Shown here: positions 1 through 41,494 of the stretch, piece after piece
How the letters are laid out: each line of letters starts with the position of its first letter
Numbering within the stretch: position 1 is the first letter of the stretch
From: Bacteroidota bacterium
GTDB lineage: Bacteria; Bacteroidota; Rhodothermia; Rhodothermales; Bin80
Assembly (NCBI GenBank): GCA_026709335.1
Contig: JAPOTE010000106.1
Coordinates: 1 to 41,494 of the forward strand
Direction of reading: 5' to 3'
Length of the DNA: 41,494 nt
The notes under the pieces: generated by a model
What the model saw: only the letters and a program-made list of their open reading frames with translations
The model's database searches: none
Told to the model about the DNA's origin: nothing
Program-made: the position numbers and the translations under genes

Positions 1-60
1 GGCTAAGATTGGCTAGAAAACCTATGCAAAAGGCAAATAGAAAAGTACGATCAAATTTAG

Positions 61-84
61 AAAAAACACCGAATTAATGGTGTT
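61..84 (-). terminator. possible intrinsic terminator
   Basis: Read on the minus strand, AACACC and GGTGTT form a 6-bp stem (79-84 and 65-70) around an 8-nt A/T-rich loop, followed directly by a short T run (61-64). It lies about 145 bp downstream of the stop of the secreted protein at 229-909, so it could end that transcript. The stem is short and the T run brief, so this is only a candidate. Confidence 0.3.
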
Positions 85-228
85 CAGGACAGATTCCCTG
101 AAAAGGGGAACCACCAAAACTCATGAAAAAAATCCACTACAAATTGCAAAATTACATCTCATAAAACAAGTATAAAGGTAACCGATTATGCATGATTCCT
201 ATCATTTGTACAAAAGTATGCGTTTCAA

Positions 229-909
229 CTAGTTTTGAAACAGTTCATCCATTAACAAACGTATCTCTTTAGGAATGCCAGAGCATAATTCCTCCCATTC
301 TTCAGGGCGATCTTCGCCAGCATTCACGAGAACTTCTCCTGCCTGACACCATGTACCAACGTTAGGGCAGGGGTTTTCTACATCTTTACACCCACCTCGT
401 ATTGCCATTCCTCCACAAATCTCACATTCAGGAGGTTTTTCACTTGAGTTAAACAGATTACGAACATAGTCTTGTCCACCCGTATCGTACACATCAGAGA
501 GCAGTTTGCGAGCCTTGGGGTGTGCAGGATCCTCTAATGATTCATACATACGTATCAATATCTTCGTAGATTTGGTATATGGAATCCCGCGCCCATGATC
601 TTTTGAAGCTATAAGCAGTGCTAATCCTGCTCGCATAGATTGTATATAGTTCCCGTCACGCACAATACGCCCTAATTCTTCCGCAAAAGCATCCAATTCA
701 TCGGCTGGTAGCACATCATATACTTGAAGCAAAACTGCCTCAGCAGGATCTTCTGTACCATCAGTATCCGCCATGATTAATTCTAGTGCTCGTTCAGGTG
801 TGGGTGCCACCCACTGCCCATCTTCCATTACTTTCCCTTTCTTATAGAATTGGGCATGGACTTGTACTGCAAATACACTGATAAGAGAAAGAACTATAAC
901 TTTTTTCAT
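229..909 (-). CDS. secreted cysteine-rich hypothetical protein
   Basis: Family not recognised. The 226-residue product opens with a clear signal peptide (MKKVIVLSLISVFAVQVHAQ, cleavage probably after residue 20), so it is exported. Residues about 40-140 look helical and acidic, rich in Ala, Leu, Asp and Glu. They are followed by a compact cysteine cluster (residues about 160-190, with CEIC, GGC, NPC and TWC pieces) and one later Cys, which suggests disulphides or a bound metal. It starts 18 bp downstream of the frameshifted lipoprotein gene at 928-2650, on the same strand, so the two are probably co-transcribed and may act as a pair. No catalytic motif is visible. The function is unknown. Confidence 0.75.
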   Translation of the reverse strand: MKKVIVLSLISVFAVQVHAQFYKKGKVMEDGQWVAPTPERALELIMADTDGTEDPAEAVLLQVYDVLPADELDAFAEELGRIVRDGNYIQSMRAGLALLIASKDHGRGIPYTKSTKILIRMYESLEDPAHPKARKLLSDVYDTGGQDYVRNLFNSSEKPPECEICGGMAIRGGCKDVENPCPNVGTWCQAGEVLVNAGEDRPEEWEELCSGIPKEIRLLMDELFQN

Positions 910-927
910 TTTGATATAGAATTAGAA

Positions 928-2292
928 TTAGCAACCAAATGGATCTCCTGGTGGGTGACCAGCTCCCCCGAGTATGGCAAACTCCCAACGACCGGAAAAA
1001 TGATTCCATACTTTCGAAATACTGGTCACGGGATTCCCCGCTTTACCTGACTTGAGAAAATGACCTTTGTAAAACTCGCTCCACGCTTTTTCCCATTTGG
1101 CTTTGACATTGACTTCCGTTCCAGTAATACCTTCCATCTCAGTCATTGCTTTCTGCCCCTTGGAACCGCTAAGGCATGCATTATACCCGGCTTCGTGAAA
1201 CTTTTCGTGACGAATTACATCAGCCACAAAAGACTCCATCACGGACAAAGAACCGCAGTACTTGTTTACAGTGTAAGTATTTTCGCTACTTCCTAAACCC
1301 GTTTCAGATGAGACGCATGTTTTGTTTGCTCCAGAATACTTAGCCCCTGCACTGGAAAAATCTGAATGAACAAATAATCCCGCAGGTATCTCTGGAGGTT
1401 GACTGGTCATGAAATCTCCCTTCCACGGACCAGTCCCCGGGTAAGGAGAAGACATTTCAGATGGTTCTTTGTATACGACATAGAGGCCATAAAAATTTTC
1501 CATATATCTATATATTGGCGATGCACTCAATGGCGTTACACGCCAACCCGACCGTGCACTTACCGAGATTGTTTGCCCCGTACTCCAAGACAAGGTATCC
1601 GAATCAACAGATACCGTAACATACGCATCAGAAGTCGCCCTTCCTTTCCACGAAGAGCCAGTGGTTGACGCTTTTGCCCCAATACTAGAACTCCAACTAT
1701 AGGTATATTGACCTGTCACGTTGTTACCGGCTTTGGTGGCAGTTACTGTACAACTACCTTGCTCCCCTCTCGTTACCTCGGTACCGCAATTTAATTCAAA
1801 TTGAACGCCGTCCTTGCTTCCACTGTTACCCCCACCGCTTCCTCCCGGGCCGCCCCCGCCTCCCGAACCACCATCATCTCCTCCATCCCCTCCACAACCT
1901 GAAGTGCAAACACATGTAATTTCAATCTTGGCAGGAATATGAGTACACCCTTCATTAGAATCCCCAACACATACATCCCCACCTCTCACGTAGTCACTTA
2001 CCCAGCAAAAATATGTCTTCGCCTGTGCCTTCCCCGATTTATGAATTTCACGCAATACCATATCAATTGGCTGAGGGTCCTTGCCCGGTTCATACAGCAA
2101 TGTCTTTGTAGATGCGTACCCTATTGTATACTCTGCCACCAATATTTGCCGGTTCCCAAAATCTCCAACCAACCATTGTGTCACATAGTCCCTGAACAGG
2201 GAAGCATCTAAATCTGGTGCGACAAATTCAACCAGCTGACCTGAGAGAATTCTTCCTTCTGCGTCCACATCTGCAACCAATGTGCGGACCAC
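928..2292 (-). CDS. 3' part of frameshifted lipoprotein with HExxH motif
   Basis: As called it would start at a GTG, but the reading frame is open upstream of that codon to a run of seven C (plus-strand G at 2311-2317). Removing one C joins it in frame to the upstream fragment at 2306-2650, giving one protein of about 573 residues. This part holds a domain of about 130 residues, a long Gly/Ser-rich linker, an Ig-like beta-rich stretch (with SWSSS and TVSVDSDT pieces) and a C-terminal region carrying RHEKFHEAGYNACL. That contains an HExxH zinc-protease-type motif, near residue 481 of the joined protein. A metallopeptidase-like role is inferred from this short motif alone; no family was recognised. 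The C-terminus is Gly/Pro-rich and ends in Cys. Confidence 0.7.
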   Translation of the reverse strand: MVRTLVADVDAEGRILSGQLVEFVAPDLDASLFRDYVTQWLVGDFGNRQILVAEYTIGYASTKTLLYEPGKDPQPIDMVLREIHKSGKAQAKTYFCWVSDYVRGGDVCVGDSNEGCTHIPAKIEITCVCTSGCGGDGGDDGGSGGGGGPGGSGGGNSGSKDGVQFELNCGTEVTRGEQGSCTVTATKAGNNVTGQYTYSWSSSIGAKASTTGSSWKGRATSDAYVTVSVDSDTLSWSTGQTISVSARSGWRVTPLSASPIYRYMENFYGLYVVYKEPSEMSSPYPGTGPWKGDFMTSQPPEIPAGLFVHSDFSSAGAKYSGANKTCVSSETGLGSSENTYTVNKYCGSLSVMESFVADVIRHEKFHEAGYNACLSGSKGQKAMTEMEGITGTEVNVKAKWEKAWSEFYKGHFLKSGKAGNPVTSISKVWNHFSGRWEFAILGGAGHPPGDPFGC

Positions 2293-2305
2293 CGAAGCCC
2301 AAGGA

Positions 2306-2650
2306 TCAGAGGGGGGGCGTTGAATGGCCTTTCAGTACCGTAGCAGCGAAATATCCGCCAGCCCCATTGTCCCATACCTCCATCTTACCCCAATCCGGAG
2401 GATGCTGGCGCACCATTGCAGCAAGAACAGCTGCAATGGTGCTATCACTATCCATTTTGTTGGATATGATTGATAAAATCGGCGGAATCTCCTTCTCCTC
2501 TTGTAGGGTAGCGTCATACCATTTCTGAACTCGTTCAAACTTATCCTCCGATAAATCTACATCCGGGGTGAAAGAACTGTCGCAAGATGCAATTAACAGA
2601 ACACTAAAAACCACTAAAAGAGCAAGCAGGCTACGAAGAAGAATAGGCAT
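2306..2650 (-). CDS. 5' part of frameshifted lipoprotein (signal peptide and lipobox)
   Basis: The best start is the ATG at 2650, because the sequence after it (MPILLRSLLALLVVFSVLLIASC) is a textbook lipoprotein signal with lipobox IASC. An earlier ATG at 2740 only adds 30 unlikely residues. The frame stops at 2306, just beyond a run of seven C. With six C it would read on through PSDPWASVVRTLV into the frame of 928-2292. The fragment alone (114 residues) would be a truncated lipoprotein. A single gene disrupted by one base is the simplest reading: either a real mutation or slippage event, or an error in a homopolymer. Confidence 0.65.
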   Translation of the reverse strand: MPILLRSLLALLVVFSVLLIASCDSSFTPDVDLSEDKFERVQKWYDATLQEEKEIPPILSIISNKMDSDSTIAAVLAAMVRQHPPDWGKMEVWDNGAGGYFAATVLKGHSTPPL

Positions 2651-3006
2651 TGGGCAATGATGGTTTGATGAAGGATGTACCCCTTTTGCCCGATTTAAGT
2701 TCCACGGCATAGTAATGACATCCACTGTACTTGATTTCACTCAAGAGCTGGAATCTCCGATTGGTACTACTACGATTGTTGTGGATAAAGCGCCAGATCT
2801 CCGCAGAAGAAGAGGATAGCGGATCTGAAGTTTTCAGGACACCAAAAAGTTGAACAAGTCTGCATCACTAAAACGTGGGCCTCTCCCTGGGAGCAACCTG
2901 ATGCCACCTGCGTCTTGAGCGCCTGGGAGGGAACTCCCATAGAATAATGATCTTTTCCCTAGTATATTGTATTATCTGAACCATCAATCTATACTCTCTC
3001 CAAGCC
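2651..3006. other. intergenic region between divergent genes
   Basis: This lies upstream of both the minus-strand lipoprotein and the plus-strand SRPBCC gene, so it should hold two divergent promoters. I see no convincing -35/-10 pair. An imperfect inverted repeat (AGATCTCCGC near 2800 and GCGGATCT near 2820, with one bulged base) is the only structure noticed. The short open frames here have no recognisable product. Confidence 0.4.
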
Positions 3007-3528
3007 ATGAAATTCAAGATTGACATCCGTACACCCGAAGATGGTGATTCCATCCTTTCCACGAGCCAATGGATCCCCTTGCCACTGGAAGCAACTTTTG
3101 CCTTCTTTTCTGACGCCCGTAATCTGGAGCGAATTACACCTCCCTTTTTGAGTTTTCGCATCGTTACACCTACTCCGATCGAAATGCAACCGGGGACGCT
3201 CATTGACTATCAATTGAGGCTACGCGGATTCCCAATTCGCTGGCGCACCGAAATCACCGTCTGGGATCCACCGCATGGATTTACCGACATCCAATTGCGT
3301 GGACCATACCTTAAATGGGTACACCGTCATGAGTTTCGTGTCGAAAAGGCAGGAACGCGAGTAGAGGATACAGTTCATTACCTTGTGCCCGGAGGCCGCC
3401 TGATTGACCGCCTGATTGTTAAACCGGATCTCAGGAAAGTATTCGCGTACAGACATGCAAGAATCGAAGAATTGCTGGTTCCATCCGAAGATGATACACC
3501 TACTGCCCCTTCACTAATCCCTGATTAG
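3007..3528 (+). CDS. SRPBCC (START-like) family protein
   Basis: This is a 173-residue soluble protein of the SRPBCC ligand-binding fold, of the kind often annotated as polyketide cyclase or 'CDP-paratose 2-epimerase-like'. The family hallmark is near the N-terminus: STSQWIPLPLEATFAFFSDARNLERITPPFLSF, where the start of the helix-grip fold meets the 'D..NLE.ITP' signature. It is followed by alternating beta strands with RWRTEITVWDPP and GPYLKWVHRHEF, and by a C-terminal helix. There is no signal peptide, so it is cytosolic. Such proteins bind a hydrophobic ligand, and often sit near NAD-dependent epimerases or photolyase genes, neither of which is seen here. It stands alone, convergent with the dehydrogenase gene downstream. 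The specific ligand is unknown. Confidence 0.85.
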   Translation: MKFKIDIRTPEDGDSILSTSQWIPLPLEATFAFFSDARNLERITPPFLSFRIVTPTPIEMQPGTLIDYQLRLRGFPIRWRTEITVWDPPHGFTDIQLRGPYLKWVHRHEFRVEKAGTRVEDTVHYLVPGGRLIDRLIVKPDLRKVFAYRHARIEELLVPSEDDTPTAPSLIPD

Positions 3529-3594
3529 GGCTATCCGGCTCCCATCTTATGCAGAAGGCCGTGAACTATGTTAGATCATCGTTCATGACCTTGG

Positions 3595-6483
3595 TTACAA
3601 TTCTTTTATAAAAGCCATCAAATCTGCTAATGTCTGAGCATCTGGTATAAGATCCTCCGGCATTGCAGAATCCGATAGCGGCATGACCGCTACAATTTCT
3701 GATCGGCTAATCGTGTTATCTGTGAATTCACCCAGAAGCCGTACTGCTGAAGCAGTTTCCGAAGCAATGATCCCACTTAAAGTATCCCCCTGTATCGTCA
3801 CTACCTGCCACAATTCAAAACCACTGGAAATGGATTCAGATGGATTCGTGATCGCAGCGGTAAGCATCGGTTCCGACCAGTGACTGACGGTGGCCAGGTT
3901 TGGACCAAACCCTCTTGCATGGCAAGAAGCACACGTGGTTGCATAGACATATGCCCCGGATTCAAGATTTCCAGTGAGCCCTTCTACGGACAAGCTGCGC
4001 ACCTCATCAGACACCTGGAGCAACGCACGGGCACGGCTCCGCGTCGGCTCAGGAGTGTCACGCATCATCATCACCCGTTGATTCCACGACAACTCGGCAG
4101 GAGCAACAACTCCGGATTCCAGTGCCTCTATCAGTAGATGGGCCCGCTGAGAATTATTGAATACAGCCAAGGCAGCAGTTCTGAGTTGAGGTGTCAGGCG
4201 ATCCCATTGGTTCAAGATTTCCTGAGCAACTTGTGGGCCGCGAGTCCTTTGAAGTCCCTTTAAAACCTCAAGCTGCACGTCTAGCGGAACTTCCTTGTTG
4301 AACAGAGAAAGTAAAGCATCTGAAGTCATAAGCGCATTAGATAGAACACGCACAGCTCTCACACGCTGGGCGATCGAAGCCTCTGAATCCTGAGCCATGG
4401 CTTGTGCTGCATCGACAATCTCCGAAGAAATCTTGTTGCGTGGAATCAATTCCAGGATCGCGTCTGCAATTTCTTCCTTGTCCGTCTGCCACATCTCTTC
4501 AATCAGAGTGGATACCTGTGAAGTCAAGATCATAGCATTGGCCGAGGCCATGCCACGAAGCATGGGAGCATACCACCATTCTTCGCCAGCATCTTCTGCA
4601 AAAATTTTGTCGAAAAGTACAGTTGTATTCCTTTCTCGCACAATCATTGCCGAAACTCTCTCAAGAAATGGAGGATCATCAGGATAACTGAGGGCAATAG
4701 TGAAAAGTCGTTCTGACGGAATTGACAGGAGTGCGGCAACCTGTACCCATTGATCATTCATATTCTGTCTAAGAATCTCCTCCTGCACACTCAGAGTAGA
4801 TTCGCGATTCGTGTCAATCATGCCCAGTGTGGTCAAAAGCTGATACCGCACCCTTGCACTCGAATCTCTGCTAAGCTCAAATAAATCCGAGGTGAGGCTC
4901 TCCCAACCCTGTGTGTCCATTTCCGCAAGACGAATCGCATTCTCCCGAACACCGGCATGAGAGTCCTCTAGCCCTGCGCGAATGTCTTCGGTACGAAGAG
5001 CATCCAATCCTTGCAAAGTCCAAAGGCTGTGCAGACGCCCCTCTGCTCTTGGTGACTCGGAAATCTGCTGCCTCAATAAAGGAATTGCAGATGTATCTCC
5101 CTCTGAGACGAGGATGCGCTGTGCAGTCATCCTCCACCACCCATTGGGATCAGCCAAACGCTCCACACGCTCAACCGTATTCTTGAGTTCTATGGAATCC
5201 ATCCAGGAGGGAGAAGAGCCCCCTTCAGGGATGACTCGATAGATTCGACCCATTGTAGTCCCCTGGTGCAAATCACCTGCATCTACGACTGCATCATCCA
5301 TCCATTCCGGATGCTCCACAATTTGCCGATAATAATCTACTACATATACGGCTCCATCTGGTCCCACGGAAAAATTGACTGGCCTGAACCAGCTATCCGT
5401 TGAAGCCAGAAATTCACGACCTTCGGTAATTCGGGAAGCCGTAAATCCACGTCCATCCGATATTACCTTGGAAACATGGACCAAATTATGTGTCGGCTCT
5501 GCTACAAAGGCAATATCTGCGTCATAAGGGGCAGGAAATAGGCCTCCGTTATACCAAGTAATGCCGCAGGCGGATGTGAATACTCCCCTGTCTGTAAGTA
5601 ATTGATGCTCTGGATCTACTGTGATCGGAAATACCATGACATCGTCTCCATGATCTAATAAAAATTCTGTCGCTTCGCTAACAGTCGCTGCCATATTAAG
5701 CTCCAGATATGGTGCAGCGAGTGCCTCATAATAGATAGGATGACTGTTATCATTCAAAAAATGCTGTCCCCATGGGGTAAACGTATGACCAAATTGAGAA
5801 TTTCCACTTCGCATCTGAAGCTCAAATACATCCGGTCGAAACCGAACGTTGCGGTCACGGGCATTCTTGGGGAGCCGGGGAGCTTCAGGACGTGCAGGGA
5901 AGAAAATCTCACTACCCGTATCACCGAAAGGATTTTTGTATTTTTCTGTCCAGGAAATCGCGCCATTATTTGCAATATGAATCCAGTTATCCAAGCCATA
6001 CAAAGGGCTGTTCGCATTATGTTGTGGATTACTCAAAGCAAAACCTGTCAGTACCACTTCGCGAACGTCAGCAATACCATCTCCATCATTGTCTTTTAAG
6101 TACAATACATCAGGGGGATCGGTAACCAGTATTCCCCCCTTCCAAGGCATGACCCCGTTCGGGAGGGTTAATCCTTCTGCAAAGAGCGATGCAGTATCCG
6201 GATATCCATCATGATCCGTGTCATGGAGTTGCTTGATTCTCCCAGATCCGCTTGCATCCAATGGATAACCGGGCATCTCTACCACATACACCCGTCCATG
6301 CTCATCAATCGCCATGGCAACAGGGTCCTGAATGAGCGGTTCCGAAGCGAATAACTCAACGACGAAGCCATCATCCACCTCTATAGTAGTCAGTGCTTCC
6401 TCAGGAGGATATGGAGGTCCCGATTCAGGAATGCCGCTCCATAGCAACAGGGATAGAATCAATAATTTATTGGCGTGGCGCAT
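3595..6483 (-). CDS. PVC-type dehydrogenase with HEAT-like repeats and C-terminal haem c
   Basis: The 962-residue exported protein has a signal peptide (MRHANKLLILSLLLWSG). Next comes a beta-propeller dehydrogenase-like domain (about 30-420; FVVELFASEPLIQDPVAMAIDE, GYPDTASLFAEGLTLPNGV), as in the membrane-bound dehydrogenase family of planctomycetes and verrucomicrobia. A long helical HEAT-like middle follows (about 430-830). The C-terminal cytochrome c module carries CASCH at 851-855 and the typical tail (GFGPNL, TLSGIIASET, MPEDL). By family it probably oxidises a sugar or alcohol in the periplasm and passes electrons to haem c; the substrate is not known. Its start lies one base beyond the stop of the LamG gene, so they form an operon, with the GMC oxidoreductase further upstream on the same strand. 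Confidence 0.88.
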   Translation of the reverse strand: MRHANKLLILSLLLWSGIPESGPPYPPEEALTTIEVDDGFVVELFASEPLIQDPVAMAIDEHGRVYVVEMPGYPLDASGSGRIKQLHDTDHDGYPDTASLFAEGLTLPNGVMPWKGGILVTDPPDVLYLKDNDGDGIADVREVVLTGFALSNPQHNANSPLYGLDNWIHIANNGAISWTEKYKNPFGDTGSEIFFPARPEAPRLPKNARDRNVRFRPDVFELQMRSGNSQFGHTFTPWGQHFLNDNSHPIYYEALAAPYLELNMAATVSEATEFLLDHGDDVMVFPITVDPEHQLLTDRGVFTSACGITWYNGGLFPAPYDADIAFVAEPTHNLVHVSKVISDGRGFTASRITEGREFLASTDSWFRPVNFSVGPDGAVYVVDYYRQIVEHPEWMDDAVVDAGDLHQGTTMGRIYRVIPEGGSSPSWMDSIELKNTVERVERLADPNGWWRMTAQRILVSEGDTSAIPLLRQQISESPRAEGRLHSLWTLQGLDALRTEDIRAGLEDSHAGVRENAIRLAEMDTQGWESLTSDLFELSRDSSARVRYQLLTTLGMIDTNRESTLSVQEEILRQNMNDQWVQVAALLSIPSERLFTIALSYPDDPPFLERVSAMIVRERNTTVLFDKIFAEDAGEEWWYAPMLRGMASANAMILTSQVSTLIEEMWQTDKEEIADAILELIPRNKISSEIVDAAQAMAQDSEASIAQRVRAVRVLSNALMTSDALLSLFNKEVPLDVQLEVLKGLQRTRGPQVAQEILNQWDRLTPQLRTAALAVFNNSQRAHLLIEALESGVVAPAELSWNQRVMMMRDTPEPTRSRARALLQVSDEVRSLSVEGLTGNLESGAYVYATTCASCHARGFGPNLATVSHWSEPMLTAAITNPSESISSGFELWQVVTIQGDTLSGIIASETASAVRLLGEFTDNTISRSEIVAVMPLSDSAMPEDLIPDAQTLADLMAFIKEL

Positions 6484-6484
6484 G

Positions 6485-7312
6485 TTATTTTTTCAACGTA
6501 GCGATTCCCTCTGGAAGCGAATATAAATTCCAGACTTCTTCTGAGGAAAGATTTCGATTAAAGAATGCTAGGTCATCTATCTGCCCAATGAATTGCAATC
6601 CAATCTGTACCAGGACATCCGAGGGGACCCACGTAAGGGTTTGTTTTCTTCCCTGCAACACTCCTGCGGACCGTCCATTCAAATACCCCTCAAATATTGC
6701 TGTGTCTTCGTTTGTATTGAATTCTGTCAGTACCAGCACTACATGTACCCAGGAATCGCTAGAAAAGGGATGATCCGAAACCGTAATCATGGGCATGACG
6801 CCCGGCGCCATCTCTTCCCACGGTTCACCGTCAGGATTCCATATCTCACGATCGGCAAAGGCAGCAAATCTAAATTTACGCGGACTGTTTCGCGTAAAAT
6901 CTACAAATACAGAACCATCGTCCCATGCTCGCGATGTGATCTGAATTGGATCACACCACTGTCCTTCGGTGAGATCTTGATCGGGGTCCAACTTCAGCCA
7001 AAATGAGATCGTCCCATTCCAATTCTCATTCAAATAAGAAAAATTGTCCATCGCCTTAAAATAGTAGAGTACATCTGCATACCGGGAAAATTCCAAAGAT
7101 CCCCCATATCGACCATTTCCAGAGATGATAGAAATCGTCTCGTCAGGTTTCGCCACCTGCTCGGATTCATTACGCTGATCCCAGCCCTGAGCTCGATAAA
7201 GAACCGGATCTCCCACTGCAACACTTGCCTCCAGTGTAGAATCAAAAGGGGCATGGAATGTAAGCGCCTCCCCCAAAGAAGAGATCTGCACAAGCAAAAT
7301 AAATAGAAGCAT
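6485..7312 (-). CDS. secreted LamG/concanavalin A-like domain protein
   Basis: The 275-residue product has a signal peptide (MLLFILLVQISSLGEA) and then a single jelly-roll domain of the LamG/concanavalin A-like type. Signs are TFHAPFDSTLEASVAVGDP at the start, GTISFWLKLDPD in the middle, and GQIDDLAFFNRNLSSEEVWNLYSLP at the end, the last being the classic closing signature of these domains. They usually bind carbohydrates or other surface ligands. Here the protein sits directly upstream of the haem-c dehydrogenase, which suggests it helps recognise the same substrate. No glycosidase residues are obvious, so a binding rather than catalytic role is likely. The GMC gene lies 110 bp upstream, in the same direction. 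Confidence 0.8.
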   Translation of the reverse strand: MLLFILLVQISSLGEALTFHAPFDSTLEASVAVGDPVLYRAQGWDQRNESEQVAKPDETISIISGNGRYGGSLEFSRYADVLYYFKAMDNFSYLNENWNGTISFWLKLDPDQDLTEGQWCDPIQITSRAWDDGSVFVDFTRNSPRKFRFAAFADREIWNPDGEPWEEMAPGVMPMITVSDHPFSSDSWVHVVLVLTEFNTNEDTAIFEGYLNGRSAGVLQGRKQTLTWVPSDVLVQIGLQFIGQIDDLAFFNRNLSSEEVWNLYSLPEGIATLKK

Positions 7313-7422
7313 TCTCCTTAGAAATAAGTATTTGTATTCAACCTGCTAAAACAGTGATTCGGTAATATATCGTCCCAGCCACCGATAGTCATATTAGAGC
7401 AGATTGTTAATATATTGATAAA

Positions 7423-9150
7423 TTAAAGATTCAAGCGTTTCATTTCATCTGCGGCATGACTCGCAGCCCTTGCAGTTAGAGCCATATAAGTAATTGATGG
7501 GTTCTGGCATGCAGATGAAGTCATGCATGCACCATCAGTGACAAATACATTTGGAACCGAATGGCATTGATTATATGCATTCAGTACACTGGTGCGAGGA
7601 TCACGCCCCATACGTGCGGTCCCCATCTCATGAATCCCCAGCCCAGGTTCGGCACCAAGGCCGTCTTCAGAATAATGATCATACATCTCAATATTCTTGG
7701 CACCTGCCGCATCCAACATTTCTGCTGCGGACTCCTTCATGTCTTCACGCATTGCGAACTCATTTTCCCCCCATTTGCAATGAATTCTCAGAACGGGCAT
7801 CCCCCAGGCATCAACGACTGACTCATCCAATGTCACGTAATTCTCATATCTAGGGAGTGCCTCACCAAAAGCTTCCAACACCATATGCCACGAGCCCGGG
7901 GTTCGGAGTGTTTGCTTTAGTTTGACTCCAAAACCTTCCGTCGCACGATCCCATGAGAGCCTGAAGGCCTCTCCTTGATATCCAAACCCCCTTAAATAGT
8001 CGTTGCGTTGAGTCTTCTTCGAGAGATTCCGAAACCGTGGAATATAGATCCCGTTAGGGCGCCGCCCCTGATAGTATCGACCTTCTCCTCCGGGTAATTC
8101 GCCTGTGGCGCCAATCTGAAAATGATGATCCATCAAATAATGCCCCAAGGCGCCACTGTCATTTGCCAGACCATCCGGGAAGCGCGAAGATTTCGAGTTT
8201 AACATAATTTGGGTCGTCCCCAAGGCCGAAGCACATAAGAATATGACGCGGGCATATGCCTCGCGCATAACTCCTGTACCACGATCGATATAACGAACTC
8301 CCGTAGCCTTTTCCTGGGCTTCATCATAGATCACACTATGAACAATACTCTCAGGTTGTAATGTCAGTCTGCCTGTTGCCATCGCAGCAGGCAGAGTTGC
8401 ACTGAGACTGCTAAAGTATGCTCCAGCAGAGCAACCCCGGTAACACCCTCCGCAATAATGGCACGCTGCTCTCCCATTGTGAGGTTGTGTTAAAATGGCG
8501 GCGCGACCAATAGTAAGTAGCCGGTCATCAAAGTGAGTTTCTATAGCCTCACGTACACGCCGTTCTCCCCAATTGAGGGGCATTGGAGGCAGAAATACGC
8601 CATCCGGGCACTGACTCAGGCCTTCAGGTTGACCTGTGATACCTGCAAACTGCTCAACATAATCGTACCATGGGGCAACTTCCTCATATCGAAGCGGCCA
8701 GTCAACCCCCATCCCATCCTGTACATTTGCTTCAAAATCCTGAGGCCCCCAGCGATAGCATTGACGAGCCCACAAAAGAGAGCGGCCTCCAACTATATCT
8801 GCCCGAATCCAGGTGAATGGATCTCCCTCGACATAGGGATTCTCTTTATCGTTAATAAAAAAATGTTCTGTGTGCTCCGCAAATGCATATGTGCGTAACT
8901 GGATTGGATACAGCTCGTGGTGCCGACGTGAGCCCTTACTGTTGCGGGCAGGGAATTCCCAGCTTTCCAGATGCTCCGTGATATATCCTGATCCGTGCTC
9001 CAGATTAAATCCTCGCTCCAGAAGTAGAACATTCAACCCTGCTTCTGTGAGTTCTTTTGCAGCAAATCCTCCACTGATGCCGGATCCTACAACGATCACG
9101 TCTGCAGTTTCGCGGGGACGGGATAGATTCGGAAAATCATGATATCGCAT
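7423..9150 (-). CDS. GMC family FAD-dependent oxidoreductase
   Basis: This is a 575-residue glucose-methanol-choline oxidoreductase. The FAD-binding Rossmann motif VGSGISGG is at residues 21-28, followed by the acidic strand end LLLERG. GGRSLLWARQ matches the second FAD contact. The C-terminal GMC signature includes HEMGTARMG (His about 507), FVTDGACMTSSACQNPSITYMAL and a conserved Asn near 550, the likely catalytic pair. A cluster C230-x2-C233-x2-C236-x3-C240 is typical of the bacterial sugar-dehydrogenase branch. No signal peptide is visible, so export would need a partner or another route. Likely activity is oxidation of a sugar hydroxyl. Its neighbours (DUF1080 hydrolase and ROK kinase across the divergent promoter) suggest 3-keto-sugar formation; this is inference. 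Confidence 0.9.
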   Translation of the reverse strand: MRYHDFPNLSRPRETADVIVVGSGISGGFAAKELTEAGLNVLLLERGFNLEHGSGYITEHLESWEFPARNSKGSRRHHELYPIQLRTYAFAEHTEHFFINDKENPYVEGDPFTWIRADIVGGRSLLWARQCYRWGPQDFEANVQDGMGVDWPLRYEEVAPWYDYVEQFAGITGQPEGLSQCPDGVFLPPMPLNWGERRVREAIETHFDDRLLTIGRAAILTQPHNGRAACHYCGGCYRGCSAGAYFSSLSATLPAAMATGRLTLQPESIVHSVIYDEAQEKATGVRYIDRGTGVMREAYARVIFLCASALGTTQIMLNSKSSRFPDGLANDSGALGHYLMDHHFQIGATGELPGGEGRYYQGRRPNGIYIPRFRNLSKKTQRNDYLRGFGYQGEAFRLSWDRATEGFGVKLKQTLRTPGSWHMVLEAFGEALPRYENYVTLDESVVDAWGMPVLRIHCKWGENEFAMREDMKESAAEMLDAAGAKNIEMYDHYSEDGLGAEPGLGIHEMGTARMGRDPRTSVLNAYNQCHSVPNVFVTDGACMTSSACQNPSITYMALTARAASHAADEMKRLNL

Positions 9151-9484
9151 TTTAGCATAAGTCTGTCTGCATCCAAATTACGAATACAATAGGAATCAAT
9201 TGAATGTTCAACCACTTCAAATCACAAACTGTGATTGGGCCTACAGATTTCCACAGTCTGTTACCGGACATGATCATCGCTTATGATCATATTTTTAAGG
9301 TAATTTTGGAATTGATTCTGGTTTCATCTATTTGCACTCCCGTATACATTGACTCTTACCTGTAGTAGCCTAACGTATGGAATGGAGGTGTCGAGCATTT
9401 TATAGCGCCCCCCTGAACGTGAAATGCTGATTCCGAGCTTGATTCAACACAAAATGCTTAGTTTCCATTGCGAATTCCTAAACG
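9151..9484. promoter_or_regulatory. palindrome-rich divergent promoter region
   Basis: This 334-bp gap separates the GMC gene (minus) from the DUF1080-ROK pair (plus). It holds three dyad elements: ATCACA-N3-TGTGAT at 9221-9235, ACAGA-N9-TCTGT at 9243-9261, and two copies of the self-palindromic octamer ATGATCAT at 9270-9277 and 9283-9290, five bases apart. The last arrangement looks like an operator for a dimeric repressor or activator. TAATTTTG at 9301-9308 fits the Bacteroidota -7 consensus TAnnTTTG for plus-strand transcription, but no matching TTTG lies upstream. A shared regulator of both transcripts is inferred, not shown. Confidence 0.45.
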
Positions 9485-10246
9485 ATGCACATAATGCCAA
9501 AATTTTCTGTTCTATCTCTTACTTTGATTTTGACCGCTTTCTGCCAAGTATTGGGACAAACCCCTGATACATGGGAAGTTCACGATCTCGATCGACCTCA
9601 GCCACGGATTGTAACCCCGGCAGGTTTGGCCGCATCTCCTCCCCCATCTGATGCAATTGTATTATTTGATGGTACGCACTTCAATGAATGGACTCATGCG
9701 AATGGAGACCCGGTCAGTTGGATTTTACGAGATGACTATATGGAAGTCAAACCGGGTACAGGAATCATTCAAACCAAACAATCCTTTGGAGATATTCAGC
9801 TTCATATTGAGTGGGCAACTCCAAACAGTGGAACAGGACAGGACAGCGGCAATAGCGGTGTATATTTCATGAGTACCTACGAAGTCCAGGTTCTGAACTC
9901 ATACAATAACAAAACATACCCTGATGGTCAAGCTGCATCGCTATACGGACAATATCCTCCACTTGTAAATGCGAGTCGGCCCCCGTTGGAGTGGCAATCC
10001 TATGATATCATCTTCAGACGCCCTCATTTTGAAAATGATGGAACCTTGAATCAACCCGCAATCGTGACCATCTTTCATAATGGGATCCTCGTACAGGATC
10101 ACGTAGCTTTGACTGGCCCTACTTCACATAAATCCCGCCCGCCCTATGAGGCCCATGAAGACGCTTTACCATTATTTCTACAAGATCATAACGAACCTAC
10201 CCGCTTCCGAAATATCTGGGTTCGTAACTTAGAATCAGATCTATAA
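9485..10246 (+). CDS. secreted 3-keto-disaccharide hydrolase family protein (DUF1080)
   Basis: The 253-residue protein has a signal peptide ending ...AFCQVLGQ. It is followed by one DUF1080 domain: AIVLFDGTHFNEWTHANGDP, ...EVKPGTGIIQTKQSFGDIQLHIEWATP, then GNSGVYFMSTYEVQVLNSY and PPLEWQSYDIIFRRP, all family hallmarks. Characterised members cleave glycosidic bonds of 3-keto-glycosides by elimination/hydration. This makes it a natural partner of the GMC oxidoreductase encoded divergently. The start could be ATG 9485 or ATG 9494; the second gives a tidier signal peptide (MPKFSVLSL). It ends 20 bp before the ROK kinase ATG, so the two form an operon. Location would be the periplasm or outer surface. 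Confidence 0.88.
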   Translation: MHIMPKFSVLSLTLILTAFCQVLGQTPDTWEVHDLDRPQPRIVTPAGLAASPPPSDAIVLFDGTHFNEWTHANGDPVSWILRDDYMEVKPGTGIIQTKQSFGDIQLHIEWATPNSGTGQDSGNSGVYFMSTYEVQVLNSYNNKTYPDGQAASLYGQYPPLVNASRPPLEWQSYDIIFRRPHFENDGTLNQPAIVTIFHNGILVQDHVALTGPTSHKSRPPYEAHEDALPLFLQDHNEPTRFRNIWVRNLESDL

Positions 10247-10266
10247 CCTTATCTATAATCTAATTG

Positions 10267-11196
10267 ATGGCACTGATTGCAGGGATTGATATTGGTGGAA
10301 CCCAAACTCGCTGTGCAATAGCAAGAAAGGGGTATTCTCAGGAAATAACTTATCGTGTCTCCGCACCAACTCCTCAAGAGGGGCCTGATGCCGTGCTGGA
10401 TCTGGTTGCTGATTTAGTTCGTGATGGTCTTGCACCCACAGACAGACTTGCTGCCGTGGGCTGTGTTGCACCTGGAATGACCAATGTTCAGGCTGGCGTG
10501 ATCCTCAAGGCAGCCAATGTAAACGGCTGGATTCAGGTTCCTTTGCGGGAAAAACTTGAAAAAAAACTTGAAATTCCTGCAATCATAGAAAATGATGTAA
10601 ATGCTGCCGTACTCGCAGAAGCTGCAGTGCGAAAGTTTTCATCAAACGCACCATTCGTTTATATGACGATAAGTACAGGAATTGCAGCAGGGATTATCGT
10701 TGGCGGCAAAATAGTGAACGGCGCGAACTATTGTGCAGGTGAGGTTGGATGGATGATTCCTGATCCTGAGCTTCTTGGCCGGAAATGGCAGCCAGGAGGG
10801 TGCACGGAGCGCCATGCCGGTGGGAGAGGACTGGCCACTCAATGGGCCCGTATTCAAGGAGGTTCACCAGACTCAAAGCGGGCAATCGAAGTATTTGATG
10901 CCGCTGACAGAGGGAATGAGGCGGCACAAAAGCTAATTCAAACTGCCTCGAAATATCTCGCACAGACAGCCGTGGGACTGGCATGCGTTTTGGACCCTGA
11001 GTTGATCGTTTTAGGTGGAAGTATTGGACGGGCACGACCAGAAATTATTGAACTAATGCGCCAGGAATTGACAAATGCCGTTCCTTATCCTCCGGCCTTA
11101 GATTCATCCTTGCTCGAAGATGATGCCCCGTTAGTAGGTTCCTTACTTTTAGCAGATTCCTTGGCCGGAGGCTCACTTTCTTCCACGGATGATTGA
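10267..11196 (+). CDS. ROK family sugar kinase (glucokinase-like)
   Basis: This is a 309-residue ROK protein. The N-terminal phosphate-binding loop is IAGIDIGGTQTRCAI. VGCVAPGM and the catalytic region IENDVNAAVLAEA (Asp of END/DVN) follow, then TISTGIAAGIIVGGKIVNG and GEVGWM, and a C-terminal ATP-binding segment DPELIVLGGSIG. The usual ROK zinc motif CxCGxxGCxE is reduced to GGCTE (WQPGGCTER), so zinc binding is probably altered or lost. The likely reaction is ATP-dependent phosphorylation of a hexose or amino sugar in the cytosol; the substrate is unproved. The ATG at 10267 is preferred over a TTG at 10264. Its last 112 bases overlap, antisense, the HTH gene at 11085-11492. Confidence 0.87.
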   Translation: MALIAGIDIGGTQTRCAIARKGYSQEITYRVSAPTPQEGPDAVLDLVADLVRDGLAPTDRLAAVGCVAPGMTNVQAGVILKAANVNGWIQVPLREKLEKKLEIPAIIENDVNAAVLAEAAVRKFSSNAPFVYMTISTGIAAGIIVGGKIVNGANYCAGEVGWMIPDPELLGRKWQPGGCTERHAGGRGLATQWARIQGGSPDSKRAIEVFDAADRGNEAAQKLIQTASKYLAQTAVGLACVLDPELIVLGGSIGRARPEIIELMRQELTNAVPYPPALDSSLLEDDAPLVGSLLLADSLAGGSLSSTDD

Positions 11197-11492
11197 ACAT
11201 TTGAGTTCAAGCTTCCATCATAGGTTCCATCTAAAGCCATTTGCAGGGCCCGCAAAACCTGATCAACATCGAGGTCTACGGCCTTTGCATAGGCTTGGGT
11301 CATCGATTGCAGGTAAATCTTGTGAAAATTTTGATTGTTGTAGAGGCAATTAGTTTCATATTCCTTCAGAACCGTCTTGATGATGCGGGTTTCTGCATGA
11401 ACGGTATCTAGTGAAATGCCACGTAATTTTCTGAGACGACGCAAATCCTGTGCGTATTCGTATCTGGCCTTTTCAAATTTATTCATCGACAT
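11085..11492 (-). CDS. RodZ-type helix-turn-helix protein
   Basis: The 135-residue protein has an N-terminal HTH of the RodZ/HTH_25 type: YAQDLRRLRKLRGISLDTVHAETRI, then IIKTVLKEYETN, and FHKIYLQSMTQAYAKAVDLD, with the typical 'Y.R.Y...YA..L.LD' closing helix. There is no transmembrane segment. The C-terminus from about residue 95 is low-complexity Ser/Glu/Lys and probably disordered. In RodZ the HTH binds MreB, but many short Bacteroidota paralogues are of unknown role. The coding sequence of the disordered tail runs antisense through the last 112 bp of the ROK gene. The tail may have arisen by overprinting after loss of an earlier stop. The next upstream feature is tRNA-Pro. Confidence 0.75.
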   Translation of the reverse strand: MSMNKFEKARYEYAQDLRRLRKLRGISLDTVHAETRIIKTVLKEYETNCLYNNQNFHKIYLQSMTQAYAKAVDLDVDQVLRALQMALDGTYDGSLNSNVQSSVEESEPPAKESAKSKEPTNGASSSSKDESKAGG

Positions 11493-11759
11493 GTACCCAA
11501 GGCTTATTCACCGCATTTTGATTGAACGAGAGGGCAAAAAGATAGCATAAATAGAACCATGCAGAATGTACTACTCTTTGATGAACGGCGATGTGAAGAG
11601 ATAGATATCAATCTGTGAGATATATCTGCGTCTATCCTCCAAGGCATAGATCATTGAAAGATGAACCACATCATCCCTCAGATATCTGAACATCAAATTC
11701 CCAGATTCTTTGGGGGTGCATCTCCAAAGATAATATAGTTTGAAGCATGTTTGTATCCG

Positions 11760-11833
11760 TCGGGACGGCGAGATTCGAACTCACGACCCCTTCAACCCCA
11801 TTGAAGTGCGCTACCTGGCTGCGCCACGTCCCG
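11760..11833 (-). tRNA. tRNA-Pro (anticodon GGG)
   Basis: Read on the minus strand this folds as a standard cloverleaf. The acceptor arms are CGGGACG and CGTCCCG with discriminator A, the D stem is GCGC/GCGC, and the anticodon stem is CTTCA/TGAAG around loop ATGGGGT, which gives anticodon GGG (proline). The variable loop is 5 nt. The T arm is GTGAG-TTCGAAT-CTCGC with one G-T wobble. CCA is not encoded: ACGG follows the acceptor stem. It sits between the MerR-type and RodZ-type genes, in the same direction. Confidence 0.95.
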
Positions 11834-11844
11834 TACATATGTAA

Positions 11845-12171
11845 TTACGCCAATTGCCGAACGATGTTCTCCAGAAATGAACGAAGTTTCAGTAGCTCCT
11901 GCCGTGAGGCTTCCTGTTGACTTCCCTTCTCATTATTCTCGCTAAGAGCCTGTCGAGCACCTTCGAGAGTATATTTCCTGACTCGTAACAAATCATAGAG
12001 CCGATGAACCAGAGTAAGATCTTCGCTTGAATAAATTCGCCGACCAGCGCTGTTTTTGCGAGGTTTGAGCTGTGGAAACTCACTCTCCCAATAGCGCAAC
12101 ACATACGTTTCGACTCCAATCATCTCACTTACTTCTCCAATCGAGTGGTATAACTTGGTAGTTTTTTCCAT
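11845..12171 (-). CDS. MerR family transcriptional regulator
   Basis: This 108-residue DNA-binding protein has a winged helix of the MerR type at residues about 7-75. SIGEVSEMIGVETYVLRYWESEFPQLKPRKNSAGRRIYSSEDL contains the helix-turn-helix, the 'LRYWE.EFP.L.P' signature and the wing 'GRR.Y...D'. A short coiled-coil tail rich in Glu and Gln (about 80-108) would dimerise. There is no metal-binding cysteine or effector domain, so it belongs to the short MerR group (compare HspR/MlrA-like N-terminal domains) widespread in Bacteroidota. Its target is unknown. The tRNA-Pro gene begins 11 bp downstream. The upstream 248 bp to the methylase stop are A/T-rich and hold its promoter, not resolved by eye. 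Confidence 0.85.
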   Translation of the reverse strand: MEKTTKLYHSIGEVSEMIGVETYVLRYWESEFPQLKPRKNSAGRRIYSSEDLTLVHRLYDLLRVRKYTLEGARQALSENNEKGSQQEASRQELLKLRSFLENIVRQLA

Positions 12172-12419
12172 TGAAAATTTTGGAAATTATGTATATACGT
12201 GTGCACCCAAGATATTGTAATTTACTGCAACTTTGGTGTAGAATTGAAAGGTCTTGAAGAAATGAACATTTTTATGACAACCACCTTGATCTGATTCTCC
12301 ATGGTGTCTTAGACACTGGATTTAACCCAACTGGGCGTCGCCATATCATTTTGATTTGTCCGATTTTTCATCCAGCTTTGAGACTTTTAAGTCTCTATAA
12401 GGTACGACTTTTCTCCTTT

Positions 12420-15308
12420 CTAGCTGGGTCTGGTAGACTTACCTCCATGAACACTGGGTTCAGCGCACCATTGTTCGCGCACAACTGCGACATTACCAAG
12501 CAAGTGATCTGGTACCCCCAAAAGGGTTACCAGAATTGCATGATCAAGCTCAATGCGCGCATCATCTCTGTAGGCTTCATTTGCAGGCAGGAATTTTTTA
12601 TCACGAAAATCATTGAATATTTTTTCACAGAGATCAAGTTGCTCATTGCTGAAGCTACTTGTATTGACGGATAATACACGAGGCAGAACCGAGATAGTTA
12701 GAATAGAGCGTCCCTTCTGCTGCCTACTTCCAGTCCACCAAGAGGATATCAAGCCAAGAGTCGTATTCGCCCACAGTACAATCGGAATTTCCCATTCTTT
12801 CTTGGTAATAAAATTTGGCCATGCAGGGCCACCAAGGGAAGGTTTTTCGGTCATACAAGCAGCCAAGGACTGAGCATTAACCTGAAAGCCAAGGCTGAAA
12901 TGTAGCCGGGATGCTCCATCCTGCCACACCTTTACAGCTTCTTCTCGAAGGCCTATTCGAGGAATTCCTTGCCGGTCTGAAGCAACGATCATCTGCCTCT
13001 CACGGCTTGAATTATGCCCCCATAGCATTGGGTATTCGGAAATCTGTGATAGCAGTTCAAGGTCAAAAGGTCCACGTGGTGTACCGTTGCTATTCCGTCC
13101 ATTTATATCCCTGTGCAAGAAACCGCGGCGACCGAGTTCTCCAAGTTCACAGATCGGTATAGAAATAGCAGATGCCATTCGAGGCAAGAGCAGGCTTCCT
13201 TCAGCAAGTGAACGCATAAGAATTAGCAAAGAAGCCTCCTTAACTGCGAAACCTCGCCAGTTCTTTGTTCGAAAGAAGTTACCTACATCATCAGCTTTGG
13301 TCAATCGGATCCTGCCCGCCCTCAGAACACTGTCCCGTCGACTCCGCTCAATTACTTTAGCTGTAACAGCAGCTTCAAGCTGAGTAGAAGGCCTATGGAA
13401 GATATTTGTTATAAACGGGGCCTCCAACGACTTCTCATTCTCTTTCTTGCGTGTCGCTACTATGAGAATCTCTGCCATTTTTGTATCGGCCGAAAATGCT
13501 CGGGCAGTACTTCCTTCGGCTGCAATACCAACAATGATAATATCTTCATAGCATCGGCGTAGCAATTCCCGAGCGTTTTCCCAAGATTTTCCCTGCATGA
13601 AAGTTGCAGGTAAAACCAGAGCGAGCACTCCGCCCGGGCGAAGCTTGGCATGTCCTAAATCTATAAAATTGGATGCAAGTCCAGCATTCCCATGTCCGGC
13701 TGGATCGGTCAACCCTTTCCTGATTTCCTTAAGACGTGCAGACATTTTTTCTTGCTCCTCCTTTTTCGTGCCAAACCCTGCGAATGAAGGCACAGGGACT
13801 TCGGTTGCTTCATGGTTCGTTGGTCGAGTAAATGGAGGATTCATAATCACAAGATCCATAGATCCGTGAGGAACTTCAACAATGGCACCATCCACATCAT
13901 CCGCCACGGCTCCTTTTCCAGTCAATGCCTTACGTCCTGTCCCGAAAATTGCTCGGGTTTCATTGGTCTCCATCAAATCAAGAGATCCAATGAATATTCC
14001 GTTCTCGTCTCCATTATCACCATACGGCATGTTGATGATATGTGTATGGCCATACGTTTTGCCTGGGTGCATTCCTGAGAGTGTTGCAGCAGTCAGATGG
14101 ACGGCAGATGGCATAATATCTGCGGCGGTAAACACCGACTCCATCATTTTAGCGTGTAGCCTTCCATCATCCCCACCATTTCGTCGATAACGAGATGTAA
14201 GGGCCTGGTATGTTGCTCCCAGCAGTGCACCCGTCCCACAGGCAAGATCTGCCAGTTTAAGGGAAGTAATCTGTTCAGGATCACTCCAGTCAATGCGAAG
14301 ACGGGAAACCGCCAATTCGGCCAAAAGCGTAGAAGAAGACGGTAGAGTATAAAAAGTTGCCAAAAACTTACGGTCTGTAATGAGTTGCTGGAACATTCGC
14401 CCCGACAAATCCTGGATATCCACCGTACCGAATTGTTCTAATTCAGATGCCATCTTATCCAATATAAGTATGACTTTCTGTGCATCTTTCTCTGGTAAGA
14501 TCATAAAAAGATCCGATGCCAAACTGAAAATCGGCCAGTAATTGATCTCTAAAATGACTCGCCAACAGCCAAGTACATCCCACTTAATGATCGTTCCGAA
14601 TTCAGTTTTGTAATCTTCAAGATATTTGATCTCGGGATGGAGCCGGGCGAGACGCATATGAAAAATGACTGCATTGGCAAGAATGGCCATAGCCATTCGA
14701 GTGGTTTGCTCCCCTTCTTCCTGATGAAGCTCTTGTGCAAGTTGATCAAGAATGTATTTGGGGGCGTGAAACTGGAGATAGCCCGCAGCTTGGCTGACCC
14801 CCAGTTCCAGTGTCTCAACTCCTTTAGTAACTCGCCGCTCGGATAAGGCCACCGTTTCTACACAGTTTGCCAAATCATCTAAATTACCTTCAATCCATCC
14901 TCTAGATGGCCAACGTGTATACTCGTCATACAAACTCTCTTTACCATCATAGGTGTATACTGCATAGAAATAACGTGAGGCCTGCACAGCGGAATCAAGA
15001 GATTCCTGTTCAATTGTCCTAAGGGAGTTAGGCAACTTGATTGCAATACACTGTTCCACCTCTTCACCTGTGACTTTGATCGTTTTCCCTAATCGTTTAT
15101 ATGCGTCAGATTCCACCGTAGTAGCAGGCGAAAACTCTGTTTCCAAAATAACTGTTAGCCCGCCTATATGAGAAATAACGATATCCGGCTGCTTCTTCTT
15201 TTCGACAAGGACATTTGTCTGTTCTGCCTGTACGCTCCAATTAGGGAGTTTACCTCTCAGGCAATCAGCGAGCTTTACATTCAAGGTTTTTTCCGAATTC
15301 GTGGGCAT
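12420..15308 (-). CDS. N6-adenine DNA methyltransferase with nuclease-like N-terminus (type IIG-like/orphan)
   Basis: This is a 962-residue restriction-modification-type protein. Residues about 30-70 resemble a PD-(D/E)xK nuclease core (PD at 41-42, VILETE at 53-58), but the expected ExK is ETE, so cleavage activity is doubtful. A helical stretch leads into the methylase: FLATFYTLPSSSTLLAELAV, SAM-binding motif I DLACGTGALL (from 354), and catalytic motif IV NPPF at 490-493. NPPF marks adenine-N6 methylation. The C-terminal about 350 residues would recognise the target DNA. No restriction, specificity or helicase gene adjoins it, so it is either a single-chain type IIG-like enzyme or an orphan methylase. 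Non-coding DNA on both sides and its isolation among housekeeping genes suggest horizontal acquisition (inference). Confidence 0.88.
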   Translation of the reverse strand: MPTNSEKTLNVKLADCLRGKLPNWSVQAEQTNVLVEKKKQPDIVISHIGGLTVILETEFSPATTVESDAYKRLGKTIKVTGEEVEQCIAIKLPNSLRTIEQESLDSAVQASRYFYAVYTYDGKESLYDEYTRWPSRGWIEGNLDDLANCVETVALSERRVTKGVETLELGVSQAAGYLQFHAPKYILDQLAQELHQEEGEQTTRMAMAILANAVIFHMRLARLHPEIKYLEDYKTEFGTIIKWDVLGCWRVILEINYWPIFSLASDLFMILPEKDAQKVILILDKMASELEQFGTVDIQDLSGRMFQQLITDRKFLATFYTLPSSSTLLAELAVSRLRIDWSDPEQITSLKLADLACGTGALLGATYQALTSRYRRNGGDDGRLHAKMMESVFTAADIMPSAVHLTAATLSGMHPGKTYGHTHIINMPYGDNGDENGIFIGSLDLMETNETRAIFGTGRKALTGKGAVADDVDGAIVEVPHGSMDLVIMNPPFTRPTNHEATEVPVPSFAGFGTKKEEQEKMSARLKEIRKGLTDPAGHGNAGLASNFIDLGHAKLRPGGVLALVLPATFMQGKSWENARELLRRCYEDIIIVGIAAEGSTARAFSADTKMAEILIVATRKKENEKSLEAPFITNIFHRPSTQLEAAVTAKVIERSRRDSVLRAGRIRLTKADDVGNFFRTKNWRGFAVKEASLLILMRSLAEGSLLLPRMASAISIPICELGELGRRGFLHRDINGRNSNGTPRGPFDLELLSQISEYPMLWGHNSSRERQMIVASDRQGIPRIGLREEAVKVWQDGASRLHFSLGFQVNAQSLAACMTEKPSLGGPAWPNFITKKEWEIPIVLWANTTLGLISSWWTGSRQQKGRSILTISVLPRVLSVNTSSFSNEQLDLCEKIFNDFRDKKFLPANEAYRDDARIELDHAILVTLLGVPDHLLGNVAVVREQWCAEPSVHGGKSTRPS

Positions 15309-15784
15309 TTATTCTTGGGAGTGGGGAAGCTAATCACTTTGGCAAGAGCAGCGCATGGGATAAAATGTATAGTAAAATATAGACAGATCCATTCGATGAA
15401 CAAATTTATCAATCGTTTAGGGCATTATTTCTCATCGATCCAAGTTTTTAGTTTTTACGCACCTCTTTGATTCCAGATGAATCAGAGAACGCAGGAGCTC
15501 TCAGAACAATGTTTATACTCAATATCGGGAGTTTTGCAAGAGCCCCTTGCTATGGTTGGAAATTTATGGATCCGCTTTGACAGGTATATGGCCGTAGCAT
15601 TATACCCCGGGTACACATGTAATTCTCACAATTCTCCCGATAATCAGGAAATTACAAAGCAATGACTGAATATCACTACTTCTTGATCAGGATATATTCC
15701 CACGCTTCGGAGTATCAGTATATCACCTTGCTCATCAGAAGATTAGCCCGATTCCATGATATGAACCGCATTCAGAGAACAGAG
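15309..15784. other. non-coding gap upstream of the methylase gene
   Basis: These 476 bp separate the CbiX-like stop from the methylase start. No recognisable gene is present; a 62-codon plus-strand frame at 15477-15665 has no known features. A small hairpin (AACAGAG, loop ctatat, CTCTGTT) at 15778-15797 overlaps the CbiX-like stop and could act as a weak terminator, but lacks a T run in the minus direction. The rest shows nothing I can name. It may be residue from insertion of the methylase gene. Confidence 0.4.
15376..15403 (-). promoter_or_regulatory. possible promoter of the methylase gene
   Basis: On the minus strand, TTGTTC (15403-15398) and TATATT (15381-15376) are separated by 16 bp, resembling a -35/-10 pair. 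Transcription would begin about 60 nt upstream of the methylase ATG at 15308. Bacteroidota often use different promoter elements, so the match may be chance. Confidence 0.2.
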
Positions 15785-16672
15785 CTATATCTCTGTTTCT
15801 TGAATAAACTCCGCAAACAGTTCATTGGCTGAACGCTTAATCCATTCGGTTACCCTTGGATGCGGCAACAGTCCACTCCCGTCAGAAATGTATGAAAGCC
15901 CCTCAAGCACTTCCGCATAGGGACCAAATCCAAATAATCTGAAAGGAAGTACAATAACACGGCCATCATTCTCTGAATGATGTTCTACGAAACGACGAAT
16001 CTCCGCTTCAGCATCCGGGCGTTTATCGTCCCAATCCTCTCTCAAGCTATGGACAGCAACATTACGAAAAAGCTTCGTCTCGCGGACACTCTCCGCGAGA
16101 ATGTCCATTTTTCGAACCCATTCATCATTCACTGCATCATCTCCAGAACCATGTGCAATAATGAGAACCGATTCAGTGCCTGAGCTATCAGTCAATCCAA
16201 TTGCGTTGAGTGCCAGGATCTCCCCTATTTCAGGGGCATCCAATAGAGCTGTTTTACTAATTTTGACATCAGTTTGAAATTTCAGCGGATCAGGAATGGT
16301 ATGACCATGGGAAGGTCCGTGATGAGAAATAAAGAATGCAGGGGAATCTTCTCTTAGCCCAAGAAGATACTCGGTCTGATGCAGGAACGAATGTGCCGAC
16401 ATAAACAGACGGACAATCGCGATACAATTGACATTTTTCTCCTCAAGTTCAGTAATTGCTTTACTCATTGTAACAGGGTTCGCCATTCCGAAGGCAATCG
16501 ATGTCGGTACAGATTCGCCGACCGGCGCAACTACTGCGCGAACTGCTTCATTCCATTCTTCAGTCCCACCATGTGCCATCACCATCAGACCACAAGAATC
16601 GGACCCGGGATCGGTTTGTGCATGGCAGACTGAAGTTGCCATCAAAAGAACACTGAAAATCGTGAGTTTCAT
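15785..16672 (-). CDS. exported CbiX/sirohydrochlorin chelatase-like protein
   Basis: The 295-residue protein has a signal peptide (MKLTIFSVLLMATSVCHAQ) and two tandem CbiX-like halves. The first begins GLMVMAHGGTEEWN and contains RLFMSAHSFLHQTEYLL. The second begins VLIIAHGSGDDAVNDEW and contains VIVLPFRLFGFGPYAEVLEGL. Chelatases of this family insert cobalt, nickel or iron into sirohydrochlorin using histidines such as those seen in AHGG and AHGSG. Cytosolic enzymes have no signal peptide, so this exported version probably does something other than tetrapyrrole synthesis, perhaps periplasmic metal or haem handling. No cobalamin or sirohaem genes are nearby. A perfect 33-bp palindrome lies 15 bp upstream of its ATG and may regulate it. 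Confidence 0.82.
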   Translation of the reverse strand: MKLTIFSVLLMATSVCHAQTDPGSDSCGLMVMAHGGTEEWNEAVRAVVAPVGESVPTSIAFGMANPVTMSKAITELEEKNVNCIAIVRLFMSAHSFLHQTEYLLGLREDSPAFFISHHGPSHGHTIPDPLKFQTDVKISKTALLDAPEIGEILALNAIGLTDSSGTESVLIIAHGSGDDAVNDEWVRKMDILAESVRETKLFRNVAVHSLREDWDDKRPDAEAEIRRFVEHHSENDGRVIVLPFRLFGFGPYAEVLEGLSYISDGSGLLPHPRVTEWIKRSANELFAEFIQETEI

Positions 16673-16687
16673 TTGGATAAATTAGAT

Positions 16688-16720
16688 AGATATTTATATT
16701 TAATCTAAATATAAATATCT
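16688..16720. repeat. perfect 15-bp-arm inverted repeat upstream of the CbiX-like gene
   Basis: AGATATTTATATTTA (16688-16702) and its exact reverse complement (16706-16720) flank a 3-nt centre. The element ends 15 bp before the ATG of the exported CbiX-like gene. An A/T-only dyad this long and perfect suggests an operator or an mRNA leader hairpin. There is no flanking T run and almost no G/C, so it is a poor terminator. Confidence 0.7.
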
Positions 16721-16832
16721 CGAAGCTAAAAAACAATTATTTCCCACAATTCGAGTAGTGACCCTGTGAACGAGGCTGGTAAACACCGGGGAGATAGGAC
16801 ACCTGATGACTGGGCCCGGGGCCAGAGCTGCT

Positions 16833-16944
16833 ACTCAGCTCTGTGAACTCAGGGAAGTGTTGATTGACTAGATTCCACAAACCAAGATGGGAACCGTTCG
16901 CTTAGCTCTGTGAGCTCAGGGAAATGTTGTGTAGCCAGATTCCA
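16833..16944 (-). repeat. tandem duplication at the 3' end of the cvpA-like gene, out of frame
   Basis: Two 45-bp copies (16900-16944 and 16833-16877) lie 67 bp apart, are 36/45 identical and encode WNLATQHFPELTELS and WNLVNQHFPEFTELS. The second copy is not in the frame of the annotated protein because 67 is not a multiple of three. Four of the seven differing codons are synonymous in the peptide-preserving frame, which suggests the second copy was translated in the past. The frame of copy 2 stays open to a stop at 16737-16739. Confidence 0.75.
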
Positions 16945-17394
16945 TGCATATGGCAATAATTCATATACATGTTCATAAAGTGCAGAAGAGATACGTGCAT
17001 CATCTGATGGAATTCCAAATAGTGAGGCCAGATAAAACGTCAGACTGAGTAGCAAACCCGAAGACAAGATCCCAAGGGCCGCTCCTAATATCCGATTCAA
17101 TCCACCAACCAACACGATCTTTTTGACAATACCGTCCAGAAAACGGACGCCAATCATAAAACACAGTTGCATACCCATGAATACAGCTAAAAAGCCTGCA
17201 ACAGGGCTATATTCCTCAGGAATACCGGCCTGTCCCTCAATCCATTCCCCTGCCCCATCCATATACATGTAACCAATTACGAATGAAGCAATAAGGCTGG
17301 TGAGTCCAAGAACTTGGCGTATAAGTCCGCGGCGCAAGCCTGAGAACACTCCCACACCCAGTACAACGACTACTAACAAATCAACCCAGTTCAT
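16849..17394 (-). CDS. cvpA: CvpA family membrane protein
   Basis: This is a 181-residue inner-membrane protein with four predicted transmembrane helices: about 5-22 (LLVVVVLGVGVFSGL), 28-46, 65-85 and 100-125 (ILGAALGILSSGLLLSLTFYLASLF). The N-terminus MNWVDLLVVVVLGVGVFSGLRRG is the standard CvpA opening (N-W-D, then a G-x-x-x-G-x-R-G-L turn). Members are linked to colicin V production, biofilm formation and envelope stress resistance. The usual C-terminal tail is altered: it ends soon after a 15-residue element that is duplicated downstream in another frame, so the natural protein may have been about 37 residues longer. It is upstream of the CbiX-like gene and downstream of the PEGA-like gene, all minus strand. 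Confidence 0.85.
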   Translation of the reverse strand: MNWVDLLVVVVLGVGVFSGLRRGLIRQVLGLTSLIASFVIGYMYMDGAGEWIEGQAGIPEEYSPVAGFLAVFMGMQLCFMIGVRFLDGIVKKIVLVGGLNRILGAALGILSSGLLLSLTFYLASLFGIPSDDARISSALYEHVYELLPYAWNLATQHFPELTELSERFPSWFVESSQSTLP

Positions 17395-17460
17395 CTAAAT
17401 CTGACAACAATTTATTTCAGGTACTGTGAACAATATCTACGAAAATTATTCAATCATGAT

Positions 17461-18246
17461 TCAATCAAGGATGAAGCGTACTGCCAAGGTCACAAGCCCT
17501 GCTTGCATGACTCCCAGTGCGATTCCTGAATAATCGTCTAATCTAGCTACACGTGGCCGTAATGAAGCGTCACCGGTTTCCTGATATTCATCATTTATCC
17601 GATCCGCCCGAAATTTATAGTGCACCGCTACTACTCCTGCTACTACTGCTACTGCGGATGCACTCCAGTCAATCCATCTTCTTTGACGACTTACTGTACG
17701 GCTCATCCCTTGATGTTGATTTGCTGGGCTGAGTGCTGTCAGTGAAACCTGATAACGATTCCATAATTCTGTCTTTGGTTCGATGATACCAGGTGTATAT
17801 CCCTCCAGCTCAATATAAAACATGCCCTTATAAACATCTGCGGAGCTGAATACAACAGGAGTAACTCCGAGAAATCTACGTTCCGATCCTTGCTGGAGCC
17901 AGGCATCGGCTCCGAAAGGGTGCGATTCAATGCGATGATACATCGGAAAATTTAACGTAACGTAAACACTATCTCCGGGCTTTGCTTCAATGGGAGCCTG
18001 AAGCGGGGGCATACTCCACGCCGCGGGGCGAAGCGTTGACAAGCTAATCATCTCGGCGGTGGACTCAATCCAGTAAGGACTCCCTCGAACCAGCCCCAAA
18101 TACAACGAATCCGCGTACACCGCGGCATCCATATCGTTACTTGTAATGTGAACAAGAACCTGTGACTGTGCCAGCCCAACAGATGGCAGGATGCTCAAGA
18201 AGATTCCTAAAAACTTTGTCCAATACTGACTACCTTGTTTCGTCAT
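17461..18246 (-). CDS. PEGA-like exported protein with C-terminal membrane segments
   Basis: The ATG at 18246 is preferred because it leads directly into a signal peptide (MTKQGSQYWTKFLGIFLSILPSVGLAQ). A start at 18276 adds ten residues. The mature part begins VLVHITSNDMDAAVYADSLYLGLVRGSPYWIE, a PEGA-like beta domain. A second PEGA-like unit (residues about 115-150, RRFLGVTPVVF...GMFYIELEGYTPG) follows. A hydrophobic helix lies near residue 195 (WSASAVAVVAGVVAVHY) and another at the C-terminus. PEGA domains typically occur in surface or envelope proteins and are thought to bind polysaccharide or protein; the exact role is unknown. The start overlaps the BamB-like stop by 17 bp, so the two are probably translationally coupled. 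Confidence 0.65.
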   Translation of the reverse strand: MTKQGSQYWTKFLGIFLSILPSVGLAQSQVLVHITSNDMDAAVYADSLYLGLVRGSPYWIESTAEMISLSTLRPAAWSMPPLQAPIEAKPGDSVYVTLNFPMYHRIESHPFGADAWLQQGSERRFLGVTPVVFSSADVYKGMFYIELEGYTPGIIEPKTELWNRYQVSLTALSPANQHQGMSRTVSRQRRWIDWSASAVAVVAGVVAVHYKFRADRINDEYQETGDASLRPRVARLDDYSGIALGVMQAGLVTLAVRFILD

Positions 18247-19390
18247 TGTGATTGGAAGTAACAAGCCGGACCACATGACGTGGTTCTGTTAAAATAATCA
18301 ATCCATTTTCAGTGACTCCAATTCCACTCTTTACTCTTCCCGGTAACTCAATGGTTTGAAGAAGTTCTCCTGTATAACGATCAAATGCATACAGGCTGTT
18401 CCCCATGCTTCCAGTATAAATCACATCTGTGGTCATCAAAGGTGGTGCCACCAATGCATCCGGGCACTGTGTATCCCATTTGACTTGTCTGGTATGCTGA
18501 TCGAAAACCCTGAGCACCCCATCGGATCCTCCGATTACTACAAATTCATCATCTACCGCCGGTGTCGAAATACGAATCGTCTCATCATCCAGTACGGCAT
18601 CCCAACTTATAGTCCCGGTTTGCAAGTCCATGGCGATTAGGCGCCCCCGTGTAGTGGATATGAATAACTCTTTCTCATGTACTGCGGGGGTAACATAGAC
18701 TGGATCCCCAATATGTGTGGACCATATCAGTGCTCCGTCCTCGAGCGACAACGCTAGAATCGTTCCATTATCAACCCCGACAATTACAAATTCGAGATGG
18801 ATCAGTGGACGTGCATATACACGTGAACGTTCGGGAATCTGGTATTTCCAAACGTTTGCACCCGTTGTGACGTCAAAACGCTGAACTTCCCCGGCGGTAT
18901 TTACAATAATCCCCCCCGAATCCACAGGTCCGATTCCGACTTGAATCGGGGCTCCTTCAGTGCGCCAGCGCATCACAGCCCGATCAAGATCATAGGCCGC
19001 TAATGCTCTACGTCCCTGAGCAAGTGGGACAATCACTGTATTGTCAATGACTATCGGAGAGCCATTTACTGCATTACCAAATCGTCTATCCCCAATGCGC
19101 TTTCCAGTATTCAAATCAATTACATGGACTTCTCCCTGCCTAGTGGCAACCATTACCACATCTTCATATATCAGCGGAGCATCCGGTCCAAATCCAGCCC
19201 GAGCATTGTAGGTCCAGGCAATTTCAAGAGGAGGTTCCGGTTCAGTTAGGATCTCCGGTGCAGAAGTGATTTTCAGTGCTAAGCCACTGCAGCTGGTGCA
19301 AGATAGCAGAAGCAATAAAATGGAATTTCTAAAAATCAAAGCCAAAAAAGAATTGACGGAAAAGATTCGGCTCACGTCTTTGAAATCCAT
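18230..19390 (-). CDS. BamB-like beta-propeller lipoprotein
   Basis: The 386-residue lipoprotein has lipobox LLSC (Cys31, with another Cys at 34). Then comes an eight-bladed PQQ-like propeller: repeats such as VVMVATRQGEVHVIDLNTGKRI, FVIVGVDNGTILALSLEDGALIW, LFISTTRGRLIAMDLQTGTISWD and YTGSMGNSLYAFDRYTGELL, each with the 'G.v.AlD..tG...W' blade pattern. Size and layout match BamB, the lipoprotein that helps BamA insert outer-membrane proteins. This fits its position directly after a gene encoding a beta-barrel protein. The first codons overlap the end of that gene by 62 bp. A downstream TTG start inside the overlap is possible and would still leave a signal peptide. Assignment as a true BamB is likely but not certain. 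Confidence 0.8.
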   Translation of the reverse strand: MDFKDVSRIFSVNSFLALIFRNSILLLLLSCTSCSGLALKITSAPEILTEPEPPLEIAWTYNARAGFGPDAPLIYEDVVMVATRQGEVHVIDLNTGKRIGDRRFGNAVNGSPIVIDNTVIVPLAQGRRALAAYDLDRAVMRWRTEGAPIQVGIGPVDSGGIIVNTAGEVQRFDVTTGANVWKYQIPERSRVYARPLIHLEFVIVGVDNGTILALSLEDGALIWSTHIGDPVYVTPAVHEKELFISTTRGRLIAMDLQTGTISWDAVLDDETIRISTPAVDDEFVVIGGSDGVLRVFDQHTRQVKWDTQCPDALVAPPLMTTDVIYTGSMGNSLYAFDRYTGELLQTIELPGRVKSGIGVTENGLIILTEPRHVVRLVTSNHNDETR

Positions 19391-22280
19391 CCCGGAACCG
19401 ATAACCTAGATCATATCGCAAAACCAATCCACCAAAAAGATTCAAACGAAATCCCAGGCCTGCAGAACCAAGTGTTTCACCGGCGTAAATCTGAGGGATT
19501 CGCTCATGATAGTGCTCATTCCATGTATGGGCTGCGTCAAAAAATAATGCACTTCTGAGGTTCACAATTCCCAGAATTGCCAGCGGCGGTATGTATACCG
19601 ACGGATGCTCCACAAGAGGAAAACGCAATTCATGTGATGTAAACCATGCTTTATTGCCACGCACATCAAAAAACGGATACCCTCGTAAATCCCAACTTCC
19701 CCCCATGAACCACAAGCGGGCTTCTCTTCCATGATTCATTCGACCCAGTGCCCGTGATGCAAATGATACATTTCGAGCTAATCTTAAATAGTGCCTAAAA
19801 TCTGCCTCAATGGTGATGTAATTCACATTGGAATACAAGATATCAGTCGTATAGGCTGCCGAAAGCCTTCCCCTCCACCCAACCATGGGGCCATTTGAGC
19901 CATATAATGTATTATCATGAACAAGACTCACCTGATTCGTCAGCAACAACGCTTCGCGGTCAATCCGGCGCAGGGGAATTTCCTTGTGATCCCAACTCAG
20001 GGAAGTCGCAACTTCAACACGGCGAAACATTGAAATCGGGTAACTGACTGCCCCGTATCCTCCCCACACTTCTTCCCAGTAACGTGGAAAATCAGTGGGA
20101 GCGTCAGGATCGGTCAAATCATACCTCAATCCTCCATATCGATAAACACCATATCCAATGTTGGCCCTGCGATTGAGATGAAGTCGGGAAATGTTCACAT
20201 TCAAGCTTCTAAGAAAATCGCCAGTATACTGGCTTGTACTATACAGGGTAATGAAGAAGCGGTCATTTCCCAACAAATCTGAAAAAGCCAAAACCGCAGC
20301 TCCACCCGTTCCCCAGACTGCACTACTGGAAATCTGGCCCTGAGCGATATCCAACCCATACCGTTTCCGGTATCGTAACTCATCCATTGCAGACGTAGCT
20401 TGAATCCGAGGGAAGGTCCATGGAAGTTCTGCCTCCAGAGCGGGAGCTTGTGGCTCCGTAGACACAGGCCTGCTTATTAAGGTATCGAGGCCTCCCAGAG
20501 TTCGAATGGTAAATCGGTAGTTTTCGAATGAAGAGAATATCACCTGCTCATCCTGAGTCCAAACAGGATCATAGACAGAGGTGGTCAGATCTGTCAGTCG
20601 CTTCTTCCATCGGATACCACGAGTTGGTAAAGTTCGATAACTTGTTCCGTTACTAGCCAAAGAAACCAGAGGCAGCTTAGGTTTGGCATCAATAACGTAA
20701 AGATCTTGTCCGTCATAACGGCCGGTTGAATCCTTTTTGGTACTTGTATAAATAATCTTGGAACCATCCGGACTCCAGTTAGGCGAAAAATCATGCTGAA
20801 CCCCATAGGTCACATAATCTATTTTTCCTGTTTCCAATTCATAGGTAAACAGATTATAGGCGTTCTCAAAACCTTTTGAAGTTCGGTCAGACGAGAACAC
20901 AAGAAAATTTCCATCCGGACTCCAGGCTGGATCACGCTCATCATAGCTGTCATTCGTCAATTGCCTCAGGTGATCTTGCTCGATCTGGTATGCATACAGA
21001 TCAATAAATCCGCTTTGGTCAATCGCCACAAAAGCAAGTTGTTTTCCGTCAGGGCTCCATGACGGTGAATAGAGGGCCGTGATTCCATCAAAACTGTACA
21101 TAGGGCCCGTTTCATTGGACTCCAGATCATGGATATGAATCACATCTGCATCACCACTCTTTGTCACAAAAGCCAGTCGGCCTGACTGAGAAACACTCAT
21201 TCGGCTATCCGGAAGATGAAACGATTCAAATTGGCTATTTCTTTCACCAGGCACCAAGATTTTTGGGGTCTCCAAGGGAGCATATGTGGAGTCAACCGGA
21301 ACATAGTATACATTGCTGTATCCACCGTGGTTTGCGGTAAACAAAACCCACCGTTGTCCATCTTGCTTCTGATAATAAACCGGTTTTGAATTGAATCCCT
21401 TCACAGAAAGTCCTTCAGCCAGAAGAGTGGGACTCTCGGCAGTATTGAGTTCAGGATAATAAGTTCGGCGTAGCCACTGTTGCCACTCGGCACTAATCTC
21501 ATTCAAATCTTCCTGTAGTGTGTACTCTATAACCTTCCGAAAATCCCGATTCATCCAGGCATTCTCGATCAGCAGGAGCAGCTTTTCTTCGCCATAAAAT
21601 TCCGAAATAAAACGACACAGCGCCTCTCCCTGTTTGTACATCACAAAAGTGCCGCCAATTCTGTAGATGTTTTCCAGAGGGACCAGATAGTTCGCGAAAA
21701 TTGCATCCCGTATTATCATTTCATGCTGATAATCTTGCGGGCCGGACCAATATTCCGCCAAGCCTTCAACAAACCACAATGGAGGCAATCTGTCCATGGA
21801 AATACGATAATCCCGGAAGACCCGCGCAAGTTTATGCATTGTGAATACATGCACCATTTCATGACGAATGACTCTCCGGAATCGATGCAGGTTTCCGTTT
21901 GCAGGAATTACAACTCGTCCCTTCAGAAACTCATAAAAGCCTCCTACGCCATCAGGGATAAACCCGTCTGTGATGTTTGTCTGCTTAAAATGAAGTTGAG
22001 AGGAATAAAATACAATCGGGACACGGCGGGTTACAGAAAAATTGAAGCGGTTCTGTAATTCCGCATACGCCTCTTCCGCAAACGCAGCACCATGCTCCGC
22101 AAGCACCTGCATTTCGGGATAGAAATACACATCAAAGTGCTCCGTCTCGAGGACGCTCCAGTCAAAATCTTCATATTGGATCTTGTTGCGCCCGAAGTAA
22201 TTGTTATACTGTGCTGACGTCGGTAGTACAGCAAGCCCCAGAATAACACAAACACCCCATACCGTACTCTTGTGAAACAT
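19329..22280 (-). CDS. outer-membrane fusion: metallopeptidase-like, TolB-like propeller and beta-barrel
   Basis: The preferred ATG at 22280 opens a signal peptide (MFHKSTVWGVCVILGLAVLPTSAQ); an upstream ATG at 22319 adds 13 residues. The product, about 983 residues, has three parts. First is a gluzincin-like domain with RHEMVHVFTMH (HExxH) and, about 28 residues later, PPLWFVEGLAEYWS with a candidate third zinc ligand Glu, as in peptidase MA-like proteins. Second is a TolB/WD40-like propeller with repeated SWSPDGKQLAFVA, AWSPDGNFLVFSS and NWSPDGSKIIYTS. Third is a C-terminal beta-barrel of about 350 residues like the bacterial surface antigen/BamA family, ending in the aromatic-rich FRQFFFGFDF expected for BAM recognition. 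It probably sits in the outer membrane with the soluble parts in the periplasm. SIS isomerase precedes it by 11 bp; BamB-like follows with overlap. Confidence 0.85.
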   Translation of the reverse strand: MFHKSTVWGVCVILGLAVLPTSAQYNNYFGRNKIQYEDFDWSVLETEHFDVYFYPEMQVLAEHGAAFAEEAYAELQNRFNFSVTRRVPIVFYSSQLHFKQTNITDGFIPDGVGGFYEFLKGRVVIPANGNLHRFRRVIRHEMVHVFTMHKLARVFRDYRISMDRLPPLWFVEGLAEYWSGPQDYQHEMIIRDAIFANYLVPLENIYRIGGTFVMYKQGEALCRFISEFYGEEKLLLLIENAWMNRDFRKVIEYTLQEDLNEISAEWQQWLRRTYYPELNTAESPTLLAEGLSVKGFNSKPVYYQKQDGQRWVLFTANHGGYSNVYYVPVDSTYAPLETPKILVPGERNSQFESFHLPDSRMSVSQSGRLAFVTKSGDADVIHIHDLESNETGPMYSFDGITALYSPSWSPDGKQLAFVAIDQSGFIDLYAYQIEQDHLRQLTNDSYDERDPAWSPDGNFLVFSSDRTSKGFENAYNLFTYELETGKIDYVTYGVQHDFSPNWSPDGSKIIYTSTKKDSTGRYDGQDLYVIDAKPKLPLVSLASNGTSYRTLPTRGIRWKKRLTDLTTSVYDPVWTQDEQVIFSSFENYRFTIRTLGGLDTLISRPVSTEPQAPALEAELPWTFPRIQATSAMDELRYRKRYGLDIAQGQISSSAVWGTGGAAVLAFSDLLGNDRFFITLYSTSQYTGDFLRSLNVNISRLHLNRRANIGYGVYRYGGLRYDLTDPDAPTDFPRYWEEVWGGYGAVSYPISMFRRVEVATSLSWDHKEIPLRRIDREALLLTNQVSLVHDNTLYGSNGPMVGWRGRLSAAYTTDILYSNVNYITIEADFRHYLRLARNVSFASRALGRMNHGREARLWFMGGSWDLRGYPFFDVRGNKAWFTSHELRFPLVEHPSVYIPPLAILGIVNLRSALFFDAAHTWNEHYHERIPQIYAGETLGSAGLGFRLNLFGGLVLRYDLGYRFRDGFQRREPNLFRQFFFGFDF

Positions 22281-22330
22281 GAGTCGATAGTATTTTAGGA
22301 GCGCTACGCCTAAGTCCATAGACCGTTCCG

Positions 22331-23383
22331 TTACGAATCCTGAATCAAAGCTGTCTTCAGCTTGGAAATGAGTCCTACCGGAGATGGATCTATCTCATTC
22401 AGGATCGCGAGATATAAACTTACCCAGTCACCTAGATACATGATTGAGAGGAGTCTTGCTAATCTACTTTTTCCCTCGCTATGAACTTCATTCCAACTGT
22501 GTGCGTGGGGTTCCAGAAGTGATCGTGTTACATCCAGTCTTCGCTGGGTACGTTCATGATCTTCAAAATCACGTAGCGCAATCACTGCAAGCTGTTTTAA
22601 CTCTGATTGAAACCTGGCCCATCCCATCACTTCATTGTGATTCATTTCAGGGAGCAGATTCCCCACGGCAAAACTCTTGGAGTTTTCATGAATCTGATTC
22701 CGCCACCTAATATTCGCTACAGCAAACTGCTCACTGCTGTAAATGACTGGAAATTGTCCATATAATATATCGGCCAGCTTGATTGCCAGATTATCTGGAT
22801 CAGACACATTGGACATTAACTCCGATTGTACAGCCGTAATGGCAATCGCTTCGTCCCAGTCCTGCATCTTCACTGCAGTAAGCTGGAGTGATTCAGTGAT
22901 AGTCAGTAATGCAGAAAGTGAATGTGGCAGAGCTGCGCGAGGCTGGATACCGGTTGGAAGCTGCATACAGGGGATGTGTTTCTCCTGGGCTCGCGCTGTA
23001 AGTTCACCCCCCGTTGAAATTGCAACAACCCTCGCGCCACGTGCACAAGCATCATCAAATGCTGCCAAGGTTTCTTCGGTATTGCCCGAATAACTGGATG
23101 TCACAACGACTGTATCAGGCCCTACCCAAGCGGGTAGTAAATAACTTCGTGATACAACAACAGGAATGGATGCATGGTCGATTGCAAGTGTTGCCAAAAT
23201 ATCTCCACCAATAGCACTGCCACCCATACCGGCCACGACAACACCAGTTACTCCATCTCCTGGCCAACCAGAGATCTTGGCTTGCATAGCATTGGCCCTC
23301 CCCTGTCTGAGCTGATCTGGAAAGCTCCGAACAGCTTCATACATTCCTTCTAAATCAATTTGGTCTAATGTTTTTTTAGTCAT
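22331..23383 (-). CDS. bifunctional phosphoglucose/phosphomannose isomerase
   Basis: This 350-residue cytosolic SIS-fold enzyme has GVVVAGMGGSAIGGDIL (sugar-phosphate loop), VVTSSYSGNTEETLAAF (SIS signature S-Y-S-G-N-T-E-E-T) and RWRNQIHENSKSFAVGNLLPEMNHNEVMGW. The last is the family hallmark with catalytic Glu and His. Family members interconvert glucose-6-P/fructose-6-P and mannose-6-P/fructose-6-P. They are characteristic of archaea, Bacteroidota and actinobacteria. Length is as expected. It begins the envelope operon (19329-22280 follows after a short gap) and shares an 82-bp divergent promoter region with the cytochrome lipoprotein at 23466. A role in sugar-nucleotide supply for envelope glycans would fit the neighbours. 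Confidence 0.93.
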   Translation of the reverse strand: MTKKTLDQIDLEGMYEAVRSFPDQLRQGRANAMQAKISGWPGDGVTGVVVAGMGGSAIGGDILATLAIDHASIPVVVSRSYLLPAWVGPDTVVVTSSYSGNTEETLAAFDDACARGARVVAISTGGELTARAQEKHIPCMQLPTGIQPRAALPHSLSALLTITESLQLTAVKMQDWDEAIAITAVQSELMSNVSDPDNLAIKLADILYGQFPVIYSSEQFAVANIRWRNQIHENSKSFAVGNLLPEMNHNEVMGWARFQSELKQLAVIALRDFEDHERTQRRLDVTRSLLEPHAHSWNEVHSEGKSRLARLLSIMYLGDWVSLYLAILNEIDPSPVGLISKLKTALIQDS

Positions 23384-23465
23384 CCTTGGTGAGAATCAAT
23401 GAATTAAGTCAGGATTGACTAATTTACAACACACGTAGCATAGCACCTTACAGCTTCACCTCGTT

Positions 23466-26189
23466 ATGAAGAGTTCTCGCCGGGAAATTACGTCTTCTCA
23501 TATACAGAATAGCCCTTGTGACACAAGGGCTCAAATACGATCTTTATGGTGGCATATTTCATTCGTTTTTCCTTTCTCTGTTCTCCTTTCCCTGGTTGCT
23601 TGTCAAACGCAGGAATCTCTGGAACCAATTCTACTGGATTCGTCTGAGCTTCCCGAATATGAGCACTCACTCGATCATGCGGGAATTATTAGTAACTGGT
23701 CTGAAGAATTCTACCATCACGGCCTACAAGTCTATCGAACCAACTGTTTTTCCTGTCATGGGACGCCAGATATACCTGGTACACTACCCCATTCAAGGCA
23801 ATTTTGGAAAGAATCATTCAAGTATGGAAATGATCCACTCTCGTTGTACAATACTCTCACGCTGGGACGTGGACTAATGCCACCCCAGTTGCATCTTGTT
23901 CCAAAAGAAAAATATGCTGTCATTTTGTTCATTCGGGAACAGTTTCTTCACGACTTAAATCCGGATGCGTATTTTGAAGTCACCCCTTCATACCTCAATC
24001 AACTTCCAGGAGGAACTTCTCTTGGCCCTCCATCCAAACGGTCGACCCCTTGGAAAGAAATGGATTATGGGAGATTCCTGATGCGAACTTATGAGGTTGC
24101 GCATGCATCTGATGGGTCAAAAGAGATCAATCACACGGGAAGACCCATCCCCAATGAAGATTTTAGCGATCGTAATTTTGCTTATAAGGGCATTGCCATA
24201 AGGCTGGACCCGGGAACCGGTGGAGTTGCCGCAGGCAACGCTTTCGTACTGTTTGATCATGATCTCATGCGAATGGCGGCTTTCTGGACCGGAAAAGGAT
24301 TCATTGATTGGGAAGATATCCTGCTGGATGATCAACACAATGTATTTCCTCGGATTGTAGGGGATTTGCACATCGAAACCTCAATGAATCCTGGCTGGGC
24401 CAATCCGATCACGGGAGCTCTCATCGATCCGCGTTTTCGAGCTGTGGATGGTCGCCAGTTCGGGCCACTGCCAAAAAGCTGGGCTCATTACCAAGGCCTT
24501 TATGTGTATGATCAACGTGTGATTTTACGCTACTCTGTTGGGGAAGCTCAAGTCCTTGAATCGTATACACTCGAAGCAGATACTTTATTAGCCAGAACGA
24601 TCAATGTGACCAATGTAAAGCGCCCTCTGACACTCAATGCTGCCCCGGACAGTGTAGAGTTAACGATTATTTCTCCCTCCGATGGAATGCTGACCTCCAC
24701 TGATGGAGTACTCCAGGTGGCTGTCACCCATGATGTTAACTTCAAGTTGATCTATGGAGGCAGCGATATTGTATCTACGCCCGCTGAGGACCTTTCCTCG
24801 TACAAAAAAGGAAGCTTATCAGAGGAAGTTCCCGTCCTTCAATCTCCTATTCTCTCATCTACAAGTGAGGGGTACGTCGTGGATGTTCTTACGCTTCCCG
24901 TAGATACTCCTTGGAGGAGCCGCATCCGCCCAACTGCGATCGATTTTATGACGGAGGGAAATGAAGCAATTGTGACGACCATTGATGGCGATGTATGGCA
25001 TCTCTCAGGAATAACCCGGACATCGGGATCTGTTGAGTGGCGACGGATCGCATCCGGCCTTTTTCAGCCACTTGGAGTGCGTGTCATTGAAGGAGAAATT
25101 TATGTGGGAAGTCGAAATCAGATTGCCCGCCTGCATGACCTGAATGGAGATATGCAGATAGATTACTATGAAAGTTTCAATAATGACCACCAAGTTACCG
25201 AACACTTTCACGAATTCGCAATGGGCTTACAGGCCGATGAAGCAGGAAATTTTTATTATGCGAAAAGTGCACGTCATGCCCGCAGAGCTCTGGTTCCTCA
25301 GCATGGTACCCTAATACGCGTGAGCCCCGATGGGAAACAAAGTACGATTCTTGCCACGGGATTTCGGGCAGCAAACGGAGTTACTGTCAATCCAGATAAT
25401 TCATTTATGGTTACCGATCAGGAAGGGCACTGGAATCCCATGAACCGAATTAATCTTGTTGAACCCGGAGGATTTTATGGGAACATGTATGGTTATGGAG
25501 CACCCCCAGATTCATCGGATGCTGCCATGATGCAACCCCTTATGTGGATTGACATGAAGCACGATCGATCACCAGCCGAGCTGCTTTGGGCAACCAGTGA
25601 TCGCTGGGGCCCCCTTTCAAATAAGCTCCTTAGCTTTTCTTACGGCTACGGCCGCATATTTCTGGTCATGCCTCAATCTGTAGAGAACACCCTGCAAGCC
25701 GGGATTGTGCAACTACCTTTAGCTGATTTCCCCACTGGATTGATGCGAGGACGCATGAATCCAGCGGATGGGCAACTTTATGTGGTTGGAATGTCTGCAT
25801 GGGCAACTAGTCAGATGATTCAAACCGGAGGAATTTATCGAATCCGATACAATGGCGGAGCGGTTCGCATGCCCGTCTCCATGCGTGTACTCGAGAATGC
25901 AGTGGAGATCTCTTTCACATCTGCCTTACAGGAAACATCTGCAACCCGGCCAAGCAATTATGAAGTAATCACCTGGGATCTTCTACGCTCGCGTCAATAT
26001 GGATCTGATCGCTATAACATGCAAAAATTACGAATCGCGAGTATCTCCCTGAATGATTCAACCATCCTACTGAGCCTACCCGGCTTGAAACCAACATGGA
26101 TCCTCGAGATCAATTACGATCTGGTTGACTCTAATGGAATCGAGTTCACTGGTGTGATCCAAAGCACAGTCCATGCTATTGGAAAATAA
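23466..26189 (+). CDS. cytochrome c/DUF6797/propeller lipoprotein (dehydrogenase-like)
   Basis: The 907-residue protein has a 27-residue N-region, a hydrophobic stretch and lipobox LVAC (Cys46), so it is probably a lipoprotein. A haem-c module with NCFSCH (94-98) follows, with a distal Met expected in the GRGLMPPQ segment. Next comes a DUF6797-type domain (about 190-330: TPWKEMDYGRFLMRTYEV, FAYKGIAIRLDPGTGGVA, GKGFIDWEDI). The C-terminal half is a sugar/sorbosone dehydrogenase-like propeller (TAIDFMTEGNEAIVTTIDGDVW, FRAANGVTVNPDNSFMVTDQEG, AELLWATSDRWGPLSNKLL). Such proteins likely oxidise a carbohydrate or alcohol outside the cytoplasm. Substrate unknown. It resembles in plan, but is not obviously a close paralogue of, the dehydrogenase at 3595-6483. 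Confidence 0.85.
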   Translation: MKSSRREITSSHIQNSPCDTRAQIRSLWWHISFVFPFSVLLSLVACQTQESLEPILLDSSELPEYEHSLDHAGIISNWSEEFYHHGLQVYRTNCFSCHGTPDIPGTLPHSRQFWKESFKYGNDPLSLYNTLTLGRGLMPPQLHLVPKEKYAVILFIREQFLHDLNPDAYFEVTPSYLNQLPGGTSLGPPSKRSTPWKEMDYGRFLMRTYEVAHASDGSKEINHTGRPIPNEDFSDRNFAYKGIAIRLDPGTGGVAAGNAFVLFDHDLMRMAAFWTGKGFIDWEDILLDDQHNVFPRIVGDLHIETSMNPGWANPITGALIDPRFRAVDGRQFGPLPKSWAHYQGLYVYDQRVILRYSVGEAQVLESYTLEADTLLARTINVTNVKRPLTLNAAPDSVELTIISPSDGMLTSTDGVLQVAVTHDVNFKLIYGGSDIVSTPAEDLSSYKKGSLSEEVPVLQSPILSSTSEGYVVDVLTLPVDTPWRSRIRPTAIDFMTEGNEAIVTTIDGDVWHLSGITRTSGSVEWRRIASGLFQPLGVRVIEGEIYVGSRNQIARLHDLNGDMQIDYYESFNNDHQVTEHFHEFAMGLQADEAGNFYYAKSARHARRALVPQHGTLIRVSPDGKQSTILATGFRAANGVTVNPDNSFMVTDQEGHWNPMNRINLVEPGGFYGNMYGYGAPPDSSDAAMMQPLMWIDMKHDRSPAELLWATSDRWGPLSNKLLSFSYGYGRIFLVMPQSVENTLQAGIVQLPLADFPTGLMRGRMNPADGQLYVVGMSAWATSQMIQTGGIYRIRYNGGAVRMPVSMRVLENAVEISFTSALQETSATRPSNYEVITWDLLRSRQYGSDRYNMQKLRIASISLNDSTILLSLPGLKPTWILEINYDLVDSNGIEFTGVIQSTVHAIGK
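23511..23531. repeat. perfect 10-bp-arm palindrome in the 5' coding region
   Basis: AGCCCTTGTG and CACAAGGGCT flank a single central A. It covers codons 16-22 of the cytochrome lipoprotein gene, 45 bp after the start. It could be an operator, an mRNA hairpin slowing early translation, or chance. It lies close to the divergent promoter with the isomerase gene. Confidence 0.5.
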
Positions 26190-26257
26190 GTTCAACTCTT
26201 CAAGTTGACCTCATAAAGGAGAGATCGTCAAATATCTGGCCAAAAAATATTGAGTCG

Positions 26258-28327
26258 TTACCTGATGACAACAAATTTTCGGCTGACGAATTCCCCACCG
26301 TACTTTGCATACAATACATACGTACCAGGAATTAATTGATCCACTGGAATCGGAATATCGGATTTTCTATTCCTGATAACTTCATCAGATATAGTCATTT
26401 GCAGGCGCCCCAGTAGGTCATATACTTCAATTTTTAACTTCTCTGTCTGCTGAAACGTGGCTGGAAACCAGGCTTGATGGTTCGACGGATTTGGATAAAT
26501 CGTTCCCATAATTCTTTCGGAAACCGAACTTGCATAAGGTGATTTGTCATTCAAAGTACCTGTTACCTGTGAGCTTCCAATACCATAGATGATTGCAGAT
26601 CTGGAATCTTGATGCCCGTCAAATCCTTCCAATTTCCAATAAGGAGAAATACCAAAATCAATATCCAGATCATCCCCCGTCCCTAGAATTTTATCGGGAC
26701 CAGCTCCAACAAACCCGGCAGGTTCTGGATTCGCGTCCATAATTTGCCACGGATAATCTGCATGCCCTGTATGAAAACCCGCCAGTAAATGCCCTGCCTC
26801 ATGAGCAATAACGTTCCCCAGCGCCAATCCAAGAAGGTCGGCCATCGAAACTCCCGGTGCTCGCTCTACAGCAGAAAACGAGGACTGTACTGATGGATCT
26901 GTTATCCGATCCAAGAGGATGACAGCAGTTTCATTCAAGACAAAATTTCCCACATCAACACTCTCGGCAATACCCGTGGTTTGCAACCCGAGCTCACCTT
27001 GGCTTCCTCCAACAATAATTCTGGTCACATTCGGAGCTCCCCAAGGGTCGAGATCATCCTTACTGTTTAGTATCTCCAAGGACAAATTTCCTCCCAATTC
27101 CTCCTGTAAATCATGAATTAAATTTTCCGTGAGGGCGGCCAATGAAAGATCAATGATATAATCTTCTTGATGCCCTATTCCCTGTTTTTCCAGAAATTGA
27201 CTCAGCGGAGACAATCTTGCATCACTGCGTCCTCCAAGCATTTGGGCATCTAACTCAGCTCCATCAAAATCAATAAACAGAACCTGTCTAGCCGATGAAT
27301 CTTTAGGACCAGCACGATGGGCAGCTAATATTGCTGTATAGCTGCCGCTCCCCTGAGCGACGCGTAAGTTATAATTCCCCGTTTCTGCAATGACTAATGC
27401 AATGTTTGCATTCCCTCCCCTTAAAAGAGGACTATTCCGAGGAAATAAATCACTGCGATCCAAAGCAGACGCGATCTGAACAGCCCCGTTGATATCTGCC
27501 AGCATAAGGTGTAGGGCTGCATCTTGAACAGCGATGCTAAGCACATCTCCGGCTTGTAAGTATACTCTGTACCAATCAAGATCTTCAGCATCAATACCAA
27601 GTGTAATTTCATAAGGTCCCTCACTCCCTGCTTTAGGGCCCGAACCAGGGTCAAACGGATCCTCAGGCCACCACGAATTAATTCCCCTGACAACTGCAAA
27701 ATATGATCCACTCGCAGGAATTACGACCTCCAGATAGCTATCCTTTGTACCATGTATTCCATTATCATTCGATTCCAGACGGAAACCCGTACTATCATAA
27801 AGCGCAACCTTACTGTCAAGACTGGAATCAGTCAGCGGTGTATCAATATCTATGGTGACTGTCTGCCCAGCGACGAGTCTGCCCATTTTATAAAAATCAA
27901 AATCACCAGTTCCTCTACCTCCACTACCATGCGGCCCATCTCCGATAGCACCATGAGTCTTGACTCGTGTCCCATGTTTGATTTCCAAATCACGAGCTAG
28001 ATGAATCGCTCCATCATCCATTGTTTCCCGTTCAGGAGAAGGCCTATGAATCGGGGGCTCGGGAGAAAGGGTCCCGCTAATTTCGAAGCTTGATTGTGCC
28101 TCTAAAGTTCCAAGAACTTCCGCATCTCCCTGGGTATCGTTTTCCCCCCGCCTATCTGCGGGTTCCTTTTCTCGAATGGTGCGTTCAGGTGCCTTTCCCG
28201 TGATAGGCAATGGATTCCTATGCTCAGACCGAGAATGGGTCAGACAGAAGGGAGATATACCCTGGCCAAAAACTGGAACCGCAATCATGCCCGATAAAAA
28301 AATTAAAACCGCCAAACGAACTACCAT
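26258..28327 (-). CDS. T9SS-secreted metzincin-like metalloprotease with PPC domain
   Basis: The preferred ATG at 28327 (28375 is an alternative) gives a signal peptide MVVRLAVLIFLSGMIAVPVFG. A Ser/Glu/Arg-rich spacer (about 30-120) leads to one or two bacterial pre-peptidase (PPC) beta domains (FDFYKMGRLVAGQTVTIDIDTP, SGSYFAVVRGINSWWPEDP). The protease region has VIAHEAGHLLAGFHTGH, an HExxH followed by a third His (HEAGHLLAGFH), and about 11 residues later IMDANPEPAG, a possible Met-turn. These are metzincin signs, but the Gly of the canonical HExxHxxGxxH is displaced by one. The C-terminus (about 85 residues: IYPNPSNHQAWFPA, LKIEVYDLLGR, LIPGTYVLYAKYGGEFVSRKFVVIR) is a type A T9SS sorting domain, so it is exported across the outer membrane and its tail cleaved. 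It is convergent with the cytochrome lipoprotein gene. Confidence 0.87.
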   Translation of the reverse strand: MVVRLAVLIFLSGMIAVPVFGQGISPFCLTHSRSEHRNPLPITGKAPERTIREKEPADRRGENDTQGDAEVLGTLEAQSSFEISGTLSPEPPIHRPSPERETMDDGAIHLARDLEIKHGTRVKTHGAIGDGPHGSGGRGTGDFDFYKMGRLVAGQTVTIDIDTPLTDSSLDSKVALYDSTGFRLESNDNGIHGTKDSYLEVVIPASGSYFAVVRGINSWWPEDPFDPGSGPKAGSEGPYEITLGIDAEDLDWYRVYLQAGDVLSIAVQDAALHLMLADINGAVQIASALDRSDLFPRNSPLLRGGNANIALVIAETGNYNLRVAQGSGSYTAILAAHRAGPKDSSARQVLFIDFDGAELDAQMLGGRSDARLSPLSQFLEKQGIGHQEDYIIDLSLAALTENLIHDLQEELGGNLSLEILNSKDDLDPWGAPNVTRIIVGGSQGELGLQTTGIAESVDVGNFVLNETAVILLDRITDPSVQSSFSAVERAPGVSMADLLGLALGNVIAHEAGHLLAGFHTGHADYPWQIMDANPEPAGFVGAGPDKILGTGDDLDIDFGISPYWKLEGFDGHQDSRSAIIYGIGSSQVTGTLNDKSPYASSVSERIMGTIYPNPSNHQAWFPATFQQTEKLKIEVYDLLGRLQMTISDEVIRNRKSDIPIPVDQLIPGTYVLYAKYGGEFVSRKFVVIR

Positions 28328-28688
28328 TTTTGTACAATAATTGGCAGGATCAGGGGGAATGAGTTGTCCGTGCACGCATGCGAACTTCCTCGAACGGCTG
28401 GTTGGTGTGGAGGGGACAATAAGTTAAATTCAGCTAAATTTGCCCTTTACGCTTTGCTGATAAGGTACGATATTTCTTCTGGATGCAAAGCTTTTTGAAA
28501 ACCTGAACCGTTGCAGAATATTCCCTGGTAGCCAAGATAACACTCCACATAACCGGGTTCAAATGCGGAAGATTGGGTCCATGATTGTGACCAAGTGTGC
28601 CACGCTAAAAGAAACCTGTTAAACGAAGGACAAATCCTGGTCGGAAAGTATTTCCGACCAGAACCAAAGGCGCACAACTGATCAACCG
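28328..28688. other. intergenic region upstream of the T9SS protease
   Basis: Apart from the hairpin at 28637-28661, nothing is recognisable. An open minus-strand frame (28447-28677) has no family signs and runs through the hairpin, so it is not called. The promoter of the protease gene must lie here. Confidence 0.4.
28637..28661 (-). terminator. hairpin downstream of the polyprenyl synthetase gene
   Basis: CTGGTCGGAAA and its exact reverse complement flank a 3-nt loop, an 11-bp stem starting 28 bp after the stop codon of the polyprenyl synthetase. Position and strength fit a transcription terminator or mRNA-end stabiliser, but the downstream T run is weak (GATTTGT), so Rho-independent action is uncertain. 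Confidence 0.5.
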
Positions 28689-29660
28689 CTAATAAATACG
28701 ATTCCCCATGTGACTGATCAGTGTACGCAACTCATCCGTATTTCCCGAAATTGAACTGATCCGATTCAAGGCATGAGATGTATAGCCTTGAATCTGTTTA
28801 CGGGCTTCATCCAAGATACCCAAAGCTTCCATCCGAGCTCGTGCTTTCGGAATTTCCTCACTGGCCAAACCTGATCCTGGGCGTATTCTGGTAAAAAACG
28901 TAGCATCTTCACCCGTAGCGCGCTGCCTCGCTTCTGCCAGTAAATAAGTTCCTTTCCCTTCAATTAGATCTCCCCCCTGAACCTTGCCCCAACGATGATC
29001 GTCAGCAATTAAATCCAAAAGATCGTCGAGAATCTGAAAAGCTCGGCCTATTGATGTACCTGCCTCTCTGAGAGCTAAGCAGACACCGGGGGATGCCCCG
29101 CCTATAATTCCGCCCATTTCAAGTGTAGCTGAAAGTAATCCACCAGTTTTGCCATCTACCATATGTAGGTAGTCATCTGTCGTCAACCCCTCCTTGCTTC
29201 CTATGGTCATGTCCAAAGCCTGCCCTTCACATAGCTCTCGTACCATTTTTCCAAATACGCGAGTAATGTACGCATGCGAGCCTGATGAAGTTTGACTCAC
29301 ACATTCACTTGCCAGAGCAAGTAAAACATCTCCGCATAAGATGGCAGTTTCGGTCCCCCATAACACATGAACCGTTTCACGTCCCCTCCGACTATCTGCA
29401 TGATCCATGATATCATCATGGACCAAAGAAAAATTATGAACCAATTCTACGGCCAAAGCCAATGGCATTGCCTGACGGCTATTGACACCAAAGATTTTGG
29501 CTGAAAGTAATAGCAAGACAGGTCGAATTCGCTTGCCCCCACCTGCAATCACGTATCGTACTGAATCATAGAGCTCATTCGGCTGATGATCTTTCACCAA
29601 ACTCGATAGACTTGATTCAATTTCGGCTCGGAGTTTTTCAACTGTAGTCTCAAGGTTCAT
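28689..29660 (-). CDS. polyprenyl diphosphate synthase (isoprenyl synthetase)
   Basis: This 323-residue cytosolic all-helical prenyltransferase has first aspartate-rich motif HDDIMDHADSRRG (Asp82, 83, 86) and second motif FQILDDLLDLIAD (Asp212, 213, 216). Both bind Mg-diphosphate. GGGKRIRPVL near residue 40 is the substrate-binding lead-in. It condenses IPP with allylic diphosphates to a chain for quinones or undecaprenyl-type lipids. The residues before the first motif (VHNFSLVHDD) would set chain length, but I cannot tell C15-C20 from longer. Length matches the family. It lies 37 bp downstream of adenylate kinase in the same direction and is followed by a strong hairpin, so it is probably the last gene of that operon. 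Confidence 0.93.
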   Translation of the reverse strand: MNLETTVEKLRAEIESSLSSLVKDHQPNELYDSVRYVIAGGGKRIRPVLLLLSAKIFGVNSRQAMPLALAVELVHNFSLVHDDIMDHADSRRGRETVHVLWGTETAILCGDVLLALASECVSQTSSGSHAYITRVFGKMVRELCEGQALDMTIGSKEGLTTDDYLHMVDGKTGGLLSATLEMGGIIGGASPGVCLALREAGTSIGRAFQILDDLLDLIADDHRWGKVQGGDLIEGKGTYLLAEARQRATGEDATFFTRIRPGSGLASEEIPKARARMEALGILDEARKQIQGYTSHALNRISSISGNTDELRTLISHMGNRIY

Positions 29661-29697
29661 GTTATTCTATACAAAGTATCCTAGGATGTCCCTGAAT

Positions 29698-30366
29698 CTA
29701 CGGTAAATGCAGAACTCTACGGATCTCCGCGGTAACATCAGAAAATGAACCCGAAGCAGAAACAGGTACCAGCAGATTTTTTGAAGAATAGAAATCAACT
29801 AGTGGACGCGTCTGCTGATCATAGATTTTTAACCGCTTACGAATTGCGCTTGGCTGATCATCTGGACGCGTAATTATGAATTCTGCCTGCTCTTCGGGAG
29901 GGGGTTTGTTGGAGAGATGGAAGTTTTCGCCGGTAACGGAATGAATACGGCGCTGCGAAAGTCTTGAGACCACTTCTTCGCTATTGATTTCAAAGTTTAT
30001 AACCGCAGTCAGGGATGATTTTTGCGAATTCATAAACTCACTTAACCATATTGCCTGCTGGACTGTTCGTGGGTACCCATCAAGGATATATCGCTTATTG
30101 TTTTCGGCCTTGATCGCATTCTCAGCCAGGATTCGTACAACATGATCGGGAGCCAAGCGACCGCCTTCAATGTACTTCTTTGCCTCACGACCTATGGGAG
30201 TGCCTGCTTTAATTTCTCCTCGAAGGATGACACCGGTAGAGATATGCCGAAAGCCATACTCTGCGGCCAACAACCTTGCCTGCGTACCCTTACCCGAGCC
30301 AGGTGGGCCAAGAAAAACAAGTTGAAGATTGCCTACGATGGAATTAGGATTCGTCTGCTCTACCAT
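29698..30366 (-). CDS. adk: adenylate kinase
   Basis: This 222-residue nucleotide monophosphate kinase catalyses AMP + ATP = 2 ADP. The Walker A loop is LVFLGPPGSGKGTQA. HISTGVILRGEIKAGTPIG is the AMP-binding part. YILDGYPRTVQQA is the conserved 'DG(F/Y)PR' signature. The LID region begins RRIHSVTGENFHLSNKPP, without zinc cysteines, and TRPDDQPSAIRKRLKIYDQQTRPLVDFY closes the domain. The first ten residues precede the usual start of the fold. The reading frame overlaps the YqjD-like gene upstream by 23 bp (30344-30366), which suggests translational coupling. Housekeeping enzyme of the cytosol. Confidence 0.93.
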   Translation of the reverse strand: MVEQTNPNSIVGNLQLVFLGPPGSGKGTQARLLAAEYGFRHISTGVILRGEIKAGTPIGREAKKYIEGGRLAPDHVVRILAENAIKAENNKRYILDGYPRTVQQAIWLSEFMNSQKSSLTAVINFEINSEEVVSRLSQRRIHSVTGENFHLSNKPPPEEQAEFIITRPDDQPSAIRKRLKIYDQQTRPLVDFYSSKNLLVPVSASGSFSDVTAEIRRVLHLP

Positions 30367-30868
30367 TCTTCTGGAGTGCCTTCAGGCCCATCTCAACACC
30401 TATGGGCACGAGTAACTCAATCAGTCGATTGAGCATGCTCTTCTCCTGCTGTGAATGTGAGTGATTACCTTGCATCACTGTGGCTCCTGTCCGATTTGTG
30501 GTATCTGCAGGAGTAGCCGAGGATGAGACTGGAGGGTGGTGTTCAGATTCGGAAGCTGAACTCGCTAACTGGTCCAAATGGTCTTTGACGGTTTCAATTG
30601 CTGGGACTATCGCAGAAGAAAGGATTGACTCTCTACTTTCGCCTCCTTTACGCTGGCCGCCCGAAAGTAAATATCCCATCATCACTCCAACCCCCAGAAA
30701 TGTAGCTGCACTACCTATAGGATGTTTTTCAATGAGTTCTCTAACCGAAGGAACTACATCTGTGAGCTCCTGTCGCAGGGCTCCAAAATGCTCTTCAATT
30801 TTAGATTCACGGTCATTGAGGGCTTCACGAATCCCGTTGCTTGCCTGATTGTTATTGTCCGTTTTCAT
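30344..30868 (-). CDS. YqjD/ElaB-like membrane-anchored protein (long paralogue)
   Basis: This 174-residue protein has a helical N-terminal region (about 10-50, REALNDRESKIEEHFGALRQEL) and a membrane segment with glycine-zipper character (HPIGSAATFLGVGVMMGYLLSGG, about 48-70). A Ser/Thr/His-rich linker follows, and a second hydrophobic helix near the C-terminus (LIELLVPIGVEMGLKAL). It aligns well with the shorter protein at 30977-31204, so the pair arose by duplication and the extra C-terminal part was added or retained only here. In E. coli related proteins (YqjD/ElaB/YgaM) tether to the inner membrane and associate with ribosomes in stationary phase. The same role here is inference. It overlaps adk by 23 bp. 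Confidence 0.7.
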   Translation of the reverse strand: MKTDNNNQASNGIREALNDRESKIEEHFGALRQELTDVVPSVRELIEKHPIGSAATFLGVGVMMGYLLSGGQRKGGESRESILSSAIVPAIETVKDHLDQLASSASESEHHPPVSSSATPADTTNRTGATVMQGNHSHSQQEKSMLNRLIELLVPIGVEMGLKALQKNGRADES

Positions 30869-30976
30869 TCGTATCCGTATTTACCAATGTGCCTGCTTGG
30901 CATTCTCCTAGTGGATAACAGTGACTATATCAAGATGTACGTATGAATTAGGTCAACTTTCCGATTCACACAGCTC

Positions 30977-31204
30977 TTAATCATTGCGACGACTACTTCC
31001 AATGAGATACCCTACCACTACTCCAACACCTAGAATTGTGGATAAACTGCCCAGAGGATGTTTTACGATGAATTCCTTGACAGGGGGAACCACATTCTCC
31101 AGCTCACGGCGAAAATTTGCTGCATATTCCTCAATTTTGCGGAGGCTTTCGTCAACTGCTTCACGAGTGTTGCTGTTTACCTGATTTTGGTTCTGTTCTT
31201 CCAT
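30977..31204 (-). CDS. YqjD/ElaB-like membrane-anchored protein (short paralogue)
   Basis: The 75-residue protein has a hydrophilic helix (REAVDESLRKIEEYAANFRREL) and a C-terminal membrane segment (HPLGSLSTILGVGVVVGYLIG). This is the DUF883/ElaB arrangement. It closely matches the N-terminal half of the protein at 30344-30868 (VKEFIVKHPLGS against VRELIEKHPIGS). It overlaps the upstream holin-like gene by 44 bp (31161-31204), so the set of three is likely co-translated. The order DUF883-type next to DUF1469-type parallels E. coli yqjD-yqjE. No catalytic residues; a membrane tether is the probable job. Confidence 0.72.
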   Translation of the reverse strand: MEEQNQNQVNSNTREAVDESLRKIEEYAANFRRELENVVPPVKEFIVKHPLGSLSTILGVGVVVGYLIGSSRRND

Positions 31205-31574
31205 TGGTTTCAGAGATTATACGTTTTGTTTGATTAGTCTTGATATCTTTTGACTGAGTCGCTAACAGATAAAAAATTAATGTGGCTACCGCCATTATTG
31301 CGCCGATCAATATAAATCCCCAAATTGGATTTCCAAGCAATAACCCCAGCCACAATGCAACGGCAATCAGTAGAAACGTTATCGCCAATACAAACGCAAA
31401 GCCCGCGGCTATGGCACCACCGATCCTCTTTCGATTTCTCAAAGCAGATTCTAAATACTGCACAATCGAAAGCTGCAGTCTGAGATCTACCCAGCCCTGC
31501 AAATTCCTGACAAGCTCCCTGGAATGCTGCGAGATACGATCAGCTTTACTTCTTTTCGCACGTTCCTCGACCAT
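31161..31574 (-). CDS. YqjE/phage-holin-like (DUF1469) membrane protein
   Basis: The protein of about 137 residues starts at ATG 31574 (a start at 31583 adds three residues). A helical N-terminus (SRELVRNLQGWVDLRLQLSIVQYLESALRNRKR) is followed by two transmembrane helices (about 50-72, IGGAIAAGFAFVLAITFLLIAVALWLG; and 78-98, PIWGFILIGAIMAVATLIFYLLA). The charged C-terminal tail overlaps the next gene. This two-helix hairpin with an N-terminal amphipathic helix is the DUF1469/YqjE pattern, sometimes annotated as actinobacterial phage holin. No lysis genes accompany it, so a holin function is unlikely. It is first in the operon with the two ElaB-like proteins and adk. Confidence 0.75.
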   Translation of the reverse strand: MVEERAKRSKADRISQHSRELVRNLQGWVDLRLQLSIVQYLESALRNRKRIGGAIAAGFAFVLAITFLLIAVALWLGLLLGNPIWGFILIGAIMAVATLIFYLLATQSKDIKTNQTKRIISETNGRTEPKSGKQQHS

Positions 31575-31583
31575 ACAATACAT

Positions 31584-32064
31584 AAACTGTCAGGAGGTCT
31601 GTAAACAGATCGCAATCCCTACATGTTCCGGCTGTGAAGTTTCGTGGGGGTTCATAGTTGACCACATCTCTCGGCCGAATCATTCCTGCACGTTTTCTGA
31701 ATCCAATTTCTAGTGCACGAGCGGAGTAGCCAAGTCCTCGTTATAGGTTGAAATATAGCTCTAAATATATTCTTCAAGCTGCTGAATCGAACACTCTACA
31801 TCAAAGCCATTGTTGGCCTAGTGTGGTGGACGTACCGAGTAAATCCACGTTTTCGCGCGCATCCCAGGGGGTTGCACAGATGCAGTTGCTAAATCGAATT
31901 CAGGAGGCCTTGATTGAAGAAGGGTACGAAGAGGATCGTGGGACATGTCTCCCGGGATTCAACAGCGATTGAAGCTAGAGAAAAAAACCGATTCCGAAGA
32001 AGAAAGAATCTGTACCAGAGCTGAGAAGGCGTGGTTGGACGAAGAAATGTCGCTTTGGATAAGC
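31584..32064. other. gap with possible decayed small open frames
   Basis: No known gene is seen in this 481-bp stretch. Two short plus-strand frames lie end to end in different phases. The first (31748-31972) ends MQLLNRIQEALIEEGYEED..., and the second (from about 31944 to 32070) reads LKLEKKTDSEEERICTRAEK. They may be remnants of one small gene or chance. A short dyad, TCTGT-AA-ACAGA, lies at 31598-31609. The promoter of the holin-like operon (minus strand) should be near 31600-31700. Confidence 0.3.
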
Positions 32065-33114
32065 CTAAAGATTACATAAAAAATCAATTGTGTCCACTCC
32101 GTCAGGCTGCCAGTCAAGTGCGGGCCTCTGAGTCATTCCAAGTGGTTGAACACTCCATCCTTTCGGTAACATTGTGTGGATGCTCTCTCTTGCTACGATG
32201 CACTGGATCTCTTTGTATAGCCCTTCAACAAGCACAATCATCTCATCAAAATCTTTATATCCTACCCAGCGTACATGTCCCGGCACCTGGGCTTCAGGTT
32301 CCCCTTTACTGATGAGGAATTCCAATCCATCGCCATACGCATGAGCTTGATTGATTGCAGCTAGATAGGCCTGTGGTATTGTTAATCTTCCAGGAGTTGA
32401 CGGATGGGGAGGAAATAAACTTCGTATCTTGGCAAGATGATGAAGACAGTCATCCGGTTCAAGCCCCTCGGGTGCAAATATTAATGCAACATTGCGGCAC
32501 CCCATTCCTTCGTGCAATAAAACATCAAGAGCCAAGTTCTCCCAATCGTTTGCTGTCTCATAACCATCTAATATGGCAACCCCAAACCGATTACTGCGAA
32601 ACAAACACCTCTGAGATGGGATTCCCTTCGCTGAGGCCAGGCTTCTGATCTGTGCGATCGCTTCATCCCCCCCTGTCGCTATAACTGATTCCGCTCGCTC
32701 CCACACTTCATCAGGCTCTACAAAATCTGCGTCTAAATTCAGCCCCTCGGATCGTATACTGTCAACGAATGCGGGTAATAAATATGGCGACTTACGTGAC
32801 AATACACCTAAATACGTGTGACCACAAAGCAAGATAGCCAACAGATCTTGTAGTCCGGCGAATGGAATATTCCCCGCATTGATTACCCCCACGATATGAG
32901 GCTTCTTTGGTCTTCGTCCCTGAATCCATTCATGTAAAGCAGACTCTGTAATCTCACTCATTTGCTGATCAATCGCAAATGCCATCGCCTCATAAGTAAA
33001 TTGATTTGGAGCTTCAAGTGTTGCCCGCACAGCATCATCCACTCTGGATTGCTGAGAACCAGATTCACACCATCCGTGTGCAACCTTTGACAATGCAGCA
33101 ATCAAAGAATTCAT
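32065..33114 (-). CDS. LuxC-like acyl-CoA/acyl-protein reductase
   Basis: The 349-residue protein has the aldehyde-dehydrogenase-like fold of LuxC fatty-acyl reductases. VGVINAGNIPFAGLQDLLAILLCG is the N-terminal NADPH-binding region. IATGGDEAIAQIRSLA is the family's 'aTGGDeai' step. HEGMGCRNVALIFAPEG holds Cys206, the likely catalytic cysteine that forms an acyl-thioester before reduction to aldehyde. No signal peptide. It starts in a 4-bp ATGA overlap with the LuxE-like stop, so translation is coupled. LuxAB luciferase genes are absent, so the aldehyde serves another purpose, perhaps fatty alcohol or lipid pigment metabolism; this is inference. Confidence 0.85.
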   Translation of the reverse strand: MNSLIAALSKVAHGWCESGSQQSRVDDAVRATLEAPNQFTYEAMAFAIDQQMSEITESALHEWIQGRRPKKPHIVGVINAGNIPFAGLQDLLAILLCGHTYLGVLSRKSPYLLPAFVDSIRSEGLNLDADFVEPDEVWERAESVIATGGDEAIAQIRSLASAKGIPSQRCLFRSNRFGVAILDGYETANDWENLALDVLLHEGMGCRNVALIFAPEGLEPDDCLHHLAKIRSLFPPHPSTPGRLTIPQAYLAAINQAHAYGDGLEFLISKGEPEAQVPGHVRWVGYKDFDEMIVLVEGLYKEIQCIVARESIHTMLPKGWSVQPLGMTQRPALDWQPDGVDTIDFLCNL

Positions 33115-34043
33115 AGGTCTTCAATCAAAAAATTACAACCTCTGAGTGCGCTTCCTGGAAAACGCCCCAATACTTCAAATCCTTTCCCACGACGTACCCC
33201 GAGATCTTCAGTTAAAATGCTGGAAACTGTGTACATGTTTGCGAGATCTGTAATTGCCAGAAGCCCCGGCTCGCCTTCCTGCATGATTTGCCCTGGATCA
33301 TTCGGATTGACAACCCGAACACGCATCCACGGAGGTGGTACATAAACCATTCCCCCTTGGGCATACGCTTGACTTAGGAGTTCACACATCCCATATTCAC
33401 TCCAAACCCGGTCATTTGTGATACCGAATCCCTTTGCAAGGCGGGTATGCAGTTCGGAGCGCGTCACTTCGCGTCGATATGTTTTCATGCCTCCCGTCTC
33501 CACAATACGCGCACGTTCAGGCAACTTCCAGGGACCTGCCTCAGATAAATTTAGGAGACCAAATGCAGCGCCAAAAAGGAGTAATGGGGACGATAATCGT
33601 GAAATTTCGGGGAGCTCATTCTTCAGGAAAAACCGACTTCCCTCATCTCCATATTTCCGCATCAGAATCTCCATCATACACACGAGGGATGACTCGGAAG
33701 CATATCCCGGCAAATGGGCCCATATGGTGAACGATCCATTCCCAAAAACAGCCTCAAAAGCACCACATACTGAAGCTTCATATACCGAAACCTGACGTAC
33801 AAAATGGCGGCTTTGAAGGTCGCTCCCTGTCGAGCTACTCAGGAATATGCGCTCAGCCTCAGATACAGGGAATGTAGTAATTTCAGCGTGCTTGAACGCG
33901 GATACTGGCAAATATTTCTGTCTAAAACGCCGATATACCTCGCAGTAACTCCGTTGATATGACTCTATTGTCTGCTCTATAAAAGCGAATTCTTCCGCAG
34001 ACTCCACCCTCGTAAACAGGGTTTCAATTTCCTCAATGGTCAC
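33111..34043 (-). CDS. LuxE-like acyl-protein synthetase (ANL superfamily)
   Basis: This 310-residue adenylate-forming enzyme is of LuxE type. FLSSSTGSDLQSRHFV corresponds to the Ser/Thr/Gly-rich AMP-binding loop. IVETGGMKTYRREVTR and WSEYGMCELLSQAYA (with E-Y-G-M-x-E-L, a standard ANL motif) follow. The C-terminus PGLLAITDLANM...TEDLGV resembles the ATP ribose-binding region. The usual C-terminal lid domain is reduced, as in LuxE. It would activate a fatty acid and hand it to the partner LuxC-like reductase. Starts with GTG in a 4-bp overlap (GTGA) with the redoxin stop, and ends overlapping the LuxC-like start. Together they form a coupled three-gene unit. Confidence 0.83.
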   Translation of the reverse strand: MTIEEIETLFTRVESAEEFAFIEQTIESYQRSYCEVYRRFRQKYLPVSAFKHAEITTFPVSEAERIFLSSSTGSDLQSRHFVRQVSVYEASVCGAFEAVFGNGSFTIWAHLPGYASESSLVCMMEILMRKYGDEGSRFFLKNELPEISRLSSPLLLFGAAFGLLNLSEAGPWKLPERARIVETGGMKTYRREVTRSELHTRLAKGFGITNDRVWSEYGMCELLSQAYAQGGMVYVPPPWMRVRVVNPNDPGQIMQEGEPGLLAITDLANMYTVSSILTEDLGVRRGKGFEVLGRFPGSALRGCNFLIEDL

Positions 34044-34588
34044 GGCAATTTAATTCGACAACCAAAGGATTTTGTCTGAGAGACTGTCATGGATTGTCCA
34101 GTAGACAACTGCGTAATTGCATCTTGAAGCCAATTTTCTTGGGTAATTTGAGCATCGGCAGGTGAATCATCAATCCCACCGGAATAGGCGAGTCTCTTTT
34201 GTCCATCAAATACAAATACATGGGGAGTTCTCTGTGCTCCCAGAGTCTTGGCCAGCCCTCCTGCCAAATCACGAACATAGGGTATCTCATATTGCTGTCC
34301 TATTTCCCCTTCCTTTGGGAAAACCGAGGCATCATTGCTATTTACCAAAATGATTGGAACATCTGCAGTATTCAGAGCCTGGAGTCGACTTTTATATTGG
34401 TCCGTCCAGGTGCAATCATTACTCCAGAACACAATCACAATTCCCTGATCTCCGGCAAGCGCATGGGTAGAGGTTGCACCACCTGTCATATACTCCAAGG
34501 GCGCATCAGGTAATGCCTCTCCTATCGATATTTGTGCCGAAACCGTGCCCGGAAGCAAAAAAGCAACAAGTAGAATGAGCCTATACAT
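34040..34588 (-). CDS. exported thioredoxin-fold redoxin (peroxiredoxin-like)
   Basis: The 182-residue protein has a signal peptide (MYRLILLVAFLLPGTVSAQ) and a thioredoxin fold of the AhpC/TSA-like redoxin group. IVIVFWSNDCTWTDQYKSRLQAL carries the active-site Cys59 but Thr where a CxxC would have the second Cys, as in single-cysteine PRX-like1 proteins. PYVRDLAGGLAKTLGAQRTPHVFVFD supplies the cis-Pro (TP) loop. The C-terminus SFGCRIKLP has a second conserved Cys that may serve as resolving cysteine. Periplasmic reductant, peroxidase or metal-related role is possible. The gene is translationally coupled to the LuxE-like gene (4-bp overlap) and lies 36 bp after the transporter stop. Confidence 0.8.
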   Translation of the reverse strand: MYRLILLVAFLLPGTVSAQISIGEALPDAPLEYMTGGATSTHALAGDQGIVIVFWSNDCTWTDQYKSRLQALNTADVPIILVNSNDASVFPKEGEIGQQYEIPYVRDLAGGLAKTLGAQRTPHVFVFDGQKRLAYSGGIDDSPADAQITQENWLQDAITQLSTGQSMTVSQTKSFGCRIKLP

Positions 34589-34624
34589 TACAGAACCCTT
34601 TGCTGTGAATCAACTGAATAGAAA

Positions 34625-36121
34625 TCACAGTGAATTGAACGATCGGATACGCCCAGCCATCATACGATTGAGTAACAAGAGGGCTGCAATGATTGTTCCC
34701 CATTGAACGACACAGGTCATGAGGCTATATGGATCCGTAGGGCTATACCAAGTATCAGGGGCATAAACAGTCGCCGAAAGCCATAACCACCATCCTAGTA
34801 AGACACACGCCAGTATTGGAACCATGTAGTTCATCAGAATATCCCATGCTCTTCCAATATTCCAGTCCCCTGTCATGTTGTCAATTTCTTTCTCACGGAA
34901 GGAGCGCACTCCTTGACGAATCACAAGAATCGCCATAAATGCCCCCGAAATAATTAAAGCCAATCCCCATACAAAATCCTGATTTGCAAAAAACCCAAGA
35001 TTGATTGCAGAAGGCACTCCTAGTACCAAGGCAGCAATCGATACACCTACAATTGCATGTGATCGGTTGACTCCAAAATCAATCACCGAGCGGACAACCA
35101 TTTCGATCATGGAAATCAGAGAACTGAGCGCTGCACAGGAAAGACCGAGGAAAAATAGAATGGCCAAGATGTTTCCACCGGGCATTTTTGAAAATAATTG
35201 AGGCATCCAGATGAATGTGAGTCCTGTCGCTCCCGGCCCGCTCGATCGCATTACTTCAAGGACTTCCGGACGTGACATTTCCTGCCCGAGAATAGCAAAT
35301 ACCGTCCCAAAAACGATGATTGCAGCGAGAATGGATACCGTATTATTCCCGACACCTGTAATGAAGGCATTTTGAACGACCCCATGTCGACTTTGCATGT
35401 ATGCGCCATACGTGAGAACTAACCCCCATCCTGCCCCTGTATCCCAGGCATTTTGTGTCAGGGCTTCGAGCCATACTCGAGGTTGTGCCAATGTAGACCA
35501 CTCCGGAGTAAACAAGAAAGCAATACCTTCGCTTGCCCCCTCCAGAAAAAGAGTTCGGACTAAGGCGATCAATACGATCACTAGTAATGTCGGAACAAGG
35601 ATTCGATTAACCCGCTCAATCCGCCCAACACCCTTCCATACTGCCCAGGCTCCTAAACCAATTATGAGCGCGTGAAATAGTACGGGAAAATAACTGCTTT
35701 GGAATCCATTCCATGCTCCCATCGCTGCTTCGTAGGTAAGATCAGGTCCGAACAATGCCATACGACCCAGATAATAAAAGCACCACCCTGCCACGACCGT
35801 GTAGTAGAATAAAATAGCAGCACCCACAAACACGCAGAAAGCACCCATCCAAGTATATCGATCCCCGGCGAGTTTTGTGAATGTTCCAACCACCCCAAGG
35901 CGGCCCTTTCTGCCCAGTGCATACTCTGCTATGATAAGGGGAACGCTCCACACAAACAGAAAAATGATCCATGCCACAAGAAACGCACCAGCGCCATCGT
36001 CCCCACTGTTAGTGGCGGCAATCCGAGGGAACCTCCAAATATTCCCTGTACCTATTGCCATACCTAGAACGGTTAATAGCATCCCCCACCGAGACGTAAA
36101 GCGTTGTTTGCTGCTCTTCAT
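34625..36121 (-). CDS. sodium:neurotransmitter symporter (NSS/SNF) family transporter
   Basis: This is a 498-residue integral membrane protein with about 11-12 transmembrane helices. The N-terminal GMAIGTGNIWRFPRIAATN is the NSS TM1 signature: the unwound sodium and substrate site around GNIWRFP. TNSGDDGAGAFLVAWIIFLF forms TM2. AALSSLISMIEMVVRSVIDFG in the middle matches TM8, another sodium site. NSS bacterial members (LeuT, MhsT) import amino acids with Na+. Substrate cannot be read from sequence. It is the first gene of a probable minus-strand operon with the redoxin, LuxE-like and LuxC-like genes, with 36 bp to the redoxin. Confidence 0.9.
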   Translation of the reverse strand: MKSSKQRFTSRWGMLLTVLGMAIGTGNIWRFPRIAATNSGDDGAGAFLVAWIIFLFVWSVPLIIAEYALGRKGRLGVVGTFTKLAGDRYTWMGAFCVFVGAAILFYYTVVAGWCFYYLGRMALFGPDLTYEAAMGAWNGFQSSYFPVLFHALIIGLGAWAVWKGVGRIERVNRILVPTLLVIVLIALVRTLFLEGASEGIAFLFTPEWSTLAQPRVWLEALTQNAWDTGAGWGLVLTYGAYMQSRHGVVQNAFITGVGNNTVSILAAIIVFGTVFAILGQEMSRPEVLEVMRSSGPGATGLTFIWMPQLFSKMPGGNILAILFFLGLSCAALSSLISMIEMVVRSVIDFGVNRSHAIVGVSIAALVLGVPSAINLGFFANQDFVWGLALIISGAFMAILVIRQGVRSFREKEIDNMTGDWNIGRAWDILMNYMVPILACVLLGWWLWLSATVYAPDTWYSPTDPYSLMTCVVQWGTIIAALLLLNRMMAGRIRSFNSL

Positions 36122-36230
36122 GATCTGCTTTTATCAGTGACTTCCGTTACTTTGAACAATGTTACTGTATTCATATGCCTGCAGGAGGCAAAAAGGTTCA
36201 TCTATATGTATATGAGCTACTTCGCGTAGC

Positions 36231-37010
36231 CTATGTGCCTCTATATTTTTCCTCTGACGGAAGTGCATACCTGATCAACTCATCTACGGTTGCCGCATAG
36301 TCTTTTGCCCCACGGGAGGTCAGATGGGTATCAAAAATTGTACGCCCTTCTCTGGATATTTCGGATAGTGAAGAGCATGTGCGAATCACTGTATCCATCA
36401 CGAGATTATCGTATTTCTGACGCATATACTGGCTATACTGACGATGGATATTCTTGCGCCCATGAACATTAGTCAAAAGAAACATGGCCTTTTTGAGGCC
36501 AGGGTTCCACTTCTTGCGCACTTCCTTTGCCGTATTCCAAGTCTGACTTGCACCATGTATCGACTGTAATTCAGGAGTTACAGGAATCAGGAGAATATCT
36601 GCAGAAATCATAGCATTCAATACGTATACTGATACGGCAGCAGCGGTATCTAATATAATAACATCATATATACTCTGATGTTGGAGTGCCTCTTTAATCC
36701 AGAATAAATCTGTAACACTTGTAAGCTTTCCTGCATGACGATTCATTCCGTCACCGGATGGAAGTAAGTCAAAGGCAGGCAACTGTAAAGGTTCTACATC
36801 AGACAAATCTGTATTAGGCTGAAATAAATGACCTGACGCATGAACAATATCCGATGAATTTATATCCATTGTGCATGTCAAATATCCTTGTGGATCCAAA
36901 TCCACCACTAGCGTCTTGTATCCCACTAACTTCAAAGCGGCTGCAATATGTATGGATGTAGTAGTTTTACCTGTGCCACCTTTATGATTGCAAACTGAAA
37001 TAACTGCCAT
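36231..37010 (-). CDS. ParA family ATPase (orphan)
   Basis: This 259-residue cytosolic deviant-Walker ATPase has P-loop CNHKGGTGKTTTSIHIA at residues 7-23 with the signature first Lys. Walker A' is VVDLDPQGYLT (DLDPQG, conserved in ParA/Soj). Walker B is YDVIILDTAAAVS. The ATG at 37010 is preferred over the GTG at 37013. ParA proteins position plasmid or chromosomal DNA or other cargo with a ParB-like partner. No ParB or parS-like repeat is seen in the flanks, so it is an orphan whose cargo is unknown. A GCTAC-TTCGC-GTAGC hairpin (36216-36230) directly follows the stop. It is divergent from maf. Confidence 0.88.
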   Translation of the reverse strand: MAVISVCNHKGGTGKTTTSIHIAAALKLVGYKTLVVDLDPQGYLTCTMDINSSDIVHASGHLFQPNTDLSDVEPLQLPAFDLLPSGDGMNRHAGKLTSVTDLFWIKEALQHQSIYDVIILDTAAAVSVYVLNAMISADILLIPVTPELQSIHGASQTWNTAKEVRKKWNPGLKKAMFLLTNVHGRKNIHRQYSQYMRQKYDNLVMDTVIRTCSSLSEISREGRTIFDTHLTSRGAKDYAATVDELIRYALPSEEKYRGT

Positions 37011-37072
37011 CACATCTATATGTAGAGTAGTAATTGAGAGGGTACCGAGTCGTGACCAAATCTACACTTACT

Positions 37073-37666
37073 ATGAATATCAATACTGACTTTATACTTG
37101 CTTCTCAATCTCCACGGAGGCGAAAATTGCTTCGGCAGATTGGAATTTCTTTTGTTCATATCCCAGCTAACATAGTCGAAACAGTTGAGAAAAGTTGTAC
37201 CCCTTCCCAATTGGCCGAACAACTCGCAATCAAAAAAGCATCCTCGGTTGCATCGAGAAAGCCCAATGCATTGGTTCTTGGGGCAGACACCCTCGTCATG
37301 TCTCGAGGAATGATTCTCGGAAAGCCTTCTGGGGATCTTGAGGCAGCAGATATGCTTCGCCAATTGAGTGGTGCGGTGCATAAGGTACACACTGGAATTG
37401 CTCTGATTCATCAAGCCTCCGAACGAATTGTATCAGTTGTGGAGTCTACGGACGTCACTTTTGGTCAAATTACAGAGACCGAAATCTCAAACTATATCAA
37501 AACTGGCTCGCCTTTCGACAAAGCCGGTGCCTATGGGATTCAAGATGATATGGGAGCTTTATTCATTGAACACATCAATGGTGACTATTACAATGTAGTT
37601 GGCCTTCCGCTTCGAAGATTGTATGTGTTGCTCAGAGAAAATTTCAAAGATTTAATCACCTTTTAA
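37073..37666 (+). CDS. maf: Maf family nucleoside triphosphate pyrophosphatase
   Basis: The ATG at 37073 is chosen because the following FILASQSPRRRKLLRQIG is the exact start of the Maf fold; an upstream TTG at 37034 would add 13 residues. It is 197 residues, the usual length. SQSPRR binds substrate phosphates. LVLGADTLVMSRGMILGKP contains the conserved Asp of the 'GADT.V' motif. TEISNYIKTGSPFDKAGAYGIQD is the family's second signature. Maf proteins hydrolyse nucleoside triphosphates (dTTP, UTP or modified bases) to monophosphates, in house-cleaning. Its last 15 bp overlap the 3' end of folB on the opposite strand. Confidence 0.92.
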   Translation: MNINTDFILASQSPRRRKLLRQIGISFVHIPANIVETVEKSCTPSQLAEQLAIKKASSVASRKPNALVLGADTLVMSRGMILGKPSGDLEAADMLRQLSGAVHKVHTGIALIHQASERIVSVVESTDVTFGQITETEISNYIKTGSPFDKAGAYGIQDDMGALFIEHINGDYYNVVGLPLRRLYVLLRENFKDLITF

Positions 37667-38023
37667 CACATCACTTCGGTAAGTTACCTCTGCATAATCT
37701 ACTGTTCCTTTAACCGGAGGGTTCTGCTTTCGAACCGATACTTCCACATATTGTATTTGGACCGACAACTTTCTTACTTCATTTGCAATCAGATAGGCAA
37801 CCCGTTCTATCAGATCAAACTTGCCTCCCATTATAACCTGTTCAGCGACTTGATATATCGTTTCATAGCAAACGGTCTGATTAAGATCATCTTCTCGTGC
37901 AGCTGCCTCAAAATCCAGCATTACCTCCACATCCACTTCATATCTCCCACCCGTACGCTTTTCTTCAGTACTTACACCATGATGAGCGAAAAAGGTCGCA
38001 TTGATCAATCTGATTAAATGCAT
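37652..38023 (-). CDS. folB: dihydroneopterin aldolase
   Basis: This 123-residue enzyme of tetrahydrofolate synthesis cleaves dihydroneopterin to 6-hydroxymethyl-dihydropterin and glycolaldehyde. INATFFAHHGVSTEEKRTGGRYEVDVEV is the typical N-terminus with the active-site Glu. NQTVCYETIYQVAEQVI, then FDLIERVAYLIANEV (with the pterin-binding Glu), and VSVRKQNPPVKGTVDYAEVTYRS (with the catalytic Lys) complete the fold. Length fits the tunnelling-fold family exactly. It follows the P460-like lipoprotein stop by three bases on the same strand, although the functions are unrelated, and overlaps the maf end on the other strand. Confidence 0.92.
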   Translation of the reverse strand: MHLIRLINATFFAHHGVSTEEKRTGGRYEVDVEVMLDFEAAAREDDLNQTVCYETIYQVAEQVIMGGKFDLIERVAYLIANEVRKLSVQIQYVEVSVRKQNPPVKGTVDYAEVTYRSDVLKGD

Positions 38024-38026
38024 ATA

Positions 38027-38944
38027 TTACAATCCCAGATAATCCAATAACGCTATTTCGGAAGAGTCAAGTGTAGCCGATTTTCGCTGTACTCGAAGAT
38101 CGGATACATAAGTAGTTGCGTAAAGCCCAAGCACCAAATCACTTCTGAGTGAATGCTCCTTGAAGAAATCAGTTACTTGCTGATCTCGGGCCCCAGTATA
38201 CCACTTTCGAATTCCACCCGGGGCATCTGGGGCATCTGATGGCCAGCTATCTTCCGGCTCAAACGGTTTTTTACCTAAGTGACAACCTACACATTGTGTT
38301 GGCGTAGCCAGTGCCCTTGGATTTGGAAGAGTTTCAGAGGCTCTATACCCGGTACTGTCATAGGTAACAAAATCCCAGAATCCGTCTGATCGTTTCATCA
38401 TTGCCGTTGTTTCAAGAATTTTATTTTCAGAAATGTGTTCCGCTTTGATGACTGTACCGGTTGGGTAATAGAGCTTTTCCCCATTTGCAAAATAATTCAG
38501 AATCGCATACTGAAGAGCTTTTTCACTCATTGTGATCTGACGTAAATATCTAGTAACGGGGCCATGTACTTCAAAGATTTTGGGGTTGTCAATCGCCCAG
38601 CGGGCATTGAATTCCGTCAGAGTTTGTGGTAGATTTCGCGCATCAAAATAGGTTGCCTGAACCACGGTCTTCAAAGATTCAGCATCAAGAAAATTTCCTG
38701 TGATCCTAGATTCAAGGTTTATTGCGAATTCCGGTTCAAATTCTTTCAAAACAGATAGGTTGAAATATACTTTTCTCTTTCTTTTTTCCAAAATTCCCAC
38801 TTCAAAAGGGTTTTCATTGGTATAGCTGCTAAAATAAAACTGTTGGAGCCGCTCCGCTTTCTCTCCCGACATAGATAGTTCAAATTGCTGCCCGGATGAA
38901 CATCCAACTAACAACAAAACCAGAACTATCATACGCATGAGCAT
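38027..38944 (-). CDS. haem-c lipoprotein, probably cytochrome P460-like
   Basis: The 305-residue lipoprotein has lipobox LLVGC (Cys15); starts at 38944, 38938 and 38932 are all possible. A helical region about 20-150 of unknown fold is followed by a P460-like segment: LYYPTGTVIKAEHISE, GFWDFVTYDSTGYR, and TPTQCVGCHLGKKP with the haem motif CVGCH at 218-222. P460 proteins bind haem c covalently and act on hydroxylamine or NO, but wider family members are of unknown role. The match rests on motif order, not on an alignment. The folB gene follows three bases after its stop; the PfkB gene lies 84 bp upstream. Confidence 0.72.
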   Translation of the reverse strand: MLMRMIVLVLLLVGCSSGQQFELSMSGEKAERLQQFYFSSYTNENPFEVGILEKRKRKVYFNLSVLKEFEPEFAINLESRITGNFLDAESLKTVVQATYFDARNLPQTLTEFNARWAIDNPKIFEVHGPVTRYLRQITMSEKALQYAILNYFANGEKLYYPTGTVIKAEHISENKILETTAMMKRSDGFWDFVTYDSTGYRASETLPNPRALATPTQCVGCHLGKKPFEPEDSWPSDAPDAPGGIRKWYTGARDQQVTDFFKEHSLRSDLVLGLYATTYVSDLRVQRKSATLDSSEIALLDYLGL

Positions 38945-39028
38945 TTCGCAGAACTCTATTACTGTTCAAAGATTGCTTACTAGACCTTTCATGAAAATAA
39001 GCCCCCAATTACAGACAGGAAACCCGCA

Positions 39029-39961
39029 CTATACTCCAGTCTGTTCATGCAATGCCCCCCACTGCGTAATTCCCTGGAATGATCTTACACGCTCCTCTAT
39101 GTCAGTAATAGGTAATTGATTCAACTTATGTGGCCCCATAGCCTCAACGCAAAATGATGCGACCGTACAGCCATAAATGATTCCTCGCTTGAGAGCATCC
39201 AACCCGATATAGGACTGCTGTGCCAAGCTACCGGCAAAGGCACCCAGAAAAGCATCTCCTGCCCCTGTAGGATCCTGAACATACTCAAGAGGAAATCCAG
39301 GCACAACAAAAATCTGTTCCTCAACAAATAACATCGCTCCATGCTCTCCTTTTTTAATAATCAATATATCAGGCCCCAATTCCAACACCCGACGCGCAGC
39401 GGTAAACAGGTTATATTCATTCGTAATCTGGTGCGCCTCTTCATCGTTGATTACTAGGCAATCTATCCGCTGAAAAATTTCTTTCAATTCAACTTGCGTG
39501 TTTTGAATCCAGTAGTTCATCGTATCACACGCCACAAATATTTTTTCGCTGACTTGATTTAAAGCATCACTTTGAATTTTTGGGTCTAAGTTTCCAAGAC
39601 ATAGTACATTACTATCTACATATTTATCTGGGACAACCGGGCGAAAGCCAGCTAAAACATTCAAGTGTGTGAAGATTGTATCTCTGGTGTTTAAATTCTC
39701 CCTGTAGCTACCTCCCCAGGCGAAGGTATCCTGATCTCTGATGTGTTGCACGCCCGAGAGGTCCAAATCATTAGATTGCAATAATTTGGTGTACTCTTCC
39801 GGAAAATCATGGCCAATTACAGCAGTGACTCCCACTGGATTAACCAATGGCCGAGCGGCCAGAGATATATAGGTCGCGCTTCCACCGAGGACTTGATCGG
39901 CTTTTTCCCATGGTGTTTCAATTGTGTCAAGGGCTATCGTCCCTACAACAAGTATACTCAT
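39029..39961 (-). CDS. PfkB family carbohydrate kinase
   Basis: This 310-residue ribokinase-fold enzyme has MSILVVGTIALDTIETPW at the N-terminus, then GGSATYISLAARPL (the substrate 'GG.a.n.a' step). VQDPTGAGDAFLGAFAGSLA, the family signature with catalytic Asp in GAGD, lies near residue 230. It phosphorylates a sugar or nucleoside with ATP. The specific substrate is not clear, although the sequence resembles the group annotated as sugar or adenosine/ribokinase-like. No signal peptide. It is on the minus strand, divergent from the HU/SPOR gene with a 158-bp gap that should hold two promoters. Confidence 0.9.
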   Translation of the reverse strand: MSILVVGTIALDTIETPWEKADQVLGGSATYISLAARPLVNPVGVTAVIGHDFPEEYTKLLQSNDLDLSGVQHIRDQDTFAWGGSYRENLNTRDTIFTHLNVLAGFRPVVPDKYVDSNVLCLGNLDPKIQSDALNQVSEKIFVACDTMNYWIQNTQVELKEIFQRIDCLVINDEEAHQITNEYNLFTAARRVLELGPDILIIKKGEHGAMLFVEEQIFVVPGFPLEYVQDPTGAGDAFLGAFAGSLAQQSYIGLDALKRGIIYGCTVASFCVEAMGPHKLNQLPITDIEERVRSFQGITQWGALHEQTGV

Positions 39962-40119
39962 CTAACCGAATTATCTATTGATTAAATAACTACTATTTTA
40001 ATTTGCCTTCTTAAATTTCATAGTATGTCTGAATATTGAGTAGCAAATGAACAGATTCGGGAGCTTTACTAAATTGTAATGCTCATTAAAGATCAAAACA
40101 ACTCAACCTCCATTGTACG

Positions 40120-41106
40120 GTGACAAGTCAAGAAGCGCTCAAGGAGCTTACTGCAATCATACGCGACAGGCTCGTCAGATATAATCATCTGACCATTTCA
40201 GGAATAGGCACACTTGTAGTTGAATCTATTCCCAGTATATCTGATCCCATTCATGATCAAGCTTTTGTTCTTCATCCCCCTAAAAAACGTATTGTTCTGG
40301 AAGAAAATACTTCCGCTGTTACCGATCTCTCTTTGATATCCGGGCTTTCATCAAACCTGAATCTATCTCATGAAGAAGCTGCCTCAGTGATTGATCTCCT
40401 CATCAAAGAGATGATGGTACAGGTTCCTGTTGAAGTTCCCGGGTTAGGAACCTTTACCCGGTCTGAAGAACAACTCCAATTCATTCCAGATCCTGAACTG
40501 ATCTTATCCGTCTCTGGATCCTATCATGGCATGGATTCCATAGAGGTTCTCCAATCACCTTCATCGCAGGTGATCGAACCTCGGAAAAAGTATGTTTGGA
40601 GTATCATTGCACTCCCCATTGCAATTGCCCTGGGGATTGGGGCATACCTAATGATCCGAGCTGGAAAAGAACCTGTGCAAGAAACTTCGACGAACTCTGT
40701 ACCTCCATCTACACTGTCAATCACGCCAGATTCTGCATCTACAGACTCGGCAAAAAATTTCATTTCTTTTGATAGTCTTGCTGAGGAAGATAGTATAGAT
40801 CAAACTGTAGAAAATCTTTCCGATATACAATCGAATTCAGATCTGCTTACCATAGATCGTGAAACTGGAGGTTACACGATCATCCTCGGCTCTTTTGAAA
40901 CCCCTGAGCGAGCCCTAACCCTCGTTGAACAATACCGCAAAATCTATCCCAGTCTTGTAGTTGACACGCTTGTGAGCACTGACAATCGTTATCGCGCTGC
41001 AATTGGCCAGACCCCTACAATTCCTGAAGCGGTCGCATTAAAAGATAGCCTGACTGAACTCCCGTCGAGTGCGTGGATCAAAAACATTCTTAACGATAAC
41101 CTCTGA
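40120..41106 (+). CDS. HU-like/transmembrane/SPOR protein
   Basis: The 328-residue protein starts with GTG. The N-terminal cytosolic part has two HU-like (CCDC81-type) units: RLVRYNHLTISGIGTLVVESIPSI (about 18-40) and MMVQVPVEVPGLGTFTRSEEQLQFIPD (about 98-124), each with the GIGTL/GLGTF beta-turn. A single transmembrane helix follows (about 158-180, YVWSIIALPIAIALGIGAYLMI), then a Ser/Asp-rich periplasmic linker. The SPOR domain at the end (about 253-320: GGYTIILGSFETPERALTLVEQYR, YRAAIGQTP) binds denuded septal peptidoglycan. Bacteroidota use such proteins at the cell-division site. The DNA-binding ability of the HU-like units is uncertain. A sugar-isomerase gene starts 14 bp after its stop. 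Confidence 0.85.
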   Translation: MTSQEALKELTAIIRDRLVRYNHLTISGIGTLVVESIPSISDPIHDQAFVLHPPKKRIVLEENTSAVTDLSLISGLSSNLNLSHEEAASVIDLLIKEMMVQVPVEVPGLGTFTRSEEQLQFIPDPELILSVSGSYHGMDSIEVLQSPSSQVIEPRKKYVWSIIALPIAIALGIGAYLMIRAGKEPVQETSTNSVPPSTLSITPDSASTDSAKNFISFDSLAEEDSIDQTVENLSDIQSNSDLLTIDRETGGYTIILGSFETPERALTLVEQYRKIYPSLVVDTLVSTDNRYRAAIGQTPTIPEAVALKDSLTELPSSAWIKNILNDNL

Positions 41107-41120
41107 TTATTTCTTGATGG

Positions 41121-41494
41121 ATGAGCGCTGCAGCTGACTACTTTGATCAAACCATCGAACGATTATATCATCTCCGAAAAACACAATCGGAAGTGATTGA
41201 CCGAGCCGCAAATTTATGTGCAGAACGAATTGAAAAAGGAGGCCTGATATTCTGCTTCGGAGCCGGACATTCTCGAATGATGTGTGAAGAAATGACACCC
41301 AGACAGGGTGGATTTGTTGGCTTTTACGCACTCGTTGAACTGGCTCTTTCAAACCATTCGGCAATCATAGGCCCCAATGGGTTACGCGGCCCTCTCCACC
41401 TGGAAAAGGTAAGCGGATATGCAGAGGAGATCTTGCGAGGCTTTCGATTTGGCCCCCATGACGCATTTATCGTCACCTCTCCAGGTGGCCCCCC
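41121..41494 (+). CDS. SIS-domain sugar isomerase-like protein (partial, runs off the window)
   Basis: An open frame from the ATG at 41121 runs to the window end without a stop, so only the first 124 codons are seen. The product begins MSAADYFDQTIERLYHLRKT and contains GGLIFCFGAGHSRMMCEEMTPRQGG, close to the start of UPF0309/SIS 'sugar isomerase domain' proteins (the 'F.FGaGHS.m..EE..R.GG' pattern). PHDAFIVTSPGGP near the end matches the SIS 'vi.iS.sG' strand. Known members isomerise or bind phosphosugars such as N-acetylglucosamine derivatives. Separated by 14 bp from the HU/SPOR gene, it is probably in the same operon. Confidence 0.85.
   Translation, partial: MSAAADYFDQTIERLYHLRKTQSEVIDRAANLCAERIEKGGLIFCFGAGHSRMMCEEMTPRQGGFVGFYALVELALSNHSAIIGPNGLRGPLHLEKVSGYAEEILRGFRFGPHDAFIVTSPGGP

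Follow-up and report, generated by a model that had tools for sequence, protein, structure and literature searches.

A metallopeptidase-propeller-Omp85 fusion gene kept with BamB-like and PEGA-domain genes in Rhodothermales and other lineages

Three neighbouring genes in a 41,494-bp window of a Bacteroidota draft genome (2.8 Mb in 125 contigs, with Rhodothermales metagenome-assembled genomes as its nearest named relatives) constitute a dedicated outer-membrane set. This is well supported by their adjacency, their co-occurrence across genomes, a predicted 16-stranded barrel and invariant catalytic residues. The first gene encodes a fusion of a peptidase-like domain, a propeller and an Omp85 barrel, the second a BamB-like lipoprotein and the third a PEGA-domain protein. 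The original prediction, made from this window alone, had proposed a dedicated outer-membrane complex. The dedicated set stands, whereas we infer that the three proteins bind one another, and that the trio acts in outer-membrane assembly or proteolysis.

The three genes and their predicted products

Read 5' to 3' on the minus strand, the fusion gene is followed by the BamB-like gene and then by the PEGA gene (Table 1). The place first given for the three genes agrees with their open reading frames, as do the two overlaps, of 62 bp between the fusion and BamB-like genes (19329-19390) and of 17 bp between the BamB-like and PEGA genes (18230-18246). The 62-bp overlap is limited to close relatives, and other lineages mostly have overlaps of 1-13 bp or short gaps. 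A role of this overlap as a special signal was ruled out by the variation of its length between lineages. A scan for promoters and terminators returned sites no commoner than in shuffled sequences.

The fusion gene starts at 22280, at M14 of a 996-aa open reading frame, because orthologues begin at the matching position and several of them have stop codons closely 5' of it. The proposed catalytic pair H153/E154 was therefore correct in its residues but numbered on the longer frame; the true start gives H140/E141.

Table 1. Features of the locus, the fusion protein and a paralogue (window positions unless a protein or contig is named)
Feature	Position	Strand	Details
CvpA-family membrane protein gene (cvpA)	16849..17394	-	often-conserved downstream neighbour of the trio in Rhodothermales
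PEGA-domain gene	17461..18246	-	261 aa
BamB-like lipoprotein gene	18230..19390	-	386 aa counted from first ATG
Fusion gene	19329..22280	-	983 aa
Bifunctional phosphoglucose/phosphomannose isomerase (PGI/PMI) gene	22331..23383	-	frequent upstream neighbour of the trio
Signal peptide	N-terminus of 983-aa fusion		
Predicted Peptidase_MA/gluzincin domain	about 35-280 of fusion		H140, E141, H144, E172
TolB-like propeller	about 286-620 of fusion		
Predicted 16-stranded Omp85 barrel	about 641-981 of fusion		C-terminal end QFFFGFDF
Second peptidase-propeller-barrel chain	G000 contig C68:26684-28231		

In line with expectation, profiles, a structural model and PDB matches together place an HExxH peptidase-like domain, a TolB-like propeller and a BamA-like barrel in one chain. 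PD40 and Omp85 (PF01103) scored above the Pfam cut-offs in the window protein, and the Omp85 profile was found in all 26 homologues tested. Peptidase_MA_2 reached only 26-30 bits, just under its cut-off of 32.4. The assignment is settled nonetheless, because the same profile hit every homologue tested (28 of 28, best 1.7e-12). With its HExxH motif and a downstream glutamate in an MA-like domain, the fusion carries a predicted peptidase of the MA clan, gluzincin type. The four catalytic residues were invariant in 54 of 54 homologues, at identities down to 42%. A sequence search for a solved relative of the peptidase domain gave no significant match (best E 0.15), and the 50 best fold matches listed included no recognisable one. 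Profile comparison found this domain and the BamB-like protein to be unrelated, as expected.

The AlphaFold2 model of the fusion (mean pLDDT 83, pTM 0.80) has a mainly helical N-terminal domain, then the propeller and then 16 barrel strands (641-981). The barrel, whose formation was a test of the original prediction, is thus predicted to form. TolB was the best PDB match of the propeller and BamA that of the barrel. No match to a POTRA domain was obtained in the fusion, and the peptidase and propeller fill its N-terminal part. The Omp85 profile, the 16-strand model and the BamA barrels among the PDB matches identify the fusion as a member of the Omp85 superfamily.

The second protein had been expected to be a BamB-like lipoprotein, and its scores were 106 bits for PQQ_2 and 122 bits for TIGR03300. 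Its Cys34 is invariant and follows a hydrophobic, lipoprotein-type signal. Since the TIGR03300 score lies under the BamB equivalog cut-off of 285.2, we call the protein BamB-like and do not file it as BamB; its sequence indicates a beta-propeller lipoprotein of PQQ_2 type. No other BamB-type lipoprotein is encoded in the genome, and the one further PQQ_2 match there belongs to a dehydrogenase-like protein.

The third protein is recognised as PEGA-like, as predicted, through its family and the beta domains of its model. The window protein itself had no Pfam match, and PEGA (PF08308) was detected in 31 of the 41 members of its family. It consists of a signal peptide, two PEGA-like beta domains and a C-terminal hydrophobic helical hairpin (190-224, 227-260). 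In the model (pLDDT 90, pTM 0.60) the hairpin is formed by two long helices with a hydrophobic stretch in each. Judging from hydropathy and this predicted hairpin, the protein is probably held in the inner membrane.

Conservation of the trio and its surroundings

The fusion is present in 80 named-genome loci, including Rhodothermales, Ignavibacteria, Kryptonia and one Calditrichaeota record. Among those with enough flanking sequence, the BamB-like gene lies next to the fusion in 64 of 67 and the PEGA gene next but one in 49 of 57, so the proposed conservation as neighbours was not refuted. The genome-wide check of co-occurrence that had been suggested gave a similar picture. Across 296 genomes of the phylum, 70 contain the full fusion. 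All 70 also have the BamB-like gene (66 found by the first search and the remainder by a profile check), which is adjacent to the fusion in 66; the first search found the PEGA gene in 63. Full-length BamB-like and PEGA matches were chosen by hand on score, length and place. Fisher tests on this co-occurrence ignore relatedness, and their values are not to be taken as probabilities. Chance adjacency was rejected, given how often the neighbours are retained (64 of 67 loci, 66 of 70 genomes).

Exceptions to this pattern are few. Four genomes that had seemed to combine a fusion with no BamB (G025, G059, G063 and G226) each have a divergent BamB-like gene adjoining the fusion. The PEGA gene was missed in about one tenth of the fusion genomes, at least one of which has a divergent copy. 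In four genomes the BamB-like gene and the fusion are unlinked yet both kept. The only genome with the BamB-like/PEGA pair and no fusion found is G306, where no fusion was detectable in the 6.7 kb preceding the pair; its assembly is fragmented. Much of the phylum does without the trio, and three genomes from a single family of the same order have none of its genes, which argues that the trio is not generally essential. No viral contig searched encodes a relative, and a link to viruses was rejected.

The gene order seen here (17461-29660), with polyprenyl synthetase (28689-29660), then PGI/PMI and then the trio, recurs in many related loci. In Ignavibacteria, genes for IPP isomerase, polyprenyl synthetase and PTS enzyme I precede PGI. 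As a functional partner PGI is a weak candidate, because its gene clusters with isoprenoid and PTS genes, and many Rhodothermales retain the trio without a PGI gene upstream of it. PGI is probably a housekeeping enzyme and not a member of the complex.

The remainder of the window holds genes of other kinds. The product of 26258-28375 has an HEAGH motif, a PPC domain and a T9SS sorting tail and may be a secreted metallopeptidase. Two proteins with c-type cytochrome motifs lie at 3595-6483 and 23466-26189, one with DUF7133 and HEAT repeats and the other with DUF6797; near them are a GMC oxidoreductase (7423-9150) and a 3-keto-disaccharide hydrolase (9485-10246). A tRNA-Pro gene (11759-11833) adjoins a gene for a 962-aa protein (12420-15308) with a weak Eco57I-type methylase match, possibly a restriction-modification gene.

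Relation to BamA and to known Omp85 systems

The genome also has a POTRA-bearing BamA with a long N-terminal part, encoded at C3, and the BamB-like gene lies in the trio and not beside this bamA. The fusion as the BamA of this genome was therefore rejected, and it is not the core of BAM. A paralogue of the same architecture (1033 aa) shares 28% identity with the fusion over the whole length and keeps HELVH and EGMAE. Weaker matches, at the level of this paralogue, occur widely in genomes of the phylum without the trio. In a search of 59 genomes, all matched, five of them with such a weaker match only. Hence, the architecture is an established family, of which the trio is one branch.

The trio resembles BAM with its BamA and BamB in combining a 16-stranded Omp85 barrel with a BamB-type lipoprotein. 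It differs in that BamA has POTRA domains where the fusion has a peptidase and a propeller. BepA of the M48 family, which works at the BAM complex of Escherichia coli, is a separate protein with TPRs. Both BepA and the fusion would place a zinc metallopeptidase at an Omp85 barrel on the periplasmic side, with activity here predicted. In contrast to the separate BepA, however, the peptidase of the fusion is of Peptidase_MA_2 type and covalently joined to the barrel. To our knowledge, no conserved partners of BamB-like or PEGA type accompany the patatin-Omp85 protein PlpD, in which an enzyme domain likewise precedes an Omp85 barrel; there the enzyme is a patatin lipase, whereas here it is a metallopeptidase followed by a propeller. 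BepA has been described as a zinc metallopeptidase that acts on an immature client at BAM (PMC8423444). The BAM complex of Flavobacterium johnsoniae, from the same broad group, is likewise an envelope complex with an Omp85 barrel at its centre, the complex of the trio being predicted, and the main text on it is silent on BamB, PEGA, a propeller or a peptidase (PMC12611786).

The closest precedent is the uncharacterised WD40-Omp85 subfamily, named by Heinz and Lithgow (2014), who remarked on its TolB-like propeller (PMC4104836). Classed by that description, the fusion is a WD40-Omp85 protein as far as its sequence tells, since a TolB-like propeller precedes the Omp85 barrel and POTRA domains are missing. 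For this subfamily, however, their text mentions neither an HExxH peptidase domain before the propeller nor a BamB-like or PEGA partner, and the fusion locus has both. Their separate 'Metallo' subfamily carries PF00149, which differs from the peptidase domain of the fusion (PMC4104836). In the open-access literature we found nothing closer on a peptidase domain in a WD40-Omp85 chain or on such partners. The view that the joint role of the set appears undescribed thus holds in part: the peptidase domain and the partners appear new in that literature, but propeller-bearing Omp85 proteins have had a name since 2014.

Possible roles of the trio

The anatomy and partnership of the trio are supported by its gene set, adjacency, domains, catalytic residues and predicted folds. 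For its topology, physical association, substrates and a function in proteolytic quality control, we propose the following. The three genes may encode a single envelope complex, in which the 16-stranded Omp85 barrel of the fusion would sit in the outer membrane. Omp85 barrels have an even number of strands, which places both barrel ends in the periplasm. Therefore, the propeller and the putative zinc metallopeptidase should extend into the periplasm, at the place of the POTRA domains of BamA. From its anchor in the outer membrane, the BamB-like lipoprotein would dock on these two periplasmic domains; the PEGA protein would reach up to them from the inner membrane, where its helical hairpin probably holds it. 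Such a complex might take in outer-membrane client proteins and use its built-in peptidase to remove or process stalled ones, following the logic of BepA at the E. coli BAM complex, while working alongside the ordinary BamA. We offer this reading of one periplasm-facing, protease-equipped Omp85 complex beside BamA tentatively, as quite possibly, though not yet probably, correct.

An alternative explanation might be that the Omp85 barrel exports its own peptidase and propeller, yielding a surface metallopeptidase with the BamB-like and PEGA proteins as export helpers. Surface display of the enzyme domain has been proposed for PlpD, as discussed in PMC4104836, and the fusion shares with it the position of the enzyme domain before the barrel. 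Moreover, 5 of 26 homologue barrels additionally match ShlB/FhaC, a two-partner secretion family. Yet, the propeller of the fusion resembles the periplasmic TolB, and its gene is kept with that of a BamB-type lipoprotein. The mean column identity of the peptidase domain, 69%, would also be unusual for a surface-exposed enzyme. Hence, we consider surface display unlikely.

Possibly, the BamB-like protein is simply the BAM lipoprotein of this lineage, serving BamA and encoded beside the fusion by an old operon accident. This would be consistent with its profile matches to BamB structures of the E. coli type (about 1e-42 to 1e-46) and with its being the sole such lipoprotein in the genome. BamA is generally present in outer-membrane bacteria, however, and the BamB-like gene tracks the fusion instead (70 of 70, with only one fusion-less genome having a full copy), even in the genomes where the two are unlinked. 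Its sub-cut-off TIGR03300 score also argues against this explanation, which appears improbable. Less probable still is a TolB-like tethering or signalling device, in which the propeller and BamB-like protein sense the state of the outer membrane, with PEGA as the relay to the inner membrane and a regulatory target as the substrate of the peptidase: the TolB fold match and the possible PEGA bridge would fit, but the recurrent neighbours examined include no TolQ/R/A-like gene and tethering does not require an Omp85 barrel.

Bacteria, mitochondria and plastids all rely on Omp85 proteins to build their outer membranes. A wider version of the preferred reading, that the trio is a second, protease-equipped barrel-assembly machine apart from BAM, with a private BamB-like and PEGA pair and spread across several deep lineages, seems to us rather doubtful. 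If true, a lineage-wide Omp85 complex with an attached peptidase and fixed partners would represent a second way of coupling assembly to quality control. The trio gives the WD40-Omp85 class of 2014 concrete partners and a testable active-site residue.
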